From: a virus
Strand: one strand, 5' to 3'
DNA: 64,000 nt
IMG/VR virus record: IMGVR_UViG_3300048924_000619
Span: 30,138 to 94,137 of that record
Position 1 is the first letter of the stretch. Each line of letters begins with the position of its first letter. Below, piece after piece: positions 1-64,000 of the stretch. Made by a program: the position numbers and the translations under genes. A model generated the notes under the pieces. The model saw nothing but the letters and a program-made list of their open reading frames with translations. It was not told where the DNA came from and did no database searches.

Positions 1-28
1 CCCGCCTGCCATTCAGGAGACGCATAGC

Positions 29-850
29 ATGCGCAAGGTCAAAAAGATGGCCATGCCGGGAATTGAACCCGGCATGGCAGACACGCCGGAGCCGATTTTC
101 GAGGACGTGGATCCGACCACGCTCCTGGTGGACGAGGTCTATCAGCGCAAGCTGTCCGAACGGTCCGTCTCGCTGATCCGGAAGATGGTCGGCACGTGGG
201 ATTGGCGGAAGTTCCAGCCGCCGACCGTGGCGAAGACCGACGCTGGTCTGATGGTGCTCGACGGCCAGCACACGGCGATCGCTGCTGCGTCGCACCCGAT
301 GATTTCCAAGATCAAGGTCAAGGTGGTCGCGGCGCCTGACGTCCAGGCTCAGGCTAAGGCCTTCGTCGGCCTGAACCGCGACCGCATTAACCTGACGACG
401 ACGCAGATGCACCAGGCGGCCGTCGCCGCCGGCGACGAGGACGCGCTGACCATCAAGCAGGTTTGCGAGCGGGCTGGCGTTAGGGTGCTGAATTGCCCGC
501 CGGGCGGCGGCGCGTTCAAGCCCGGCGACACGATGGCCGTGACGGCGATCGGCGCACTGATCAGCCGCCGCGGGGCGAAGGGCGCGCGCGAGGTGCTCGA
601 GGTACTCGCCAACGCCCGCTGTGCGCCGGTGAGCCAATCCGGGATCCGCGCTGTCGAGTGCCTGCTGTACGATCCGGAATATGCGGGACAGGTTCTGGCG
701 CCGGACATCACATCAGCGCTGCTGAAGCTCGGCCAGGCGGCCGACCAGGAAGCGCGCGTGTTCGCGGCCGCCCACAACGTCCAGATCTGGCGCGCCTTGA
801 CCGTGGTGCTCTTCAAGGGAGCTCGCCGTGGACGTCGCCGCGCGGCTTGA
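29..850 (+). CDS. ParB/Srx-fold protein (DUF6551-like)
   Basis: 273-residue protein. Residues about 33-85 carry a ParB/sulfiredoxin-type core: a DEVYQR segment, then a WDWRKFQPP stretch and a VLDGQHTAIAA loop, the place where ParB proteins bind nucleotide. The C-terminal half has no recognised domain and ends in a basic tail (GARRGRRRAA). An AGGAG sits upstream of the first ATG. A second in-frame ATG at 47 is possible. Phage proteins of this fold are often replication or DNA-modification accessories, but substrate and partner cannot be read here. It overlaps the next gene by 23 nt, so the two are probably co-translated. Confidence 0.6.
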   Translation: MRKVKKMAMPGIEPGMADTPEPIFEDVDPTTLLVDEVYQRKLSERSVSLIRKMVGTWDWRKFQPPTVAKTDAGLMVLDGQHTAIAAASHPMISKIKVKVVAAPDVQAQAKAFVGLNRDRINLTTTQMHQAAVAAGDEDALTIKQVCERAGVRVLNCPPGGGAFKPGDTMAVTAIGALISRRGAKGAREVLEVLANARCAPVSQSGIRAVECLLYDPEYAGQVLAPDITSALLKLGQAADQEARVFAAAHNVQIWRALTVVLFKGARRGRRRAA

Positions 851-1211
851 GGGCCTCGAGGCGGAGAACGAGCGGCTCCAGTTCCGGGTGGAGGAATTGG
901 AGCGCTGCCTCGGCATGGATGACGACTCCTGCCGGTTCCCCGTCGAATGGCTGCTGACAGCATCCGAGTCGAGGCTGCTCGGATTTCTGATGACGCGCGA
1001 GATGGCCTCCAAGGAGGCGATCCTGCTGGCGCTCTACAGCCTGCGGGCTGACGACGCGCCGGACATCAAGATCGTCGACGTCTTCGTGTGCAAGGCTCGG
1101 AAGAAGCTGAGCCGGTTCGGCGTCCAGATCGAGACGATTTGGGGGCAGGGCTACCGCCTCTGCAGGGCTTCGAAGGACCACATCCGGGCCCTCAAGGAGG
1201 ACTCGGTGTGA
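828..1211 (+). CDS. CtrA-like winged-helix DNA-binding protein without receiver domain
   Basis: 127 residues, GTG start at 828 with AAGGGA upstream. Residues 1-30 form a short leucine-rich coiled coil (LEGLEAENERLQFRVEELE), a likely dimerisation segment. Residues about 45-118 are an OmpR/PhoB-type winged helix whose recognition region reads IKIVDVFVCKARKKL followed by IETIWGQGYRL. From memory this is almost the wording of the output domain of CtrA, the alphaproteobacterial cell-cycle regulator (IKIIDVFICKLRKKL, IETVWGRGY). The phosphoreceiver domain is absent, so DNA binding would not depend on host phosphorelays. Inference: it competes with or mimics CtrA at host promoters, or regulates phage genes. 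It could also be a generic OmpR-family domain. Confidence 0.75.
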   Translation: MDVAARLEGLEAENERLQFRVEELERCLGMDDDSCRFPVEWLLTASESRLLGFLMTREMASKEAILLALYSLRADDAPDIKIVDVFVCKARKKLSRFGVQIETIWGQGYRLCRASKDHIRALKEDSV

Positions 1212-1334
1212 CGCCTCCCGCCAGCAAAACCGCCAGCGTTGCGGTCGAGGAGTCGGCCTCCCACTCGGAGGATGGGGCGGAGGTCCGACTCGTGGGGGGC
1301 GAGTCGGCCGGTCTGTTGGCGGCCGGCCGCGGCG

Positions 1335-1342
1335 GTCGTGAC
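1335..1342 (+). promoter_or_regulatory. GTCGTGACNNNA start-associated motif
   Basis: GTCGTGAC followed by GGC then A? The exact text is GGCGCA, so the A falls two bases later than in the other copies. The spacer to ATG 1358 is 15 nt. It lies inside a longer open frame beginning at GTG 1208, so it is the evidence for choosing the shorter start. Confidence 0.55.
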
Positions 1343-1357
1343 GGCGCAATAGTCCGC

Positions 1358-1600
1358 ATGACGAATCACTCCGGGTCCTTCCCGCTGATGGCGATCGCCG
1401 CGGAGCACGGCGTCGAATACGGCGACGTGCTGCTGATGGCGGACCTCTATCGGTGTACCGTCCAACGCCTGCACGTCCCGCGTGGTCGCGCGGTGCTGGC
1501 CAGCCGGGCGGCGTATCGCGTTCAGAAGGCGGGCGGGGTCCGCGCGCTGGTGAGCCTCCGCACGACTTTGGTGCGCCATGCGCTGGGCCGTTGGTCGTGA
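1358..1600 (+). CDS. hypothetical protein, possible small DNA-binding protein
   Basis: 80 residues. The ATG at 1358 was chosen because it stands 15 nt after a GTCGTGAC motif, the arrangement seen at many other starts in this genome. An alternative GTG at 1208, overlapping the previous stop as GTGA, would give 130 residues with a low-complexity N-terminus. The sequence LMAIAAEHGVEYGDVLLMADLYRC resembles the helix-turn-helix spacing of small regulators, and the C-terminus is basic, but no family is recognised. It overlaps the next gene by 4 nt. Confidence 0.5.
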   Translation: MTNHSGSFPLMAIAAEHGVEYGDVLLMADLYRCTVQRLHVPRGRAVLASRAAYRVQKAGGVRALVSLRTTLVRHALGRWS

Positions 1601-1902
1601 GTTGCTGCCCGCATTGCGGCGGCGTCCTCCCGCCTGTCATCGCCAGCAAGGGCGGCGGGAATCCGTCGCTCCCGGAAGAACTGCGCCGCGCCGGCCAAGA
1701 GGCCGGTGAGGTTGCGGTTCGGTTGGGCGATGATCTGGTCGGCTGGCGCGGCATGGTCTGGAGCCGGTGCTTGGCGCGCAAGCCAGCAGAATGCTGGGTC
1801 ACGGGCGTCACGATCCCTGTGAGCGGGCCCGCGTGGCGGCCGATCACGAACGGTAAGGACCGACCGCGGCGCGTGGCGGCGTCCGTCTGGGCGGCGATAT
1901 GA
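1597..1902 (+). CDS. hypothetical protein with N-terminal CPHC motif
   Basis: 101 residues from GTG 1597, whose GTGA overlaps the stop of the upstream gene. The N-terminus carries one CPHCG knuckle (residues about 4-8). Another cysteine near residue 60 and one near residue 67 could complete a metal site, but this is not a recognised finger. The middle reads VRLGDDLVGWRGMVWSRC. No function is assigned. Tight coupling to both neighbours supports it as a real gene in the helicase operon. Confidence 0.5.
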   Translation: MSCCPHCGGVLPPVIASKGGGNPSLPEELRRAGQEAGEVAVRLGDDLVGWRGMVWSRCLARKPAECWVTGVTIPVSGPAWRPITNGKDRPRRVAASVWAAI

Positions 1903-3059
1903 CCCCGACGCCAGCACAGGCCGCGGCCATCCGCGCCATCGTCGAGTGGTACAAGGGCGGCCGGCGGACGCCTCAGGTGTTCTACCTCGCTGGCTACGCT
2001 GGCACGGGCAAGTCGACGATCTTCAAGGCCGCGCTCGAGGAGCTGCGCGAAAAGGGGGGCCTGAAAAAGCACGCCCTCGCGACATTCACCGGCAAGGCCG
2101 CGTCGGTGCTGCGGAAGAAGGGGAACTACGAGGCCCGCACGATCCACTCGCTGATCTACATCCGTGACGAGTCCGCGGACTCGAAGTGGATCCTCAACTG
2201 GGCGGGCGAAGCCGCGGACGTCGATCTGATCGCACTCGACGAATGCTCCATGGTCGATGAGGCGATGGGGCGCGACGTGCTGGCCTTCGGCAAGAAGGTG
2301 CTCGTCATGGGCGACCCTGGCCAGCTGCCGCCGATCCGTGGCCAGGGGTTCTTTACCACTCGCGAGCCGGACGTCTTCCTGGAGGAGGTGCACCGCCAGG
2401 CCGCGGAGTCGCCGATCATCCGGCTCGCCACGATGGCGCGCGAGGGGAAGCAACTCCCGCTCGGCGAATGGGACGCTGGCGAGCTCGGCTGCGCCCGGGT
2501 GCTCAAGCACGGGCCCGAGACGCAGCGCGAGCTGTATCGGGAGGAGACGCAGGCGCTCTGTGGCCTCCACCGCGTCCGCATCGGCTACACGCAGCGCATC
2601 CGCCGGATCCGTGGCTTTGAGGGCCCGCGGCCGATGGCTGGCGAGACGCTGCTCGTCCGCAAGAACGATCGCGAGCTGGCGATTTTCAACGGGACGTTCG
2701 CCGGGCTGCGCGCGGATCCGCGGCCGTACAAGCGCCGCGCCGGCGACGACGAGTCCGACGCGGCGCTGATCCGCCTCGACATCGAGCCCGAGGACGGCGC
2801 GCCGATCGAAGGCATGCTGACCGACCCGTACCTGTTCGACCGCCACTTCCGAGACGTCCAGGAGCCGCGGTTCCGCAAGGGCATCCAGTGGGTCGACTGG
2901 GGCAACGTCATCACCATGCACTCGGCGCAGGGCTCCGAGTGGCCGGACGTGACCGTCGTCGATGACGGCGGCTCGTTCCGCGAAGACCAGCACCGTTGGC
3001 GCTACGTCGGCCTCACCAGGGCGAGCGAGCGCGTGACGTTTTTGGGGAGGATGGGATGA
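1899..3059 (+). CDS. RecD/Dda-like superfamily 1B DNA helicase
   Basis: 386 residues, start ATGA overlapping the previous stop. Motif order is that of SF1B helicases of the Dda/RecD2/Pif1 type: Walker A GYAGTGKST (about residues 32-40), motif Ia TGKAA, Walker B LIALDECSMVD (about 110-120), motif III GDPGQLPPI (about 138-146), the MHSAQGSEW motif near 340, and motif VI WRYVGLTRASERV near 375. It would translocate 5' to 3' on ssDNA using ATP, most likely in phage replication or recombination. SSB lies 600 nt downstream. Length matches compact phage Dda-type enzymes. Confidence 0.9.
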   Translation: MTPTPAQAAAIRAIVEWYKGGRRTPQVFYLAGYAGTGKSTIFKAALEELREKGGLKKHALATFTGKAASVLRKKGNYEARTIHSLIYIRDESADSKWILNWAGEAADVDLIALDECSMVDEAMGRDVLAFGKKVLVMGDPGQLPPIRGQGFFTTREPDVFLEEVHRQAAESPIIRLATMAREGKQLPLGEWDAGELGCARVLKHGPETQRELYREETQALCGLHRVRIGYTQRIRRIRGFEGPRPMAGETLLVRKNDRELAIFNGTFAGLRADPRPYKRRAGDDESDAALIRLDIEPEDGAPIEGMLTDPYLFDRHFRDVQEPRFRKGIQWVDWGNVITMHSAQGSEWPDVTVVDDGGSFREDQHRWRYVGLTRASERVTFLGRMG

Positions 3060-3292
3060 GGGGAATTGTGCGAGCGGTCGCGGCCGCAGCTCTTGCGATG
3101 GCGACGGGCGTTGGTCAGCCCTATCGGCCGGGCGCCCCGCGGAACTACGACCTGGACGAGCCCATGGAGGCTTACGTGACGCGTCGCGCGCGCCGCAATG
3201 GTGGCAAGCGTCACAAGGTCGGCGCCTACAAGGGCTCGCGGTTCGCGAAGCGCGCGTCGAAGCGCGGCGGCAACCCGGCGGCGCACGGGTGA
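3056..3292 (+). CDS. small basic hypothetical protein
   Basis: 78 residues. ATG 3056 overlaps the helicase stop as ATGA. The first 20 residues (IVRAVAAAALAMATGVG) are hydrophobic enough for a signal sequence or membrane anchor. The C-terminal 35 residues are very rich in Arg and Lys (RRARRNGGKRHKVGAYKG, RFAKRASKR), suggesting nucleic-acid or membrane-surface contact. No family recognised. Confidence 0.5.
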   Translation: MRGIVRAVAAAALAMATGVGQPYRPGAPRNYDLDEPMEAYVTRRARRNGGKRHKVGAYKGSRFAKRASKRGGNPAAHG

Positions 3293-3525
3293 TGGCTATC
3301 GAGACGATGATGCGCACCGTCGAGCGCAGCGATGGATGGTGGATCGTCCAGAAGGGCTGGAAGGACTACGGCCCGTTCGGAAGCGAATCTGACGCCGAGG
3401 CTTGGGGTGACAAGCACATCGACGACCAAGTCTTTGGGGATCCGAACTCCTTCGCTCCGGAACTCCGGACGCGCGCCGAAGAGCCGGTCGTCTTGCTCTT
3501 CACCGCCGGCAATACCGCCAGCTGA
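3292..3525 (+). CDS. hypothetical protein
   Basis: 77 residues from ATG 3292, arranged as TGATG with the upstream stop. An in-frame GTG at 3289 is an alternative. The centre, RSDGWWIVQKGWKDYGPFGSESDAEAW, resembles short phage proteins with a beta-hairpin of the type 'wxVxxxgxxxGPF', but no function is known to me. Acidic overall. Confidence 0.5.
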   Translation: MAIETMMRTVERSDGWWIVQKGWKDYGPFGSESDAEAWGDKHIDDQVFGDPNSFAPELRTRAEEPVVLLFTAGNTAS

Positions 3526-3618
3526 CCGCGCGGCCGCCGTGCTCGACAGAGGGAGTGGCGGCCGGCATCAGAATCAGTGGGAACGAGTCTGCCCGCCTGA
3601 AACCGCCGCGGCCGACCG

Positions 3619-3626
3619 GTCGTGAC
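3619..3626 (+). promoter_or_regulatory. GTCGTGACNNNA motif upstream of ssb
   Basis: GTCGTGAC then CGGA, with the A in the conserved place. It lies 32 nt before ATG 3659, and an AAGGGA ribosome site follows it. The rest of the 133-nt gap 3526-3658 shows no convincing gene. Confidence 0.6.
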
Positions 3627-3658
3627 CGGACGATGCGACCCGAACAAGGGAAGTACGC

Positions 3659-4120
3659 ATGGCTGGTAGCCTCAACAAGGTCACGCTGATCGGGAACGTC
3701 GGCGCCGATCCGGAGATCAAGTCGCTCAACAGCGGCGACCGGGTCGCGAACATCAGGCTCGCCACCTCCGAGACCTGGAAGGACAAGGGCTCCGGCGAGA
3801 AGAAAGAGCGTACGGAGTGGCATCGCATCGTCGTCTTCGGCGACGGCCTGGTCCGGGTGATCGAGAGCTACGTCCGCAAGGGCTCCAAGATCTACATCTC
3901 GGGCGCGCTGCAGACGCGCAAGTGGAACGACCAAGCCGGCGTCGAGAAGTCCTCCACCGAGATCGTGCTCAAGCCGTACAACGGCGAGCTGATCCTGCTC
4001 AGCGGCAAGGCTGAGGGCGGTTCCGACCATGGCGGCGGCTACAGCGGCGGCCAGTCGAGCGGCGCAGCCTCGGGCGGCGCCAACGCGGGCCCGGACGTCG
4101 ACGACACGATTCCGTTCTGA
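3659..4120 (+). CDS. ssb: single-stranded DNA-binding protein
   Basis: 153 residues. An N-terminal OB fold (about 1-108) has the usual bacterial SSB phrases: NKVTLIGNVGADPE, TEWHRIVVFG, YVRKGSKIYISGALQTRKW. A Gly/Ser-rich linker (GGGYSGGQSSGAASGG) leads to the acidic tip DVDDTIPF, the peptide that recruits partner proteins to SSB. It coats ssDNA during phage replication. Start is fixed by AAGGGA 6-11 nt upstream. Confidence 0.96.
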   Translation: MAGSLNKVTLIGNVGADPEIKSLNSGDRVANIRLATSETWKDKGSGEKKERTEWHRIVVFGDGLVRVIESYVRKGSKIYISGALQTRKWNDQAGVEKSSTEIVLKPYNGELILLSGKAEGGSDHGGGYSGGQSSGAASGGANAGPDVDDTIPF

Positions 4121-4127
4121 GTCCCAC

Positions 4128-4823
4128 ATGGCGGAGGCGTCCCCCGATCTGAAAGACCGGATCCTCGCGGAGATCGCGGCCCATGTGCGCGTCTACGGGC
4201 GCACGCAGTGGGACCGCGTCCGCGAGCGGCCGGAGTTCGCGCCCATCATCGGCAAGGAGTCCGGGGCCGGCGGCCGGCGGAAGTTCTTCCGCTGGGTCGA
4301 CGTGGTCTGCGCGCCCCGGCCGGATGACGCCGTCGGCGCCGGCCGGCCGCATGAGGGGCGGGACGTCGCCGCGGAGGCGCTGAGCGATGCGCAGCGGCGC
4401 GCGCTGCTCGCGGCCCAGAAGAACATCCCGGCCGCGCCGTCGCCGTCGTACATGATGCGCAAGGGTGCCCAGGCGGAAAACCAGATCAACTTCCTGGCGA
4501 TCGTGCACGAGCTGATGGCCGACGTCGGCAAGCTGCGCGGAATGTCCGTCGTCGCGGACGAGGCGGCGGCTGACGGCGAGCGGGTCAAGAATCCGCACCT
4601 GTTCGGCCAGGCGATCGACAAGCGGCTCCGCGTGATGGAGACCGCGCTGAAGGTCATGCAGGAAATCTGGGACCTGCAGTACCAGCAGCGGTTCTACGAC
4701 GAGATCACTGAGATCATCGTCACGGAGCTGGCGGCGATCCCTGACGTGCAGGAGCGCGTCATCCGGCGCCTCGCTGACCTGAACAACCGGCGGGGCATGA
4801 CGCTCTACGCCGAGCCGACCTGA
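4128..4823 (+). CDS. putative terminase small subunit
   Basis: 231 residues from ATG 4128, directly before and overlapping the large terminase (TGATG). The N-terminal 60 residues (ILAEIAAHVRVYGRTQWDRVRERPEF ...RKFFRWVDVV) look like a DNA-binding helical domain. The C-terminal part is a long alpha-helical region ending in repeated ITEIIVTELAAIPDVQERVIRRL, suited to oligomerisation. The assignment rests on position and architecture rather than a recognised family motif. Confidence 0.6.
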   Translation: MAEASPDLKDRILAEIAAHVRVYGRTQWDRVRERPEFAPIIGKESGAGGRRKFFRWVDVVCAPRPDDAVGAGRPHEGRDVAAEALSDAQRRALLAAQKNIPAAPSPSYMMRKGAQAENQINFLAIVHELMADVGKLRGMSVVADEAAADGERVKNPHLFGQAIDKRLRVMETALKVMQEIWDLQYQQRFYDEITEIIVTELAAIPDVQERVIRRLADLNNRRGMTLYAEPT

Positions 4824-6925
4824 TGGCGGGCCGGCCGCCGTCGCCATTCAACCGCCGCAAGCCGCGCCCGATCCCGCAAACGGACGCGCTGTCGGCGGCG
4901 ATCGCCCAGCTCGAGGCGCGCACCGGGCACAAGGTGACGCCGGACCAGAAGGCGATCCCGGACGGGATGACGTTCCGCCAGTGGTGCGAGAAGCTCGGGG
5001 CCGAGGGCCTCGAGGTGGACGGCAAGCCGTTCACGCTCCACGACCGGCCGGCGATGGCCTGGATCTACGACCAGATCCCGTCGACGGCGGACGAGGCCTA
5101 CAACCTCGTGCTCGTCCTGATGAAGTGCGCGCAGGTCGGGTTCACCGTCATGGAGATGCTGGCCACGGTCTACCTGGGGCTCAAGTTTGGGCCCTGCACG
5201 GTCGGCATGTTCCTGCCGGACATCAACTTGGCGGGCATGAAGTCAACTGAGCGCTTCATGCCCATCATCCGGTCGATTCCGGATGTGCACGCGCTGATGA
5301 CGCAGGACGCCGCCGACGGCTCCGGCAAGAAGCGGGGCGAGGGCAACGTCAACCGCCGGCGCATCGCCAAGGCCCTGTTCGTCTTCTCCTGGACGTCCGG
5401 CAAGGCGTCGACCGAGTCCGTCCCGATGGACATCCTCTCCTTCGACGAAGTGCAGGAGATGACGAAGGAGCAGCTGGAAAAGACCCAAGAGCGCCTGAGC
5501 GCCTCGCCGGTCCGCTTCACGCTGATGGGCTCGACGGCCAACTGGCCAGACGAAGACATCCACTTCTGGTACAAGAAGGGGTCGCAGCACCAGTTTCACA
5601 CCGAATGCCCGACGTGCCGGGTGAAGAAACCGCTCGACGACTATTTCCCGAGGTGCATCCAGTGGGATGCGGCGCGCCGGGTCTATCGCTACGTCTGCGA
5701 GGCCGGACATTGGATCGACGACCCTCAGATCGGCGAGTGGGTGGCCTTCAACGAGGAGGCTGACCCGGCGATCGACTACACGATCCCGAAGAAGCACTGG
5801 CCGAAGCGGATCCGGTCCATCCACTTCCCCCAGTTCCTGTCGCCGACGATCAGCGCCTCGGACATGATGACCGCCTACAACGAGGCGAGCGACCTCAAGA
5901 ACTACCACAACCGGAAGCTTGGGAAGCCGTTCCTCGACCCGACCGTCACGCCCGTGACGCTCGAGCATTGTGCGCGCGCCGTCGAGCTCGGCCGCGCCGC
6001 CGGCGTCCAGTGGAAGACTCGGGCGCGCGGGACCTTCATGGGCATCGACCAGATGGGCCAGTTCAACGTGCACATCATCAAGGAGCGCCTGCCCGACGGC
6101 CGCCAGGCCGTGATCCACTACGAGGAGACGTACGCGGAGGATCCGTTCGCACGCTCGAGCGAGCTCATGGAGGCCTACGGCGTCCAGGCCTGCGTCGTCG
6201 AGATCAACCCGAATTTCAACGACGCGCACAAATTCGCGAAGCGCCACCCGGGCAAGGTGTTCCTCTGCGACGGGTTCAAGGCGATCGAGGGCGACATGAT
6301 CGTCTGGGGCGACGGGCCGAAGCTCGACGTATCGGACCGGCGAACCGATGAGGACTCACGGACGCGCTACACGGTCAAGGCCGACCAGTACAAATGCATG
6401 CAGACGTCTCTCGCGCGCATCGTGAAGGGCCACTGCCTGTTCCCGGACCCGAAGGAGCTTATCCAGGAGGTCGTCGACAAGGGCGTTCGCCAGCTGGTGC
6501 CCATCCTGCCGCGGCTGTTCCTGCACTTCACGCGCACGGCGCTCGTCGCCGAGAAGGACAAGGAAACCAACAAGTACAAGCGCTCCGTCAAGAAGGTGGG
6601 GCTGGATCCACACGGTTCGTACGCTAACCAATTGTGCGACGTCGCCTGGGCGCGGGCCCACGGCACGGCGAGCTTCATCCTCCCGGAGACTGGCGACGTG
6701 GCAACTGATCAAGCTAAGCAATCTGCCGAAATGGGCATGGTCGGCCTTCCGAACCACGTCGTCAGCATGCTCAACGACCTGCCGCCTGGCGTCTGCGGCC
6801 GCTGCTCGGCCTATCCCTTCGGCGACGACAACGGGCCGCCGGCGCGCGGGATGTGCGCGGAGCGCGGGTTCGAGGTCGCCGCGGCGGATCCGGCCTGCCC
6901 GATGTTCGCGGCGGTCGAGGGCTAA
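4823..6925 (+). CDS. terminase large subunit, GpA family
   Basis: 700 residues. Packaging motor and nuclease of the lambda gpA type. The ATPase half has a deviant Walker A, KCAQVGFT (about 100-107), in the place used by the GpA family, and a Walker B with DE in LSFDEVQE (about 205-212). A Cys cluster (CPTCRVKK and CEAGHW, about 258-296) is typical of this family. The RNase-H-like nuclease begins at GIDQMGQFN (about 406), with further acidic residues at EINPNF and in the C-terminal third. The last 40 residues contain another Cys-rich stretch (CGRCSAYP, MCAERGF). Confidence 0.93.
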   Translation: MAGRPPSPFNRRKPRPIPQTDALSAAIAQLEARTGHKVTPDQKAIPDGMTFRQWCEKLGAEGLEVDGKPFTLHDRPAMAWIYDQIPSTADEAYNLVLVLMKCAQVGFTVMEMLATVYLGLKFGPCTVGMFLPDINLAGMKSTERFMPIIRSIPDVHALMTQDAADGSGKKRGEGNVNRRRIAKALFVFSWTSGKASTESVPMDILSFDEVQEMTKEQLEKTQERLSASPVRFTLMGSTANWPDEDIHFWYKKGSQHQFHTECPTCRVKKPLDDYFPRCIQWDAARRVYRYVCEAGHWIDDPQIGEWVAFNEEADPAIDYTIPKKHWPKRIRSIHFPQFLSPTISASDMMTAYNEASDLKNYHNRKLGKPFLDPTVTPVTLEHCARAVELGRAAGVQWKTRARGTFMGIDQMGQFNVHIIKERLPDGRQAVIHYEETYAEDPFARSSELMEAYGVQACVVEINPNFNDAHKFAKRHPGKVFLCDGFKAIEGDMIVWGDGPKLDVSDRRTDEDSRTRYTVKADQYKCMQTSLARIVKGHCLFPDPKELIQEVVDKGVRQLVPILPRLFLHFTRTALVAEKDKETNKYKRSVKKVGLDPHGSYANQLCDVAWARAHGTASFILPETGDVATDQAKQSAEMGMVGLPNHVVSMLNDLPPGVCGRCSAYPFGDDNGPPARGMCAERGFEVAAADPACPMFAAVEG

Positions 6926-7013
6926 CCGCCCTCAGAACCGCCGGCGCCAGCGGCCTCGCATGGCGATCGCCGAGAGCGCGCGGCCGCTAATCCGACTCGG
7001 GAGCGACGAGTCT

Positions 7014-7021
7014 GTCGTGAC
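7014..7021 (+). promoter_or_regulatory. GTCGTGACNNNA motif
   Basis: GTCGTGAC then GCCA. It is followed at once by a small hairpin (CACCC 7024-7028 with GGGTG 7034-7038). The gene start at 7076 is 54 nt away and has its own GGAAAGGA ribosome site. Confidence 0.6.
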
Positions 7022-7075
7022 GCCACCCTTTCCGGGTGACGGGCAGGAGCCCGCGCATCTGGAAAGGATGAACCC

Positions 7076-7774
7076 ATGAAGTATGCCTCTGAGCATGCGG
7101 GCGTGCTCACGTCCGTGCACCAGTGGAAGCCGGTCCCAGCCGACCGCTTCGCTCAACTCCTCCACCACTATTCCACGTTCGTCGCTGATCTGAACGGCAA
7201 GGACGCCCTGTCGATCACAGCGATCGCGCTCGACCGCGACGCCACGGCGACCATCTACTACCGTCGCAAGGAGCGCGGCTCGCCCGTCTACTGCCCGGTC
7301 CTGATGACCATGGAAGGCGCCGGCGGAAAGACGCTCTGTTTTGAGACGACCAACCAGGATTCCGCCCTGGACCCTCAGCAGCCGGCGCTCGTGATCCGCT
7401 CGGCGATGGCCGCGCGGGACGTCTACAAGGCTGAGCGCATGAGTGAGGTCGCCCAGCGCGCCGCGGCGTCCCGCAGCGTCGTCGCCATTACCCCACGCAA
7501 GGCCGCGTTTGATGAGATCCGCCGCGCCTACGAGCGCGCAGGCGGCGAGCGCATCAACCTCGGCATCCACCTTTCGACGCAACTCGACCAGCTGCGCGCG
7601 ATCAAGGGGCGGATCGATGGCGTCTGGCTGCACGACGCTGGCCATATCGGTGCCCTGGGCGAGGTCATGGACGTCATCGCCGAGCTGATGGGCGGCAAGG
7701 GCTGGATGGGGATGACCGGCCACACGCCCATGGGCTGGCCGGCGCCGGACGGATTGCCGGGAGAGCGCGCCTGA
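7076..7774 (+). CDS. hypothetical protein
   Basis: 232 residues, start ATG 7076 behind GGAAAGGA. No signal peptide or membrane segment. A central stretch (RSVVAITPRKAAFDEIRRAYERAGGERINLGIHLSTQLDQLRAIKG) is helical. The C-terminus is Gly/Pro-rich (MGMTGHTPMGWPAPDG). I recognise no domain. It stands alone between the terminase and a membrane-protein gene, with its own GTCGTGAC element. Confidence 0.55.
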   Translation: MKYASEHAGVLTSVHQWKPVPADRFAQLLHHYSTFVADLNGKDALSITAIALDRDATATIYYRRKERGSPVYCPVLMTMEGAGGKTLCFETTNQDSALDPQQPALVIRSAMAARDVYKAERMSEVAQRAAASRSVVAITPRKAAFDEIRRAYERAGGERINLGIHLSTQLDQLRAIKGRIDGVWLHDAGHIGALGEVMDVIAELMGGKGWMGMTGHTPMGWPAPDGLPGERA

Positions 7775-8027
7775 GCGCTCCGGCCCGTCGTGACGGCAGG
7801 CTGAGGCCTCATCACCGGGGCGGCGACTCCCGCCCAACAGAACCCACGAGCTCAACCATGAAGCTCTGAACCTGATCGGCGTCACCTGCCGCCCCTCTTG
7901 GGGAAAGTGGTCGAGCCGCCCGGAAGCAGAGCCGGCGCCTGAGGCCTAAGGCGAAACGATTTGGTTCCCTGCCGCTGGGGGTCAGTCAGCGGCGTGAGCA
8001 CGGACGATACCGGCCGAGAGGGGTGAA
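7775..8027 (+). other. 253-nt gap: motif-led leader without a visible gene
   Basis: Holds a GTCGTGAC motif at 7787-7794 (followed by GGCA, conserved A), but no start codon at the usual distance. There is a four-codon reading frame ATG AAG CTC TGA at 7858 and a GCCGCT/AGCGGC hairpin near 7970-7993. It is probably the transcribed leader of the membrane-protein gene or a small RNA. No tRNA shape was found. Confidence 0.35.
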
Positions 8028-8615
8028 ATGCCCCCACTCCCTTTCCCTCAAATCGGGTGCTCCATGTTCCCTGTGCTGCCGATCTGGCTCGCGCTGCTGT
8101 TATCCGCCCTATTCATCCCCCTGTTCAGCTTCTCCGACCGCGAAGTCGGCGACGGCAAAGAGGGACTCGTCTCACGCGTCCCGGCCATGGACATCGCCAT
8201 CATCGGCGGCGGCATCCTCGGCGTCCTGGCATTCGGGCCGTCATTCGTCGCGGTAGGCGCGCTCTGGGCCGCAAGCCGGTCGATCGGCTTTGGTGACGGG
8301 GACCTCGACCCATCGACCCTCAAGGACGCGCTCCAGTGCGCCAAGCGCTACGTGATCTGGCTTCCTCTGTCGCTGCAGGCGTATTGGCGCGGCGACGACT
8401 GGCGGTTGCTCGCTGGGCCCCTGGCCGTGGCGATTGTGCTGATCATGCTCATGCGCCTGCACTTCGGCGCGATGACCCGCATGGCCCGGGCCGGCGGCTA
8501 TGCACTGGTGGGCGACGAGAACGCCATCATCGAGAGGGTCGGCGGCGGCGTGTTTGGCGCCGCGCTCTTCGCCTACGGCCTGCTGAGGTCGGGCTTGCTG
8601 CACCTTCCAGGGTAG
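8028..8615 (+). CDS. integral membrane protein, unknown function
   Basis: 195 residues from ATG 8028 behind GAGAGGGGTGA. Hydrophobic segments at about 14-34 (LPIWLALLLSALFIPLF), 55-85 (DIAIIGGGILGVLAFGPSFVAVGALWAA), 128-145 (LLAGPLAVAIVLIMLMRL) and 170-190 predict three to four membrane spans. An acidic loop lies between spans 1 and 2. It lies directly upstream of the RNA cluster. A role in host membrane modification is possible but unsupported. Confidence 0.6.
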   Translation: MPPLPFPQIGCSMFPVLPIWLALLLSALFIPLFSFSDREVGDGKEGLVSRVPAMDIAIIGGGILGVLAFGPSFVAVGALWAASRSIGFGDGDLDPSTLKDALQCAKRYVIWLPLSLQAYWRGDDWRLLAGPLAVAIVLIMLMRLHFGAMTRMARAGGYALVGDENAIIERVGGGVFGAALFAYGLLRSGLLHLPG

Positions 8616-8685
8616 CGCGGGAACCTCCGGGTATACGGGGGACATGGGGTTGAGACGGCCGCTGGGGGGAGGGTAGCTTCCTCTC

Positions 8686-8761
<76 letters not shown>

Positions 8762-8762
<1 letters not shown>

Positions 8763-8780
8763 ATTCGCCCTTTCAGGGCA
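8762..8780 (+). repeat. hairpin repeat R1 (NTTCGCCC...GGGCA)
   Basis: Stem GCCCT/AGGGC with loop TTC, starting at the CCA end of the tRNA. A second small hairpin GCATC-CGA-GATGC follows directly (8779-8791). Confidence 0.6.
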
Positions 8781-9258
8781 TCCGAGATGCGGACCACGCT
8801 CGAATAGGTGGCAATCCCTCCGGGGCCTGCGGACCGAAAGACTGGCGAGCATGGCGCTAAAGGCAAGCTTCTGGCCCGCGCCGGCTGAAAGGCCGGCAAC
8901 AAGATCCCGTGCGAACGGGGCGCGCTTGATGGGAGGCCCGCGGAAGGGCCGAACGTAGCACCCCTAGTAGGCCGGCCCCGAGGCGGTTCGGGTGCCCGTT
9001 GGCGCCGGCGGTTACGGCGTCAGAGGCCCAATGGGCCGCAGTTGGTGGAAGCCCGGCGCCAGTTTCGCCCCTTCGGGGCGTCCGATGCGTCTTGTTGCAG
9101 GTGCAAGAGCCGGCTGCGGTTGCCCGACGGGGCCACCTAGCGAGTGCCGGACGTGGTTGGTGGTTTGGTCGCCCTAGGCGGCCTCGTCCGCCAGCGATCA
9201 AAACCTGAGGGGTTAATGGGCGGTCACCGACGGGAGACCGCCCAAGACTTCCAAATGA
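8763..9258 (+). ncRNA. strongly structured non-coding region between tRNA-Met and tmRNA
   Basis: About 500 nt without a credible gene but packed with short GC-rich hairpins. Several are capped by GNRA-like loops: GCCGGC-TGAAAG-GCCGGC (about 8880-8897), CCCGT-GCGA-ACGGG (about 8906-8919), GGCCC-GCGGAA-GGGCC (about 8935-8950), GGCCC-AAT-GGGCC (about 9025-9037), GGCGGTC/GACCGCC near 9219-9243. The density suggests one or more folded RNAs. Large ornate phage RNAs next to tRNAs (GOLLD, ROOL) are known, but I cannot match this sequence to either. Confidence 0.4.
9062..9080 (+). repeat. hairpin repeat R2
   Basis: Stem GCCCC/GGGGC with loop TTC, exactly 300 nt after R1 and followed by GTCCGATGC, similar to ATCCGAGATGC after R1. 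Confidence 0.55.
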
Positions 9259-9259
9259 G

Positions 9260-9278
9260 AATTCGCCCTTGCAGGGCA
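9260..9278 (+). repeat. hairpin repeat R3, at the 5' side of the tmRNA acceptor piece
   Basis: Stem GCCCT/AGGGC with loop TGC. It stands immediately before the helix-forming and T-arm sequence of the tmRNA acceptor segment, so in at least one case the repeat marks the edge of a functional RNA. Confidence 0.6.
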
Positions 9279-9640
9279 CACAAGCTTTGGTTCGGACCCG
9301 GGTGCAATTCCCGGCGGCTCCACCCAAGCCCATCGACCGCCGCGAGAGCGGGCGGCGCCCGGAGCGAAGGGGCGTTGATGCTAACGGGACGATGGGCTTC
9401 GGGGGGCCGATCAGGATCGACGAGCCAGGGGCGCGGTGAAAGCCGCATTTGATAACTCTGAACGACAACTATCCCATCGCTCAGGCCATCGCGGCCTAGC
9501 AGGAGCCCGGCGGGGGCTTGGCAACAGAACCCCGCCACCCAGAGGCCTAGGCGGGCCAACCGATCACCGAAAGGGACCACGGCGGCGCCGATCGTGGCGA
9601 CTCCCCCGGCCGGTTGGTTCGACCCTAGGCCTCTGGGCCA
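9260..9640 (+). ncRNA. ssrA: circularly permuted two-piece tmRNA precursor
   Basis: The acceptor piece comes first: GGAC, T stem CCGGG/CCCGG with loop TGCAATT, acceptor strand CGGCTCC (9315-9321), discriminator A 9322. An intervening sequence 9325-9402 follows; its ends pair (AAGCCCATCG with CGATGGGCTT). The coding piece starts at GGGGCCG (9403-9409), then ATCAGGATCGACGAG as in canonical tmRNA. GGGGCCG pairs fully with CGGCTCC and places the G3-U70 wobble required for alanine charging. A long-range helix GAGCCAGG (9422-9429) with TTTGGTTC (9286-9293) fits P2. The tag frame 9458-9499 reads LNDNYPIAQAIAA-stop. A hairpin GGCGGGG/CCCCGCC (9509-9515, 9530-9536) follows, then a 14-bp stem 9538-9551/9624-9637. 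The exact 3' end of the coding piece is uncertain. Confidence 0.9.
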
Positions 9641-9971
9641 ACGAGAAGACCGACAGCGCGCCAGCGTACCAGTCTTAGTAAATGGGTGAATCTGGTGGGA
9701 GCCTGACCGCTCCCGTTCCTGAGGGCTGGGGGGGAAGCGATTGATCGTCGCTGATACCGAAGCTCAAGGGCGACAAGATCAGGTTGGCTAGCCCGAACGC
9801 GCCGCAGCACCGCCGGCGCCAGTACGGAGGTCCCGGACCGGTTGCGCGTGCTGGCGCAGCCGCGGAATCCCCGCCCATCGTGGCTTCGGCCTTGAACGTG
9901 GGAAAGTCACCCCGGCTGCGTTCCACGCGGTCGGGCAGGCCCTTCCGGGGGATCCTGATGACCGGGGCATG

Positions 9972-9989
9972 AATTCGCCCGAACGGGCA
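9972..9989 (+). repeat. hairpin repeat R4
   Basis: AATTCGCCC-GAAC-GGGCA, then a stable GTCTGT/ACAGAC hairpin. Confidence 0.55.
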
Positions 9990-10149
9990 ACAGAGGTCTG
10001 TGCCGACAGACGGTCAGGGGCGGCCCCCGCGAGGTTTCGACTTCAGCGACGGGATCGTAAGTCCTTGGGCATCGGCCCGTGCGGTGTGCCGGCGGTTATC
10101 CGGTTGTCCGGGGGCAATTGACTGAACCCCCTCAACAAAGCTGTCAGGA

Positions 10150-10167
10150 GTTGCGCCCGAAGGGGCA
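10150..10167 (+). repeat. hairpin repeat R5
   Basis: GTTGCGCCC-GAAG-GGGCA; the most diverged copy, 178 nt after R4. Confidence 0.5.
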
Positions 10168-10392
10168 CACGAGTTGTCGGCGGGGAGGCGGTTAGCGCCG
10201 CTTCCAGCCAAGGTTGGCCAACCGGGTCAATGCTCTGCGCAGGGCGGCGACCTTAAGCGTGAATGGCATCGCGGTTCGAGTCCGTGGCGCGCACATGGCA
10301 ACCGCCGGCGAAACCATCTGGCGGCGGGGCATCCGAGCTATCGGAGTAGGGCCCCGCCGCTGGGGCAGACTTCCCCCGCCCCTCCCAATTCG

Positions 10393-10400
10393 GTCGTGAC
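10393..10400 (+). promoter_or_regulatory. GTCGTGACNNNA motif before the portal gene
   Basis: GTCGTGAC, GCCA, and a 14-nt spacer ending GGCGC to ATG 10415. No Shine-Dalgarno sequence lies between motif and start. Confidence 0.7.
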
Positions 10401-10414
10401 GCCAGTATCGGCGC

Positions 10415-12160
10415 ATGGCCGACAATCCCGCCGCCGTTGCGACAGATCCGAACGCGCCCGCGTCGGAGCGCCACGACGCGCAGGCTGAGTTCCAGAAGTC
10501 GCACGGCACGGCCGGGATCGCGTCCGAGCTGTTTCCATCCGCGGCGATGGAGCCGGTCATTGCCCGGATCCAAGAGGTTCTGTTCGAGCAGGATCTCAAC
10601 AAGGCCGCGCAGGGAAACCTGATCGTCGGCCCCTGGAAGAACAAGCGGCCGCAAGACGGCGGCCAGTCCGTCTTCCTCGACAATTTCCAGATCCAGACGC
10701 AGGGCCCCTACTGGGATCGGCCTGGCGTCCTGGGCTTCGACGCCATGCGGTCGATGGTCGAGCAAACGCCGATCCTCAACAGCATCGTGCTCACGCGCAT
10801 CCGCCAGGTCCGCCGCTTCTGCCGGCCGCGGATGGGCAACACGGGCCCCGGCTTCGTGATCGAACACGTTGATCCGCAGGTCGAGCTCAACGACGACCAG
10901 CAAGCATCGATCCAACGCCTGACGCAGTTCGTGATCAACTCCGGTTGGGAAACGGACGCCAGGGCCCGCAAGCGCAAGAAGCGCGACCCGTTCGCGGCGA
11001 TGATGGCGAAGCTCGTGCGCGACACGCTCACGATGGACGCCTGCCCGATCGAGACCGAGTTCAAGCGGTCGCGGAGCCTGGGCCTGGACGGTCTCTATGC
11101 GCTGGACGGCGCCACGATCCGCCTGTGCACCGAGGAGGGCTACAACGGTGACGACGAGTTCTTCGCCCTGCAGGTCATCCAGGGCAACATCCGGACCGCC
11201 TACACCTACGACGACCTGATCTATGAGGTGCGGAACCCGCGCACCGACGTGACCGCCTGCGGCTACGGCTACTCCGAGACGGAGATGCTGATCCGCATCG
11301 TCACCTACCTGCTGAACACGATGACGTTCAATGGGTCGTTCTTCGACAAGAACTCGATCCCGCGCGGCATCCTCAACGTCTACGGTCAGTTCACGAACGA
11401 AGACGTCGCGGCGTTCAAGCGCCAGTGGAACGCCATGGTTCGCGGGGTCCAGAACTCCCACAACCTGCCCGTTCTGGTTTCCAAGGACCAGGAGTCCGGG
11501 ACCAACTTCACCGAGGTCGGCGGCCAGCTCAACGAGATGGCCTTCGGGAAATGGCTCTCCTTCCTGACGTCGATCGCGTGCGCGATCTTCGGCGTCGCCC
11601 CCGAAGAAATCTCCATGGAGTCGTTTGCCACGACGAGCCGCGGGCTCGGCGGGAACGACACCGAGGAGAAGCTCGTCTCAGCGAACGACAAGGGCCTCGT
11701 GCCGCTGCTCAACTTCGTCGAGGACATCTACTCCGATTTCATCCTCCAGCCCTTCTCGCCGCAGTACCGGCTGACCTTCAAGGGCCTCGACGATGAGGAC
11801 GAGGACAAGCGCTGGGAGCGTCAGAAGCTCTCGCTCACCTGGAACGAGGTGCGCGCGGTCGACAGCATGGACCCGATCGATGGGCCGCTGGGCGACGCGC
11901 CCATGAACCCCACGCTGATCGGCATCTGGGCTCAGGAGTCCGGCGTCGGCCAGCCAGAAGAGCCGGAAGAGGACTTCGGCGACCCGGACGCCGCCGGCGC
12001 CGATGATGGCGTGCCCGCCAGCGGAGAGCTGGAGGCAGGCCCGCCCGAACAGCAGACAGAAGACGCAGGCGCGCCGGATCTCGGTTCGCCTGCCGGCGGC
12101 GACGAAGTGGCCAAGGCCCTCGATTTCGGCCTGCCGATCTACGTCCTCGACCTGTCGTGA
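10415..12160 (+). CDS. portal protein
   Basis: 581 residues. Portal of the phage head vertex through which DNA passes. The central region shows the usual portal logic: a run of alpha/beta structure, the segment GYGYSETEMLIRIVTYLLNT near 288-307, SIPRGIL, a WNAMVRG motif, and IFGVAPEEISM near 390. The last 90 residues are acidic and Pro/Gly-rich (EEPEEDFGDPDAAG), an extended tail as often seen on portals or attached scaffolds. Its final codons CTG TCG TGA form the next GTCGTGAC motif. Confidence 0.88.
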   Translation: MADNPAAVATDPNAPASERHDAQAEFQKSHGTAGIASELFPSAAMEPVIARIQEVLFEQDLNKAAQGNLIVGPWKNKRPQDGGQSVFLDNFQIQTQGPYWDRPGVLGFDAMRSMVEQTPILNSIVLTRIRQVRRFCRPRMGNTGPGFVIEHVDPQVELNDDQQASIQRLTQFVINSGWETDARARKRKKRDPFAAMMAKLVRDTLTMDACPIETEFKRSRSLGLDGLYALDGATIRLCTEEGYNGDDEFFALQVIQGNIRTAYTYDDLIYEVRNPRTDVTACGYGYSETEMLIRIVTYLLNTMTFNGSFFDKNSIPRGILNVYGQFTNEDVAAFKRQWNAMVRGVQNSHNLPVLVSKDQESGTNFTEVGGQLNEMAFGKWLSFLTSIACAIFGVAPEEISMESFATTSRGLGGNDTEEKLVSANDKGLVPLLNFVEDIYSDFILQPFSPQYRLTFKGLDDEDEDKRWERQKLSLTWNEVRAVDSMDPIDGPLGDAPMNPTLIGIWAQESGVGQPEEPEEDFGDPDAAGADDGVPASGELEAGPPEQQTEDAGAPDLGSPAGGDEVAKALDFGLPIYVLDLS

Positions 12161-12161
12161 C
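12154..12161 (+). promoter_or_regulatory. GTCGTGACNNNA motif overlapping the portal stop codon
   Basis: The TGA of the motif is the portal stop codon. It is followed by GGGA. The start at 12194 is 32 nt away and has a GAGGGG ribosome site. Confidence 0.6.
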
Positions 12162-12193
12162 GGGATAGTGGAGCTCTCATCCGAGGGGATCGC

Positions 12194-12475
12194 ATGGCTG
12201 TTTGGACGCCCGAAGGCCACGTCACGCTGAGTGCAACCTGGACCAAGCTTCTCGACGCGAACCCTCTGCGCCGCTTCCTCAAGTTTGCGCCGTCGACCTC
12301 CTTCTACGACGCCTACTGGACGACCGACGCGAGCGCCGCCGGCACGGCGAACGTCGAGGGCTTTCCCCTGACCGCGGGCGAAGATTTCGGCCTGCAGCCC
12401 GGCGTCTGCCCGACTGACGCGATCTACATGCGCAGTCCATCGGGCGAGGTCGTGACCTTCCGCGAGGGCTTCTAA
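12194..12475 (+). CDS. small structural-type protein, unknown
   Basis: 93 residues, ATG 12194 preceded by GAGGGGATCGC. Aromatic and small residues dominate (STSFYDAYWTTDASAAG), consistent with a beta-rich virion accessory. It precedes the giant GH16/LamG-like gene with a 3-nt gap, so it may be its assembly partner. No family recognised. Confidence 0.5.
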   Translation: MAVWTPEGHVTLSATWTKLLDANPLRRFLKFAPSTSFYDAYWTTDASAAGTANVEGFPLTAGEDFGLQPGVCPTDAIYMRSPSGEVVTFREGF

Positions 12476-12478
12476 CCG

Positions 12479-15400
12479 GTGTCCAAGCTCCCTCCGTTCG
12501 GTCTTTTCCCGACCCCCATCCGGCTGCTCGGAAACAAGGTCGCAGCCGGCGCCGCAGCAAACACGCGAGTCGGCCACCTGCTCTGCAGTGTGTCGGGCGT
12601 GGCGCTGACTGTTGTCTCGGGTCCGTTCTCGATCAGCGGTGGCGACCTCTATACCACCGGCGTCACGGGGGCTGCGGGGACCACGCAGACCGCTCGTATT
12701 CGCGCGACCGGCAGTCCGTTCATCGAGATCGATCAGGACTTCGTCATCTCGGCAGTGGGAGTCGCTGGTCCCCCCGACACGACGCCTGTCGCTTTTGATT
12801 TCGCCGACGTCTCGAACGCCGAGCTGTCCACCGACTATATCTACAGCTTCGTGGTCGCGGGCGTCGACGCGCCCTGTGCGGTCACGGCGACCGGGGCGGT
12901 TCAGGTCAAGATTAGTGGAGGAGCCTACGGGCAAGCTCCGGGAAATGCCGTCCTTGGCGATACGATCACCGTCAAGGTTACTTCGTCGAATAGTTATTCC
13001 ACGCCGGTAAGTGGTTCGTACACAGTCGGAACGCTAACCGATAGTGTCACGATTACGACGAAACTGTCGAGCACGTCAGTCTATGGCGTCGAAATCGGTG
13101 CTACAGGAACCGGCCTCTACGCCGGAATGGCGCTCGATGTCGGCAGTGAATTCACCCAAATGCCGCAGCGGTGGCACCCGTCGAAGAACCCGGATGGGTT
13201 CTTCAAGAGCGGTCCGCTTTACACCTCAACTCTCGGCTTTCCGAGCCCGTGGTGCGCCGCCATCGACCCCTATTGGTTGGGCGCGCGCTCTGAGGTCCCG
13301 GACGGCTTCGGTCTCGACGCCGTCACGCTGATCCCAGGCGGCGGCGCGAACCTGAACATGCGCGTGCCTGACGCCGCGCTGGTTCCCACCCTCCCGACGG
13401 TTTTCACCGGCGCCGGCGGCAAGCCCAACCTCTTGGCTGCGCAACTCTACTCGGCGCCTGGATACCTGATCTCGGCCAAGGGCGACTTCATCGTCGAGGC
13501 GATCATCCAGACGCCGGCGGGCAACCTCCTGGGGATGTGGTCCTCGTTTTGGACCTCGGGCCAGTTCTGGCCGAACGAGGCCGAGATCGACGTTCCGGAG
13601 TTCTTCAAGGCCCTGGCGATCGATACCGGGCCTGGCTCGTCGTCGCGCGCCGATGGCCAGACCTACATCCGGTACAACTCGATCACCAACGGGTCCGACG
13701 GCGGCGGCGCGGGCTCGGAAACACCGGCCTTCCTCGATATCTCGGACAGCCGACCCTACTGGTTTATGGCCAAGAAGACGTCGACCGGGGTCGCCTTCTA
13801 CGACGACTTCGATGTTCAAGGGACGCTTGCCCTTCGCGGAACCGCCGTCAACAACATCAACCGGTACTCCGGTGCGCACGATATCCGCATCGGTATGGGC
13901 GCGGCGCCGTATGGCGCGTCCGGAGCGGCGACGCGGACCTTCGACGCTTCGCAATGGGCGGGCGGCAAGGATCATAAGATCCTCATGTTCCGCGCCTGGA
14001 CGCCTGCCAGCCGGCCGCGCAACTTCCCGACCGTCGATCTGGGCACGGTGAACGTCGCGCCTGGCCAAACGGGCGTGACATTCCAGGTTCCCGCCGCAGC
14101 GACGCTGTGGGCCGGCAAGGTGCTGCCGAACCTCGAGGAGGTCATTGGCGGCTTCTATTCCTACGACAGCCCCGGCGCGCCGACACGCAACGGCACGACC
14201 AAGCTTCCCGGCGGGATGACCTATAGCGCGACGACGCGTCAGATCACTTGGGATGTCCCGTCGACCGAGGGCGGAACGGTCTGCGCTTACATCGTCGGGT
14301 CCTACACCGCCGGCGGCGCAGCGACGCGCGCCCGGGTCACTTTCAAGGTTGCGCCTGCGAAGCAGGGGACCTTCCCGTCGGTGATCGGGATGAACTCGGG
14401 GTCAGTCCTGAACCAGGCGGTCGCGTACACGGACTTCCACTCCGGCGACCTCACCCACTCCTACCAGAGCGTCAGCGCCGACCAGTCCTGGGTCACGGTG
14501 ACGATGGGGGCGAACAACCGCTCCTTCACCCTCACCGGGACAGCACCGGGGGTTGATCAAATCGTGACGGTATCAGGACAGGCGATTAACGGCGCGGGCC
14601 AAGTCACGCCGTTCACGACGACAATCAACGTCTCTTCGGCCTGGAGTTCGTCGGCTTGGTCGGCGCTGAAGCACGACTGGGATTTCACCGACACGACCAA
14701 GGTCTACTCGAACACCACGGGTAGCACGCTCGCCGATCCGACGGCGGGGACCGTCGCGATTGCGATGGTGAAAGACAAGAAGGGCACTGCGGACCTTACG
14801 AATGCCACGGCGAGCACGCGGCCGGTCTACATGAACATCGGCGGCATCCCGATGGCCAAGTTCACCAAGGCCACGCCGACCCATCTCGACAGCGCCAACG
14901 CCGCGATCTCCTCGGAGTTCGGCGGCGTGAACAAGCCCTTCACCGTGGTCATGGCGGTCAAGCGCGGAACGGCCGGCGTCAGCGTGCGGCCTATGTCGCT
15001 CCAGGTCTCCGCGAACTCCTCGCCCGTGGCGGTCCTATACGGCAGCTCCAACTCCTTCGGCTACCAGCGGAACGACGGCACGAACAACCGCACAATCGCC
15101 AGTGCGGGCGGCGTCGCGGCGGTCGATGAAATCCACGTCTGGACGCTCTGCTTCGACGGGACCAACCTCACGCTCCGGAAGGATGGCGTCGAGATCTTGG
15201 CGCCGACGCTCGTCAATGCGCCGCTCTCGATTGCGCTTGTCGGGATCTGCCTGGGGACCCTTCGGTCCAACGCGACGACCTGGGATACCGCCCTGGCCTT
15301 CGACGGGGCGATCGGCCGCGTCTTCGTGTCGACGGACACCTCGATCTCGACCGACGTGGTCCAGGCCGAAAACCTGCTCATGGCGCAGTTCGGCCTGGGC

Positions 15401-17179
15401 GGCACGCCGCCGGTCACGGTCACGGACAACACCCCGGTCATCACCGGGACCGTTGGAGCCAACTACATCAGCTCCACCCCCGTCGCTTCGGGCGGCATCG
15501 GTCCATACACCTGGGACCTCGACCTCACTCTGGGGGGCCCGATCCCGGACGGGTCCACGATGGATCCCGCGACGGGCATCATCAGCGGTGTCCTGACGAC
15601 CGCGGCGACCTACGCGAACATCATCCGCCGCGCCACCGACAGTAGCCCGACGGCGAAGCAAGGGAGCGCGCCGGCGTTCACTGTCACCGTCGCTGCGGCG
15701 AGCTGGACTCCGGCAGCCTGGACGGCGCTCAAGCACGTCTACGACCCTTCCGATGCGACGGCGGTCTTCACCGACACCGCCGGCACGACCGCGGCCAGCC
15801 CGACGGCCGGGACCGACAAGGTCGCGCTGCTGAAGGACAAGAAGGGGACCGCGGACCTCTCCAACGCGACCTCGACAACCCGGCCGGTCTATCAGCTGCT
15901 CAACGGCGTCCCGATGGTGAAATACACCAAGGCGACCCCGACGCACCTGGACAGCACCGCTTCGAACTGGGCGACCGAAATCGCCGGGACAAACACCCCG
16001 TACGCGATCGTCATGGCCGTTAAGCGCGGAACCTCCGGGGTCAGCGTCCGACCGCTCGCATGGTCGACCTCGGCCGGAAGCACGCCGATCCAGCATGTCA
16101 TCGGTTCCAGCGGTGGCTTCGGCTGCCAGCGGAACGACGGCACGACCCGCACAGTCACGACGAGTTTCGGCGAGGCAAACCTCGACGAACTCCACATCTG
16201 GACGTTCATCTACGACGGCACGAACTACATCATCCGCAAGGATGGGGTGGCTGTTGCTGAAAGCCCTCTGGCGGCGCTGACGACGGCGGCGATCACCATC
16301 GCCAACTTCACCGTCGGCACGACCAAGAGCGCCGCCGCGACCTGGGATACGGCCTTCGCCTTTGATGGCGCCTTCGGGGCTATCTACTTCTCGACCGACA
16401 CGACGGTGACCTCGGACATCGTCAACGCCGAGAAATACCTGATGGCGCGCCACGGGATCACGGTCGTGACCCCGACCGAGCTGGTCCCGGGCGCCGCGGT
16501 CCACGCAACGGCGGCGAACGCCAACGTCGACGTTCTTCCGAGCGCCTCGATCGTCGCCGGCGCGCTGGAGCAGTTGATCGTTCGCACTCCCAATCAGCCG
16601 ATCGCAACACCTTCAGGTTGGACCCTCAAGGCCGCCATCGACAACCGCGGCACCCCCGGAGCTGCGGGGTCGGTCGCGGAGCAGCTGTTCGTGAAGTTCA
16701 GCACCGGCTCCGCCGCGGCTCTGACGATCACCGGCACCTACAACAACCTGACGGCGCGGCGCTATGCGACCCTCGGAGTTGATCCCACCAATCCGATCGT
16801 CGGGATCTCGGCCAGCATCTCCGGAGACCCCATCAGCGGCGCGTCCGTCGCAACGACGGCGGTCACGGCCCCGGGGACCACGACACCGTCGGACCATTGC
16901 TTGGTCCGCACCTTCGTGGGTCTCGCTCTCGATGCGACGGCGGCGGGTCAATCGGGCTTCACGAACAGCAGCCTGTCGAACGTCCAGACGGCGGTCTCCT
17001 ATGGGACCCAGATCGGCGTCGGCGGCGTGATCGCGACCAACATCGGCGAGAAGTCGGTGGCTGGGCACGTCAACCCCTGGGCCGGCGCCTTCACCAGCTC
17101 GAAGCAGGTGGCGATCACCTACGCGCTCACGCCTTCGCCGACGGCGGCTGACGTCTTCACCTTCCAAGAGGATTTCTGA
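12479..17179 (+). CDS. giant virion-type protein with GH16-like domain and duplicated lectin-like modules
   Basis: 1566 residues, GTG start. Residues about 230-520 resemble a GH16 beta-glucanase jelly roll; EIDVPE near 368-373 fits the ExDxxE catalytic motif, within ANLLGMWSSFW...NEAEID surroundings. Residues about 520-720 look like Ig-type modules. Two concanavalin/LamG-like repeats follow (about 721-972 and 1076-1327), near copies of each other, sharing KDKKGTADL, AMVKFTKATPTHLDS-type text, VMAVKRGT and RNDGT; an Ig-like module separates them. A C-terminal beta domain closes the protein. It probably sits on the virion surface and binds or cuts host polysaccharide. Sits between portal and acyltransferase, outside the tail-fibre block. 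Confidence 0.65.
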   Translation: MSKLPPFGLFPTPIRLLGNKVAAGAAANTRVGHLLCSVSGVALTVVSGPFSISGGDLYTTGVTGAAGTTQTARIRATGSPFIEIDQDFVISAVGVAGPPDTTPVAFDFADVSNAELSTDYIYSFVVAGVDAPCAVTATGAVQVKISGGAYGQAPGNAVLGDTITVKVTSSNSYSTPVSGSYTVGTLTDSVTITTKLSSTSVYGVEIGATGTGLYAGMALDVGSEFTQMPQRWHPSKNPDGFFKSGPLYTSTLGFPSPWCAAIDPYWLGARSEVPDGFGLDAVTLIPGGGANLNMRVPDAALVPTLPTVFTGAGGKPNLLAAQLYSAPGYLISAKGDFIVEAIIQTPAGNLLGMWSSFWTSGQFWPNEAEIDVPEFFKALAIDTGPGSSSRADGQTYIRYNSITNGSDGGGAGSETPAFLDISDSRPYWFMAKKTSTGVAFYDDFDVQGTLALRGTAVNNINRYSGAHDIRIGMGAAPYGASGAATRTFDASQWAGGKDHKILMFRAWTPASRPRNFPTVDLGTVNVAPGQTGVTFQVPAAATLWAGKVLPNLEEVIGGFYSYDSPGAPTRNGTTKLPGGMTYSATTRQITWDVPSTEGGTVCAYIVGSYTAGGAATRARVTFKVAPAKQGTFPSVIGMNSGSVLNQAVAYTDFHSGDLTHSYQSVSADQSWVTVTMGANNRSFTLTGTAPGVDQIVTVSGQAINGAGQVTPFTTTINVSSAWSSSAWSALKHDWDFTDTTKVYSNTTGSTLADPTAGTVAIAMVKDKKGTADLTNATASTRPVYMNIGGIPMAKFTKATPTHLDSANAAISSEFGGVNKPFTVVMAVKRGTAGVSVRPMSLQVSANSSPVAVLYGSSNSFGYQRNDGTNNRTIASAGGVAAVDEIHVWTLCFDGTNLTLRKDGVEILAPTLVNAPLSIALVGICLGTLRSNATTWDTALAFDGAIGRVFVSTDTSISTDVVQAENLLMAQFGLGGTPPVTVTDNTPVITGTVGANYISSTPVASGGIGPYTWDLDLTLGGPIPDGSTMDPATGIISGVLTTAATYANIIRRATDSSPTAKQGSAPAFTVTVAAASWTPAAWTALKHVYDPSDATAVFTDTAGTTAASPTAGTDKVALLKDKKGTADLSNATSTTRPVYQLLNGVPMVKYTKATPTHLDSTASNWATEIAGTNTPYAIVMAVKRGTSGVSVRPLAWSTSAGSTPIQHVIGSSGGFGCQRNDGTTRTVTTSFGEANLDELHIWTFIYDGTNYIIRKDGVAVAESPLAALTTAAITIANFTVGTTKSAAATWDTAFAFDGAFGAIYFSTDTTVTSDIVNAEKYLMARHGITVVTPTELVPGAAVHATAANANVDVLPSASIVAGALEQLIVRTPNQPIATPSGWTLKAAIDNRGTPGAAGSVAEQLFVKFSTGSAAALTITGTYNNLTARRYATLGVDPTNPIVGISASISGDPISGASVATTAVTAPGTTTPSDHCLVRTFVGLALDATAAGQSGFTNSSLSNVQTAVSYGTQIGVGGVIATNIGEKSVAGHVNPWAGAFTSSKQVAITYALTPSPTAADVFTFQEDF

Positions 17180-17985
17180 TGACCATCCTCCCGAAGCTCT
17201 GGCACCCGACTGCGCGGCCCAGCGGGACCTGGGAAACCTGCATGTGGGAGAACGATCCCTATGTGGGCTACGGGCACGCCGCCCACGGCCGTGCCCGGCC
17301 GATGGAGTGGCAGATCTTCGCCGATCCGACGGAACAGGCACTCAACGTCTTCTCCAACCCGGTCGCGGGCGAGTTGGCGATCACGCCGGCGGCGATCAGC
17401 GGCACTGGCGGGAACTTCGTCGCGCCGTTCCCACCGGGATCTGGACCTGGCGGGATCGACCCCATCCTCGCGCAGGGTACGCCCTTCACCCGCGCCAGCG
17501 GCCTGATCACCTCGCGCCGCACCTTCTCCCAGACCAACGGCACATTCTCGTACGAGGCAATCTTTCCCCAGGTTGGAGACGGCGGGGCCTTCTCTGCCGG
17601 GTGGCTCGTCAATCTGGACACCCACAAGGAGATCGACATGCCGGAGGTGCTCTCGGGGCGTCCTCGGCAAATAGAATACAATATCCTGAGCGGCGGTAAT
17701 CAGTTCGGGACGGTGATCAGCGGGAACCGCATCATCGTCATGCCGTCGACGTGGGATCCGAGCGTCTATCACGAACACAAGATCCTCTGGGACGCGACGC
17801 TTGTGGCCTTCTTCCTCGACGGGATCGAGCGCTACCGGATCAATCACGGCGGCGTTCTCATCGACCCGCTGTACTGGGTCTTCAACAACTCGGCGCTCTA
17901 TGACTGGGGCGACTACGTCACGCCCCCCGCGGCCGGCTTCATCGGAACGCCGATGAAGGTCCGCAAGGTGCGCGTCAAAGCGTAG
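17179..17985 (+). CDS. GH16-fold protein, likely polysaccharide-active
   Basis: 268 residues, TGATG overlap with the giant gene. Residues about 90-268 follow the GH16 pattern: SYEAIFPQV, FSAGWLVN, HKEIDMPE near 150 (ExDxxE preserved), IVMPSTWDPSVYHEHKILWD and a closing beta-strand VRKVRV. It is a paralogue of the N-terminal domain of the upstream protein, also with the DMPE/DVPE form of the active site. It could be a free depolymerase that clears capsule or exopolysaccharide. Its substrate cannot be told from sequence. Confidence 0.65.
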   Translation: MTILPKLWHPTARPSGTWETCMWENDPYVGYGHAAHGRARPMEWQIFADPTEQALNVFSNPVAGELAITPAAISGTGGNFVAPFPPGSGPGGIDPILAQGTPFTRASGLITSRRTFSQTNGTFSYEAIFPQVGDGGAFSAGWLVNLDTHKEIDMPEVLSGRPRQIEYNILSGGNQFGTVISGNRIIVMPSTWDPSVYHEHKILWDATLVAFFLDGIERYRINHGGVLIDPLYWVFNNSALYDWGDYVTPPAAGFIGTPMKVRKVRVKA

Positions 17986-17992
17986 GCGTAGG

Positions 17993-18018
17993 CGAGGCGG
18001 ATCTAAGCGACCGCCTCG
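17993..18018. terminator. inverted repeat between convergent genes
   Basis: CGAGGCGG (17993-18000) pairs with CCGCCTCG (18011-18018) across the end of the minus-strand acyltransferase. No U tract, so termination is only suggested. Confidence 0.35.
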
Positions 18019-19082
18019 TCCGCCGCCCGGCCGACCTGCGGCTGGCGCTGACCGTACCGGAACCGGTCCTTCAGCTTCAGAATGGGTTGCTCGAGCACCA
18101 CCCACGACAGCGACGCGATAGCGACGGCGACAAGGAAGCATGCCGCGATGCGCGGGTAGATGGTCAGGCTGTCGTGGCTAAGCCGATCGACCAGCAGGGC
18201 GGCCACGCCATGATAGAGGTAGAGGCCGTAGGAGCGGCGACCGAGGTACTGCAGCGGCGCCCAGTTCAGCCAAGCAAAGCGGCGCTCATGCTGGCGCTGG
18301 ACAACCGCGCCGAGGATAGCGAACGAGAACAGCCCGACTGCGAGGTTGAAGCCGACGCCGATGAGCGGCAGGTGGGACCGGCCCACCGTGATGGCCGCGT
18401 ATCCAAGCAGGCCCGACACACCGATTAGCGCCAGCGTCTTGGTCGGAATACGATCGGTCTGCGTGATCGACGCGAGCAGGGCGCCCAAGCACAAGGTGTC
18501 CAGGCAGGACGGGAGCAGCACAGCGCTCTGGGTCTGGAGGTCGAAGCCTGCGAGGCCAAGGCCGAGGCGGAACGCGAGCGAGATCCCGATCAGGCCGAAG
18601 AGCAGGGGCCGAAACGCGGCGCGCGGCGTTAGGAACACGACCGCAGGCCACAGAAGATAGAACTGCTCTTCGACGGCCAGGGACCAGAGGTGGCCGGTGG
18701 CGTGACCCCATTCCGCATTCTTGAAGACGTAGAAGTTGGAGAGGTAGGCTAGGTGCCACGGCATGCCGGATGCGAGGTGGTGGCCGAGTAGGCCTGCCAC
18801 GATGAACACCGCCAGCAGAGCGTAGTAGGGCGGGAAGATCCGCAGCGTTCGGCGGGCGTAGAAGGTCTTCATCTCCTCCCAGAAGCTGTCGCCGGCGTCG
18901 AGCCGGCCTCGACCCTTCAGCAAGATACCGGTGATCAGGAAGCCGGAGATCACGAAGAATAGGCGGACGCCGAAGCCGCCGGGGCTGAACTGCTGGATCC
19001 AGGAGGGACCCCAATGGGTCAGCATCACGCCTGAGACCGCTAGGGCCCTGAGCCCGTCGATTTCGGTCCACTTCTTTTCCAC
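18003..19082 (-). CDS. O-acyltransferase (acyltransferase 3 family)
   Basis: 359 residues on the minus strand, GTG start. Multi-span membrane enzyme of the OafA/OatA type: IDGLRALAVSGVMLTHW at the N-terminus (family motif with the catalytic His), FFVISGFLITGIL, RRTLRIFPPYY (RxxxR-P motif), and LWSLAVEEQFYLLWP. About ten hydrophobic segments. It transfers acetyl groups to surface sugars. In phages such genes alter O-antigen or capsule and exclude competitors. It is opposite in strand to its neighbours, lacks the GTCGTGAC element and has its own sigma-70-like promoter, as expected of cargo. Confidence 0.92.
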   Translation of the reverse strand: MEKKWTEIDGLRALAVSGVMLTHWGPSWIQQFSPGGFGVRLFFVISGFLITGILLKGRGRLDAGDSFWEEMKTFYARRTLRIFPPYYALLAVFIVAGLLGHHLASGMPWHLAYLSNFYVFKNAEWGHATGHLWSLAVEEQFYLLWPAVVFLTPRAAFRPLLFGLIGISLAFRLGLGLAGFDLQTQSAVLLPSCLDTLCLGALLASITQTDRIPTKTLALIGVSGLLGYAAITVGRSHLPLIGVGFNLAVGLFSFAILGAVVQRQHERRFAWLNWAPLQYLGRRSYGLYLYHGVAALLVDRLSHDSLTIYPRIAACFLVAVAIASLSWVVLEQPILKLKDRFRYGQRQPQVGRAADEAVA

Positions 19083-19099
19083 GCGACGCCCCCGAAAAT

Positions 19100-19113
19100 G
19101 TCTACCGGCATAC
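19100..19113. promoter_or_regulatory. near-palindromic operator candidate, copy 1
   Basis: GTCTACCGGCATAC. It overlaps the -10 box of the acyltransferase promoter. Copy 2 at 20856 differs by one base. Confidence 0.5.
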
Positions 19114-19137
19114 TAACCGCGCGAATGGCGATCGCAA
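19110..19137 (-). promoter_or_regulatory. sigma-70-like promoter of the acyltransferase gene
   Basis: Read on the minus strand: TTGCGA, 16 nt, TAGTAT, about 28 nt before the GTG start at 19082. Confidence 0.55.
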
Positions 19138-19178
19138 CCAAAAATTCAACCTTCGGCAGAGTGCCGACGATAAGGCCT

Positions 19179-19186
19179 GTCGTGAC
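19179..19186 (+). promoter_or_regulatory. GTCGTGACNNNA motif
   Basis: GTCGTGAC then CGCA. The spacer to ATG 19204 is 17 nt, the longest of the close-spaced copies. Confidence 0.65.
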
Positions 19187-19203
19187 CGCATATTCGGATT
19201 GCG

Positions 19204-20847
19204 ATGGTCAAGTCGACGAATTCCAAAAAACAGATGGCGGCCGATCTCTCGGAGGCTCCTGATGTCGAGCGCCATGACGAGATCTATTTCCGCCATGCGT
19301 CGGGTCCCAAAACAGGGAAGGTGCTCTCCCGCGGCGCGCACGGCTGCGTCATCGAAGCGGACGGCTCCAGACACAAGGTGCGGTGGGAGAACTTCCTCGG
19401 CCACAAGGTGCGCGTCCGGCCCGACGTAAGGGTCGTCGATAAGGGCGAGGATGGGTTCCTGGTCGAGAGCCGCGCCGGCGAGCGCCGGTTCGTGCGCGAC
19501 CCGATGGGCGAGGTGAAGGCCGACGGCCCGGCGATGCGGAAGGCGCTGCGTCCTACCGTCCTGTTCTTTGCTGAGCCCGAAGTGCTCGCGAAAGCCATGG
19601 GAAGGGGGATCAAGAATCGGCCGGGCCTGAGCCTGCAGGACGTGACCGATAAGAGCGGCCGGCACACCAAGCGCTGGAAGCGCTCCGGGGGCGATGCGGG
19701 CGGCGCCGATGGAGACGACGGCGAGGCCGGAGCTGAGCACGGCTATGGCACGCACAACCTGCGGCCCGGCGACCACGTGCAGTTCGAGGCGGGCGACTTC
19801 AGCGGTGAAGGCGAGATTGTCGGCGCGCCCGGCCGCGATGGCGCCTATGTCCGCGACAAGTCCGGGCGTGATCACCGCGTCCTTTGGTCAGAGGTGCGTG
19901 CCCACCGGCCGCAGCCAGGCGCGGCCGGCCCGAAGGCCGAGCACGAGGTGCGCGGCAGTCAGGACCCCATCGAGCCCGACAAGTTCAGCGCCGCCGACTA
20001 CGCGCGGTCGCACGACGACGACAAGGTGACGCCGGAGAGTGTGCTCAGCCACTTCCCGCCGGACACCGGCGAAAAGATCCACGCGGCGCAGGATCGGCTG
20101 GCCACCCTCGAGGAGACCTACAAGACGCACCGCCTGACCGGCGAGGGCGAGGACTCGATCTACGCCGACAGCCGGGCGCCCGTGCACGCCAGTGTGCTGT
20201 TCGAGCCCTGGACCGACCCGAAGGGGAAAACGCACCCGGGCATCCTGTCTCCGGAGGAGGTGGAGCGGGCGACTCCGAAGGACGGCGAACAGCCTACCTT
20301 CATGCTGCTTGGCGGCCGCGGCGGGTCCGGCAAGAGCAAGCTCAAGGGGCGCGTCTACGACCCGAGCAAGTACCTCGTCCTGGACGCCGACGAGTTCAAG
20401 CAGCGCCTCCCGGAATATGAGGGCTGGAACGCCGGGCAGGTGCACGAGGAGTCGTCCGACCTGTTGGAGCGCGCACTCTCGTTCGCGAAGCTGCACGGGC
20501 TGAACGTCGTGCTCGACGCGACCATGAAAACCTCCAAGGGCGCGATGAAGAAGGTCGATGCGTTCAAGGAGGCTGGATACCGGATCGAGGCGCATTACAT
20601 GCACCTGCCGCGTCAGGAGGCCGCCAAGCGGGCCGTTTCCCGATTCCTGGGGGCAACGCAGCGCTACGTGCCGGTGGACGTCGTGCTTGGGAACACGTCC
20701 AACGAGCAGACATTTGACGAAGTGCGTAAGCACGCCGATGCTTGGTCCTTCCACGACAACAACGTCGGCGAGAAGGACGAGCCAAAGCTCATTTCCAAGG
20801 GTGAGCAGTCCGCGGCCGTTGCGGCCGGGCGCCGCCATCGGTCTTGA
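19204..20847 (+). CDS. zeta-toxin-domain kinase fused to SH3/KOW-like repeats
   Basis: 547 residues. Residues about 25-80 and 180-240 are two similar small beta modules, each ending in a DGSRHKVRWENF or SGRDHRVLWSEV phrase, of the KOW/SH3 kind. Residues about 300-540 match zeta toxins: Walker A GGRGGSGKSK (about 368), LDADEFKQRLPEYEGW, HEESSDLLERAL, LDATMKT and a lid with ARG/LYS-rich helix. Bacterial zeta toxins phosphorylate UDP-N-acetylglucosamine. No epsilon antitoxin is next to it. In phages such domains occur in polyvalent proteins carried in the virion. Position in the head block fits that. Confidence 0.75.
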   Translation: MVKSTNSKKQMAADLSEAPDVERHDEIYFRHASGPKTGKVLSRGAHGCVIEADGSRHKVRWENFLGHKVRVRPDVRVVDKGEDGFLVESRAGERRFVRDPMGEVKADGPAMRKALRPTVLFFAEPEVLAKAMGRGIKNRPGLSLQDVTDKSGRHTKRWKRSGGDAGGADGDDGEAGAEHGYGTHNLRPGDHVQFEAGDFSGEGEIVGAPGRDGAYVRDKSGRDHRVLWSEVRAHRPQPGAAGPKAEHEVRGSQDPIEPDKFSAADYARSHDDDKVTPESVLSHFPPDTGEKIHAAQDRLATLEETYKTHRLTGEGEDSIYADSRAPVHASVLFEPWTDPKGKTHPGILSPEEVERATPKDGEQPTFMLLGGRGGSGKSKLKGRVYDPSKYLVLDADEFKQRLPEYEGWNAGQVHEESSDLLERALSFAKLHGLNVVLDATMKTSKGAMKKVDAFKEAGYRIEAHYMHLPRQEAAKRAVSRFLGATQRYVPVDVVLGNTSNEQTFDEVRKHADAWSFHDNNVGEKDEPKLISKGEQSAAVAAGRRHRS

Positions 20848-20870
20848 CAGCGAATGTCTACCGGTATACG
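20844..20870 (+). promoter_or_regulatory. sigma-70-like promoter of the HD-hydrolase operon
   Basis: TTGACA (20844-20849), 15 nt, TATACG (20865-20870). The -35 overlaps the stop region of the zeta gene. Spacing is short by two bases. Confidence 0.5.
20856..20869. promoter_or_regulatory. near-palindromic operator candidate, copy 2
   Basis: GTCTACCGGTATAC, symmetrical about ACCGGT with one mismatched pair. It overlaps the -10 box. Confidence 0.5.
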
Positions 20871-20897
20871 CGTGAATTGAGGCCAAGGGTTAGAGAG

Positions 20898-21047
20898 ATG
20901 GATAGGCCAGAAATCTACGACGACTACGACGTGCGGCCCGGCCCGGATAAGGTCCGGCCTGAAGCCGACGCCTACTGGGCGAAGGTCATGGCGGCGGCCA
21001 AGAAGCCTGCCGAGACCAAGCCCCAGAAGAAGCGGCGGGCGGCCTGA
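20898..21047 (+). CDS. small charged hypothetical protein
   Basis: 49 residues from ATG 20898 behind AGAGAG. An acidic-aromatic N-terminus (DRPEIYDDYDVRPGPDKVRPE) is followed by a Lys/Arg tail (KKPAETKPQKKRRAA). It is joined to the HD hydrolase by TGATG, so it may be a regulator or partner of that enzyme. No family recognised. Confidence 0.5.
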   Translation: MDRPEIYDDYDVRPGPDKVRPEADAYWAKVMAAAKKPAETKPQKKRRAA

Positions 21048-21610
21048 TGCTGTCGAGCCGGTACGCAGACGCCGTCGCCTACGCGACCGACGCGCACGCC
21101 GGACAGGTCCGCAAAGGGACCTCGATCCCCTACATCACGCACCCCATCGCGGTTTCTGCGCTCGTCCTGGAGTTCGGCGGCGACGAGGACTTGGCCATAG
21201 CGGGCGTTCTGCACGACGTGGTCGAGGACTGCGGCGTGACGGTGGACGACCTGATGGGGAAGTTCGGTGAACGGGTCGCGGACCTCGTTGAGGCCTGCAC
21301 CGACGGCGTACCGGACGAGACCGGCCGCAAGCCAGCATGGCGGACCCGCAAGGAGACCTACCTTAGCCACCTGCAGACCGCATCCGCCGACCTCCTGCTC
21401 GTCTCGATCTGCGACAAGATCCACAATGCACGGGCTATCGAAGCGGATCGGTCCACCATCGGCGACGCGGTGTTCGACCGCTTCACAGCCGGCCGGGCCG
21501 GGACCTACTGGTACTATTGGGCCCTGCACGACGTCTTCAAGGCGCGGCTTGGTGAGATGGCGGCGCCGGTCGTCGCGCTGCGCACGGCGCTGAACCGCAC
21601 CTACAACTAA
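21047..21610 (+). CDS. SpoT/MESH1-like HD hydrolase (small alarmone hydrolase candidate)
   Basis: 187 residues, a single HD domain. Key features of the SpoT/MESH1 hydrolase: HAGQVRKGTSIPYITHPIAV, where the first His is a metal ligand; AGVLHDVVED, the HDxxED pair; VEACTDG; and SICDKIHNARAI, the distal Asp. Expected reaction: Mn-dependent removal of the 3'-pyrophosphate from (p)ppGpp. No synthetase domain. Expressed with a 49-residue protein from a host-type promoter. Inference: it counters the stringent response during infection. Other HD nucleotidases with the same core remain possible. Confidence 0.8.
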   Translation: MLSSRYADAVAYATDAHAGQVRKGTSIPYITHPIAVSALVLEFGGDEDLAIAGVLHDVVEDCGVTVDDLMGKFGERVADLVEACTDGVPDETGRKPAWRTRKETYLSHLQTASADLLLVSICDKIHNARAIEADRSTIGDAVFDRFTAGRAGTYWYYWALHDVFKARLGEMAAPVVALRTALNRTYN

Positions 21611-21619
21611 GCCTCTCCT

Positions 21620-21627
21620 GTCGTGAC
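21620..21627 (+). promoter_or_regulatory. GTCGTGACNNNA motif
   Basis: GTCGTGAC, CTTA, 14-nt spacer to ATG 21642; the spacer ends TCGGCTC. Confidence 0.7.
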
Positions 21628-21641
21628 CTTAGCGTCGGCTC

Positions 21642-22802
21642 ATGGGCCGACCGCTTCTTCTCGACATCGCCTGCCTTTGCGACGAGCACAGCGACGCTGC
21701 GCTTGAGGGGATCTACAAGGCGATCGGCGAAGAGCCGCCTGACGGCGACATCTGGGCCGAGCATCCGAATCCCTTCGTCCGACGCATCGTCGAGCTCTTT
21801 ACGCAGCGTGGCCTCGACCGCATCCAGGGCCTGCGCGCCGAGCTGACGCGCTGGCTGCGTGGCGAAGAGCATCAATCGACGCCTGAAGCTCCAACCCTGC
21901 GCCCCGATGGCGCGATGCGCCGCTGGGACGCGACCGAGCTTGGCGTCGTCCGCCTCTATCTCCGCAACCTGCCGGCCGGCGAGTTCGCGATCGACGACTG
22001 GATGCTGCTCGTTGACTACCTCGTGCAGCGCTACCTGCCGGAGGCGGACCTCCGCAGCGAAGCCGACTGGTTGGCCACGCGCTCCGGGCTCATGGGTCGC
22101 GTGCAGGCTGCGATGGGCGAGGCCAAGCCGGAGCAAGTGGACGTCATCCTGGCGACGCTCCCGAGCCTTGAGGACGCTATCGCCAGCTGGGGCATGACGG
22201 CGCCGCAGCGAGCGGCCATCGACTACGGGCGGGCGCGCTGCGCCGAGAGCGTCACGGGCCTCGCCGATTCCACCCGCCACCGGCTCCGGCGGATGGTGGT
22301 CGACCATCAAGAGGCGATCCACCTCGGCGATCGCGCCGCCGCAGCGCACGACATCCAGACGAAGCTGCTCGACGAATTCGGCCTCCTATCGCGCGACTGG
22401 CGGCGCATCGCCGTCACAGAGGCCACCGAAAACACCAATCAGGGCTTCATCGCCTCCATGCCGCCAGGCGCGCGGGTGCGCCGCGTCGAAAAGTACCGCG
22501 GGGCCTGCCCGTTCTGCCGCTCAATCGACGGGAAGGTCGTCACGGTCGTCTCGCCGACGGCGCCGGACAAGGACGGCGAGACGCAGATCTGGGTCGGAAA
22601 GACGAACGTCGGCCGGTCGGCCAGCCCGCGCAAGCGCGCCGGCGGAGCGCTCGTCGAGCGGGAGCCTCACGAAATGTGGTGGGTCGCCGCTGGCGCGATG
22701 CATCCGCACTGCCGCGGGGCCTGGGTCAAGGCCGGCGGTGCGTCGGCGGATCCAGAGTTTGAAGCCTTCCTCGAAAACCTCGGAAAGCGGAAGTCCACAT
22801 GA
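21642..22802 (+). CDS. head morphogenesis protein, Mu gpF-like
   Basis: 386 residues. The C-terminal third carries the Mu F-like minor head protein signature: RIAVTEATENTNQGF (about 255-270), a CPFCRSIDGKVV Cys pair near 290, and HPHCRGAW near 355, with conserved His and Cys that may bind metal. The N-terminal 200 residues are helical. Such proteins associate with the portal and help DNA entry or head assembly. It ends with an ATGA overlap with the next gene. Confidence 0.8.
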   Translation: MGRPLLLDIACLCDEHSDAALEGIYKAIGEEPPDGDIWAEHPNPFVRRIVELFTQRGLDRIQGLRAELTRWLRGEEHQSTPEAPTLRPDGAMRRWDATELGVVRLYLRNLPAGEFAIDDWMLLVDYLVQRYLPEADLRSEADWLATRSGLMGRVQAAMGEAKPEQVDVILATLPSLEDAIASWGMTAPQRAAIDYGRARCAESVTGLADSTRHRLRRMVVDHQEAIHLGDRAAAAHDIQTKLLDEFGLLSRDWRRIAVTEATENTNQGFIASMPPGARVRRVEKYRGACPFCRSIDGKVVTVVSPTAPDKDGETQIWVGKTNVGRSASPRKRAGGALVEREPHEMWWVAAGAMHPHCRGAWVKAGGASADPEFEAFLENLGKRKST

Positions 22803-23041
22803 GGAACAACGTCAACGGCGACGATATCAAGGTGAGCCGCGGGTCGCTCGCCGACCACATGGACGCATACGACGCCCTGCCTCCGCGCATCCGCTGCCTT
22901 CTGGCAGGAATGTCGATCAACTGGAATGGTCACAACGTCCTGAAGGTCTACGACCTCCACGGCGAGCAGACGACGGCTGCGCTGCTGATGAAGACGGAAG
23001 CAGACGTCCAGAACGCCTACCGCGAACGGCTCCGCCTGTGA
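22799..23041 (+). CDS. conserved-type small phage protein
   Basis: 80 residues, ATGA overlap upstream and GTGA overlap downstream. The segment DHMDAYDALPPRIRCLLAGMSINW followed by NVLKVYDLHG and a helix ending RERLRL looks like a compact alpha-helical protein seen in phage head regions. I know no function for it. Confidence 0.5.
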   Translation: MRNNVNGDDIKVSRGSLADHMDAYDALPPRIRCLLAGMSINWNGHNVLKVYDLHGEQTTAALLMKTEADVQNAYRERLRL

Positions 23042-23550
23042 GCCTCCCCGTTGTCTTGCTTCGGCTGGATCTGACCGAACCCAGTCAGGCCCAACTGCGG
23101 TCTGGGCGCTACCCGAAGCGGCGCGTGCAGTGGAAGGGGCTGACGCTCGCGATCGAGAACGAGGCGGGGACCTATCGGCGCGGCCGCAAGCCGGACGGGG
23201 CCGAATGGGAAACGCTGATGCACTTCGCCTACGGCGAGGTGCTGCGGACCGAGGGCGTCGACGGAGATCCGGTTGACGTGTTCCTCGGGCCCTTCATGGA
23301 AGTCGCGCCGCTGGTCTACGTCATCCACCAGCGCAAGGTCGGCGCCTGGGACGAATACGACGAGGATAAGTGCATGCTCGGCTTCATGTCAGAGCAGGAC
23401 GCGATTGACGCCTTCCTGTCGTCCTATGATGACCCGCGGTTCCTGGGCCCGATTACCCCGATGCCAGTGGCGGAGTTCGTAGCGAAGGCGAGGGCGACCC
23501 GCACGGCGCCGGCGATGATCAAGGCCGCGCCTCTTCTCATTTTCCCCTGA
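23038..23550 (+). CDS. InPase-like (inorganic pyrophosphatase-like) phage domain protein
   Basis: 170 residues, GTG start at 23038 overlapping the previous stop. RRVQWKGLTLAIENEAGTYRRG, WETLMHFAYGEV, EGVDGDPVDVFLGP, VYVIHQRKVGAWDEYDEDKCMLGF and a final GPITPMPVAEF follow the order of the InPase domain described in phage polyvalent proteins. There the DGDPVDVFLGP loop supplies acidic metal ligands, like soluble pyrophosphatase. It may act on pyrophosphate or a related linkage in incoming DNA metabolism. Confidence 0.7.
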   Translation: MSLPVVLLRLDLTEPSQAQLRSGRYPKRRVQWKGLTLAIENEAGTYRRGRKPDGAEWETLMHFAYGEVLRTEGVDGDPVDVFLGPFMEVAPLVYVIHQRKVGAWDEYDEDKCMLGFMSEQDAIDAFLSSYDDPRFLGPITPMPVAEFVAKARATRTAPAMIKAAPLLIFP

Positions 23551-23552
23551 AC

Positions 23553-23586
23553 AAAGAAAAAGCCGGGCGAGGTGACTCGCCCGGCT
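23553..23586 (-). terminator. rho-independent terminator, minus strand, possibly bidirectional
   Basis: Perfect 11-bp stem AGCCGGGCGAG/CTCGCCCGGCT, loop GTGA. An A tract to its left gives a U tract for minus-strand transcription, ending the gene that stops at 23610. Confidence 0.85.
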
Positions 23587-23609
23587 TCTGCTTGCGCGCT
23601 GTCCGCTGA

Positions 23610-24167
23610 TTAGGCGGCGGCAGGCTCCGCGGCCGGATCGGCGTCGGCAGGGGCTTCCGGAGCCGGATCGGCGACCGGAGCTTCCTCGGGGGCGTCGGCC
23701 GGAGCGTCCGCGACCGGGGTTTCCACCGGAGCTTCAACCGGGGCGTCGACCGGGGCCGGCTCGGGCGCCGGTTCCGGGGCGGGCTCGGGGGCCGGGGTGG
23801 GTTCCGGCGTCGGGACCACGTCGGACCCGGAGCTGCCGGCGACCGTATCGCTGCCCGCGGGGGCGGCCACGGTGTCTTCGCCTTCGATCAGGCCGTCGAT
23901 GGTCTTCAGGCCGGCGTCGACGTCGTCGGCGCGGCTTTCGAGGGCGCCCGTACGCGCCTCCACGGCGGCGAGGCGGGCTTCCACCGCGCCAAGGGCGGCG
24001 GCGACGGCGTCTTCAGCCTGGGCGGTGATCGAGGCGGTGATAGTGCCTTCGAACTGTTGGAGCTCGTTGGTCAGTTCGAGGATCTCGCTGCGCGCGACGT
24101 CGTCGACGCTCGAGGCGTGCAGGATCTTCTGCAGGGCGACGCCGATGCGGGTGTAGATGCTGGGCAT
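23610..24167 (-). CDS. coiled-coil protein with Pro/Ala-rich repeat tail
   Basis: 185 residues on the minus strand. ATG 24167 was chosen because GGAGAA precedes it. Residues 1-25 are helical. Residues 25-95 make a coiled coil (AVEARLAAVEARTGALESRADDV). The remainder is a low-complexity stretch of PEPAP and PVEAPVETP repeats ending PAAEPAAA, an extended, probably surface or linker, segment. A Pro/Ala/Glu-rich tail like this also appears in the gene at 39946. No domain recognised. Confidence 0.65.
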   Translation of the reverse strand: MPSIYTRIGVALQKILHASSVDDVARSEILELTNELQQFEGTITASITAQAEDAVAAALGAVEARLAAVEARTGALESRADDVDAGLKTIDGLIEGEDTVAAPAGSDTVAGSSGSDVVPTPEPTPAPEPAPEPAPEPAPVDAPVEAPVETPVADAPADAPEEAPVADPAPEAPADADPAAEPAAA

Positions 24168-24228
24168 GTGGTGAAATTCTCCGGGATGGAATCGGGTGAG
24201 GGGCCCCCTCAGGCCGACCGACCTTCCT

Positions 24229-24236
24229 GTCACGAC
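24229..24236 (-). promoter_or_regulatory. GTCGTGACNNNA motif, minus strand
   Basis: GTCGTGAC then AGGA on the minus strand, 61 nt before ATG 24167. Confidence 0.55.
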
Positions 24237-24268
24237 GCTCTGGTCTAGGTGTCGCGTGTAGCTGAGCG

Positions 24269-24276
24269 GTCGTGAC
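24269..24276 (+). promoter_or_regulatory. GTCGTGACNNNA motif
   Basis: GTCGTGAC, CCGA, 14-nt spacer ending CGGGTC to ATG 24291. Divergent from the copy at 24229. Confidence 0.7.
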
Positions 24277-24290
24277 CCGAATCTCGGGTC

Positions 24291-27200
24291 ATGCTGCTGC
24301 TCCTGATGAAGGCCGATCAGCTCGGCCTGTTCGAAAAGCTCGTGCCCGTGAAGGCGAGCATCAGCTCGTCTGGCCGTCTGATCTCCGCGCACACGGCGAT
24401 CCGGCACGTCCGGCGCGTCGAGCCGACGAAGCGCCATGCCGAGGTGCTCGACCTCTTCGGACACGCGCCGCAGCCGAAGCCGGCCCTGGTCACGCCGAAG
24501 AAGCCCGCGCCGGCACCGCAGGCGGACCTGTTCGAGCATCGGCCGGATCCGCCGAAAGCCGACCTCAACGGCATGATGGCGCGGTCGCGCGATCAGCGCT
24601 TGGCGCGCGAGGCCAAGGCGAAGGAGATCGGTGCCGGCGTCGGGTCGGTCAAGCTGAAGCATGCTGACGGTCGCGCCGCGCTGCTTTCCCCGGATCTGCA
24701 ACGCGACGGCGGCTGGCGATTCACCCGCCTGGATGCCGACGGGCCGGTGGGCCACTCCGAGTACGACAGCAAGGAGGCCGCCGCTGCGGAGGCGCTGCGT
24801 GCCGGGTACTCAACCGACGCGCCGGAAGCGATCCAGCCGCACGCGCCGTTAGAACCGGCGGTCAGCCTCCAAAATCAATTACCCGCCTCCGGAATCGATT
24901 ACTCCGAGGGCCTGCCGGCCGAGCTTCCTGCTTTCGGCGTCGCGCCGGGGACGACCAAGGGCGAGCGACGGGCGATCAATGCGCTGGCCGCCTCAATGGT
25001 CAACGGCCGGAAGTCCCTGCTCGACGAGGCGCCGGCACCGGTCAATCCGGAGGTGCTCCGTCAATATTCGGGCTGGGGCGGCTGCGGCGACAGCCTGAAC
25101 GAGTTCTACACCGATCCGAACGTGGCCGCGGCCATGTGGTCCGTCCTCCATCGCATGGGCCTGGGGGAGGGCGCGAGCGTCCTGGAGCCGTCCTGCGGCA
25201 CGGGCGTCTTCCTCGAGCTGGCGCCGAAGGGCGTCAAGGTCACAGGAGTCGAGCTCGACGAAACCAGCTCCAAGATCGCGGCCACCCTGCACCCGACCCA
25301 CGAGGTGGTGAATTCCGCCCTCGAGGCTTTCGCGACGACCGACACGCGCCAGTTCGACGCGGTGATCGGCAACCCGCCGTTCGGCGATAGCCGTGGCTCC
25401 CTGGTTGCGGCCGACAAGCCGGACATCAGCCGGCCCGAGCAATATTTCGTCGATACCGCGCTGGACAAGGCGCGCGCCGGCGGCCTGGTCGCGCTCGTGC
25501 TGCCGACCGGGATCTTGGACAGTCGGTCTGCGCGCAAGCTGCGGGATCGCTGGATCCGCAAGGGCCAATTCCTCGGCGCCCTGCGCATGCCGAACACCGC
25601 GTTCGAGGCCAGCCACACGGGCGTGACCACGGACGTCGTGTTCTTCCGCAAGCGGCCAGACGAGGTCGCCGGCGCGCTGTCCGTGGTCGATCGCGACACC
25701 CTGAAACTGCTCGGCGCCTGGGACGAGGAATTCGTCGGCGGCGGCTACTTCAGCGGCCGCGGTGAGGGCAACATCCTTGGCACGCTGGAAGCCGGGTGGC
25801 GCTCCAAGGCCGGCATGGGCGACGACATCACCGTGGCAGGGTCGATGGTGGGCGTCCCGGAGGCGATCGCCAGCTTTGAGCCTGAACAGCCGTCGGGCCC
25901 GACGGGCGTGGAGGAGGTGCTCGGCGCCGTCCAGGACCAGGATCTGAAGGCTCGCATCCGCGGCGCGGCCGCGCGCAAGCCCTACGATCAGGCGAAGCGC
26001 GGCGACACCCGGGTCATCGACGGCGTGACGTACGTCCTGGAGGGCTCGCCGCTCCGCTGGCATCGCGTGGACGAGTTCATGGCGGAGCAGGCCGTCGTCG
26101 ACGCCGGCGCGCTCGGCGCCGACATCGAACGCGCGGTGCAGGGCGAAGACGTGCCCGGCCTGGCGGACCGCGTTCGCGCCTATGTCTCGGCGCACGGGAT
26201 CCCGGCGAAGAATCCGAACCTCGTCATAGCGGCAAAGCAGGACAAGGCGATATATCGCCTGCTCGGCGCCGTTAAGCAGGACGGCTCGCTCTCTGACGTT
26301 GTCGAGGGCCGTCGCGAGTCCGCCGCCGTCTCCAACTTTGACACGGCGGCGAAGACCCTCGCCCTGGAAGTCGGCTACTTCTCGCCCTCCATGGTCGCCG
26401 GCCGCTGGCATGGCGGGACCGAGGATGTGGTGCTCGACCACCTCTATGCCTCGCCAGACTATGCGATCGATCCGCGCAGCGGGACCTGGACGAGCCTCGA
26501 CCAGTACCTCTCCGGCGAGCTCTGGCCGAAGTACGACGACGCGAAAGCGGCGCTGGCCGAATCCGACTTGAAGCCGGAAGACCGGGCGAAGATCGAACGC
26601 CAGCTGGCCGCGCTGGACGAGGCGATTGCGCCGAAGTCGCTGGAGGACGTCGAGATCCAGGTGAATAGCGGCTTCGTGCCGCTGAACGTCGTGTCGGCTT
26701 TCTTCAACGAGGTCCACCCGTCGAGCTACGGCGACAAGACGCCGATGACCATCACCTATGACGAGGGCGTCTTCGCCGTCATGGGTGGCGGCTACGAGGC
26801 GCACACGCTGCGCAAGTACCTGAACCGCGACGGCGTGCGGAAGGACGACGATCTGCCGACGATCGAACGGTGGAACCGGGCATTCAAGGAGTGGCTCTGC
26901 GCCTCCGCCTATCGCGACGAGGTCGAGGAGCTCTACAACCGGAAATTCCGAGGCTTCCGCCAGAAGGCCTATTCGGAGGAAGCGTTCGAGGTTCCAGGCC
27001 TGCGGTCCGACGGCCTGAAGAGCTACCAGTGGAGCGGGCTGCGCTGGGCTCTGGAGGCCGGCAAGGGGATCATCGCGGCCGACGTTGGCCTGGGGAAGAC
27101 GGCCCGCGCGCTGATCCTCAACAAGCTGATGAAGATCACGGGGCAGGCCAAGCGCCCCATGATCGTGGTCCCGAAGTCCGTGGCGGCCAACTGGATGCGC

Positions 27201-30200
27201 GAGGCGGAGAAGTGGTTCCCCGGCTCGTCCGTCATGGTGATCGGCGAGACCTACAGCCGCGACAAGAACGGCGAGCTCAAGGGGCGTGGCGATACCGAGG
27301 CGGAGCGGAATCAGAAGTTCCACGACATCCGGCAGAACGACTACGACTTCATCCTGATCACGCAGCCGGCCTGGAATGCGCTCGACCTGGATCCGGAGAC
27401 CAAAGAAAAATACGCCAGCTCCGACTTCTGGGAGAAGCGGAAGGAAGGCCTGGGCAAGGGCCCGAGCGCCAAACAGCTCGCCCGCCAGAAGGAAGCCCAC
27501 GACGCCAAGATCGCGAAGCAGGACTTCCAAAGCCGCTCGGACGCGCTCTACTTCAATGACCTGGGCGTCGACGCCCTCATCTCCGACGAGATGCACGCCT
27601 ACAAGAACCTGTTCGAGGCGCGGGACCGCTTCGGCCAGCAACCGAAGTTCCTCGGCGGTTCGTCCAGCTCAAAGCGGGCGGCGGACATGCGCTGGAAGAC
27701 GGACTGGCTGCGCGACCAGACCGGCGGTCGCAACGTCTATGGCCTGACGGCCACGCCGACGAAGAATAGCCCGCTTGAGGTCTATTCGATGCTCTCGCAT
27801 ATCGCCCCTGAGGCGTTCCTGAACATCGGAATCCGGAACTCCGAAGACTTCCTCGACCGCTTCTGCGAGTTCAAGGAGGAGAACGTCCTGGACACGAATG
27901 GGCGGATGACCCGCTCGCTCTGCGTCAAGGGCTTCAAGAACCTGTCCGAGCTGCGCGAGATCATGCGCCGCTACATCGACCGGAAGACGGCTGAGGACGT
28001 CGGCCTGCAGCTGCCGGCGAAGGACGATCGGCAACACCTCGTCGATATCTCGGCCTCCCAGAAGGAAGTCTACGCCGAGTTGCGCGAGCTTGCGGAGAAG
28101 GCGAAGCAGGCCGGCAACGACGCCAGCGGCGAGGCGCACCCGTTCTCCATCATGCACAAGATGGACCGGGCGACGCTCGACCTGGAGCTCTACGACCCGG
28201 TCCGCTACGCTGGCGCCCGGTCGCCCAAGCTGGAGCAGGCCGTCACCAACATCACATCGGGCATCAAGGAAGGCGGCCAGATCGTCTTCTGCGACGCGAT
28301 CGAGACCCATGACAAGCTGGTCGGCCTCCTCGTCGCAGCGGGGATTCCCCGCGATCAGATCGGAGTCCTGAACGCCAAGGTCGCGCCCACCTCGGCCAAG
28401 CGCCAGAACATCGCGGAGGCCTACCGGGCGAAGAAGCTGCGCGTGGTCATCGGCAACTCGACGATGGAAGAGGGCGTCGATGGCCTGCAGGCCGACACGA
28501 CCGACATTCACCACCTCAACATCCCCTGGACGCCGGCGGCCATCCAGCAGCGGAACGGTCGCGGCCTTCGCCAGGGCAACACCGCAGAGGCCGTGCGCCT
28601 GCACAACTACCTCGCGAAGGGCACGTTCGACGGCTACCGCTATCAGACGATCTCGGCGAAGAAGGACTGGCAGACCCTCCTCTGGGACGGCGGCGACCGC
28701 GTTGAGAACCTCGCGTTCGAAGGCGGCATGAACCACGAGGAGATGTTGATCGCGCTCGCCGAGGATCCGGACAAGGCGCGCGAGGAGTTGACGAAGAACA
28801 AGGAGTTGGCGCAGGCCAAGCTCGACGCGCAACAGTACGCCGACGCGGCGGAAGCGTACCGGGCCTATCGGAAGATGCGCGCCAGCCTCAAGAAGCTGGA
28901 CGCGGGCTCGCGCGCCAAGGCCTCGGGCCAGCGCCTCGAGCACAAGCTGAGCATGATGCGGACCTCGCTGGAGGCGAACCCGTACTTCAAAGCCAAATCC
29001 GCGATCGACGCCGACCATGAAATCATGATCGCGCCGGGGTCTGGCGACGCCATCGCGCCTGGCGCGGGCCTCGACGTGCCGCCCGAGGGCAAGATCACCA
29101 CGGGCAGATATGTGGTCGAGAAGGTGTCGCCGGATCACGGTTGGGTTGAGCTGCGGCGCTGGGGCGAAACCGGGAAGGCCGGGCGCATGCTCGTCGATCT
29201 GGCCGACCTCTCCCACGCGAAGGTGACGGAGCACGACAAGGCGGCGGAGGACGCGCACATCACGGCGAAGACGGCTGAGGTGCTCGCGGCCGGCGCCAAG
29301 GATCTCGACAGCTACAAGAAGCTGCGGGAGTTCCCGTCGGCGGCGATCGAGGCCAACCGGGAAGCGATCAGCCACACGGTCAAGCGCGGCCTGAAGGAAT
29401 ACAAATTCCGCGACGGCTACGAGGCGCGGATCGGGATCATCCGGCCAGAGGGCGCGCGAGCGCTGCCGAGTTACGAGGCCGGCAAGCTGACGGACGCCGA
29501 CCTGCCCATGCTGCCGATCGACGAGCACAAGAAGCTCGCGTTCGACGCCTACGCTGCGGACGAGGCCGGCAAGAAGTTCACGAAGGTGCCCGAGACCGGT
29601 CGCCGCGGCGCCTCCACGGGGCGGTATCGCGATGAGCTGCGCTACCCGGGCGACCACTATAACGGCGAGACGAAGAACCGCTGGGCGAGCGTGATCGAGA
29701 ATCTCTGGGGCCCGGAGGGGTTGTCGGAGGCCCACCGCCAGTTTGAGTCTCGGCAAATGGAGGCCGCGCGCCGCGCACCGGACTTGAAGACGGCGATCGC
29801 CCACGCCCTGCCGACATCCATCCGGAAGGAAGGCTACATGCCGACGGTGAAGAGCAAGTGGGGCCGCAAGGCCTTGGCCACGCTCTACGCGAAGGCGAAG
29901 GCTGGCGGCCACCTGCGTACGCCGCTGCTCGACCACCTGGAGACCAAGGAGGTGCGTCAGGGCTACGGGCTCAGTGAGCGCCGCTACCAGACGCCAGTCG
30001 TCAGCGAGGATCACTTCTCCGATGGACGCACCTACGGATCCGTCGTCAAGGAGCCGGTCGGCTCGGCCCTTGCCAAGCTCGCCGTCGCCAACGGTCACGT
30101 CGACCTTGCATCGGCCATGGCCGTCGATCACGCCGAGACGCCGGAAGAGGCCATGTCCAACCTTGGCCGGCTGCCCGAGCACCCGGCGCGCGAGGACGCC

Positions 30201-30266
30201 AAGCGCCACCTGATCGCCAAGCATCCTCACCTGGGCCAACTCGAGGAGGCGCCGCGTGCAGCCTGA
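24291..30266 (+). CDS. DarB-like polyvalent protein: N6-adenine methyltransferase plus SNF2-type helicase
   Basis: 1991 residues. Residues about 290-450 form a class I methyltransferase: SAM-binding LEPSCGTGVFLE (about 298) and catalytic NPPF (about 360). Residues about 900-1450 form a superfamily 2 helicase: Walker A ADVGLGKTA (about 928-936), DEMHAYKN in the DEAD/H place (about 1099), TATPTKNS motif III, and C-terminal QQRNGRGLRQGN (about 1420). The rest is helical. Same layout as P1 DarB, an antirestriction protein injected with the DNA. Long size and place in the head block support a virion-carried role that shields entering DNA. Confidence 0.85.
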   Translation: MLLLLMKADQLGLFEKLVPVKASISSSGRLISAHTAIRHVRRVEPTKRHAEVLDLFGHAPQPKPALVTPKKPAPAPQADLFEHRPDPPKADLNGMMARSRDQRLAREAKAKEIGAGVGSVKLKHADGRAALLSPDLQRDGGWRFTRLDADGPVGHSEYDSKEAAAAEALRAGYSTDAPEAIQPHAPLEPAVSLQNQLPASGIDYSEGLPAELPAFGVAPGTTKGERRAINALAASMVNGRKSLLDEAPAPVNPEVLRQYSGWGGCGDSLNEFYTDPNVAAAMWSVLHRMGLGEGASVLEPSCGTGVFLELAPKGVKVTGVELDETSSKIAATLHPTHEVVNSALEAFATTDTRQFDAVIGNPPFGDSRGSLVAADKPDISRPEQYFVDTALDKARAGGLVALVLPTGILDSRSARKLRDRWIRKGQFLGALRMPNTAFEASHTGVTTDVVFFRKRPDEVAGALSVVDRDTLKLLGAWDEEFVGGGYFSGRGEGNILGTLEAGWRSKAGMGDDITVAGSMVGVPEAIASFEPEQPSGPTGVEEVLGAVQDQDLKARIRGAAARKPYDQAKRGDTRVIDGVTYVLEGSPLRWHRVDEFMAEQAVVDAGALGADIERAVQGEDVPGLADRVRAYVSAHGIPAKNPNLVIAAKQDKAIYRLLGAVKQDGSLSDVVEGRRESAAVSNFDTAAKTLALEVGYFSPSMVAGRWHGGTEDVVLDHLYASPDYAIDPRSGTWTSLDQYLSGELWPKYDDAKAALAESDLKPEDRAKIERQLAALDEAIAPKSLEDVEIQVNSGFVPLNVVSAFFNEVHPSSYGDKTPMTITYDEGVFAVMGGGYEAHTLRKYLNRDGVRKDDDLPTIERWNRAFKEWLCASAYRDEVEELYNRKFRGFRQKAYSEEAFEVPGLRSDGLKSYQWSGLRWALEAGKGIIAADVGLGKTARALILNKLMKITGQAKRPMIVVPKSVAANWMREAEKWFPGSSVMVIGETYSRDKNGELKGRGDTEAERNQKFHDIRQNDYDFILITQPAWNALDLDPETKEKYASSDFWEKRKEGLGKGPSAKQLARQKEAHDAKIAKQDFQSRSDALYFNDLGVDALISDEMHAYKNLFEARDRFGQQPKFLGGSSSSKRAADMRWKTDWLRDQTGGRNVYGLTATPTKNSPLEVYSMLSHIAPEAFLNIGIRNSEDFLDRFCEFKEENVLDTNGRMTRSLCVKGFKNLSELREIMRRYIDRKTAEDVGLQLPAKDDRQHLVDISASQKEVYAELRELAEKAKQAGNDASGEAHPFSIMHKMDRATLDLELYDPVRYAGARSPKLEQAVTNITSGIKEGGQIVFCDAIETHDKLVGLLVAAGIPRDQIGVLNAKVAPTSAKRQNIAEAYRAKKLRVVIGNSTMEEGVDGLQADTTDIHHLNIPWTPAAIQQRNGRGLRQGNTAEAVRLHNYLAKGTFDGYRYQTISAKKDWQTLLWDGGDRVENLAFEGGMNHEEMLIALAEDPDKAREELTKNKELAQAKLDAQQYADAAEAYRAYRKMRASLKKLDAGSRAKASGQRLEHKLSMMRTSLEANPYFKAKSAIDADHEIMIAPGSGDAIAPGAGLDVPPEGKITTGRYVVEKVSPDHGWVELRRWGETGKAGRMLVDLADLSHAKVTEHDKAAEDAHITAKTAEVLAAGAKDLDSYKKLREFPSAAIEANREAISHTVKRGLKEYKFRDGYEARIGIIRPEGARALPSYEAGKLTDADLPMLPIDEHKKLAFDAYAADEAGKKFTKVPETGRRGASTGRYRDELRYPGDHYNGETKNRWASVIENLWGPEGLSEAHRQFESRQMEAARRAPDLKTAIAHALPTSIRKEGYMPTVKSKWGRKALATLYAKAKAGGHLRTPLLDHLETKEVRQGYGLSERRYQTPVVSEDHFSDGRTYGSVVKEPVGSALAKLAVANGHVDLASAMAVDHAETPEEAMSNLGRLPEHPAREDAKRHLIAKHPHLGQLEEAPRAA

Positions 30267-30612
30267 ACACGTCATGCGCAACGATGGCTTGGACCCGATT
30301 GGTTTCGCGGCGAATGCCCGGACGCTGATCCTGGAGCAGCCGCGGAATTACACCGCGTTCGGCGCCTACTGGTTCCTCGTCAAGGCTCTGCTCCGGCGCG
30401 TCTACGAGCCGGCGGAAATTCCCCTGCTCGGCGTCTACGAGGATCCGAGCGTCATCGACCGCATGCCCAAGGGCCTGGGTCTGGCGGATCTTCTGCAGCT
30501 CGCCGGCGAGGAGTATGCCGTCAACCGCTCGCTGGGCACGCCGCCCGACAAGCTGGAGGATCCGCGGGATGGCGAGTTCTTCACCTTGAGCGATCCCGAC
30601 ATGGGCGGCTGA
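30256..30612 (+). CDS. small hypothetical protein coupled to the DarB-like gene
   Basis: 118 residues, GTG start 30256 behind GAGGAGG inside the end of the previous gene (11-nt overlap). Mostly helical (ARTLILEQPRNYTAFGAYWFLVKALLRRVY), acidic C-terminus. The spacing and strong ribosome site suggest a stoichiometric partner or chaperone of one of the two flanking giant proteins. No family recognised. Confidence 0.55.
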   Translation: MQPEHVMRNDGLDPIGFAANARTLILEQPRNYTAFGAYWFLVKALLRRVYEPAEIPLLGVYEDPSVIDRMPKGLGLADLLQLAGEEYAVNRSLGTPPDKLEDPRDGEFFTLSDPDMGG

Positions 30613-30613
30613 T

Positions 30614-30621
30614 GTCGTGAC
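30614..30621 (+). promoter_or_regulatory. GTCGTGACNNNA motif
   Basis: GTCGTGAC, CGCA, 14-nt spacer ending GCGGTC to ATG 30636. Confidence 0.7.
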
Positions 30622-30635
30622 CGCAGCATGCGGTC

Positions 30636-33600
30636 ATGCTTCAGAAGCCGCGCGTCATTCTGTTCGCCAGCACGGCGATGCTGAAAGCGACGGCGGCCGG
30701 CGAACGGTGGGTCACGGTCCACCCGCACGGCCCTGACTCCAAGGGTCAGCCGATACTGATCCAGCCACAGCCGGACGGCTCGGCCAAGGTAATCGGCGGC
30801 GCCGGCGGATCGCTGAACCATATGCGGCTCACCGGGATCAAACCGAAGACGGAATACACCGAGACCCTCAAGGAGCGCGCGCGGGACCGCCGCGCCGCCC
30901 GGAAGCGACAGCGGGACCGTGACAAGGCGCTCGGTCTGCAGCAGGCCAAAGCCGACGCGCACAAGAAGGTCACGGAGAAGACCCAGGCCGCGCAGAGGGA
31001 TTTCGTGAGCGGCGTCGCGCAGGCGATGGGTTGGGCGCCGGAGGACTATAAGTTCCAGCCGCCAGAGGGGCAGGCTGACCACGTCGTCGCGAAGATGCAC
31101 GCGGCCCACCTGAAGGAGATGGTGAAGCGCGCCGAAGCCGCGGTGAAGCTGAACCGTGAGCGCATCCTGGCCGACGCGTCGACCCGCGCGCACGAGGAGC
31201 TCGGCGAAGTCCCGCTGGACTCCGAGGATGCGAACACCCTGTCCGTTCAGGATCTCGACCCGGTCAGGACGGCCCCGCTCGGGCTGGGCTTCGCGACGGA
31301 ATACAAGGCCCGCGCGGAGGCCAACGGCGCCGACGAGGCGGCCATCAAGGGCGAGGCCGCCGAGAACAGGCGCGAGCAGACGGAGGCCCAACGCAAGGCC
31401 GCCGTCCAGAACGGCGAGACCGCGCGGCTCGTCGCCGAAAACGTCGCCCTCCTGCGCGAGCCAGATCAGGTCGAGAAGCTCGCGCCCAAGCTAGTCGAGG
31501 CGAAACAGGCGCTCGACCTCTTGAAGCTGGAGAAGAAGCGCAAGATGGCGGAGCGCCAGGCCAAGCAGGCGCGTAAGCAGATCGACGACGCGATCGAGGC
31601 GCCCAAGGCCTATATCGTCGAGGTGGACGATGCGAAGGTCGACGCGAAGGTGGCGGAGGACGTCGCCAACGACCTTCGCACGATCTCCACGCGCGCCTTC
31701 CTGTCAGAGGTCGAGAAGACGGTCCCGGACGCGGCCGTCACGCTGCGCCGTCACGTGGGCGCCGGCGCGTACAATTCGGTCAACGCCCTGGCCCTGGCCG
31801 CCGGCGGCGCGGCGCTCGTCGACCGTAGCGTCGTGGATGTCCTGGGCATCGCCGGCGCGGCGGAGGTACTCGCCCGGCGGCTGCACGCCGATCTGACGCC
31901 CGACGAACTGCGCGACGTCTCCGAGGGCATGACCGCCTATCACCTCCATCATTACATGGAGGCGTCGGAGGAGGCGATCGGCCGGGCCCGTGAGCTTCAG
32001 GCGCAGGCGCGCGAGATGGAACTCGGCGCCGCGGAGAACGGTGAGGATCTCGCGGCGCTCCAGGAAATCAACCGCCAGCGCGGCGCGGCGCTGGGCGAGT
32101 CCCGAAAGGTGCTGGGCACGGCGCTGGGCGAGATGGAGGCGAACGCCGCGCTCGTCTATGCGCTCGGCCGCGGAAAGTCCGAGAAGCCGTTCGTCGTCCC
32201 GCTCGGCGACGTGTCGATGGAGTCGGCGATCGCGCAGGTTCGGGCCATCGGCCTCCAGCGCGGCGATTATTCGATCGAGACCGCCGCGGGCAACCGTGTG
32301 CTCAAAGTGAACCCACAGGGCCTTGACCGCTTGGCTGCGCCGGTCAACCGGGCCGACCTGGAGCAGGTGCGGCGCAACCTCGACATCATTTCCGGACGGT
32401 TCGACGAAGACGATTGGATGCCGCAAGGCATTTCGGACCGGCCGGACCTGGATATGAAGGCCAAGCCGGGCGTCGCTCCGCAGCTGGCCGAACCGTTCGC
32501 GCCGGGCGCTGACCTGGAGGCGTCCGTCCGCGACTACATTGGCGGGCGGGCGGCCGACGGCGACGCGCCGGCGGACATCGTGGCCGACCTGCAGTCGGCT
32601 GATTTCATGCGCAAGGTCGGCGCGGACCGCGTCGATGACTACCGCGCGGCGCTGGATCGGCTGGCCCCGCTGGCCGACGACAAGGGCAACCTCCGCCAGC
32701 CGGAGGCCCTGCGGCCATCGTTCGAGGAGATGGCCGACGCCTTCGCCAGCGCCCGCGGCGCCGTCGAGCCGCTCCATCGCCAGAACTTCCACGTCGATGA
32801 AACCTCGATCGACGCGTTGCACCGCGCGCTCACGTCGGAGCCGACAGGCGTGGCCGCCTACAAGCCGGTCGGTGAGTTGACGCCGCAGGATCAGGGCGCG
32901 CTGCGGGACTTTTTCGCCAAGCACGTCGCGAAGGAATCGCCGGAAGTGGCTGGCCACCGCGCGGAGCTGGGCAAGCTGGAGGCCAGGGAGCCGGAGCGCC
33001 ACGTCGAGGATATGTTCGGCGAGCAGGCGACGAATCCGGAGTGGTCGGATTGGCGCAACCGGCGCGACGAACTGCGCGGCCATGTGAACGCCGGGTCGAT
33101 GACCTGGGCGAAGTATGTGGAGGCGATGCGCTCGCCGCAGGCGGCCTACGCGGCGACGCAGGATCTTGTCCGGAGCCAGATCACGCGCGGTTTCGCGGAC
33201 GCCTACAATACCCTGAAGCCGGCCTCACCGCTGAAGGTCGGTCGCTCGGTCATCCGCTCGAACCTTGACCACCTGGACGCGGTCGATCCGGCCGCCCGGG
33301 ACGCGCGCCTCGCGAAAGAGCGGGCGCTGTCGGACTCGCTGCGCAATCGCGTTGCTGGTCGGTATGCCTCCGGTTCGGTGCGCGACCGGCTTGACGCTGC
33401 GCGTGAGGAGCAAGCAGGCCTCGAGGCGGCGCAGATGGGCTTCTTCGCGGACGAGCCCGCGCCGGCGACGGAGAAGCCCCTCGGTGGCGATGAGCGCTGG
33501 ACGATCGGCCACGAGGCGGAGCGCCGCATTGCGGAAATGATGCCGCAGGTCGGCGCCAACTTCCGGCCCGGCCAGCCTGTGCACCTCTTCCGGCCGTCGA

Positions 33601-35165
33601 TGAGCGGCGGGAAGAATTACCCGCGCCAGCGCGCGATCAAGATGCTCGAGGCGAACAAGCGCGTCGTGCTCTCGTTCGGCACAGGCTCCGGCAAGACGTT
33701 GATCGGCCTCGGCGGGTTCACGCAGCTGCACTCCAAGGGTGCCGTGAAGCGCGGGCTGTTCCTGGTCCCGTCGATCGCGCAGGGTGGCTTCGGGGCGGAG
33801 TCGCTGCGCTTCCTGAAGCCAGGCGCGTACCGCTGGCATGCCAAGCCGGGCGCGTCGCGTTCAGAGCGGATCGCCGCATACAAGGATCCGTCGCACCACT
33901 TCTGCGTCATGACCCACCAGTCGTTCCGCGACGACATGCTCCACCTCGGCGCTCAACATGCAGGCGTCCCGGAATCCGAGTTGTCGGCCAAGGTGGCGAC
34001 GATGTCCCGCGCCGAGCGCAAGGACTGGATCAAGGGCGTCATGCGGCGCGAGGGGATCGCCTTCGACTACCTGAACGTCGACGAGGGCCACGACACGCTG
34101 AACCGCCGGGGCAAGGAGAACTCGGCGATGTCGAACGTGATCGACGCGCTCGGCGACCACACGCCCTATTACGTGAATGCCAGCGCCGACCCGATCAAGA
34201 ACGACGTCTCCGAGGCCTTCTCGCTTCTGCAGAAGATGGATCCGGAGCGCTACACTGACGAAGGCGCCTTCATGCGGCGCTATGGCGTCGACACGCTGGA
34301 TGCCAAGGACGGCCTCCGGCGCGAGCTGGCGCGCTTCCAGTATCCGTCGAAGATCGACCCGGACATCACGGCGAACCGGGTCGAGCGCAAGGTTTCGGTT
34401 TCGGACGCCCAGCACAAGGCGCTGAGCGAGCTCGACGGCCACATGGCGAACGCTCGGATCGCGCGCATGCAGGGCAAGGTCGACGTCTCCGCCGTGAAGG
34501 CGATCAGCCCCTCGTCGTTCGAGGGGGTGCCGCCGGCGGAGCACGAGGCCATCGCGCGGGATCTCCAGGCGAACCTGGGGATCCTGAAGCAAACGGCCGT
34601 GCGTCGGCTGCTCGACGCGCACCCGGAAAGCGCCAAGGTCGGCGACGTGCTCAAGGTCGCCGCCGAGCGCAAGGGCAAGCAGGGCGTCGTCTTCGCCCAC
34701 TCCCTCGAGGCGGTCGAGGCGATCAAGTCGCGGTTGGCCAGCGAGGGCTTTCGGGTCGGCACGATCACGGGCAAGGACTCGGCCAAGGATAAGGCCAAGC
34801 GGATCGGCGAATTCCGGCCGGCGTCCGGCGCCGCGGCGATCGACGTCATGGTTTGCTCAGATGCCGGCGCTACGGGGGCGAACCTGCAGTCCGGCCAATG
34901 GCTCGTGAACTACGACACCCCGGACACGGCGAAGACGCACGCGCAGCGGAACGGGCGGATCAACCGCATCGGGCAGACGCAGGACGTCGACCTGATCGAC
35001 CTCGTCTCTGACCACCCGGAAGAACGCCGTCGGCGCGACCGGCTGGAGAAGAAGTATGCGCTGCGTGAGATGATGACGACGCCCATGGAGAGCCTCGACG
35101 ACACGGGCCTGGCGTATTTTCTCCGCCAGCGCCAGATCATGCGGGATAACGGTGCGCCCCGGTAG
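30636..35165 (+). CDS. giant protein with C-terminal SNF2-type helicase
   Basis: 1509 residues. Residues 1-950 are helical and highly charged, with long Lys/Glu/Ala heptads near 70-130 and 220-330, and no recognised enzyme. Residues about 990-1480 are a superfamily 2 helicase: Walker A FGTGSGKTLIG (about 1012), DEGH box in NVDEGHDTLN (about 1148), NASADPIKN as motif III, and RNGRINRIGQTQDVD motif VI (about 1440). It is a second, diverged relative of the helicase half of the DarB-like protein, without a methylase. Probably also an ejected or DNA-protecting protein. Confidence 0.75.
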   Translation: MLQKPRVILFASTAMLKATAAGERWVTVHPHGPDSKGQPILIQPQPDGSAKVIGGAGGSLNHMRLTGIKPKTEYTETLKERARDRRAARKRQRDRDKALGLQQAKADAHKKVTEKTQAAQRDFVSGVAQAMGWAPEDYKFQPPEGQADHVVAKMHAAHLKEMVKRAEAAVKLNRERILADASTRAHEELGEVPLDSEDANTLSVQDLDPVRTAPLGLGFATEYKARAEANGADEAAIKGEAAENRREQTEAQRKAAVQNGETARLVAENVALLREPDQVEKLAPKLVEAKQALDLLKLEKKRKMAERQAKQARKQIDDAIEAPKAYIVEVDDAKVDAKVAEDVANDLRTISTRAFLSEVEKTVPDAAVTLRRHVGAGAYNSVNALALAAGGAALVDRSVVDVLGIAGAAEVLARRLHADLTPDELRDVSEGMTAYHLHHYMEASEEAIGRARELQAQAREMELGAAENGEDLAALQEINRQRGAALGESRKVLGTALGEMEANAALVYALGRGKSEKPFVVPLGDVSMESAIAQVRAIGLQRGDYSIETAAGNRVLKVNPQGLDRLAAPVNRADLEQVRRNLDIISGRFDEDDWMPQGISDRPDLDMKAKPGVAPQLAEPFAPGADLEASVRDYIGGRAADGDAPADIVADLQSADFMRKVGADRVDDYRAALDRLAPLADDKGNLRQPEALRPSFEEMADAFASARGAVEPLHRQNFHVDETSIDALHRALTSEPTGVAAYKPVGELTPQDQGALRDFFAKHVAKESPEVAGHRAELGKLEAREPERHVEDMFGEQATNPEWSDWRNRRDELRGHVNAGSMTWAKYVEAMRSPQAAYAATQDLVRSQITRGFADAYNTLKPASPLKVGRSVIRSNLDHLDAVDPAARDARLAKERALSDSLRNRVAGRYASGSVRDRLDAAREEQAGLEAAQMGFFADEPAPATEKPLGGDERWTIGHEAERRIAEMMPQVGANFRPGQPVHLFRPSMSGGKNYPRQRAIKMLEANKRVVLSFGTGSGKTLIGLGGFTQLHSKGAVKRGLFLVPSIAQGGFGAESLRFLKPGAYRWHAKPGASRSERIAAYKDPSHHFCVMTHQSFRDDMLHLGAQHAGVPESELSAKVATMSRAERKDWIKGVMRREGIAFDYLNVDEGHDTLNRRGKENSAMSNVIDALGDHTPYYVNASADPIKNDVSEAFSLLQKMDPERYTDEGAFMRRYGVDTLDAKDGLRRELARFQYPSKIDPDITANRVERKVSVSDAQHKALSELDGHMANARIARMQGKVDVSAVKAISPSSFEGVPPAEHEAIARDLQANLGILKQTAVRRLLDAHPESAKVGDVLKVAAERKGKQGVVFAHSLEAVEAIKSRLASEGFRVGTITGKDSAKDKAKRIGEFRPASGAAAIDVMVCSDAGATGANLQSGQWLVNYDTPDTAKTHAQRNGRINRIGQTQDVDLIDLVSDHPEERRRRDRLEKKYALREMMTTPMESLDDTGLAYFLRQRQIMRDNGAPR

Positions 35166-35221
35166 TTCCCGCGAACGCCCCGGTATCCCACATCACCTGC
35201 GTCCAGGTGCTCGGTAGACTT

Positions 35222-35239
35222 ACCTCGTTGAAAAGAGGT
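35222..35239 (+). promoter_or_regulatory. hairpin hiding the ribosome site of the methyltransferase
   Basis: ACCTC (35222-35226) pairs with GAGGT (35235-35239), the latter containing the AGAGG ribosome site 5 nt before ATG 35244. Opening of this hairpin could control translation. Confidence 0.4.
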
Positions 35240-35243
35240 GAGA

Positions 35244-35795
35244 ATGAGCTCCGCCATTGAGCTTCCGCCGGGCCCATTCGGGGTGATCCTCGCCGACCCG
35301 CCGTGGAACTTTCGGACGTTTGACCGGAAGAAGAGCGTCCCGAGTCGGACGTCCGTCGACCCATACGCGACGATGACGATTCCTCAGCTTTCAGAGCTGC
35401 CGGTGGGGGACGTCGCCGCGAAGGACTGCGTCCTGTTCCTATGGACGGTGTCGTATCTCCAGGACGAGGCGACGGAGGTGGCGAGGGCTTGGGGCTTCAA
35501 GCCGAAGAGCCTCGCCTTCGTCTGGCAAAAGGGCTCGATCGGAATGGGGTACTGGACGCGCCAGCAGGTCGAGATCTGCAAGCTCTACACCCGCGGCAAG
35601 CCGCGTCGGCTGAGCCGGAGCGTCCGCCAACTGATCATCGCTCCTCGCCGCGAGCACAGCCGGAAGCCAGACGAGCAATATGAGCGGATCGAAGCGCTCG
35701 CTGGCGGACCTTACCTGGAGCTGTTTGCGCGTCAGCAGCGGCCCGGCTGGTCAGCGTGGGGCAACCAGACCGACAAATTCAGCGAGGCCGCATGA
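35244..35795 (+). CDS. MT-A70 family DNA N6-adenine methyltransferase
   Basis: 183 residues from ATG 35244 (GTG 35238 is an alternative). The MT-A70 catalytic motif DPPW appears in ILADPPWNFRTF (residues about 16-27). Further family features: FLWTVSYLQDEATEVARAWGF, WQKGSIGMGYWTRQQVE, a basic stretch, YLELFARQQRPGWSAWGNQ at the C-terminus. It would methylate adenine in DNA, probably protecting phage DNA or marking it. It lacks the GTCGTGAC element and heads a run of four overlapping genes. Confidence 0.9.
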   Translation: MSSAIELPPGPFGVILADPPWNFRTFDRKKSVPSRTSVDPYATMTIPQLSELPVGDVAAKDCVLFLWTVSYLQDEATEVARAWGFKPKSLAFVWQKGSIGMGYWTRQQVEICKLYTRGKPRRLSRSVRQLIIAPRREHSRKPDEQYERIEALAGGPYLELFARQQRPGWSAWGNQTDKFSEAA

Positions 35796-36037
35796 CCATC
35801 ACTCCTGACAGCTTGCGCCGCGATCTCGCCGATGGCGCCGCGGCCGCCGGCCGGACCCAGCAGTCCGAGGGCGAGATCCGTCGGGCGGCGGAGCAGCGGC
35901 GCGAGGCGATCCAGACCCGCATCGCCGAGCTCGTGCCGCTCGTGAACCGCAGCCCCGGCGCGGCCGATGAATATCAAGCACTCATCCGCGAGCGCGGACA
36001 GCTGGACGTCGTCCTGGCAGAGCGCAGCGATGACTGA
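35792..36037 (+). CDS. small helical protein, unknown
   Basis: 81 residues, ATGA overlap. A single amphipathic, charged helix dominates (GEIRRAAEQRREAIQTRIAEL) followed by DEYQALIRERGQLDVVLAER. Looks like a coiled-coil regulator or adaptor. No family recognised. Confidence 0.5.
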   Translation: MTITPDSLRRDLADGAAAAGRTQQSEGEIRRAAEQRREAIQTRIAELVPLVNRSPGAADEYQALIRERGQLDVVLAERSDD

Positions 36038-36326
36038 ACCTCACGTCTTGGGCGACCGGATCAACGCCAGCCGCATCGCCGTCACCCCTGAGCGTGTCTC
36101 GGCGGTGATCTCCGAGGTTGCCAGCGAGCTGCGGCTGCATCCCGGCGACATCCGCGGCCCTAGCCGGCGCCGGCCAGTCCGAGCGGCGCGGGTAGAGGCC
36201 TGGAAGCGGCTCGCCAAGCCAAACGTCTCAATCGCGTCGATCGCGCGGGCTTGGCCTTGCCATCACGCGACCATCCTCAACGGCCTCGGCCGCATCAAGA
36301 AGGCGAAGAAACCGGCATGTCGGTGA
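36030..36326 (+). CDS. DnaA domain IV-like DNA-binding protein
   Basis: 98 residues from ATG 36030. Residues about 15-92 follow the C-terminal HTH of DnaA: VISEVASELRLHPGDIRGPSRRRPVRAARVEAW, then SIASIARAWPCHHATILNGLGRI, in the place of the DnaA signature that contacts the DnaA box. The AAA+ part is missing. It could bind the phage origin or host DnaA boxes and thereby interfere with initiation. Confidence 0.65.
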   Translation: MTEPHVLGDRINASRIAVTPERVSAVISEVASELRLHPGDIRGPSRRRPVRAARVEAWKRLAKPNVSIASIARAWPCHHATILNGLGRIKKAKKPACR

Positions 36327-36754
36327 AGCCCACGAACCCCAAGGACGCGATCGGCTCCACGAAGCTGCCGCTCCACCTCGTCCCGGCGTCGGTCAAGATC
36401 TATGCGGCGCTGGCCTTTACCGAGGGCGCGGCGAAGTATGGCGCGTTCAACTGGCGGGCCGCCGGCGTGCGATCGTCGATCTACAAGTCAGCGCTCGAGC
36501 GCCACCTCGAGAAGTGGTGGAACGGCGAATGGGCGGATCCGAAGACCAGCGTCCCGCATCTCGCCAGCGTCATCGCCTGCGCCGGGATCATCCTGGACGC
36601 CGGTCTGTGCGGCAAGCTGACTGATGATCGTCCTCCGGCCGCGCCGATGTCCGAAGCGATCGATGCGATGGAGGAGATCGTGAAAGAGCTCCTCGCGATG
36701 CACGCGGACAAGAACCCTCACCACCACACGATCAACGACCCCGTCGAGGCCTGA
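36317..36754 (+). CDS. dATP/dGTP diphosphohydrolase-domain protein
   Basis: 145 residues from ATG 36317. NPKDAIGSTKLPLHLVP, AALAFTEGAAKYGAFNWR, SALERHLEKWWNGEW, TSVPHLASVIACAGIILDA give the pattern of the phage dATP/dGTP diphosphohydrolase N-terminal domain (all-alpha, MazG-like, with E, H, K and D residues around a metal). It would convert purine dNTPs to monophosphates and alter the pool used by phage polymerase. No PurZ is present in the window, so no claim of base substitution is made. The C-terminus is His-rich (NPHHHT). Confidence 0.75.
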   Translation: MSVKPTNPKDAIGSTKLPLHLVPASVKIYAALAFTEGAAKYGAFNWRAAGVRSSIYKSALERHLEKWWNGEWADPKTSVPHLASVIACAGIILDAGLCGKLTDDRPPAAPMSEAIDAMEEIVKELLAMHADKNPHHHTINDPVEA

Positions 36755-36770
36755 CCTCTCGGCCGACTAT

Positions 36771-36778
36771 GTCGTGAC
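36771..36778 (+). promoter_or_regulatory. GTCGTGACNNNA motif before the head operon
   Basis: GTCGTGAC, GATA, 14-nt spacer ending CTCGGC to ATG 36793. Confidence 0.7.
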
Positions 36779-36792
36779 GATACCGTCTCGGC

Positions 36793-37707
36793 ATGGTCGA
36801 AAGCGACGCCGCATTGATGGATGCATGCCCGGACTTCGTGTCCGTGGGCTCGCTTCTGAAGGCGCATCCTCAGGAGGATGGTGGTCGACGCTTCGTTTAC
36901 TTCGAAGCCTCGAACGAAGGTCTGGACCAGCAGGATGAGGTGATCCTGTCGAAGGCCCTGGCGGACTCGAAGGACTTCTACCTCCGCTACGGCAACGTCG
37001 ACATCGACCACTACACCCAGATCGGCGCGCGCGCCGGCATCCCGGACTATCCGACGTATGAGATCGGACAGCCGGTCGAGGTCGGCCAGCGCGGCGGATC
37101 CACCTTCGTCAAGAGCCAGCTCTACGCCGCGACCTCGGACAAGATCTCCACGCCGATGCTGGAGAAGGCGAACATGGTCTGGGACGGCCTGACCAAGGTC
37201 GACCCTCCCCAGCGCTGGTATCCGAGCGTCGGCGGCGCCGTCCTGCAGAAGGCTATCCACGTTGACGAGGCGACGCAGGCGCGTCGCGCCGTCATCTCCA
37301 AGGTGCGCTGGTCCAACGTCGGGCTCTCGCGGACGCCCGTGAACCAGCACGTCAGCGCTTGCGCGGCGGCGCCGATCGGCATGTTCGCCAAGTGCCTCGC
37401 GGCGCAGGGTGTGATCGATTTCTCAAAGACCCTGACGGCCGGCTACGGCACGGACTCCGCCACGCTGTCGGGCGGTGCGTCGCTGCGCCAGCAATCGCTC
37501 GACGGCGGCGTCAAGAGCTACTGGGATTTCCGCGAGCGCCTGGCTCAGGCGATGCGCGAAGGAACGGCGGGAAAGAACCCCAAGTCCGCGGACTTGGTGC
37601 GGTTCGCCGCCGAGAGGTTCGGGCTCTCTCACGATGAGGCGGCCGAATACGTGGAGCGCTTCGTGCGCGACCTCCAATCCGGACTGACAAAGAGGAAAGC
37701 GGCATGA
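36793..37707 (+). CDS. putative prohead (head maturation) protease
   Basis: 304 residues, first of the protease-scaffold-capsid triplet. RRFVYFEASNEGLDQQDEVI, DIDHYTQ with a candidate catalytic His, and RWYPSVGG with a candidate Ser fit S78-type phage proteases. Residues about 213-236 (LTAGYGTD...LRQQSLD) nearly repeat the N-terminal arm of the major capsid protein, 17 of 24 identical. The C-terminal helix RFAAERFGLSHDEAAEYVERF resembles an assembly domain. It overlaps the scaffold gene by 4 nt. Confidence 0.65.
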   Translation: MVESDAALMDACPDFVSVGSLLKAHPQEDGGRRFVYFEASNEGLDQQDEVILSKALADSKDFYLRYGNVDIDHYTQIGARAGIPDYPTYEIGQPVEVGQRGGSTFVKSQLYAATSDKISTPMLEKANMVWDGLTKVDPPQRWYPSVGGAVLQKAIHVDEATQARRAVISKVRWSNVGLSRTPVNQHVSACAAAPIGMFAKCLAAQGVIDFSKTLTAGYGTDSATLSGGASLRQQSLDGGVKSYWDFRERLAQAMREGTAGKNPKSADLVRFAAERFGLSHDEAAEYVERFVRDLQSGLTKRKAA

Positions 37708-38324
37708 GCGCTGAAAAGACGGCGGGGTCCTTCGACGCCCTGCTCGAGGAAATCTCGACCGACCTGACGAAGGCGCTGCCGACCGACGGCGACACGAAGG
37801 AAGACGACGCCAAGATCGAGGCCGCCGCGGCCGACGGTGAGGGCGAAGAAGACAAGGAAGACGGCGAAGCCGCGCCCATGGCGAAGTCCTTCAAGATCAC
37901 CCTCCAAAATGGCGAGGAGATCGATGCCGTTGACGGCGCCGAGCTGGTCAAGTCGCTCGTCGCCCGCATCGAAAGCAACGAGACGGGCATCCTCAAGGTG
38001 CTCGGCGAGACCGCGAAGATCGCCATCGCTCAAGGCGAGCTGATCAAGTCGCTGCAGACCCGTCTCGGCACCCTGGAAGGCCAGGGCAAGGGCCGCAAGG
38101 CCGTCCTGACCATCGCCGAGAAGCCCGCCGCCGCGGCCGAGGAACTGCGCAAGTCGCAGGAAACCCACGGCTTGGACGGGGACGCGTTCATGGCCAAGGC
38201 CCTGTCCGCCCAAGTCGCCGGCCGGATCAACGGCACGCAGGTCGCCATCGCCGAGGCGCACATCAACGCCGGCAAGCAGCCGCCCGCCGACATCGTCCGC
38301 GCCGTCCTCCCGGACGCCCAGTAA
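37704..38324 (+). CDS. putative scaffolding protein
   Basis: 206 residues. Acidic N-terminal half (DGDTKEDDAKIEAAAADGEG), then a long helical region with TGILKVLGETAKIAIAQGELIKSLQTRLGTLEG, and a C-terminal helix-turn-helix-like tail typical of scaffolds that bind the capsid shell. Position between protease and major capsid gene is the main evidence. No catalytic motif. Confidence 0.65.
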   Translation: MSAEKTAGSFDALLEEISTDLTKALPTDGDTKEDDAKIEAAAADGEGEEDKEDGEAAPMAKSFKITLQNGEEIDAVDGAELVKSLVARIESNETGILKVLGETAKIAIAQGELIKSLQTRLGTLEGQGKGRKAVLTIAEKPAAAAEELRKSQETHGLDGDAFMAKALSAQVAGRINGTQVAIAEAHINAGKQPPADIVRAVLPDAQ

Positions 38325-38384
38325 CCGCACTCCGCGAGCCGCCGCCCACGTCGGTCTCGTCCACAAGCAGAGGGTAAGGATCCC

Positions 38385-39839
38385 ATGAATATCAACCTCG
38401 ACGTGGCCCTGAACGCCACCGCGGGCGGCGTTGCGGACGCGTCCGTGATCGACGAACTGCAAAAGGCCCTGACGGCCGGCTATGGCACGGACGTGTCGCA
38501 GCTGACCGGCGGCTCGGCCCTGCGCATCCAGTCGCTCGACAAGACCATGAAGTCGACGATCCAGGAGAACGAGCACTTCGTTCTCTTCAACGCGCTGGCC
38601 AAGTCCGGCGCCGGCGCGACCGTCGACGAATGGACCGAGCGGACCGACGTCGGCAGCTTCCCGGGCGGCTCGACCAACTCGGAAACCGGCGTCATCTCTC
38701 AGGCGCAGGGCAACTACAAGCGGCGCGTCGGCCTGGTCAAGTACCTGATGACCCAGGCCCAAGTGTCGCTGGTCGCGACCCTCGGCAACAACATCGAGGC
38801 GGCGAAGGCCGTCGAAGCCCAAGCCGCCGCCCTGCGGCTGCTGACCGACGCCGAATATCTCAGCTTCGAAGGCGACTCCACCGTCGTCCCGACCGAGTTC
38901 GACGGCATCGCCGCTCAGATGTACGCCGGCGTGGCCGACGGTTCGGTCGATGGCGGCAACGTCATCAACGTCGACGGCTCCTCGCTGGCCTCGATCAACG
39001 CCGTCAACCAAGCCGCCGCTCAGATCTCCTCGTACGGCAACTGGGGCCGGGCGAGCGACCTGTTCTTCTCGCAGCAGGTCCAGGCGGACTTCGACAACGG
39101 CCTGGACCCGGCCTTCCGGGTCGCGTTGAACAACGTCGGCGACGGCGGCCTGAAGCTCGGCGCCCCCGTGGTCGGCATCCGCACCAGCCACGGCAACATC
39201 AAGACGAACAACGACACGTTCATCTTCGATGAGCCGCGGCAGATGCCGTTCGACGTGCTGTTCCCGGCCGTCGCGACCGCCCTCACGTCCCTGAAGCCGG
39301 CCTCCGTGACCGCCGCGGCCACGACGGGCACGACCGCGAACAAGTTCACCGCCGCTCGCGCGGGGAACTACTACTACCTCGTCGCGGGCGTGAGCGCCGC
39401 CGGCCAGTCTGACGGTCGGGTCACCACCCAAACCGCCGTCGCGGCCGGTCAGAAGGTCACTCTGACCATCACCGCGTCGGCGGGCGCTCAGGAAACTGGC
39501 TATGCGATCTATCGCGGCCGCCTGAACGGGACCAACGCTCCGTCGGACATGCGCCTGATCAAGCGCGTGGCGAAGGCCGGCGCGACGACCACGTTCGTGG
39601 ACGAGAACCTCGACATCCCCGGCACCTCCAAGGGCTACATGCTCCCGATGGGGCCGGGCGCCGATGCGATCTCGTGGCGCCAGCTGCTGCCGATGATGGA
39701 GTTCCAGCTCTATCCGACCAACGCGCCGGTCCTGCCCTGGGCTCAGCTCCTGTTCGGCTATCTGCGGATGACCAAGCGCCGCCGGGTCGTGGTGTTCAAG
39801 AACATCCTGCCCAGCTCGTCGCTCTGGAAGCCGTTCTAG
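38385..39839 (+). CDS. major capsid protein (SU10-like) with Ig-like insertion
   Basis: 484 residues. HK97-fold capsid subunit of the SU10/DUF5309 type. N-terminal arm residues 1-55 include LTAGYGTDVSQLTGGSALRIQSLD, the segment copied in the upstream protease. The E-loop/P-domain region starts near SFPGGSTNSETGV. Residues about 300-410 form an extra beta domain (ANKFTAARAGNYYYLVAGVSAAGQSD, ETGYAIYRGR), FN3/Ig-like, presumably exposed on the head surface. The end (LPWAQLLFGYLRMTKRRRVVVFKNI) is the usual capsid C-terminal strand. Ribosome site AAGGA. Confidence 0.85.
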   Translation: MNINLDVALNATAGGVADASVIDELQKALTAGYGTDVSQLTGGSALRIQSLDKTMKSTIQENEHFVLFNALAKSGAGATVDEWTERTDVGSFPGGSTNSETGVISQAQGNYKRRVGLVKYLMTQAQVSLVATLGNNIEAAKAVEAQAAALRLLTDAEYLSFEGDSTVVPTEFDGIAAQMYAGVADGSVDGGNVINVDGSSLASINAVNQAAAQISSYGNWGRASDLFFSQQVQADFDNGLDPAFRVALNNVGDGGLKLGAPVVGIRTSHGNIKTNNDTFIFDEPRQMPFDVLFPAVATALTSLKPASVTAAATTGTTANKFTAARAGNYYYLVAGVSAAGQSDGRVTTQTAVAAGQKVTLTITASAGAQETGYAIYRGRLNGTNAPSDMRLIKRVAKAGATTTFVDENLDIPGTSKGYMLPMGPGADAISWRQLLPMMEFQLYPTNAPVLPWAQLLFGYLRMTKRRRVVVFKNILPSSSLWKPF

Positions 39840-39863
39840 TCGGTCCCTGCCAGGAGTGGAGGG

Positions 39864-39890
39864 GAGGGCGGTCTTCGGGCCGCCCTCTTT
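39864..39890 (+). terminator. rho-independent terminator after the capsid gene
   Basis: GAGGGCGG/CCGCCCTC, 8-bp stem, then TTT. A second hairpin, AAGCGCC/GGCGCTT at 39897-39916, follows closely. It may cap the abundant capsid transcript. Confidence 0.75.
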
Positions 39891-39945
39891 CCTGGAAAGC
39901 GCCTCGCGGGGCGCTTCCCCGGAAAGAGGAAGCAAGGACCCTCAT

Positions 39946-40446
39946 ATGTTCCACGTTCACTGCAAGCTGCCCAACGCGTCGACCGAGATCAACGGCGTCT
40001 CATTTGTGGTGATGAGCCCATCGCTTGAGCCGGACGGCGTCGTGCACGTCCGTACGGTCGATCCGGTCTCCGGCGAGGTCGCTGCCCAGTTCGCCGACAT
40101 CTCCGGCTACGAGATCGAGAATCTTGGATCGCCGGCGGTCCCGAATCGCGACGCGCACCGTGCCCCCGAGTTCGTGCCTCTGGCGGCCAGGGCCGCTGAC
40201 ACGGCCGTTGAAGCGCCGCGCCGTCGCGGCCGCCCGAGCGCTGCAGACATTGCGGCGCGCGCCGCTGCGAGTGCGCCGCCGGCCGTGACGCCCGAGCCCG
40301 CCGCCCCGCCGCCCGTCGCCGATGACGAGCAGGCCGCCCCAGCGCCCGAGCCGGCGATTGCCGCCGCCCTGGCCGCGGCTGGCAGCGAGGAAGCGCCAGC
40401 GGATCCGGCTGAAGCGACCGCCCCGCCCGAGCCGGCCGCCGAATAA
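39946..40446 (+). CDS. capsid-adjacent protein with Pro/Ala-rich tail
   Basis: 166 residues from ATG 39946 behind AAGGA. Residues 1-65 form a small folded domain (MFHVHCKLPNASTEINGVSFVVM, FADISGYEIENLG). A basic RRRGRPSAADIAAR segment follows, and then a Pro/Ala/Glu-rich tail. Similar in design to a head decoration or head-fibre protein. Position right after the capsid terminators supports a virion role. Family not known. Confidence 0.55.
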   Translation: MFHVHCKLPNASTEINGVSFVVMSPSLEPDGVVHVRTVDPVSGEVAAQFADISGYEIENLGSPAVPNRDAHRAPEFVPLAARAADTAVEAPRRRGRPSAADIAARAAASAPPAVTPEPAAPPPVADDEQAAPAPEPAIAAALAAAGSEEAPADPAEATAPPEPAAE

Positions 40447-40484
40447 GCGCCGGGCCATAGACAGGCCATAGAAGGAATCAGCCC

Positions 40485-40712
40485 ATGTCCCGTAATCCGT
40501 CGCCCCACACGCCTCAGGGCAAGCTCAACCGCTCCACGCCGGCCGCCTCCGAGGTCCGTCTCGGCGACATCATCAACGACCTGATTACGACCGTGAACGC
40601 GGTCGTGGCCGACAACGTGGCGATGGCCGCGAAGCTCAACGCCGACGCCGGCGTGACCGACACGAACTATGCCGTGACCGCCGCGGCCGTCACGGTTCTC
40701 TCGCTGCGCTAA
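40485..40712 (+). CDS. small head-region protein
   Basis: 75 residues behind AGAAGGAAT. N-terminus polar (SRNPSPHTPQGKLNRSTP), then a helix DIINDLITTVNAVVADNVAMAAKLNADA and a short beta tail. It might be a decoration or a head-fibre anchor, but there is nothing decisive. It ends in a strong terminator. Confidence 0.5.
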   Translation: MSRNPSPHTPQGKLNRSTPAASEVRLGDIINDLITTVNAVVADNVAMAAKLNADAGVTDTNYAVTAAAVTVLSLR

Positions 40713-40718
40713 GTTCCA

Positions 40719-40746
40719 GGCGGCGGCTTCGGCCGTCGCCTCTCTC
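40719..40746 (+). terminator. rho-independent terminator with UUCG loop
   Basis: 9-bp stem 40719-40727/40732-40740 closed by a C(TTCG)G loop, followed by TCTCTCTT. Confidence 0.7.
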
Positions 40747-40760
40747 TTCAGGAGGCCCAC

Positions 40761-41555
40761 GTGAGCCTGTTCAGCAGCGGCGACGTGGCCAGCTTCAAGG
40801 CGGACCGCCTGTTCCGCGCGGCCCAGAGCCTCTGGCCAGGCGTCACCCTCGGCGACGACTACCTGCTTCACGAGTTGCAGGCCGCCGAAGCCGGCATCGC
40901 CCGTCGGCTGAGGGTCTACCTCGAGCCGACCACCATCTTCCCGTACGAGCCCAGCGAGGACGAGGTTGAAGCGCTGAGCGGCGCGCCATACGCGGAAGAG
41001 CCGGGCTATGATTATGACCCGGAGTTCTTCGGCTCGGGCCGTTGGGGCTACATCGTCACGCGCCAGAAGCCGATCGTCTCCGTCGAGTTCATCCGCTTCG
41101 CCTACCCGAACCCGCAAGCGGCTTTCTTCCCGATCCCGGACCCCTGGATCCGGATCGACAAGAAGCATGGGCAGATCAACCTCGTGCCGGCGTCGGCTTC
41201 GTTCGCCGCGCCCCTGAACGCCTTCATGCTTCAGGCTGTCGGCGGCGGCGCGATGATCCCCTTCATGCTGCAGGTGAAGTATGTCGCGGGTCTGAAGAAC
41301 GTGAAGTCGGATCCGCAGTGGGCGGACCTGATGGACGTCATCTACAAGCAGGCGGCGCTGAACGTCGTCGACGAGAACTTCACGCCGCAGAGCGCCTCGA
41401 TATCGGCGGACGGGCTGTCCCAATCGATGTCTATGGACGCGGACAAGTACCGCGACGTCGTCGAGGCGAAGCTGTTCGGCGGCAAGGGCTCCAACGGTGG
41501 CCTCTGGACCTCCATCCATGGAATCGGCATTGGCGTCGCCGGAGTGACCACATGA
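40761..41555 (+). CDS. head-tail connector protein
   Basis: 264 residues, GTG start behind AGGAGG. The N-terminal helical part (SFKADRLFRAAQSLWPGVTLGDDYLLHELQAAEAGIARRLRVYL) matches the helix bundle of SPP1 gp15 / HK97 gp6-type adaptors that attach to the portal. The middle adds an extra beta region. The end is helix plus a Gly-rich tail. It lies in the expected place between capsid and tail genes. Confidence 0.65.
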   Translation: MSLFSSGDVASFKADRLFRAAQSLWPGVTLGDDYLLHELQAAEAGIARRLRVYLEPTTIFPYEPSEDEVEALSGAPYAEEPGYDYDPEFFGSGRWGYIVTRQKPIVSVEFIRFAYPNPQAAFFPIPDPWIRIDKKHGQINLVPASASFAAPLNAFMLQAVGGGAMIPFMLQVKYVAGLKNVKSDPQWADLMDVIYKQAALNVVDENFTPQSASISADGLSQSMSMDADKYRDVVEAKLFGGKGSNGGLWTSIHGIGIGVAGVTT

Positions 41556-41728
41556 TCGCTCGCCCCGAGTTCGCTCACCTCGCGATCGGCGAGACCATGA
41601 CAATCGACGGCATTCCGATGCGTCACGCCGGCGGTGGCTTGTTCGAACCGGCGGTGATCGGCGACGAACTGCTGAAGCGCTTCGACGTCAACGAGGGCGA
41701 GACGCTCCACCGGCCGCGGGCCGCCTGA
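41552..41728 (+). CDS. small hypothetical protein of the connector operon
   Basis: 58 residues, ATGA overlap. Contains TMTIDGIPMRHAGGGLFEPAVIGDELLKRFDVNEGE, a single beta-hairpin and helix. No family recognised; co-translation with the connector genes supports a neck or assembly role. Confidence 0.5.
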   Translation: MIARPEFAHLAIGETMTIDGIPMRHAGGGLFEPAVIGDELLKRFDVNEGETLHRPRAA

Positions 41729-41729
41729 C

Positions 41730-42362
41730 GTGCGGCTGTCCCCGGCGCTCTTCAATCAGTTCCTTGGCAGCAGCGTGCGCCAGGATTTCATGTGGCGCCG
41801 GCGCTCGGCCTGCCCGTGCGTGAGCGCGTCCTCAGGCGCCGCGCGTTATGACTGCCCGGTGTGCAACGGCAAGGGCCATATCTGGGCCTCGGCGGAGGTC
41901 CCCGGCTGGGCGGGGATGTCCAACCAGATCCCGAAGAAGTCGGCGACGCCGATCAACTGGGAGCCTGGCGACGCGACGCTGACCATTCCCTCAGACTCGC
42001 CGCTCTATGGCGTACGCCAGTACGATCGGATCCGGGCGCTCGGCTCCACGAACCCCTTTTCCGAGGTGATCGTGCCAGGCCGCAATGACAAGCTGCGCAT
42101 GCCGGTCGTCTCGGTTTCTCGGGTGTTCTGGCTGGCGACCGATGGCGAGACGATCGTCGAGGGTGGCATTCCCACCGTCGCGGCGAATGGCGCGATGACG
42201 TGGGCGTCCGGCGCGCCGCCGGCGGAGACCAGCTTCACGGTCGAGGGCACGCGCGAAGACGAGTTCTTCGTCTACGACTCCCTGGCGAGCGACCGGAACT
42301 CCGGCGTCAGCGGCCTGCCCCTGAAGCTCCAGGCGCGGAAGTTCGACCTGCTCGGACGCTAG
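41730..42362 (+). CDS. neck/minor virion protein with zinc-binding knuckle
   Basis: 210 residues, GTG start. Residues about 27-50 have four cysteines in the arrangement CPC...CPVCNGKGHIW, like one DnaJ-type zinc knuckle. The remainder is beta-rich (DATLTIPSDSPLYGVRQYDRI, VSRVFWLATDG), consistent with a virion component at the head-tail joint. It ends on CTAG, whose bases also supply the stop codon of the convergent minus-strand gene. Confidence 0.6.
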   Translation: MRLSPALFNQFLGSSVRQDFMWRRRSACPCVSASSGAARYDCPVCNGKGHIWASAEVPGWAGMSNQIPKKSATPINWEPGDATLTIPSDSPLYGVRQYDRIRALGSTNPFSEVIVPGRNDKLRMPVVSVSRVFWLATDGETIVEGGIPTVAANGAMTWASGAPPAETSFTVEGTREDEFFVYDSLASDRNSGVSGLPLKLQARKFDLLGR

Positions 42363-43162
42363 AGGCCGGCAAGATCCGCGGCGATCGCGGCTGGGAAGTC
42401 CTGGGCCGCGGTGCGCTGGAGGGATTCCGAGACCGCGCGCGCGATCCAAAGTCCCGGCCGCGCCCCGATGACCCATCCGCTGCTACCCTCGGCCATCACC
42501 CGGAAGGTGAGATAGGTCGAGCTGCGCGAGCCGCCGGGATTGTTGGCCTTGAAGCGGACCATTCCCGCGTACGGATCCGACTTGTGCTGCGGCTTAAGCT
42601 TCGGCGCCATCCCGGCACCCAGGCGGCCGCCCCAGACGTAGCGACGCGCGCGGACCTCCATTGGCCGACGCGTCTTGATGTCGCTGGCGTTCAGGCCGGA
42701 GCGCCGGACGCCATGGCCGACGATCTGCGAAGCCGCAAGGTTGCGGGCCTCCGCGTGGACGGCCTTCGGCATGGGCACCGCCAGCGCGCTTTGGCCGGGC
42801 GTGTTGTGGCGGAAGGGGATGATCAGGTAGCGGCGACCCTTCTTCGACACGCGCACCTTGGGGCTCGTGTCCAGCATCCGCTTCATATCGTACGGTGGCC
42901 GGCCGCTTTCGATGTCCTGGACGTATTTGTAGCTCGAGACGATCTCACCTGAGAACGGCCCCGTCATCCGCCCCTGGATGGAGTCGGCGTAGGCGCGGCG
43001 CTCGCCGTCCCAGAGCGGCGCCTTGAGGGCCGCGGCTTTCCACCGCTCCTCGCCGGTCTCCACGACCGCTTGGACCGCAGCTGACAGGTTCGCGAAGATC
43101 CCAGCGCCGGCGATGGGGCCGGCGGCCATGAGTTCCGATAGGTCGACCTTGACGCTCAGCAT
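42359..43162 (-). CDS. minus-strand neck/tail-completion protein, HK97 gp10-like
   Basis: 267 residues on the minus strand, inside a plus-strand structural block. ETGEERWKAAALKAPLWDGERRAYADSI, SSYKYVQDIESGRPPYDMKRMLDTSP and GRRYLIIPFRHN resemble gp10-type neck proteins, with an added C-terminal half (MVRFKANNPGGSRSSTYLTFRVM). The start at 43162 is fixed by a GTCGTGAG element 14 nt upstream. Inversion of a single virion gene is unusual and suggests later insertion or rearrangement. Confidence 0.6.
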   Translation of the reverse strand: MLSVKVDLSELMAAGPIAGAGIFANLSAAVQAVVETGEERWKAAALKAPLWDGERRAYADSIQGRMTGPFSGEIVSSYKYVQDIESGRPPYDMKRMLDTSPKVRVSKKGRRYLIIPFRHNTPGQSALAVPMPKAVHAEARNLAASQIVGHGVRRSGLNASDIKTRRPMEVRARRYVWGGRLGAGMAPKLKPQHKSDPYAGMVRFKANNPGGSRSSTYLTFRVMAEGSSGWVIGARPGLWIARAVSESLQRTAAQDFPAAIAADLAGL

Positions 43163-43176
43163 GCTCGAGCATTGGT

Positions 43177-43184
43177 CTCACGAC
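43177..43184 (-). promoter_or_regulatory. GTCGTGAG variant motif, minus strand
   Basis: GTCGTGAG, ACCA, 14-nt spacer to ATG 43162 on the minus strand. 8 nt from the plus-strand copy. Confidence 0.65.
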
Positions 43185-43192
43185 CCTCGGCT

Positions 43193-43200
43193 GTCGTGAC
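43193..43200 (+). promoter_or_regulatory. GTCGTGACNNNA motif
   Basis: GTCGTGAC, AACA, 16-nt spacer to ATG 43217. Forms a divergent pair with the copy at 43177. Confidence 0.65.
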
Positions 43201-43216
43201 AACATGATCCCGGACG

Positions 43217-44047
43217 ATGATCACCTTCGTCCAACCGATGCCGATCGGCAACGCCGTGCGGGTGCTGTTCGCGCCCCCGGACGACGCGGTTGCCTGGAAG
43301 ATCCTTCGGAAGACGAGCGACACGTTCAGCGGCCACGCCGATCCGGATGCAGGCGTGGTCTACGATGGCGATGAGAACAGCGTCATCGACGTAGCCGGCC
43401 TAATCAACGGCACGGCCTACTACTACAAGCCCTACTACATGGACGCGTCCGACCAGTGGTCCACGGATGTGTCGGTCACGTGCACGCCATCGCCCACGGC
43501 GGCCCTGCGCGGCCCGGATCCGCAAGCGCTCGTTCGGGAGCGCCTCGAGCTGGGCCTGCGGGTCGAGGTCGAGGCCGGGCGGCTCATGCACGACAACGGG
43601 TATGTGCCGTGCCTCACGGCGCCGCCGACGTTCGAGGGGACGAAATTCCCGATCGTCACGGTGCGGGTCGAGAGCCTGTCGCGCGCAGAATCCGGCGTCG
43701 GCGAAATGGTCGCCTCCGACGAATACGACGTCGCCTCGGACGACTGGACCGAGAGCGAAGGATTCCTCGCCCGGGTTCAGCTGCAAATCGGAACGTGGGT
43801 TGTCGGCAACGTCGACGTGCGCAACGCGCTGCGCAAGGCCGTGATCAAGGTGCTCCTGGGCAACATCCCCGTCTTCTACGACCAGGGCCTGAGCATGGTC
43901 GAGGTGTCGCAAAGCGACCTCGAGGACTTCGAAACCTACGAGACGGCGATGTTCCAGACCGTCTCGACCTTCACCTGCCTTGCGCCAATCGCCGTGGACG
44001 CGCTCACCCCGCCGATCCGCGATGTGGCGCTCGCCGCCACCGCATAG
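43217..44047 (+). CDS. tail terminator/neck-type protein with FN3-like N-terminus
   Basis: 276 residues. Residues 1-90 look like a fibronectin-III module (AVAWKILRKTSDTFSG, NGTAYYYKPYYMDASDQWSTDVSVTC). Residues about 95-270 have the alpha/beta pattern of tail-completion proteins (DPQALVRERLELGL, FPIVTVRVESLSRAESGVGEMV, LQIGTWVVGNVDVRNALRKAVIKVLL). Directly before the sheath. The exact role is inferred from position. Confidence 0.55.
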   Translation: MITFVQPMPIGNAVRVLFAPPDDAVAWKILRKTSDTFSGHADPDAGVVYDGDENSVIDVAGLINGTAYYYKPYYMDASDQWSTDVSVTCTPSPTAALRGPDPQALVRERLELGLRVEVEAGRLMHDNGYVPCLTAPPTFEGTKFPIVTVRVESLSRAESGVGEMVASDEYDVASDDWTESEGFLARVQLQIGTWVVGNVDVRNALRKAVIKVLLGNIPVFYDQGLSMVEVSQSDLEDFETYETAMFQTVSTFTCLAPIAVDALTPPIRDVALAATA

Positions 44048-44055
44048 AGGACTCC

Positions 44056-44274
44056 ATGGCCGACAAGCCCACCACCCCGCCCGAAGAGGCCCCGGCCTCG
44101 CCCACCACCTTCGACGTGACCCTCGACGAGTTCTGCGCCGAGGCGTCGACCCGCGGCTACGGCATCGAAATGCTCGGCGGGTTCTTCGCGGACGCGACGC
44201 TGAAGGGCCCGACGAAGGCGTCGCGCGAGACCTTTCAGGCGGCTCTCGACGCCTTCATCACCCGCCCCGTCTAA
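44056..44274 (+). CDS. small protein between neck and sheath genes
   Basis: 72 residues from ATG 44056, 8 nt after the previous stop. Pro-rich N-terminus, then FDVTLDEFCAEASTRGYGIEMLGGFFADATL and a helix. Possibly a sheath assembly factor. No recognised domain. Confidence 0.5.
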   Translation: MADKPTTPPEEAPASPTTFDVTLDEFCAEASTRGYGIEMLGGFFADATLKGPTKASRETFQAALDAFITRPV

Positions 44275-44304
44275 GCCGGCCACCTTAGGAAGGATCACTG
44301 ACGA

Positions 44305-46041
44305 ATGACCGGATATTTCTTCAACGGCCGGCAGAACATCACGCCGCAGGCGATGACCCACGTGAACGACGGGGCCATGCTTCCGGCCGCGCCGAGCGTT
44401 GGCAACTTCGCGGCGCTGATCGGCCACTCCACGGGCGGCGCGCCCGGCGTGGTTCTGAAGTTCGGATCCCCGGATGACGCCCGCTCGGTGCTGGCCAGCG
44501 GAGAGCTGCTCGACGGCGTGATCCGCGCCTTTGCGCCCTCCGCCGAAACCGGCGGCCCGGATGCCGTGATCGCCGTGCGCGTCGATCCGGCGACGCCGGC
44601 GACCCTGGCGTTGAAGGACTCCATCGCCGCCACGGTCATCAACCTGACGTCGACCAATTACGGTCTGCGCGAAAATCAGATCAAGGTGAAGGTCGAGGCG
44701 GCCACCGGCGGCCGCGGCCTGAAGATCACCACGCAGCGGGGGTCGTCCTACTACACGCAGGACAACATCTTCCGGAACGCGTTCAGCGTCCAATACAGCG
44801 GCGCCCAGGCCTCGGCCGTGGCGCAGATCTCCCAGTCGCAGGTTGTCCTTCAGGCGCCGTCCGGCTCGACGGTCGCGACCATCGACCTGAACACCTTCCA
44901 GACCATCCAGCAGCTCGTGGACCGCATCAACGCCACTGCGGGCTTCTCTGCGGCGGTCCTGGACGGCAACGGCTCCAAGAAGGCGCTCGACGGCCTGGAC
45001 ACGGTGGCGGCGCAGGACGTCAAGACCGCGGTCTACAACGCCCGCGCCGATCTGCAGGCCGTGGTCGACTGGTTCAACACCTCGGGCGAGCCCTACGTGA
45101 CCGCGGCGCGCGCGGCGAGCGTCGGTACGCTGCCCGCGCCGGCGGCGTTCACCTACCTGTCTGGCGGCATCGACGGCACGTCGACGAATACCGAGTGGTC
45201 GAACGCCTTCTCCGCGCTGCAAACGGCCGATGTGCAGTGGATCACTCCGCTCACCTCGGACCCGGCGGTCCACGCGATGGCTGACGCGCACGTGCAGTTC
45301 ATGTCCGACCAGGGCCGCAAGGAACGTCGGGCGATCTGCGGCGGCCCGCTGGCGACCTCCGACGCCACGGCGATTACGCTGGCCAAGGGTCTGAACTCGG
45401 ACCGCACCAGCTTCGTGCACCTCGGCGTCTACGACTATGACGTGCTGGGCGATGGCTCGCTGAAGCTCTACCCGCCCTACATGGCGGCCGCGATGATCTC
45501 CGGCGCTTTTGCCGGCGTCACGCCCGGCACGGCGCTGACTGGCGTCTCGCTGAGCGTGGTCGGTGCCGAGCGGACCCTCCGCAACCCGGTGGATACCGAT
45601 GGTCTTCTGCAGGGCGGCGTCCTGCCGATCGAGGACACAGCGACCGGCGTCCGTGTCACGCAGTCGATCTCCACGTGGCTGACCGACGGCAAGTTCAACC
45701 GTCGCGAACAGTCGACCGGCGCCGCACTGGACTTCGCCTGTCGCTTCATTCGCGAACGGGTCGAGACGGCGGTGAAGGGCAAGAAGGGCTCGCCGCAGAT
45801 GCTCTCGGTCGCGATTACGACCATGGAGACCTGCTGCAAGGAGCTCGCGAAGCCCGAGGAGCTCGGTGGACTCGGTGTGCTGGCCGGCGACGCGGCGAAC
45901 CCGGCTTACATGGGCCTCAAGGCGTCGCTGAACGGCGACGTTCTGGCGCTCGTGGGCCAGCTCTCGCCGGTCATTCCGATCAACTACATCCCGATCACGA
46001 TCAACGCCGTCCCGTACTCGGGCACGGCCTCGATCGGCTAA
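44305..46041 (+). CDS. tail sheath protein
   Basis: 578 residues. The contractile sheath subunit. GNFAALIGHSTGGAP near 30-45 and SPDDARSVLASGELLDGVIRAFAPS are the usual opening of phage sheath proteins. The middle has VTAARAASVGTLPAPAAFTYLSGG and DVQWITPLTSDPAVHAMADAHVQFMS. The C-terminal region with RQVTQSISTWLTDGKFNRREQ, VAITTMETCCKELA and the closing INYIPITINAVPY is the conserved hand-shake domain. This gene shows that the phage is a myovirus. Confidence 0.92.
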   Translation: MTGYFFNGRQNITPQAMTHVNDGAMLPAAPSVGNFAALIGHSTGGAPGVVLKFGSPDDARSVLASGELLDGVIRAFAPSAETGGPDAVIAVRVDPATPATLALKDSIAATVINLTSTNYGLRENQIKVKVEAATGGRGLKITTQRGSSYYTQDNIFRNAFSVQYSGAQASAVAQISQSQVVLQAPSGSTVATIDLNTFQTIQQLVDRINATAGFSAAVLDGNGSKKALDGLDTVAAQDVKTAVYNARADLQAVVDWFNTSGEPYVTAARAASVGTLPAPAAFTYLSGGIDGTSTNTEWSNAFSALQTADVQWITPLTSDPAVHAMADAHVQFMSDQGRKERRAICGGPLATSDATAITLAKGLNSDRTSFVHLGVYDYDVLGDGSLKLYPPYMAAAMISGAFAGVTPGTALTGVSLSVVGAERTLRNPVDTDGLLQGGVLPIEDTATGVRVTQSISTWLTDGKFNRREQSTGAALDFACRFIRERVETAVKGKKGSPQMLSVAITTMETCCKELAKPEELGGLGVLAGDAANPAYMGLKASLNGDVLALVGQLSPVIPINYIPITINAVPYSGTASIG

Positions 46042-46069
46042 GCGCGGCCTTGGGCTAGGAGCAACATGA

Positions 46070-46492
46070 ATGTCTGAGCAAAACCTCAAGGTCCAGTCCG
46101 GCAACCAGATCGTCGTCATGCTCGACGGCAAGGCGGTCGGTCTGATCCAGTCAGTGCGCGGGAGCGACGACTATTCGCCAGAGGCCGCCAGCGGCATCGG
46201 CGACATCCACGTGCAGGAATATGTGCCGAGCATGGCGCGGCACAACATCACCGTCTCGACGATGGTGCTGCGGAAGGCGAACCTCCGGAGCCAGGGGATC
46301 GCCGCCAAGAATGGCGACGACGTCCTCAAGGGCCGTGTGTTCGACTTCGTGTCCATGCAGAAGGACGGAACCGTCCTGCGCGCCTGGCGCGGTTGCTCGT
46401 ACGCGAGCGGCGACGTCGAGATCGCCAAGCATGCGATCGTGATGTCGAGCGCGCAGTTCAACGCGCTGGATGTGGACGGCGACGGCATCTAG
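46070..46492 (+). CDS. tail tube protein
   Basis: 140 residues, following the sheath as usual. Beta-rich with GNQIVVMLDGKAVGLIQSVRGSDDYSPEAASGIGDIHVQEYVPSMARHNITVSTMVLR, the tube-protein pattern of myoviruses of this kind, ending in AQFNALDVDGDGI. It polymerises into the inner tube through which DNA passes. Ribosome site TAGGAG. A terminator follows. Confidence 0.8.
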   Translation: MSEQNLKVQSGNQIVVMLDGKAVGLIQSVRGSDDYSPEAASGIGDIHVQEYVPSMARHNITVSTMVLRKANLRSQGIAAKNGDDVLKGRVFDFVSMQKDGTVLRAWRGCSYASGDVEIAKHAIVMSSAQFNALDVDGDGI

Positions 46493-46515
46493 GGCCGCGT
46501 CATCGTCGAAGCCTT

Positions 46516-46550
46516 GAGGCCGCTCCGGCTCGCGTCGGGGCGGCCTCTTT
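46516..46550 (+). terminator. rho-independent terminator after the tube gene
   Basis: GAGGCCGC (46516-46523) with GCGGCCTC (46540-46547), then TTT. The next GTCGTGAC motif begins two bases later. Confidence 0.7.
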
Positions 46551-46551
46551 C

Positions 46552-46559
46552 GTCGTGAC
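46552..46559 (+). promoter_or_regulatory. GTCGTGACNNNA motif
   Basis: GTCGTGAC, AATA, 14-nt spacer ending GGGGGC to ATG 46574. Directly behind a terminator, so it must restart or unmask expression here. Confidence 0.75.
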
Positions 46560-46573
46560 AATAGCTTGGGGGC

Positions 46574-46978
46574 ATGACGGACGAATCGCCGACGGAATTC
46601 GTGGTGGAGGTGAAGGGCGTTGGCCAGTTCACCTTCGCCAAGCGGAACATGCGCCTGGAAATCAAGGCGGCGGTGGAGCTTCGGCGGCTCACCGAAGGAG
46701 TCGACCTGGACGACTTCACGCTGACGTTCTTGCGCGCCACCGCGGAGCTCAAGGCGCTCACGAAGTCGGCGCCGAAGGGCTGGGCCCCCGAAGAACTCGA
46801 CGACCTCGACCCCTATGACGACGCGACGTACGGCCGCGTCCTGCTGGTGTGGGGGGCGCTCCGCGAGAAGGAACGTCCCTTTCGCGGAGCTGCTGCGGGC
46901 GTGCAAGCGGGCGGCCAAGACGCAGGCGGGGACGGCGGATCTTTGGTTCCGCCGAACCTTCAATCTGGCGCCGACTGA
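46574..46978 (+). CDS. tail assembly chaperone, short (G-type) product
   Basis: 134 residues. Beta-strand N-terminus (EFVVEVKGVGQFTFAKRNMRLEIKAAVELRR) followed by helices with LTKSAPKGWAPEELDDLDPYD. After residue about 94 the frame runs into a low-quality Gly-rich tail, which suggests that the reading normally shifts before that point in a fraction of ribosomes. Partner of the longer frameshifted product in folding the tape measure protein. Confidence 0.7.
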   Translation: MTDESPTEFVVEVKGVGQFTFAKRNMRLEIKAAVELRRLTEGVDLDDFTLTFLRATAELKALTKSAPKGWAPEELDDLDPYDDATYGRVLLVWGALREKERPFRGAAAGVQAGGQDAGGDGGSLVPPNLQSGAD

Positions 46979-47168
46979 CGCGAGATACCTAGACGCGACG
47001 CCCGAGCAGATCATCACCGAGTACTGGGCGCACCACTACGACAATCTCGTGCGGTCCGGAAAGTCCGTCGACGATGAAGTCGAGGACGAAGACTTCGACA
47101 AGGACTCCGTCCTGCAGGCGATGGAGTCGGACGACTGGCTCGACATCGTGAACAACGGCGGGGATTGA
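46574..47168 (+). CDS. tail assembly chaperone, frameshifted (GT-type) product
   Basis: About 198 residues, joining the first 94 codons of the short product to a second frame ending at 47168. The second frame carries natural-looking sequence (VPFAELLRACKRAAKTQAGTADLWFRRTF, ATPEQIITEYWAHHYDNL) and an acidic end. The shift is +1 or -2 in frame terms; a T GGG GGG CG run at 46850-46858 fits a -2 slip as proposed for Mu-like phages. An alternative is +1 at CCC TTT C (46877-46883). Lies just before the tape measure gene, as is usual. Confidence 0.65.
46850..46858 (+). promoter_or_regulatory. programmed frameshift site candidate
   Basis: TGG GGG GCG in frame of the short product. Six consecutive G (46851-46856) let the P-site tRNA re-pair two bases back. 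Confidence 0.55.
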
Positions 47169-47169
47169 G

Positions 47170-49722
47170 GTGGGGCAAGAAATCAAGATCCCCGTCGAGG
47201 CGAAGGTCGACGGCGCCAAGAAGGCCGCCGGAGACCTCGCCGACGCGTTCGAGGGCGTCGAGAAGGCGGTCGGCTCGATCGACGGCGCCGCGAAGCGCGC
47301 CGGCGCATCGCTCGACCGCCTGACCACGCGCCTCGAGGAAATCAAGCGCGTCCAGGAGAGCCTCCAAAAGCTCGGCATTGGCCTTTCGGAAGGCGACGCC
47401 GACAGCTTCCTGCAACGCTGGGGCTCGATGCGCAGCGCGCGCGGCCCGGCGACGGCTGCGGTGCGGCGCTTCGACGATTTCGACTCCTGGTATCGCGGCC
47501 ATGAAGGCCTCTATTCGTCGCCGCGAGAGGCTGCGCGCCATCGCCGGCAGATGATCACCACGGCGCTCCAGGGCACGGACTATGCCCGCTCCCGCGCGCC
47601 CACGGTCGACGAGGGCGGCGGTGGGGGCGGCGACGAGGGCGGTGGCGGCGGTGGCGGTGGCGGAGCCTGGGGCGGCGGTCTGGCGCGCGCCCGGTCGCAA
47701 GCCTTGGCGTTCGGCAAGTCGATGTTGGCGCTCGCCGGCATCAACAGCGCCATGGCGATGGCCGGCCGCGGCATCGACAACGCCAACGAAGAGGCGACCG
47801 GCATCGACAACCTCAAGCGCCGTATCGGCGACCTGGGAGTCGAGTTCGAGGGGCTGCGCGACCAGGCGCGCCAAGCCGGCCAAGGCCTGGGCGTCACCTA
47901 TGTCGAGAGCCAGCGCCTCGCCCAGTCCTACGCGCGGACCGTCGGAAATCTGAATTTCTCGGACGCTGGGCGGCTGGGTGGATCAGTGCGGCTGGGTATG
48001 GGCCTGTCGCGGAGCTACGGGCTCGACCTCGAGGAGGGAAATCAGTTCTTCGGCTCGATGGCCAAATATGGCGTCGCGCGCGATGAGCAATCCCAGCGGC
48101 GCCTGGCGCTGATGATCGGCGACTCGGTGGCGCGCTCCGGCTACTCGGGCAAGGTCGACGAGCTGCTCGGCGCCATCACGAATTACAGCGCGATCGCGGC
48201 CCGGCAAACGCTGACAACCCCCAACGTCGAGGCCTACGCGAATGCACTGACTTCGCTCGTCGGGAAGTACACGGGCCTGGGGCCGAACGAGGCCAGCGCT
48301 CTGATCGGGCAGGCTGACGGCGCGGTTCGCCGCGGCGGCGCCATGGGCGAGGCCTCGCAGAATTTCATCTACAGCGCCTTGCGCAACTTCTCGCCCGGTC
48401 TGTCGCCGTTGCAAGCGATGGCCATGTGGCAAGGCGGTCTGTTCTCGACCAACTCGAACACCTTCGGCCAAGGGCCGCTGATGGGCATGGGTCCCGCTGG
48501 CGGCAACATGACGACGTTCGAGAAGATCGTGAAAACGCTCCGCGGCCGCGGCGGCTACCAGGATCCGCTGTACCTCGCCTCGGCCATGGGCGGCATCACG
48601 GGGCTCGACCTCGCTCAATCGAAAGCGCTGACCGACATGGCCACATCCGGCCAGCTCGGGCAGTCCATGGGGCTGCTGAAGGCGGCCGGCGTGGATCCGA
48701 ATTCCATCAGCGCGACGGGCATGCCGCTGATCGGGCGCATCGCCGGTGCGAGGGGCCGTGGCGGCCTGACCGAGATCTACGACCAGATCCGCGGCCGCAA
48801 AGACATCACGCCTGACCAGAAGGCGGCCCTGGACCGAGCGATGAAGGCTGGCGGCGACGAGGAGGTTCGCAAGGCTCTCGTCCGGGTCGCCGCCCTGCTC
48901 GACCAGGAATCGACCAAGGGAACGGATACCCGCAAGTCGCTGGCCGATTTGAACGACAGCCTGACGCGGGTCGGCGACAAGCTGCTCGAGCCTCTGAACA
49001 GCATTCGGAATGCCGTCGTCGCAATGGCGGGTGCCTCCGTTCCGGGCTTTCTGGATTCGACCGGCGGCGTGCCGATCGGCCAGGAGTCCTGGCACGGCGG
49101 CAACCAGGGCGCCGGCAAGGGGAACGCGGCGCGCTCCCCGCTTGAGAAGCAGGCGATGGCCTACTTCATGAGCCAGGGGTGGACGAAGGCGCAATCGGCC
49201 GGGATCGTCGGCAACCTGATCGCCGAGTCGAACCTCAACTCCAAAGCGCTCGGCGACTACAATGGCGCCGGCGCGCCGCAAGCGCGGGGCCTTGCGCAGT
49301 GGCACGCGGACCGCTGGAACCGGCTGGTGAAGTGGGCCAAGGCCAAGGGCCTCAACCCCGACGACTACCAGACGCAGCTGCAATACGTGCAGTACGAGCT
49401 GACGCAGGATGGGCGGGAGGCGGGCGCTCACGGGGCGCTCCGGGGCGCGGGGACTGCGCGCGAGGCGGCCGCAGCCATGCTCGCCTATGAGCGGCCGAAG
49501 GGCTGGGACCGTGCCCACGGATACCGGCCTGAGGCGGCCACTGGCTGGGACAGCCGATCCGGCCAGGCGGTCCGGCTGGCGGGCTCCGTCGAGGTCAACG
49601 TCCGCCATCCGGACGGCCGCAAAGAAAAGCACAACGTGCCGCTCAAGCCGGTCGCGGCGCCGCAGCCGGCCGGCCTGCGCGGGGTTGCGTGGCGTGTCGG
49701 CGAATGGATCGAGGGTCGCTGA
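47170..49722 (+). CDS. tape measure protein with C-terminal tail-tip lysozyme domain
   Basis: 850 residues, GTG start. Long helical body (coiled coil at 15-70, Gly-rich break GGGGGDEGGGGGGGG near 150). Residues about 655-790 match the phage tail-tip lysozyme: MAYFMSQGWTKAQSAGIVGNLIAESNLNSKALGD, GLAQWHADRW, YVQYELTQD, AMLAYERPKGWD; the Glu of IAESN is the candidate catalytic acid. It sets tail length and opens peptidoglycan at entry. At about 1.5 A per residue this length predicts a tail near 120 nm. Confidence 0.85.
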   Translation: MGQEIKIPVEAKVDGAKKAAGDLADAFEGVEKAVGSIDGAAKRAGASLDRLTTRLEEIKRVQESLQKLGIGLSEGDADSFLQRWGSMRSARGPATAAVRRFDDFDSWYRGHEGLYSSPREAARHRRQMITTALQGTDYARSRAPTVDEGGGGGGDEGGGGGGGGGAWGGGLARARSQALAFGKSMLALAGINSAMAMAGRGIDNANEEATGIDNLKRRIGDLGVEFEGLRDQARQAGQGLGVTYVESQRLAQSYARTVGNLNFSDAGRLGGSVRLGMGLSRSYGLDLEEGNQFFGSMAKYGVARDEQSQRRLALMIGDSVARSGYSGKVDELLGAITNYSAIAARQTLTTPNVEAYANALTSLVGKYTGLGPNEASALIGQADGAVRRGGAMGEASQNFIYSALRNFSPGLSPLQAMAMWQGGLFSTNSNTFGQGPLMGMGPAGGNMTTFEKIVKTLRGRGGYQDPLYLASAMGGITGLDLAQSKALTDMATSGQLGQSMGLLKAAGVDPNSISATGMPLIGRIAGARGRGGLTEIYDQIRGRKDITPDQKAALDRAMKAGGDEEVRKALVRVAALLDQESTKGTDTRKSLADLNDSLTRVGDKLLEPLNSIRNAVVAMAGASVPGFLDSTGGVPIGQESWHGGNQGAGKGNAARSPLEKQAMAYFMSQGWTKAQSAGIVGNLIAESNLNSKALGDYNGAGAPQARGLAQWHADRWNRLVKWAKAKGLNPDDYQTQLQYVQYELTQDGREAGAHGALRGAGTAREAAAAMLAYERPKGWDRAHGYRPEAATGWDSRSGQAVRLAGSVEVNVRHPDGRKEKHNVPLKPVAAPQPAGLRGVAWRVGEWIEGR

Positions 49723-51248
49723 TGGCGGATATTCCGGTCGCTCAGGAAATCGTCGTCACGGCGCCGCCCGCCGCCCCGCCGCGCCGCGTGCGTCCCTACC
49801 GGCCGCAGTTTTCCGTCATCCTCAAGAAGTCGGTGCTGCGGACCCAGGTCGCGCAGGACGTGAACGTCTCCTCGCGGGTCAACGGGCTCGCGAACCAGGA
49901 AATCGACCTCGCGCAATTCCTCGGCGAGGGGAACGCCGTGACGGTCCGCCGCTCGGTGCGCGGCGGAGACAGCGGCTCGTTTTCGATCCAGTTTCCCGAT
50001 CAGATGAGCCGCGGCCAGCTCGAGAGCTTCTATGGGCTCGTCGAGCCGATGGACGTCATCGAAATCCGCATGGCGCGGTCGCCGACGGGAGCCGGCGGCT
50101 CGGCGGCGCTACCGGTCGTGCTCCGTGGCTTCGTGAGTCAGGTCTCGCGCGACGAGGTGATGACGAACAACGGCCCGCAACGCGTCGTCGCGATCGCTGG
50201 CCACGACTACATGAAGCTGCTCCAGATCATGCGCGTGATCTACCTGCCCACGATGATCGTGGGGCAGGACTTGCTCACGCCCATGAACCTCTTCCTGAAC
50301 TACGGGGTGGACGCTAAGAACTACGTCACGGCGGCCGACTTCGTGAAAGAGGTGCTCGAGAAGACGGTGCAGCCGTTCATCGGGCGTCTGCAGGGCGCGA
50401 CGGGGTCCGGATCCTCGCCCGTCGAGCAGCTCCAGCTGGGTATCAACGTGTCGCCGGCGGATAGCTCCAACGTGAGCCCCTTCGGGACGCAGTCCTGGGC
50501 CGGCGGGACGATCTACGATCTGCTGGCCCAATTCGGCGACGTCGGGCCCTGGCAGGAGCTCTACGTGTCCGACGAGGACGACGGGCCCAAGCTGAACTAT
50601 CGGCCAACGCCGTTCAAGGACGCCACGGGCGCGATGATCCAGGCCGATGCGGCGGCGGATAGCGTGACGATCGACGCGGCCGACGTCATGGAATTGCACG
50701 CGTCCCGCTCGGATGACGACGTGGGGAATTACTTCTGGGTCGATGCGCCCCGCTACCAGCTGATCGGCTCGCCGATCCTGCAGCAGGACCAGAACCTCGA
50801 CCCGGCGCCGGACCTGACCAGCTATCAAAACTGCGACCCCAAGATCTACGGGACGCGGCTGTTGCGGGTGAGCTCCAATCAGGGTGGCCGTTACGATGGA
50901 CAGTCTGAGGCCGGCGTGACCCAGGGCGACCAGGACGCGGTCGATATGGTCAACCAGAAGCGGCGGATCCTGATCGAGAACAACAAGGACAACGTCGTGC
51001 TGGAGACGGGCTACATGCGCGTCAAGGGCGACGAGACGATCAAGCCGGGCATGTACGTGAAGGTCCGGCGGAACGCGTTCACGGCGAGCTACTACGCGCA
51101 CACCGTGACGCAGACGTTCGTCTTCGGCGGCGTCTTCACCACCACGATCGAATTCGACCGCGGGACAGGCTTCCTGGAACGCGTGCAGCGGGAGGGGACC
51201 GCGAGTCCATACCTCTCGGAAGTCGGCAGGGGCGTCTATGCCAGCTAA
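49722..51248 (+). CDS. baseplate hub protein
   Basis: 508 residues, TGATG overlap. Hub-type beta-barrel content: FSVILKKSVLRTQVAQDVNVSSRVNG, SIQFPDQMSRGQLESFYGLVEPMDVIEIRM, VLRGFVSQVSR, RVVAIAGHDYMKLLQI, then a long beta region with KGDETIKPGMYVKVRRN and TTTIEFDRGTGFLERV. Resembles the gp27/gpD-type hub. It would join tube, spike and wedge. Confidence 0.7.
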   Translation: MADIPVAQEIVVTAPPAAPPRRVRPYRPQFSVILKKSVLRTQVAQDVNVSSRVNGLANQEIDLAQFLGEGNAVTVRRSVRGGDSGSFSIQFPDQMSRGQLESFYGLVEPMDVIEIRMARSPTGAGGSAALPVVLRGFVSQVSRDEVMTNNGPQRVVAIAGHDYMKLLQIMRVIYLPTMIVGQDLLTPMNLFLNYGVDAKNYVTAADFVKEVLEKTVQPFIGRLQGATGSGSSPVEQLQLGINVSPADSSNVSPFGTQSWAGGTIYDLLAQFGDVGPWQELYVSDEDDGPKLNYRPTPFKDATGAMIQADAAADSVTIDAADVMELHASRSDDDVGNYFWVDAPRYQLIGSPILQQDQNLDPAPDLTSYQNCDPKIYGTRLLRVSSNQGGRYDGQSEAGVTQGDQDAVDMVNQKRRILIENNKDNVVLETGYMRVKGDETIKPGMYVKVRRNAFTASYYAHTVTQTFVFGGVFTTTIEFDRGTGFLERVQREGTASPYLSEVGRGVYAS

Positions 51249-51993
51249 TCCCTTCAGCGCCGCGCGGGTGGCCAAGGTCGTGCGCGTGATGCCAGAGGCG
51301 CATGCCTGCGACCTCATCTACCTCGACGACCTCAGCCGGGCCCCGCTCGTTCAGATCATGGCGGGCGTCTCGACCGACACGGGACATGTCGACCTGCCCG
51401 AGCCCGCGGCGCCTTCTGACGAGGAGGCGCCCCACCGGGCCACGAAGGATCGCGACCTCTACGCTGTCGTCATGCCCGTCGGCGGCATCCCCCTGGTCTG
51501 GGGATTCCTGCCGCCGCAAGTCTCGCAACTGCTGTTCCGCGGCCGCAAGAACTTCCGCGTGAGCCGTCACGGATCCGACGTCTATTCGACGCTCGAGGAC
51601 GACGGTTCGTTCACCTTCGCGTGGCCGAACGGGACCTATATGAAGGTCGGTGCCGCGCCGGCGAAAGAAGATCTGACCGGCAAGGATTTCGACGCCAAGT
51701 GGGAGATCAAGCGCAACAGGGCCGTCGCGCCGCATGTGCACCTCTCCGTCGCCGACGGGGAGGGGGCCGAGACGGCAGTGATCGACATCGCTCCGTCTGG
51801 AGCCATCACCTCCAGCGCGCCGAGTTGGACCCACACTGGGCCCTTCCATGCGACCGGGGACATCACCTCGGATGGAACGGTCCATGGGGCGGTCGACGTG
51901 ATCGCCGACGACATCAGCGGCAAGAGCCACACTCACGCGGTCAAGAACGTGCAGTCAGGCTCGGCGACGAAGGAATCCGATCCGCCGACCTAG
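51238..51993 (+). CDS. baseplate spike protein (gpV/gp45-like)
   Basis: 251 residues, overlaps the hub by 11 nt. OB-type fold at about 15-105 (VVMPVGGIPLVWGFLPPQVSQLLF), a beta-helical repeat at 150-225 (IDIAPSGAITSSAPSWTHTGPFHATGDITSDGTVHG), and an HTH tip (residues about 233-236, SHTHAV) like the metal-binding HxH of P2 gpV and Mu gp45 tips. It punctures the outer membrane. Ends on CTAG, shared with the convergent lipoprotein gene. Confidence 0.8.
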   Translation: MPANPFSAARVAKVVRVMPEAHACDLIYLDDLSRAPLVQIMAGVSTDTGHVDLPEPAAPSDEEAPHRATKDRDLYAVVMPVGGIPLVWGFLPPQVSQLLFRGRKNFRVSRHGSDVYSTLEDDGSFTFAWPNGTYMKVGAAPAKEDLTGKDFDAKWEIKRNRAVAPHVHLSVADGEGAETAVIDIAPSGAITSSAPSWTHTGPFHATGDITSDGTVHGAVDVIADDISGKSHTHAVKNVQSGSATKESDPPT

Positions 51994-52325
51994 TCGAACT
52001 TCACGTCGGCCACGAAATCGTCTGAACCGTCGATGCCGGCAAATCGGATCCAGGCTGAGGTTTGGGTTCCGGCCTGGGCGTCATAGACCGGCGGACTCGC
52101 ATAGAACCATGTGTCGTTGCTGTCGTGGACCTGCTGTGGCGATCCGAATTCAGCCGAGACCTGAGCCTTGGTCAGGTTCACGACATGCGCGGCGAACTGC
52201 TCCTTGGTGTACCGGGTCTGGACTGCGACCGGGGCCGCATCTGCCGCCGCCTGGGGCTCGTCCGGCGCCTGCGCCTGGCTGCATCCGCACAGGGTGAGCG
52301 CAACTAATAGGGCAGCTAAGCGCAT
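51990..52325 (-). CDS. outer-membrane-type lipoprotein, BamE/SmpA-like
   Basis: 111 residues on the minus strand. ATG 52325 chosen for its GGAGG 6 nt upstream. Signal peptide MRLAALLVALTLCGC with a lipobox LCG-C, so the mature protein begins at Cys 15. After a Pro/Ala linker, residues about 45-111 (TKAQVSAEFGSPQQVHDSNDTWFYASPP) resemble the BamE/SmpA fold. It has its own sigma-70-like promoter and no GTCGTGAC element, so it looks like cargo expressed apart from the lytic genes. Candidate receptor-blocking or exclusion lipoprotein. Confidence 0.75.
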   Translation of the reverse strand: MRLAALLVALTLCGCSQAQAPDEPQAAADAAPVAVQTRYTKEQFAAHVVNLTKAQVSAEFGSPQQVHDSNDTWFYASPPVYDAQAGTQTSAWIRFAGIDGSDDFVADVKFD

Positions 52326-52340
52326 AATTCCTCCGGGGCG

Positions 52341-52369
52341 AGCATAGCGGACAGCTCGGCCACGATCAA
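52341..52369 (-). promoter_or_regulatory. sigma-70-like promoter of the lipoprotein gene
   Basis: On the minus strand: TTGATC (52369-52364), 17 nt, TATGCT (52346-52341), about 15 nt before ATG 52325. Confidence 0.6.
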
Positions 52370-52382
52370 ACACAGTCTATGC

Positions 52383-52390
52383 GTCGTGAT
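52383..52390 (+). promoter_or_regulatory. GTCGTGAT variant motif
   Basis: GTCGTGAT, CGCA, 14-nt spacer ending ACGGC to ATG 52405. Confidence 0.65.
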
Positions 52391-52404
52391 CGCATCATCA
52401 CGGC

Positions 52405-53556
52405 ATGACGGCGACCACCACGCAAAAGGCAGATGCGGCGCCAATCGGATTCCGCCTCGAGCCCGCCAGCGGCGCGGCGGTCAGCTTCACGTTGCCGATT
52501 CGCCCCGAGGATCTGAATTACAGCGAGCCGGCCATGCAGACGCCGGCGGCCACGTTCGGCGGCGCGTTCGTTGACGACTTCGGCCGCGGCATCCAATCCA
52601 TCTCGATCTCCGGCACGACTGGCTGGGGGCAGGGAACGCGGCCCGACGGGGCTGAGCAGTTCAAGCGCCTCTACGACACGGTCTGGGTCCGGTGGCATGC
52701 GGAGCGCGAGTCGGCGCTCAGCCGCGGCCAGGATCCCAATGACGTTCGGCTAATCTTCGTCGACGCGCTCAATGATCGCGTGGTCACGGTCATGCCCGGG
52801 TTGTTCGTCCTGAAGCGCAACAAGACCCGGCCGCTACTGGCCATGTACCAGATCAACATGATCGTGACCGACACGGGCGTCGTTCCTTCACAGGACGATC
52901 CCCTCAGCATCGGCTCGAGCAGCTCCAGCTTCGGCGTGCTTTCGGGTCTCGCCAGCCTCAAGGCCAGCGTGGGCAAGATCGAGGCTGCGGTGAGCAACGC
53001 CCGCGGCTTCATCGACGCGACCATCGCGCAGCCGGTGCGAGCCTTCATGGGCATGACGCACGAGGTCATGACGGGCGTTTCCGGCCTGGTGGATGGCGTG
53101 AAAGGGGTTGTGGGGGCTGAGGCCGCGCAACTGGCCGGCGTCGGCGCCGATCTGGCGCTGGCGGGGCGCAACGCCTTCCAGGCCTACAATGCCGTGGCCA
53201 ACGCGCCAGATTTCCTGCGCGCTGAGGTGTCCGCGGTGGCGGCCAACTATCAGAACGCCTTCTGTATCCTCAAGAACTCCTTCCGCAAGGTCGAGGAGTA
53301 CCCGGACTACTCGGGTCTGTATGGAGCGTTCAATTGCTCCTCGACCGTCGGGGGATCTCCTCTCAGCATCTACGCTGACACGAACCCATGGGAAGTCCTC
53401 GCCCCCAAGATTCCGGGCGTCGCGGCGATCACGCAGGACGCCCGCGAGCAGATCGACCTGCTCAAGAGGGGCGACCCCGTTCTGTCGCCGATGAGCCTGT
53501 CCGAAATCGGCGCGCGGCTCGGTGTCATCGCCGGCGGCGTGCAGGTGACGCTGTGA
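52405..53556 (+). CDS. baseplate protein, unknown wedge/hub component
   Basis: 383 residues. N-terminal beta domain (GFRLEPASGAAVSFTLPIRPEDLNYSEPA, SISISGTTGWGQG) of the type that docks on hub proteins; RNKTRPLLAMYQINMIVTD ends it. The second half is helical with a segment GVSGLVDGVKGVVGAEAAQLAGVGADLALAGRN. Similar in build to DNA-circularisation-type baseplate proteins, but I do not claim that activity. Confidence 0.55.
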   Translation: MTATTTQKADAAPIGFRLEPASGAAVSFTLPIRPEDLNYSEPAMQTPAATFGGAFVDDFGRGIQSISISGTTGWGQGTRPDGAEQFKRLYDTVWVRWHAERESALSRGQDPNDVRLIFVDALNDRVVTVMPGLFVLKRNKTRPLLAMYQINMIVTDTGVVPSQDDPLSIGSSSSSFGVLSGLASLKASVGKIEAAVSNARGFIDATIAQPVRAFMGMTHEVMTGVSGLVDGVKGVVGAEAAQLAGVGADLALAGRNAFQAYNAVANAPDFLRAEVSAVAANYQNAFCILKNSFRKVEEYPDYSGLYGAFNCSSTVGGSPLSIYADTNPWEVLAPKIPGVAAITQDAREQIDLLKRGDPVLSPMSLSEIGARLGVIAGGVQVTL

Positions 53557-54167
53557 CGGCGCCGACCCGGACGCTGCGCGGCTGGCGCTTCGTGGCCGTC
53601 CGCCATAGCGACACGCTTCAGTCGATCGCCCTGCGTGAACTTGGGAATGCGGACCGCTGGCGCGACCTGATCGCGATAAATGATCTGGCCCCGCCCTACA
53701 TCACGAACGACCCCGCCCAGGCCAGCCCGCGCGTGCTCGGGCCGGGGGACCAGCTGCGCGTGCCTGCAGCGACGGCGTCGGCCACCTCGGTCGATGACCC
53801 GACGCGGATCTTCGGCGTCGACCTGAAACTGACCAACGGCCGGCTCAGCGCCGAGAATGGCGACTTTGCCACCGTCAGCGGGGTGAAGAACCTCGATCAG
53901 GCGATCGTCAATAGGATTCAAACCCCGACTGGGCGGCTGGCCTTCCACCCGGACTATGGCTGCAAGGTTCACGAGCTCTTGGGGGAGAAGAACCTCCCGA
54001 CGAAGGCGGCGCTGGGCGCCGCGTTCGTACGCGGCTCACTTCTCAACGACCCGCGCATCTCCAACGTCCCCTCCGTCTCGGTCAGGTCGCAGGCCGACGC
54101 CTTGCCGATCGAAGCCACAGTGCAGCCCATCACGGGTTCGACCGTCGACGTTCAGACTTCGGTGTAG
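53553..54167 (+). CDS. LysM-like module fused to gp25-like baseplate wedge protein
   Basis: 204 residues, GTG overlap with the previous stop. Residues about 10-72 look like a LysM-type module (VRHSDTLQSIALRELGNADRWRDLIAINDL, LGPGDQLRVP). Residues about 80-200 match T4 gp25/P2 gpW (DPTRIFGVDLKLTNGRL, DQAIVNRIQTPTGRLAFHPDYGCKV), the initiator of sheath polymerisation. The fusion would combine a peptide-sugar-binding type module with the wedge core. Confidence 0.75.
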   Translation: MTAPTRTLRGWRFVAVRHSDTLQSIALRELGNADRWRDLIAINDLAPPYITNDPAQASPRVLGPGDQLRVPAATASATSVDDPTRIFGVDLKLTNGRLSAENGDFATVSGVKNLDQAIVNRIQTPTGRLAFHPDYGCKVHELLGEKNLPTKAALGAAFVRGSLLNDPRISNVPSVSVRSQADALPIEATVQPITGSTVDVQTSV

Positions 54168-54169
54168 AT

Positions 54170-55291
54170 ATGTCGTTCCAGATCCGCGATTTCACGTCCA
54201 TCACGGCGTCCATGATCAACCATCTCCGCGCGTCGCAGCGCGAGGTGACGGACTTCAACGTGGGGGCCGTCGGCCGGACCATGCTGGAGTCCGTCTCTCA
54301 AGAGATCGATCAGTTCTACCTGGACATGTTCAATAGCGTGAAAGACGCCATCCCGGTCGCGACCTATGCGACGTTCAGCTTCGACAAGCTGCCGCCGGGC
54401 CCAGCCGCTGGCGTGGTCACGGTCACGGTCGACGTCTCGAGCCAGGACGTGGTCATTCCCGCGGCGACCGTGTTCACTCCTGTCGCCGGCGGGATGGCGT
54501 TCACGAACACCGATACGATGACGATCGCGGCCGGCTCCTCGACCGTCGAAGTTTCGATCGTCGCCGTGGCGTCGGGGAGCGCGGGCAACGTCGCCGCGGA
54601 TGTGCAATTCGGCCTGACGCCGGCGCCGGCGAATTTTGTGAGCGCCACGAACGCGCGGCCGTTCAACAGTGGCCGTGACCTGGAATCCAACGACGAGCAA
54701 AAGCAGCGCTTCAACTCCTACATCTCGACCCTCCCGCGAGGGACGAACGATGCGGTGATTTACGGGGCCAAGACCACGGCGCTGTTCAACGCCGCCGGCG
54801 TCGAGGTTGAGCGCGCGCGCTGCGTCTCTCTGGTCGAGCCCTATCTCGATGATCCGGATCAACCGATTTCGCTGATCCTGGTCTACGTCCATAACGGCGA
54901 AGGCTCGACGTCGGGGGCGCTCGTTGCAGAGGTCGACAAGGTGCTGCGCGGGTACACGACGCCAGCCGGAGTCAAAGTGCCAGGCTGGAAGGCGGCTGGC
55001 GTGAAGCTGGTCACGGCCGCGGCGACAGAGGTTGAGGTCGACCTCACGGGGGCGATTACGTTGAACCCGGGCTACGACGGACCCACGGCGATCGCCGATG
55101 CAACAGCCCTGCTGCAGCGGCAAATCCTTGAGCTCGATAACGGCATGCCGAGCCTCTACAAGGATCGGGTGATCCTCGTCGGCGACCTGCCGGCCGTCGC
55201 GAACATCGTCTTCACGATCGGAACCAGCGACGTCACCTGTGACCGCAACGAGAAGCTCGTTCCCGGCACAATCACGCTGACGGCCTCGTAG
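54170..55291 (+). CDS. baseplate J-like wedge protein
   Basis: 373 residues. Wedge protein of the gpJ/Mu gp47 family. IRDFTSITASMINHLRASQREVTDFNVGAVGRTMLESVSQEIDQFYLDMFNSVKDAI is the usual N-terminus, then a beta region (GMAFTNTDTMTIAAGSSTVEVSIVAVASGSAGNVAADV) and RDLESNDEQKQRFNSYISTLPRGTNDAVIYGAKT, the family's key helical segment. Two nt separate it from the gp25 gene. Confidence 0.88.
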   Translation: MSFQIRDFTSITASMINHLRASQREVTDFNVGAVGRTMLESVSQEIDQFYLDMFNSVKDAIPVATYATFSFDKLPPGPAAGVVTVTVDVSSQDVVIPAATVFTPVAGGMAFTNTDTMTIAAGSSTVEVSIVAVASGSAGNVAADVQFGLTPAPANFVSATNARPFNSGRDLESNDEQKQRFNSYISTLPRGTNDAVIYGAKTTALFNAAGVEVERARCVSLVEPYLDDPDQPISLILVYVHNGEGSTSGALVAEVDKVLRGYTTPAGVKVPGWKAAGVKLVTAAATEVEVDLTGAITLNPGYDGPTAIADATALLQRQILELDNGMPSLYKDRVILVGDLPAVANIVFTIGTSDVTCDRNEKLVPGTITLTAS

Positions 55292-56404
55292 ATGAAGCTG
55301 ACCGATAGCCTCCTCAAAAACCTGAACGACGTCTTCGACAAGGATCCCGAGAAGTTCGTCGCCCTGCGCGTGACGTTCGATGGGTCGATGACGTGGGCTG
55401 TGACCGATGGGGTCCTGACGCTGACCGTGGACGATCGGCCGGACGCGTCTCTCACCTATGACCTGTCGCAGGTCACTCTGCGCCAGCTGGTCGACTCGAT
55501 CGCCGGTCACGCGGGCTACGAGGTCGGCTACCTGGATCCAGATCGGTCAGACCTGTCTGGCCTGGTGCTGCTGGACGGAACCGGCAATCAGTCCGAATTC
55601 AATGGCGACGCCATTTTCGGATACAGCTCGCTTCTCTGGGCGGTGGCGGAGGCGTTCGCGCGAGGCCTGCAAACGGCGGCGGACCAGATCCCGGAAGCGC
55701 CGCGCCAGCTGAGCACACCAACGGCCGCCGGGTCGTGGCTGGATGAGCTCGGGTCCTACTACAAAGTGCCTCGCCTCACGAACGAGGACGACCGCATCTA
55801 TGGCCCGCGCATCCTGGCCGAGGTCTTGCGACCGATGTCGAACAATATCGCCTTGGAGCGGGCGATTGAGGACTATACCGGCCAGCCCTGCCAAGTGGTC
55901 GACGTGACGGTGTACCGGGGCGTCTACCCGATCTATGACGGCTCGATCACGTATGACGGAACGTACGACTACGACGTCGTTGGCTTCCCGAATTACGGCT
56001 TGTTCGACGTCTCGGTCGCCTACGACCTCATCAATAGCGGCGACATCTCGACGTTCCTCACGACCGTCCACACGATCGTCGATCGGTTGCGGGCGGCCGG
56101 AACCCACCTGCGGGGCCTCGCTCTGCGCGCAGACGGCACGCCCCTGACGGACACCCTGACCGCCCCCACCGACACAATGTCAGTGCCAATGACCACGGGC
56201 GCCTTCACCGATAGCCTCTCGGCGCCGGGCGAGACCTTCGGCGGCGCGGCCGGGCTGTTGGCGGCCTTGGCGGACACCTTCACCGCTCCAACGGATGCGG
56301 CGACCGGGGTAATCACGCAGACCCTCACCACGGCCGATGGCGCGACGATCACCGATGATTCGGGTGTGCCGATCCTGATCAGCACGGCGTCAATCTTCAC
56401 CTGA
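55292..56404 (+). CDS. tail protein I / Mu gp48-like wedge-fibre connector
   Basis: 370 residues, starting one base after the previous stop. The middle (LDELGSYYKVPRLTNEDDRIYGPRILAEVLRPMSNNIALERAIEDYTGQPCQVVDV) is the wedge-fibre connector pattern of gpI/gp48. The C-terminal 90 residues are Thr/Pro-rich with repeats of the form LTDTLTAPTDTMS and FTDSLSAPGETF, probably an extended arm for fibre attachment. Confidence 0.7.
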   Translation: MKLTDSLLKNLNDVFDKDPEKFVALRVTFDGSMTWAVTDGVLTLTVDDRPDASLTYDLSQVTLRQLVDSIAGHAGYEVGYLDPDRSDLSGLVLLDGTGNQSEFNGDAIFGYSSLLWAVAEAFARGLQTAADQIPEAPRQLSTPTAAGSWLDELGSYYKVPRLTNEDDRIYGPRILAEVLRPMSNNIALERAIEDYTGQPCQVVDVTVYRGVYPIYDGSITYDGTYDYDVVGFPNYGLFDVSVAYDLINSGDISTFLTTVHTIVDRLRAAGTHLRGLALRADGTPLTDTLTAPTDTMSVPMTTGAFTDSLSAPGETFGGAAGLLAALADTFTAPTDAATGVITQTLTTADGATITDDSGVPILISTASIFT

Positions 56405-56417
56405 ATCAAGCCTCGCG

Positions 56418-56425
56418 GTCGTGAC
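56418..56425 (+). promoter_or_regulatory. GTCGTGACNNNA motif with leader peptide
   Basis: GTCGTGAC, CGCA, 15 nt to ATG 56441. That ATG opens only the five-residue frame MRGAQ. Confidence 0.65.
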
Positions 56426-56440
56426 CGCATAGTCGGGCCC

Positions 56441-56458
56441 ATGCGAGGCGCCCAATGA
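56441..56458 (+). CDS. five-residue leader peptide MRGAQ
   Basis: ATG CGA GGC GCC CAA TGA. The ATG stands at the motif-defined distance and its stop overlaps the next ATG as ATGA. The main gene would therefore be started by termination-reinitiation. Confidence 0.4.
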   Translation: MRGAQ

Positions 56459-57564
56459 CGACGATCTCCGGTCTGCCACCCAAGGCTGCTGGGCCGTTGA
56501 CCGGCCTCGAGGTGATTCCGGCAGACCAATCGTCCGGCGGCCTGACGGAGCGGTTCACCTCCGGCGACGTGGCGAGTCTCGGCGAGAGCTACGCGGCGCT
56601 GAACTTGGCCGTGTTTCCGGAGCGCTTTGACGCTGCCGGAACCTATTTCACGACACAACGCGCCGGCGATCCGTTCTCGACGTGGTTCCCGCCTTCGATC
56701 GTCGTCGAGTCCTCGTACGGCTACGTCGCGCAGGTCACTGGCGGCCTCCGGCTGTACACGCGCGGCGCCCTGCCGATGGGGCTAGACCGCATCTATGAGG
56801 TCGAGGCGGAGATCGACGTCGTCAGCGTCGGCGGCGGCGAGACGCCTTACGTGCGCGTCGGCATGGCCTCGCTCAAGGCCGATTTCACGGCGACGGACGC
56901 CACGCCGGACTCCTTCGGCGCAGTCGTCGGGCCCGTGGCCGCCGGCGGTGCGGTCGTGGTCCGCGGCCGGTTCAGCCTGTCGGCGCCCGCGGGCGGCTTC
57001 GCGGTCCAAGATCCGTCGACAGCGATCCTCTTCCGGCCATTCGTTGAGGTGGCGTTGCAGGCGGACGCGAGCGCGTATTATCCCAGCACCGTTACGCGGA
57101 TCCGCCGCTTGACGGTGCGCGACGTGACCGCGCTCGTCCTGGCCAAGGCCGCCATCGCGGCGCTGCGGGCCGGCAACGGCGACGATTTCCACTACCCCAC
57201 GGCGAAGGGGCTCTATGACGCCAATGCGCCGGTGTCGATGGCGTTCGCCGCGCCGCTAGTGGTCGACCTGACAGCGGGCATGTGCTTCGACCTTTCCAGC
57301 CCCGTCACCTCGAACTTCGTATTGGCCAACCCGACTGGCCTGTCGGCCAACATCGGCAAGAGCGGCCGGATTCGCTTCGCAATGGACAGCACTGGCGGCT
57401 GGGGGATCACGTCCATCGGGTCGGTTTGGGCGGCCGGCGGATCTCCGGGGGGCCTGACCCTCAATCAGCCCACGTCGGCGCCCAACGCTGTCAACGCGAT
57501 CTACTATTACGTCCGCTCCGCCACCGAGGTGGAGTGGAACATCGCGCGCGACTTCAAGGCCTGA
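56455..57564 (+). CDS. tail fibre-type protein
   Basis: 369 residues. N-terminus (MTTISGLPPKAAGPLTGLEVIPADQSSG) resembles the attachment part of phage fibre proteins. A beta-sandwich region (about 60-225) is carbohydrate-binding-module-like. The last 100 residues (FDLSSPVTSNFVLANPTGLSANIGKSGRIRFAM, YYYVRSATEVEWNIA) are the repeated beta form seen at fibre ends. Start overlaps the MRGAQ leader; TGATG with the next gene. Confidence 0.6.
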   Translation: MTTISGLPPKAAGPLTGLEVIPADQSSGGLTERFTSGDVASLGESYAALNLAVFPERFDAAGTYFTTQRAGDPFSTWFPPSIVVESSYGYVAQVTGGLRLYTRGALPMGLDRIYEVEAEIDVVSVGGGETPYVRVGMASLKADFTATDATPDSFGAVVGPVAAGGAVVVRGRFSLSAPAGGFAVQDPSTAILFRPFVEVALQADASAYYPSTVTRIRRLTVRDVTALVLAKAAIAALRAGNGDDFHYPTAKGLYDANAPVSMAFAAPLVVDLTAGMCFDLSSPVTSNFVLANPTGLSANIGKSGRIRFAMDSTGGWGITSIGSVWAAGGSPGGLTLNQPTSAPNAVNAIYYYVRSATEVEWNIARDFKA

Positions 57565-58220
57565 TGCTCCCGTTCCTGCACGCCATGGTGGGCCGGGGCG
57601 CTCGGCCGCCGTTTACCGCTGCGGCCTCGGCAAGCTCGCTGTCGGCGACCGGGGCGAATGGCTCGACCGAGACGACCACGTCCACGACCGTCACGCCGAC
57701 CGGCCTTGGGACCTTCACCTATGCGTGGACGCGCATCAGCGGCTCGACCTCGATCAACGTCACCTCTTCCACGTCGGCCACGACGACCTTCAGCGGCGTT
57801 GCGCCGAGCAATTCGACGATCAACGCCACCTTCCGCTGCACGGTAACGCGCGACGATGGCCAGACGGCCTACGCGGATGTCGCGGTCGACCTGACGGCGA
57901 TGACCGTGTTCAGCACCAACATCGCTCCGAACAACATCACCCCCGCTGGTGCTCCGCTATCGAACCATACCGTCACCCTTACGGCGGGCCCAAGTGGCGG
58001 GAGCGGAAGCTACAGCTATGCGTGGTCGATCACGTCGAGCAACTGGACCTGCAGCATCTCCGGATCATCCACCGGCTCCAGCTGCACCTTCAACTACCAG
58101 ATGGGCCCGGACGATACCCACGGCTATTCGACGACCATCTCCCTCACCGTCCATGACACTGTCACCGGCGGAAACGCCAACGCCAACGCGACGATCTATC
58201 AGTTCGACGTCAACTGGTAA
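57564..58220 (+). CDS. Ig/PKD-like tail surface protein
   Basis: 218 residues from ATG 57564. Two Ig/PKD-type beta modules (about 20-110 and 115-215) with TFTYAWTRISGSTSINVT, TFRCTVTRDDGQTAYADVAVDLT and SYSYAWSITSSNW, YSTTISLTVHDTVTG. Such modules stick to cell-surface sugars in fibres and tail tips. No catalytic site. Confidence 0.6.
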   Translation: MLPFLHAMVGRGARPPFTAAASASSLSATGANGSTETTTSTTVTPTGLGTFTYAWTRISGSTSINVTSSTSATTTFSGVAPSNSTINATFRCTVTRDDGQTAYADVAVDLTAMTVFSTNIAPNNITPAGAPLSNHTVTLTAGPSGGSGSYSYAWSITSSNWTCSISGSSTGSSCTFNYQMGPDDTHGYSTTISLTVHDTVTGGNANANATIYQFDVNW

Positions 58221-58235
58221 CGGCCAGTCGCATCG

Positions 58236-58243
58236 GTCGTGAC
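58236..58243 (+). promoter_or_regulatory. GTCGTGACNNNA motif
   Basis: GTCGTGAC then GCCA. The start TTG 58274 is 30 nt away with AAGGAG before it. Confidence 0.6.
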
Positions 58244-58273
58244 GCCAACGTGTGGGCTCCAAGGAGTCTGACG

Positions 58274-58726
58274 TTGAATCCAGCCGACGCCATCCAGCCG
58301 CCGACGGGGCGCTTCATCCTTCAGGTCCGGCGCAACGGGATCCTGGTCCCGGAGCTCTGCGTGGACGATCCCAACCTGATCGTGAACGGCTCCAAGGGGA
58401 TCCATGCCGCCCTCCTGGGGGGCAACGTCTCCAACCAGAGCGTCACGAAGATCGCCTACGGGACGAACGGGACCGCCGCCGCCGGCGCGGACACGGCGAT
58501 CACGGGCGCCTTCGTCAAGGCGATCGACGCCGTCACCTATCCGACCAGCACGTCGGTTCAGTTCGCCTTCTCGCTCGGGTCAGCCGAGGACAATGGCATG
58601 GCGATCCAGGAGTTCGGCCTGCTCACGCAGGGCAACACTCTCTACGCGCGCAAGGTCCGGACCTCAGGTGCCCTCAACAAGGACGCCGACCTGAGTTTCT
58701 CCGGAACCTGGACGATCAACTTCTAG
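58274..58726 (+). CDS. tail-tip/fibre-associated protein
   Basis: 150 residues. TTG 58274 chosen because AAGGAG lies 7 nt upstream; GTG 58250 in frame would be unsupported. GRFILQVRRNGILVPELCVDDPNLIVNGSK, ALLGGNVSNQSVTKIAYGTNGT, SVQFAFSLGSAEDNGMAIQEFGLLT and ADLSFSGTWTINF match a beta-rich phage tail protein pattern met near fibres. Function likely structural. Confidence 0.6.
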   Translation: MNPADAIQPPTGRFILQVRRNGILVPELCVDDPNLIVNGSKGIHAALLGGNVSNQSVTKIAYGTNGTAAAGADTAITGAFVKAIDAVTYPTSTSVQFAFSLGSAEDNGMAIQEFGLLTQGNTLYARKVRTSGALNKDADLSFSGTWTINF

Positions 58727-58733
58727 GGCCGCT

Positions 58734-59588
58734 ATGAGCGATCTCTCCGAGACTGCCAGCTGGGTTCCTGGGATCTACGAACTCGAAACGGTCGACCCGG
58801 TCCAGGGCGGACCGACCGGCGTGTCCAACACGCAGGCGGGCCAACTCGCCAATCGGACCGGCTACCTGAAGGCCCACGTCGACGACCTCGAGGCGGCCGT
58901 TGCGGCGATTCAGGCCGCGCTGGGCGTGCTCCCGGATACGCAGGCGGCGGGGAACAGCTCGCAGAGCTACGCCACCACGGCGTTCGTCCACCGCGCGCAG
59001 GGCGGCTTCGTGTCGGTCGACATCTCGGCCGGCGGCAACGTCGTGCTGACATCCGACCAATGGGGTTGCGCCGTCATCATTCTGACGGGCGCTCTGCCGG
59101 GAAATACGAACGTGATCTTCCCGGCGCGGGGAGACATCTGGCTCGTCGTCAATCGTACGACGGGCTCAGCCAAGACGACCTGCAAGACGGCCTCCGGATC
59201 CGGCGTCACCGTCGCACAGGGCCGGTCGAAGGCCATCTTCTGCGATGGGACCAACGTCGGATCGTCGGAGACCGACCTTTCGACGCGCCCGCGCACGATC
59301 TCGGCGGCTACGCTTCTGGCCGCCGGCGATGACGTGACTGTCGATTTCTCGGCGAGCGTGTTCGCTCTGACCCTTCCGGCCTCGCCACAGGATGGCGATC
59401 AGGTGCGCATCCGGGGGAATTTCCTCACGTCGAATCTGACGGTGCTGCGCAACGGCAAGCTCATCGCCGACGAGACTGGAACGGCGCAGGGGGCCGACTA
59501 CCAGATCAACCGCAACAACGCCTCGGACGTCCTGACCTACGTCGTTCCGACGACCGGTTCCGCCTACTGGCTGGTGACGCAGGGCTGA
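58734..59588 (+). CDS. tail fibre protein with baseplate-attachment N-terminus
   Basis: 284 residues. ASWVPGIYELETVDPVQGGPTGVSNTQAGQLANRTGYLKAHVDDLEAAV is a fibre-attachment domain often found at the N-terminus of myovirus fibres. The middle (VVLTSDQWGCAVIILTGALPGNTNVIFPARGDIWLVVNRTTGSAKTTCKTASGSGVTV) and the C-terminus (FALTLPASPQDGDQVRIRGNFL) are two copies of a beta module similar to other fibre proteins. Confidence 0.65.
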   Translation: MSDLSETASWVPGIYELETVDPVQGGPTGVSNTQAGQLANRTGYLKAHVDDLEAAVAAIQAALGVLPDTQAAGNSSQSYATTAFVHRAQGGFVSVDISAGGNVVLTSDQWGCAVIILTGALPGNTNVIFPARGDIWLVVNRTTGSAKTTCKTASGSGVTVAQGRSKAIFCDGTNVGSSETDLSTRPRTISAATLLAAGDDVTVDFSASVFALTLPASPQDGDQVRIRGNFLTSNLTVLRNGKLIADETGTAQGADYQINRNNASDVLTYVVPTTGSAYWLVTQG

Positions 59589-59592
59589 TCCA

Positions 59593-60198
59593 GTGATCCG
59601 CCACGACGTCCTCTTTCCGCTCGGCTACCCGCTGATCAGCCGCATCTATTTCAGCGACCCGGGTGTGTGGGCTGCTGAGGCCCCGCCGCTCACGGCGTGG
59701 GTCCGCGCGGCGGCGAGCGGCGCCGGAGGGTTCAAGGACGACGCCGACGGATGGGGTGGGGGGGCGGCATTCGCCTTCTCGAGCGAGTCGTGCGCTCCCG
59801 GCGCCGACTTCCAAATCCAAGTTGGCGACACGCAGCACTCACGCCCCGCGGCGAACGACGCGCTGGGCAACACATGGGTCAAGCGGGCAGACAGCTCGAT
59901 CCTCGTCCTGGCCGACCGCGGCCGCCCCGATGGCTCTCCTGGTCTGGGCGCGAACTCCACCGGCCTGATCACCCGCAGCGGCGGAGCCGCTGGCCCAAGT
60001 TCCGGCGGGGCGTCGGCCGGCGACGACTCCGATCCGTTCCCGCTGGGGTTTGGCGGCGTGGGAGCGTCGATCACCAACGCGCCCTGGTACGGCGGCGGCG
60101 GCGGCCGGGTGTCGGGAGCGTTCACCTATCCGCAATTCGCCGCCGCGGACGGGCGCGCCTGCCTGGAATTCTACGCCGTGGATCCGGGGTACGAATGA
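59593..60198 (+). CDS. Gly-rich tail protein, paralogue A
   Basis: 201 residues, GTG start 59593. APPLTAWVRAAASGAGG, DFQIQVGDTQHS, ADRGRPDGSPG, FGGVGASITNAPWYGGGGGRVSG. Same plan as the next protein: a strand-rich front, a QVGDT/QIGQT strand, an ADRGR turn and a Gly-rich end with YxVDPGY/YAGDPGF. Tail-tip or adhesin in nature, like Gly-rich fibre-tip proteins. Confidence 0.55.
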   Translation: MIRHDVLFPLGYPLISRIYFSDPGVWAAEAPPLTAWVRAAASGAGGFKDDADGWGGGAAFAFSSESCAPGADFQIQVGDTQHSRPAANDALGNTWVKRADSSILVLADRGRPDGSPGLGANSTGLITRSGGAAGPSSGGASAGDDSDPFPLGFGGVGASITNAPWYGGGGGRVSGAFTYPQFAAADGRACLEFYAVDPGYE

Positions 60199-60773
60199 GC
60201 ATCCTCCACAGCAAGGTCATTCCCGATCGGTCGCGGCTGATCTCGCGCGGGTGGCTGAAGCTCGCAACGTCCGGGACGGTGATGGCGCCGACTGGTGCGA
60301 CAATCGTCCGTATCGGCATCGTCTCGTCAGGCGGCGAGGGGGAAAACCTGGGCGGCTCTGGCGCGTTCGCCTACCGCAAGGCCCCGACCAGAGAGGGCGA
60401 GGTCTTCGAATTCCAGATCGGCCAGACGCACACCGGCGGTAACTCCGGCCACAGCTGGGTGCGCCGCCAGGCGACCGGGGAGATCCTTGCGTTTGCCGAC
60501 CGCGGCCGGGGCTCCGGCGAGGTCAGCGGCAACGCGGCCTACTGCGTTGGCGACTTCGTCGAGGGCGGCCAATTTCGCCTCCGCAGCGGCGGCGACTCCA
60601 CCTTTGAGCAGGCGTGGGGCTTCGGCGGACGTTGGGCCGCGAACATTCCGAGCCGGGCGTGTGGGCCTGGCGGTGGCGGGCAGGGGCGCATCTACCCCAC
60701 CCCGAATATCGCCAAGCCGGCGGGCGCCGGGGCTGGCGTATTCGAATGGTACGCCGGGGATCCAGGCTTCTGA
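60195..60773 (+). CDS. Gly-rich tail protein, paralogue B
   Basis: 192 residues, ATGA overlap with paralogue A. RGWLKLATSGTVMAPTGATIVRIGIVSSGGEG, EFQIGQTHTGGNSGHSWVRRQATGEILAFADRGRGSGE, WGFGGRWAANIPSRACGPGGGGQG, FEWYAGDPGF. It arose from the same ancestor as the upstream gene by tandem duplication and has since drifted. Confidence 0.55.
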   Translation: MSILHSKVIPDRSRLISRGWLKLATSGTVMAPTGATIVRIGIVSSGGEGENLGGSGAFAYRKAPTREGEVFEFQIGQTHTGGNSGHSWVRRQATGEILAFADRGRGSGEVSGNAAYCVGDFVEGGQFRLRSGGDSTFEQAWGFGGRWAANIPSRACGPGGGGQGRIYPTPNIAKPAGAGAGVFEWYAGDPGF

Positions 60774-60777
60774 GTTG

Positions 60778-60785
60778 GTCGTGAC
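60778..60785 (+). promoter_or_regulatory. GTCGTGACNNNA motif before the lysis cassette
   Basis: GTCGTGAC, GACA, 14-nt spacer ending TTCGGC to ATG 60800. Confidence 0.7.
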
Positions 60786-60799
60786 GACAGTGTTTCGGC

Positions 60800-61408
60800 A
60801 TGGCTGGCACGCTGACCATCTCGAACGCCCAAAGGAAGCTGAGCACGCTCGGCCTCTATGCTGGCGCCGCAGATGGTGACTGCGGCCCGAAGACCTGGGC
60901 CGCGCTCTTCGCCCATCAAGGTGCGCGGCCAGATTTGGCGGCGCAGTTCGGCGCGGCGATGGCCGAGTACGGCCGGGACATCGACACCCCGCTCGAGGTT
61001 ATCTATTTCCTGGCCCAAGCCGGGCACGAAACGCAGGGCTTCAGGTACCTGACCGAAGTCGGCGGGCCGGGGTACTGCTCTCGCTACGACTGCCGCAAAG
61101 ACCTGGGCAACAGCCGTCCTGGGGACGGCTATCGCTTCCGCGGCCGCGGCATCTTCCAGATCACCGGCCGCGCCAATTACCTGACCATGAGCACCAAGCT
61201 CGGCGTCGACCTCCTCGCCGAGCCGGCCCGCGCCGCCGAGCCGGAGATCGCCATCCGCACGGCGCTCGAGTTCTGGCGCTCGCGTGGCCTCGGCAAGCTG
61301 GCCGCGGCCGACTACGGCGCGGAGATCACTCAACGGATCAACGGCGGCCAGAACGGGGCGGTTGACCGCCAGACGCGCGCCGCAAAGCTGAAGGCGCTTT
61401 TCGCGTGA
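60800..61408 (+). CDS. endolysin, GH19 chitinase-type with peptidoglycan-binding start
   Basis: 202 residues, no signal peptide. Residues 3-40 resemble a peptidoglycan-binding module (AQRKLSTLGLYAGAADGDCGPKTWAALF). Residues about 45-200 match GH19 phage lysozymes: YFLAQAGHETQGFRYLTE, with the catalytic Glu near 76, and YRFRGRGIFQITGRANY (second acid nearby). It cuts the glycan strands once a holin opens the membrane. First gene of the lysis cassette. Confidence 0.9.
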   Translation: MAGTLTISNAQRKLSTLGLYAGAADGDCGPKTWAALFAHQGARPDLAAQFGAAMAEYGRDIDTPLEVIYFLAQAGHETQGFRYLTEVGGPGYCSRYDCRKDLGNSRPGDGYRFRGRGIFQITGRANYLTMSTKLGVDLLAEPARAAEPEIAIRTALEFWRSRGLGKLAAADYGAEITQRINGGQNGAVDRQTRAAKLKALFA

Positions 61409-61488
61409 TCAGAGCATCTACGGTCAAGGTCTATCTCGTCGTGGCTGCGGTAGTCGCCTGCGCCGCCTACCGTTGGGGGTGCGCATGA
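61405..61488 (+). CDS. 27-residue single-span membrane peptide
   Basis: GTG 61405 overlaps the endolysin stop as GTGA, and its own TGA overlaps the next ATG. Sequence: a short basic start (VIRASTVK), a hydrophobic helix (VYLVVAAVVACAAY) and RWGCA. Two translational couplings and its membrane helix make it a probable real gene, perhaps an auxiliary holin or antiholin. Confidence 0.55.
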   Translation: MIRASTVKVYLVVAAVVACAAYRWGCA

Positions 61489-61727
61489 ACCGCGCGCTCA
61501 GGGCGGCCATTCGCGTCCAGGAGATCGCCCTTTGCGTGGTGCGCAAGTGGTGGCGGCCCTGCATCTGCCTGGGCATTGCCGGCTCGATCATCAACGTCGG
61601 CATCGTCCTGCCAATCACCACCAAGACCTATCCCGACCTCACGGGGCTCGCTGCCCTGATTGCCGCTGCGGCGCCGTTCGGTGTGATGCGCGGCCTCGAG
61701 AAGAAATGGGGCTCGAACGATGCCTAA
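61485..61727 (+). CDS. putative holin
   Basis: 80 residues from ATG 61485. Two hydrophobic segments (about 25-45, CICLGIAGSIINVGIVLPI, and 52-70, LTGLAALIAAAAPFGVM), a basic start (NRALRAAIRVQ) and a charged C-terminus (RGLEKKWGSNDA). It lies between endolysin and Rz-like genes, the expected place for the holin. Function assigned by topology and position. Confidence 0.65.
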   Translation: MNRALRAAIRVQEIALCVVRKWWRPCICLGIAGSIINVGIVLPITTKTYPDLTGLAALIAAAAPFGVMRGLEKKWGSNDA

Positions 61728-62154
61728 GCTCTCCTTCAGCGGCATCGCGGGCTCCGTCGGCGGTTTCCTGCTGAGGCACTGGGTGTGGTTCGCCCTCGCC
61801 GGCGCGCTGCTGTGCGCCAGGCACTATCAGGGACAGAGCGCCGGCCTCACGACCCAGCTCAGCGCCGTGACCAGCGAGCGCGACACCGCCGTTCAGCGCG
61901 CCACCGAATGGAAGGCCGCCGTCGAGGCCGACCGGGCGCTCGCCGAGAAGACGGCCGCGGCCCACGCCGACGAAACCAACCGCCTCATCGATTTGGCCCG
62001 ATCCGCGGGCGCCGCCAAACAGGGGATCGCCAATGCGCCGGGCGCTGCTGATCGCTTCCGTTATTCCGATGCTGCTTACGGCTTCATGCGGGCACGTCCC
62101 GCTCAAGCTGCCGGGGGCGCCGGGCAAGCCGCTTCCGACTTGGGTGGCCGCTGA
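61720..62154 (+). CDS. Rz-like inner-membrane spanin subunit
   Basis: 144 residues, 8-nt overlap with the holin gene. N-terminal membrane anchor (about 18-35, HWVWFALAGALLCA), then a periplasmic coiled coil (TTQLSAVTSERDTAVQRATEWKAAVEADRALAEKTAA) and a Gly/Ala-rich end. The outer-membrane partner gene is nested in the +1 frame of its last 122 nt, the classical Rz/Rz1 layout. Fuses inner and outer membrane in the last step of lysis. Confidence 0.85.
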   Translation: MPKLSFSGIAGSVGGFLLRHWVWFALAGALLCARHYQGQSAGLTTQLSAVTSERDTAVQRATEWKAAVEADRALAEKTAAAHADETNRLIDLARSAGAAKQGIANAPGAADRFRYSDAAYGFMRARPAQAAGGAGQAASDLGGR

Positions 62155-62323
62155 CTTCGACTGCGGCGACGAGCCCGGAGCTCCGCCGCAGGACACCACC
62201 AAGGGCGTGGTCGAGGCCTACCAGACGGACGCGCTGTCCTGGGGCCGGACCTGCGGCACGAAACTGAAGGCTAGGGGCGCCGACGCGTCCCGCTATGGGC
62301 TGCTGGGGGTCAAGTCAAAGTGA
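62033..62323 (+). CDS. Rz1-like outer-membrane spanin lipoprotein
   Basis: 96 residues. Signal peptide MRRALLIASVIPMLLTASC with lipobox LTAS-C, mature from Cys 19, then a Pro-rich segment (HVPLKLPGAPGKPLPTW) typical of o-spanins. The remaining 50 residues are longer than in lambda Rz1. Overlaps the Rz-like gene by 122 nt in another frame. Confidence 0.85.
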   Translation: MRRALLIASVIPMLLTASCGHVPLKLPGAPGKPLPTWVAADFDCGDEPGAPPQDTTKGVVEAYQTDALSWGRTCGTKLKARGADASRYGLLGVKSK

Positions 62324-62646
62324 GCGAGTACGCGTGGGTGTTCGGAGCCGGATCGCTCCTGCTGGCCTTCCTGACCTTCTACGGCGGATGGGTGCTTGCT
62401 CGGTATCGCGGCGAGAGCGCGGCGAAGGACGCCAAGGAGGCGCTCGCCAAGATCGATGCCGCCAGGGCAGAGCTGCACGCGCGCATCGACAGCCTCAACG
62501 CCGACCTCGCGGCCTTCAAGGAGCACGTGGCCCGAGATTACGCCTCCAATCGCATGATCGAGCAGATGGAGGCCCGGCTCGTAGCCGCGATCAACAGGCT
62601 CGGCGACCGCCTCGACCGGGCTTTCGACCGTGTGGGCAAGGAGTGA
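62320..62646 (+). CDS. membrane-anchored coiled-coil protein of the lysis cassette
   Basis: 108 residues, GTG 62320 overlapping the previous stop as GTGA. One N-terminal membrane span (about 6-24, FGAGSLLLAFLTFYGGWVL), then a long coiled coil (AKDAKEALAKIDAARAELHARIDSLNADLAAFKEHVARDY ... IEQMEARLVAAINRLGDRLDRAF). Could be an antiholin or a second spanin-like element; no recognised family. Confidence 0.55.
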   Translation: MSEYAWVFGAGSLLLAFLTFYGGWVLARYRGESAAKDAKEALAKIDAARAELHARIDSLNADLAAFKEHVARDYASNRMIEQMEARLVAAINRLGDRLDRAFDRVGKE

Positions 62647-62650
62647 TAGC

Positions 62651-64000
62651 GTGACGCTGCGGCTCATTCCGACCGAAGAAGACCTCACCTGTCTCGACCT
62701 CGAGAGCCTCAAGCCGTACGCCAACCCGCGCCGCCTGCAGTACATTGAAGCCGTGCTCGAGCACGGCGGCGTGCGCGCGGCCGGCCGGGCGATCGGCGTC
62801 GACCATGGGGCCATCTCCAGGGGGATCCAGAAGTGTCGCGCCGAGGCCGCGCAGGCCGCCCGCCAGGCCGCCATCGCCCCGCGAGGTACGGATGGCTTTG
62901 TCGTCCGGGAGATCACCACGGCGTACGACGCTGATGGCGAGGTTGATGGCGAATGGGTCCGCGAAGGACCGGAGCCGGTCCTGGGGCACGGCGGCGAGCT
63001 CGAGGGCCCCGCGCGCGACGGCCACGATGGCTGGAAGATCCAGGGCGTCTCAACCTACTATGGCGCCGGCGGCGAGGTGCGCGGCCAATGGGTGAAGACC
63101 AAGGCTGACGAAGCCGCCCGCCTCCAGGGGATCGAGGCCGCGCTCGCCAAGCTGGCGCACAACAACGCACCGCGGTTGGCCCCGCTCCCGGCGCCGGCGC
63201 ATTCCCTGCGCCACCTCCTGAACCTCTATATCTTCACCGACTACCACTTGGGCATGCGCGCCTGGGCGGAGGAGGGCGGCGCCGACTGGGATCTCCAGAT
63301 CGCGGAAGAGCTCATCCTCAAGTGCTTTGAGCACATGGTTGCGAGCGCGCCGGCGGCCCGCGTCGGCTTCATCGCGCAACTCGGCGACTTCTTGCACTTC
63401 GACGGTCTGCTGCCCCTGACGCCAACAAGCCGGCACGTGGTCGACGCCGCGGCCCACTACGAGGCGATCGTCGATGCGGCGATCCGGATCATGCAGAAGC
63501 TGATCGACTTCGCGCTGCACCGCCACGACGAGGTCGTCGTGTTGGGCGCTGAGGGCAACCACGACATCGCCGGGTCGATGTGGATGCGGCCGGTGCTGCG
63601 GGCGCTCTATCAGAACGAGCCGCGCGTGAAGGTCATCCGGAGCGCCTCGCCGTTCTACGCCTACGAGTTCGGCAAGAACATGCTCGCCTTCCACCACGGC
63701 CACCTGAAGAAGAAGGAGCAGCTGCCCGTCCTCTTCGCCGATCGGTATGACGAGATGTGGGGCCGGACGAAGAAGCGCTACGCCCACACCGGACACTACC
63801 ACCACGAGGTCGTGGTGAAGGAAGAGAGCGGGATGCGGGTCATCCAGCACCCGACGCTCGCGCCCAGCGATAGCCATTCGTCGCGCAGCGGCTTCAGCCT
63901 GAACGGTCGCCAGACCGTGGCCATCACGTACCATGAGCGGTTCGGCAAGGCCTGGGAACAGGTGGTCACGCCGGAGATGTTGGAGCCGCTGGCGGCCTGA
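62651..64000 (+). CDS. HTH-metallophosphoesterase fusion protein
   Basis: 449 residues, GTG 62651 chosen because AAGGAG stands 7 nt upstream. Residues about 20-60 form an HTH (LQYIEAVLEHGGVRAAGRAIGVDHGAISRGIQKC), like a terminase-small or resolvase-type DNA-binding domain. Residues about 190-400 are a calcineurin-type phosphoesterase: TDYHLG, QLGDFLHFD (GD), GAEGNHDI (GNHD), FHHGHLK (GH), and TGHYHHE (GHxH). It would hydrolyse phosphoester bonds, probably of nucleic acid. The gene ends exactly at the window end with TGA. Confidence 0.85.
   Translation: MTLRLIPTEEDLTCLDLESLKPYANPRRLQYIEAVLEHGGVRAAGRAIGVDHGAISRGIQKCRAEAAQAARQAAIAPRGTDGFVVREITTAYDADGEVDGEWVREGPEPVLGHGGELEGPARDGHDGWKIQGVSTYYGAGGEVRGQWVKTKADEAARLQGIEAALAKLAHNNAPRLAPLPAPAHSLRHLLNLYIFTDYHLGMRAWAEEGGADWDLQIAEELILKCFEHMVASAPAARVGFIAQLGDFLHFDGLLPLTPTSRHVVDAAAHYEAIVDAAIRIMQKLIDFALHRHDEVVVLGAEGNHDIAGSMWMRPVLRALYQNEPRVKVIRSASPFYAYEFGKNMLAFHHGHLKKKEQLPVLFADRYDEMWGRTKKRYAHTGHYHHEVVVKEESGMRVIQHPTLAPSDSHSSRSGFSLNGRQTVAITYHERFGKAWEQVVTPEMLEPLAA

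Follow-up and report, generated by a model that had tools for sequence, protein, structure and literature searches.

A copy of the capsid N-arm in the tail of a myophage prohead protease suggests an enzyme disguised so as to join the growing shell

In herpesviruses, the maturation protease UL26 is tied to a capsid-binding tail via self-cleaved sites, protease and scaffold being made as one polypeptide, and in phage HK97 the gp4 protease cuts at the base of the N-arm of the gp5 capsid protein. Prohead proteases with self-cleaved C-termini and protease tails that bind capsids are both known kinds. Giant-phage prohead proteases process their own C-termini, according to the sections of PMC10052503 and PMC5694885 considered here, and the latter states that the relevance of C-terminal autoprocessing is still to be resolved. 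A protease tail bearing a copy of the arm of the capsid protein itself, as described below, appears to be new. Our search of the open literature returned no description of a shared protease-capsid arm and no paper behind PDB entries 9row or 9vel; most of the subscription literature on SPO1, Twort and A511 lay outside its scope, so that priority is uncertain.

The window, the whole stretch of 64,000 nucleotides analysed here, corresponds to bases 30138-94137 of an IMG/VR record of 94,137 bases. It holds a myophage head module with protease, scaffold-like ORF, major capsid protein and tail sheath (44305-46041). Protease and scaffold are separate ORFs in this phage, and the protease gene lies immediately 5' of the scaffold and capsid genes. 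The features referred to below are the following (window positions; an arrow marks a cut):

36793-37707, plus strand: prohead (head maturation) protease, 304 aa (phrog_1028, E=1.7e-37)
36859-36864, plus strand: predicted N-terminal autocleavage site Lys23↓Ala24 (SLLK↓AHP), Lys23 invariant in 71 proteases
37390-37395, plus strand: predicted second autocleavage site Lys200↓Cys201 (MFAK↓CLA), Lys200 invariant in 71 proteases
37426-37431, plus strand: predicted arm-proximal cleavage site Lys212↓Thr213, equivalent of the capsid site, Lys212 invariant in 71 proteases
37429-37503, plus strand: capsid-arm copy in the protease, residues 213-237 (17/24 identity, hhalign, AF2)
37513-37701, plus strand: small helical C-terminal domain of the protease, residues 241-303 (AF2 pLDDT about 96)
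37704-38324, plus strand: scaffold-like protein with several K[S/A] sites, between the protease and capsid genes
38385-39839, plus strand: major capsid protein, 484 aa (phrog_752, E=2.9e-87)
38385-38465, plus strand: capsid propeptide, residues 1-27, putatively removed after Lys27 (homology to the start of the 9row chain)
38466-38540, plus strand: capsid N-arm, residues 28-52, template of the copy (match to protease; AF2)

The capsid protein belongs by sequence to the phrog_752 (Herelleviridae-type) major capsid family and matched PDB entries 5lii, 9vel and 9row with E about 1e-26 to 1e-25; Pfam held no family for it or for the protease core. The AF2 model of the protease consisted of a confident core (about residues 31-190) and the helical C-domain (241-303), with the arm unstructured between them. 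Foldseek placed herpesvirus assemblins and T4 gp21 at the top of the matches to this model (probability 0.90-1.00, best E 1.5e-3), and the catalytic-type residues His73 and Ser145 were invariant in 71 homologues. The C-domain profile showed a weak HU/IHF-like helical-hairpin resemblance (IHF, E=0.0076) and a match to PF18175 (E=0.03) that fails the Pfam cut-off, while a Pfam scan of the protease alignment gave weak and mixed matches (HU-CCDC81; PqqD in other members). This domain may be a dimerisation or DNA-binding module.

A sequence-only reading of this DNA had reported that a stretch of the capsid arm recurs inside the protease, and this was confirmed: residues 214-237 of the protease agree with residues 29-52 of the capsid protein at 17 of 24 positions. 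The start at residue 29 of the capsid protein was given correctly, whereas the protease copy of LTAGYGTD begins at residue 214 and not at about 213. The DNA CCCTGACGGCCGGCTA[C/T]GGCACGGAC agrees, as claimed, at 25 of 26 nucleotides with one mismatch, and a search of the 94,137-bp record for the 16-mer, with up to 2 mismatches allowed, gave these two sites and no others. The Smith-Waterman score reached 102, whereas none of 2000 shuffles scored above 66 (Gumbel p about 2e-7). Scored against the capsid arm, the protease reached 99 and the best of the 231 other window ORFs of at least 120 aa reached 43. A 40-aa arm query found two places only in its own genome, the protease with E=1.3e-8, and no third copy. 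Shuffles, scores of other ORFs and the own-genome search together ruled out a chance likeness.

The copy is not a peculiarity of this phage. Relatives of the protease were found by tblastn in 30 phage records and relatives of the capsid protein in 590; an HMM screen of regions from 14 reference phages and of loci from IMG/VR and GTDB genomes left 191 non-identical protease/capsid pairs. With a joint profile, the capsid arm was detected in the protease of all 191 pairs, between the catalytic core and the C-terminal helical domain, in Herelleviridae (SPO1, Twort), Gram-negative myophages of ~90 kb, Thermus phages and Bacteroidota-type contigs, the last label being taken from Bacteroides phages among the capsid matches and not from contig-by-contig assignment. 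A profile built from capsid arms alone, used against circularity, still recovered 182 of the 191 protease tails below 1e-3 and 157 below 1e-6, with shuffled tails scoring no better than 0.44. Its weak matches came mainly from one Thermus sub-clade (L009, L191-L195, L197), in which the protease segment retains K↓A and has lost most of its likeness to the capsid arm. Every related group thus contained relatives with similar segments, this sub-clade excepted; its drift means that mimicry is not indispensable everywhere, and it constitutes a natural test case for the role of mimicry.

Searches against PDB gave the same picture from the protease side. Queried with the SPO1 protease, the database gave 9vel, the capsid chain of SPO1 (E=2.4e-6); queried with the Twort protease, it gave 5lii (E=4.9e-8) and 9row (7.6e-6), both of them staphylococcal capsid chains. 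In each case the arm segment alone produced the match. When the two families were compared by hhalign, 29 columns aligned in the Gram-negative clade (E=1.4e-17), and in the other pairs, most of them from Herelleviridae, profile-profile comparison found 49 columns in common (E about 1e-17). Example pairs are TAGDPHALDPKSGLTGVPAIRRESLE and TAGDPHALDFKAGLSGVPAIRLESLE in Thermus phage Cumys and TPDTQVDAGALRRES and TPDTQVDAGALRREI in Twort. No other kind of ORF in the collected loci carried the arm; it does appear in two ORFs that the protease and capsid HMMs left unmatched (L118, L130), both of them apparently protease tails cut short by the start of a contig. In five Bacteroidota-type contigs (L233, L236, L239, L242, L245; about 3400-4900), a single ORF of ~500 aa directly 5' of the capsid gene spans protease, arm, helical domain and scaffold, and its scaffold part has a possible internal start. 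The arm stays between core and scaffold even in these fusions.

The arm is preceded by a candidate cleavage site. Lys fills the column just before it in 180 of the 183 proteases that have a residue there, and in 186 of 187 capsid proteins; the residue after this Lys is Ala, Ser, Thr or Gly. In PDB 9row, the mature capsid chain of a Staphylococcus phage (439 residues; also 9rox, 9roz) starts at the S of VVK↓SFQTGYG, whereas the 5lii entry is the full 463-residue precursor. Since the 9row chain starts right after this Lys, the near-invariant Lys very likely marks the capsid maturation cut. By homology, the capsid protein of the window phage would be cut after Lys27, a residue that is invariant across 54 capsid proteins. 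In SPO1, the predicted cuts fall in LDK↓SLEAGYEVD of gp3.2 and LNK↓ALEAGHTVN of gp6.1. In the 71-protease alignment, lysines 23, 200 and 212 were invariant alongside His73 and Ser145, among other residues; each of the three is followed by a small residue, and they look like three self-cleavage sites of the protease. An hxK[SATGC] site was present within the first 40 aa of 115 of 123 proteases (20% after shuffling) and a pre-arm site in 112 of 123 (34% after shuffling). The scaffold-equivalent ORFs (n=117) contained on average 7.2 hxK[SA] motifs per protein as compared to 1.4 when shuffled, and Ser followed Lys in them 3.7 times more often than expected.

Similar motifs were also seen elsewhere in the window. 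Two giant ORFs 5' of the protease, 24291-30266 (DarB-like methyltransferase/helicase) and 30636-35165 (helicase), have hxK↓A near their N-termini (LMKADQ, AMLKATAAG), as does the helicase of a relative, L007 (RLMIKASIP); these are probable capsid-targeting propeptides of packaged proteins. Open frames starting near 19186 and 21633 carry hxK[SA] within their first 90 codons (MVKSTN, IYKAIG), and the second of these resembles YIYKSTHDH, the start of a protein adjoining the portal gene in L005.

Comparison of the two arms across relatives, which the sequence-only reading had proposed as a check, was positive: both arms vary together within genomes. Protease and capsid arms of the same genome were identical at a mean of 0.675, as compared to 0.32 among protease arms of distant genomes; paralogues of the arm inside one genome are more alike than its orthologues between distant genomes. 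With similarity of capsid body and protease core controlled for, the two arms correlated at 0.47 in a partial Mantel test (p=5e-4, the smallest value that 2000 permutations allow). For each column, we further took disjoint nearest genome pairs with differing capsid arms. In informative cases, the residue of the protease agreed with its own capsid 221 times and with the swapped one 46 times (p=1e-28), and among close relatives (capsid body >60% identical) 79 and 36 times (p=7.5e-5); columns and pairs are not fully independent, so both p-values are indicative. The partial correlation of the protease arm was 0.43 with the capsid body and 0.07 with the protease core. The adjoining C-domain of the protease, used as a control, behaved in the opposite way (core 0.43, capsid body 0.28, capsid arm 0.04). 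Subsampling to equal length gave 0.41 for the arm with the capsid body and 0.17 with the protease core, a residual link to the core. This contrast argues that the protease arm has the capsid protein as its partner, and not the substrate site of the protease itself.

Taken together, our data suggest an enzyme that carries a capsid-arm disguise in its tail and takes its place in the growing shell with it. We give a probability of roughly 55% to the reading that the segment combines the capsid maturation site with the N-arm released there, and that its second copy in the protease tail docks the protease on the capsid lattice. The protease would be laid out as a short propeptide, Lys23↓, a herpesvirus/T4-gp21-like core, Lys200↓, a linker, Lys212↓, the arm copy and the small helical domain. 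It would cut after Lys in hydrophobic-x-Lys↓Ser/Ala/Thr of the capsid protein, the scaffold and itself, a step for which the conserved sites give strong support; self-cleavage at Lys212, Lys23 and Lys200 is likewise strongly supported by inference. Before that cut, the arm copy, held by the helical domain, may bind the capsid surface meant for the N-arm of a neighbour and so probably dock the protease on the lattice as a stand-in N-arm. In this way the prohead would incorporate a few proteases alongside its hundreds of capsid subunits. A self-cut after Lys212, Lys200 or both would then free the catalytic core to act inside the shell and leave a fragment of arm and helical domain, with an N-terminus of the mature-capsid kind, which may stay on the lattice. 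The stricter version, in which the protease impersonates a capsid subunit, its arm filling the arm groove of the neighbours, perhaps at sites left empty such as around the portal, and both arms co-evolving to the same groove, is more tentative and in our estimate falls somewhat short of an even chance. AF2 monomer models gave pLDDT <50 at protease residues 205-222 and 231-235 and at capsid residues 23-41 and 43-58, as expected for peptides that order on a partner only, and both arms look like such peptides in these models. Protease peptides are listed for purified virions of relatives in the sections of PMC5618024, PMC12282133, PMC6563214 and PMC3601020 considered here, which do not distinguish core from tail peptides; virion protease of this kind is compatible with a retained tail and not specific for one. 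The authors of PMC5618024 and PMC12282133 ascribe it, in those sections, to residual enzyme.

Other roles for the segment have to be weighed against docking on the lattice. It could be a cleavage signal only, an extended recognition sequence read by the active site and an exosite, by which the protease cuts its own tail without binding the capsid. The near-invariant P1 Lys and small P1' residue in both proteins are in line with this, as are the enrichment of hxK[SA] in scaffolds and at the protease N-terminus and the 64-residue C-terminal propeptide that SPN3US gp245 cuts off itself, as given in the sections of PMC10052503 considered here. However, the other predicted sites in protease and scaffold have the short motif only, without an arm, and the arms track the capsid body and not the protease core, the supposed reader of such a signal. 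The likeness also extends about 25-45 residues past the cut, beyond what protease subsites need, so cleavage alone is insufficient. The earlier suggestion of a shared cleavage site therefore stands as far as the Lys and the 9row start just after it are concerned, but the shared part is too long for it to be the whole explanation, and we consider a pure cleavage signal unlikely. Another possibility is that the arm copy imitates a cleavage product, occupies the active site or its vicinity and so blocks protease activity up to completion of the prohead. Synthesis as a precursor is common among viral maturation proteases, and the copy does directly follow a predicted self-cleavage site. Against this, the arm was unstructured in the AF2 model, with no confident placement, and it did not co-vary with the catalytic core once capsid relatedness was removed (the 0.07 given above); both tests are weak, the former because AF2 may miss a placement. 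The self-inhibiting mimic of the sequence-only reading thus gained no support from either, and zymogen inhibition seems to us quite improbable.

The likeness might, finally, have no function and be due to recurrent gene conversion, or be left over from an ancient duplication or a former protease-capsid fusion gene. The co-variation pattern is in itself also compatible with gene conversion in which the capsid copy overwrites the protease copy, since the protease arm would then likewise track the capsid. Where residues are identical, codon identity was indeed slightly raised within genomes (0.50 as compared to 0.45 with the three nearest relatives, p=4e-5), and the window genome was among the four highest of 121, with 16 of 19 codons (p about 0.007, uncorrected). 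A value of only 0.50, however, indicates no recent homogenisation in most genomes: codons agreed at 849 of 1694 positions where 760.6 were expected from codon usage, a 1.12-fold excess as compared to 1.07-fold in the cross-genome control. With this slight own-genome excess at synonymous sites, gene conversion was rejected as the main cause. Conversion may happen occasionally, but it leaves the family-wide pattern unexplained, and a recent conversion, as the sequence-only reading had considered, cannot explain a trait of every related group. A functionless relic would not have been kept, with a near-invariant Lys, in phages of Bacillota, Pseudomonadota, Thermus and Bacteroidota. We regard an origin of this sort without function as highly improbable.

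Docking through a copied arm, if true, would be a recruitment principle distinct from recruitment by scaffold tails or delta domains, in phages of about four bacterial phyla. It would address two open points, how the protease enters the prohead and what purpose the C-terminal processing of giant-phage proteases serves. The arm copy predicts three self-cleavage sites and offers sequence-based recognition of protease-capsid pairs, and the co-variation of the arms in SPO1, Twort-type phages and their allies makes the mechanism directly testable in established systems. Head assembly in this group is also of practical interest since some of its phages are used in therapy.

Compared to known systems, the window phage combines familiar parts in its own way. 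HK97 gp5 has a delta domain of roughly 100 residues and no separate scaffold, whereas here a propeptide of 27 residues goes with the scaffold ORF at 37704-38324. The protease-scaffold fusion of herpesvirus UL26 recurs in the Bacteroidota-type contigs, but not in the window phage; moreover, the herpesvirus tail is the capsid-binding end of the scaffold, whereas the tail described here copies the N-arm of the capsid protein itself. The proteases of T4 (gp21), SPN3US (gp245) and phiKZ share the herpesvirus-assemblin-like core, and T4 gp21 was among the top PDB matches. They cut after Glu (A-x-E in SPN3US), unlike the hxK↓S/A of the window phage, and no capsid-arm copy is mentioned for them in the sections of their literature considered here. 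T4 capsid-targeting sequences are, in the sections of PMC5694885 considered here, short N-terminal propeptides that carry proteins into the prohead and are removed by the protease. Those sequences make up the non-primed side of the cut, whereas the arm copy corresponds to the primed side, which stays with the capsid after the cut. A further described counterpart is the head module of Herelleviridae (SPO1 gp3.2/gp3.3/gp6.1, Twort). The window phage differs from these in the size of its record (94 kb as compared to about 126-162 kb) and shares about 25-28% identity in the head module, Bordetella phage PHB04 and its allies being nearer (53-57%), but gene order, homologous protease and capsid protein, and the arm copy itself are as in the phage described here.
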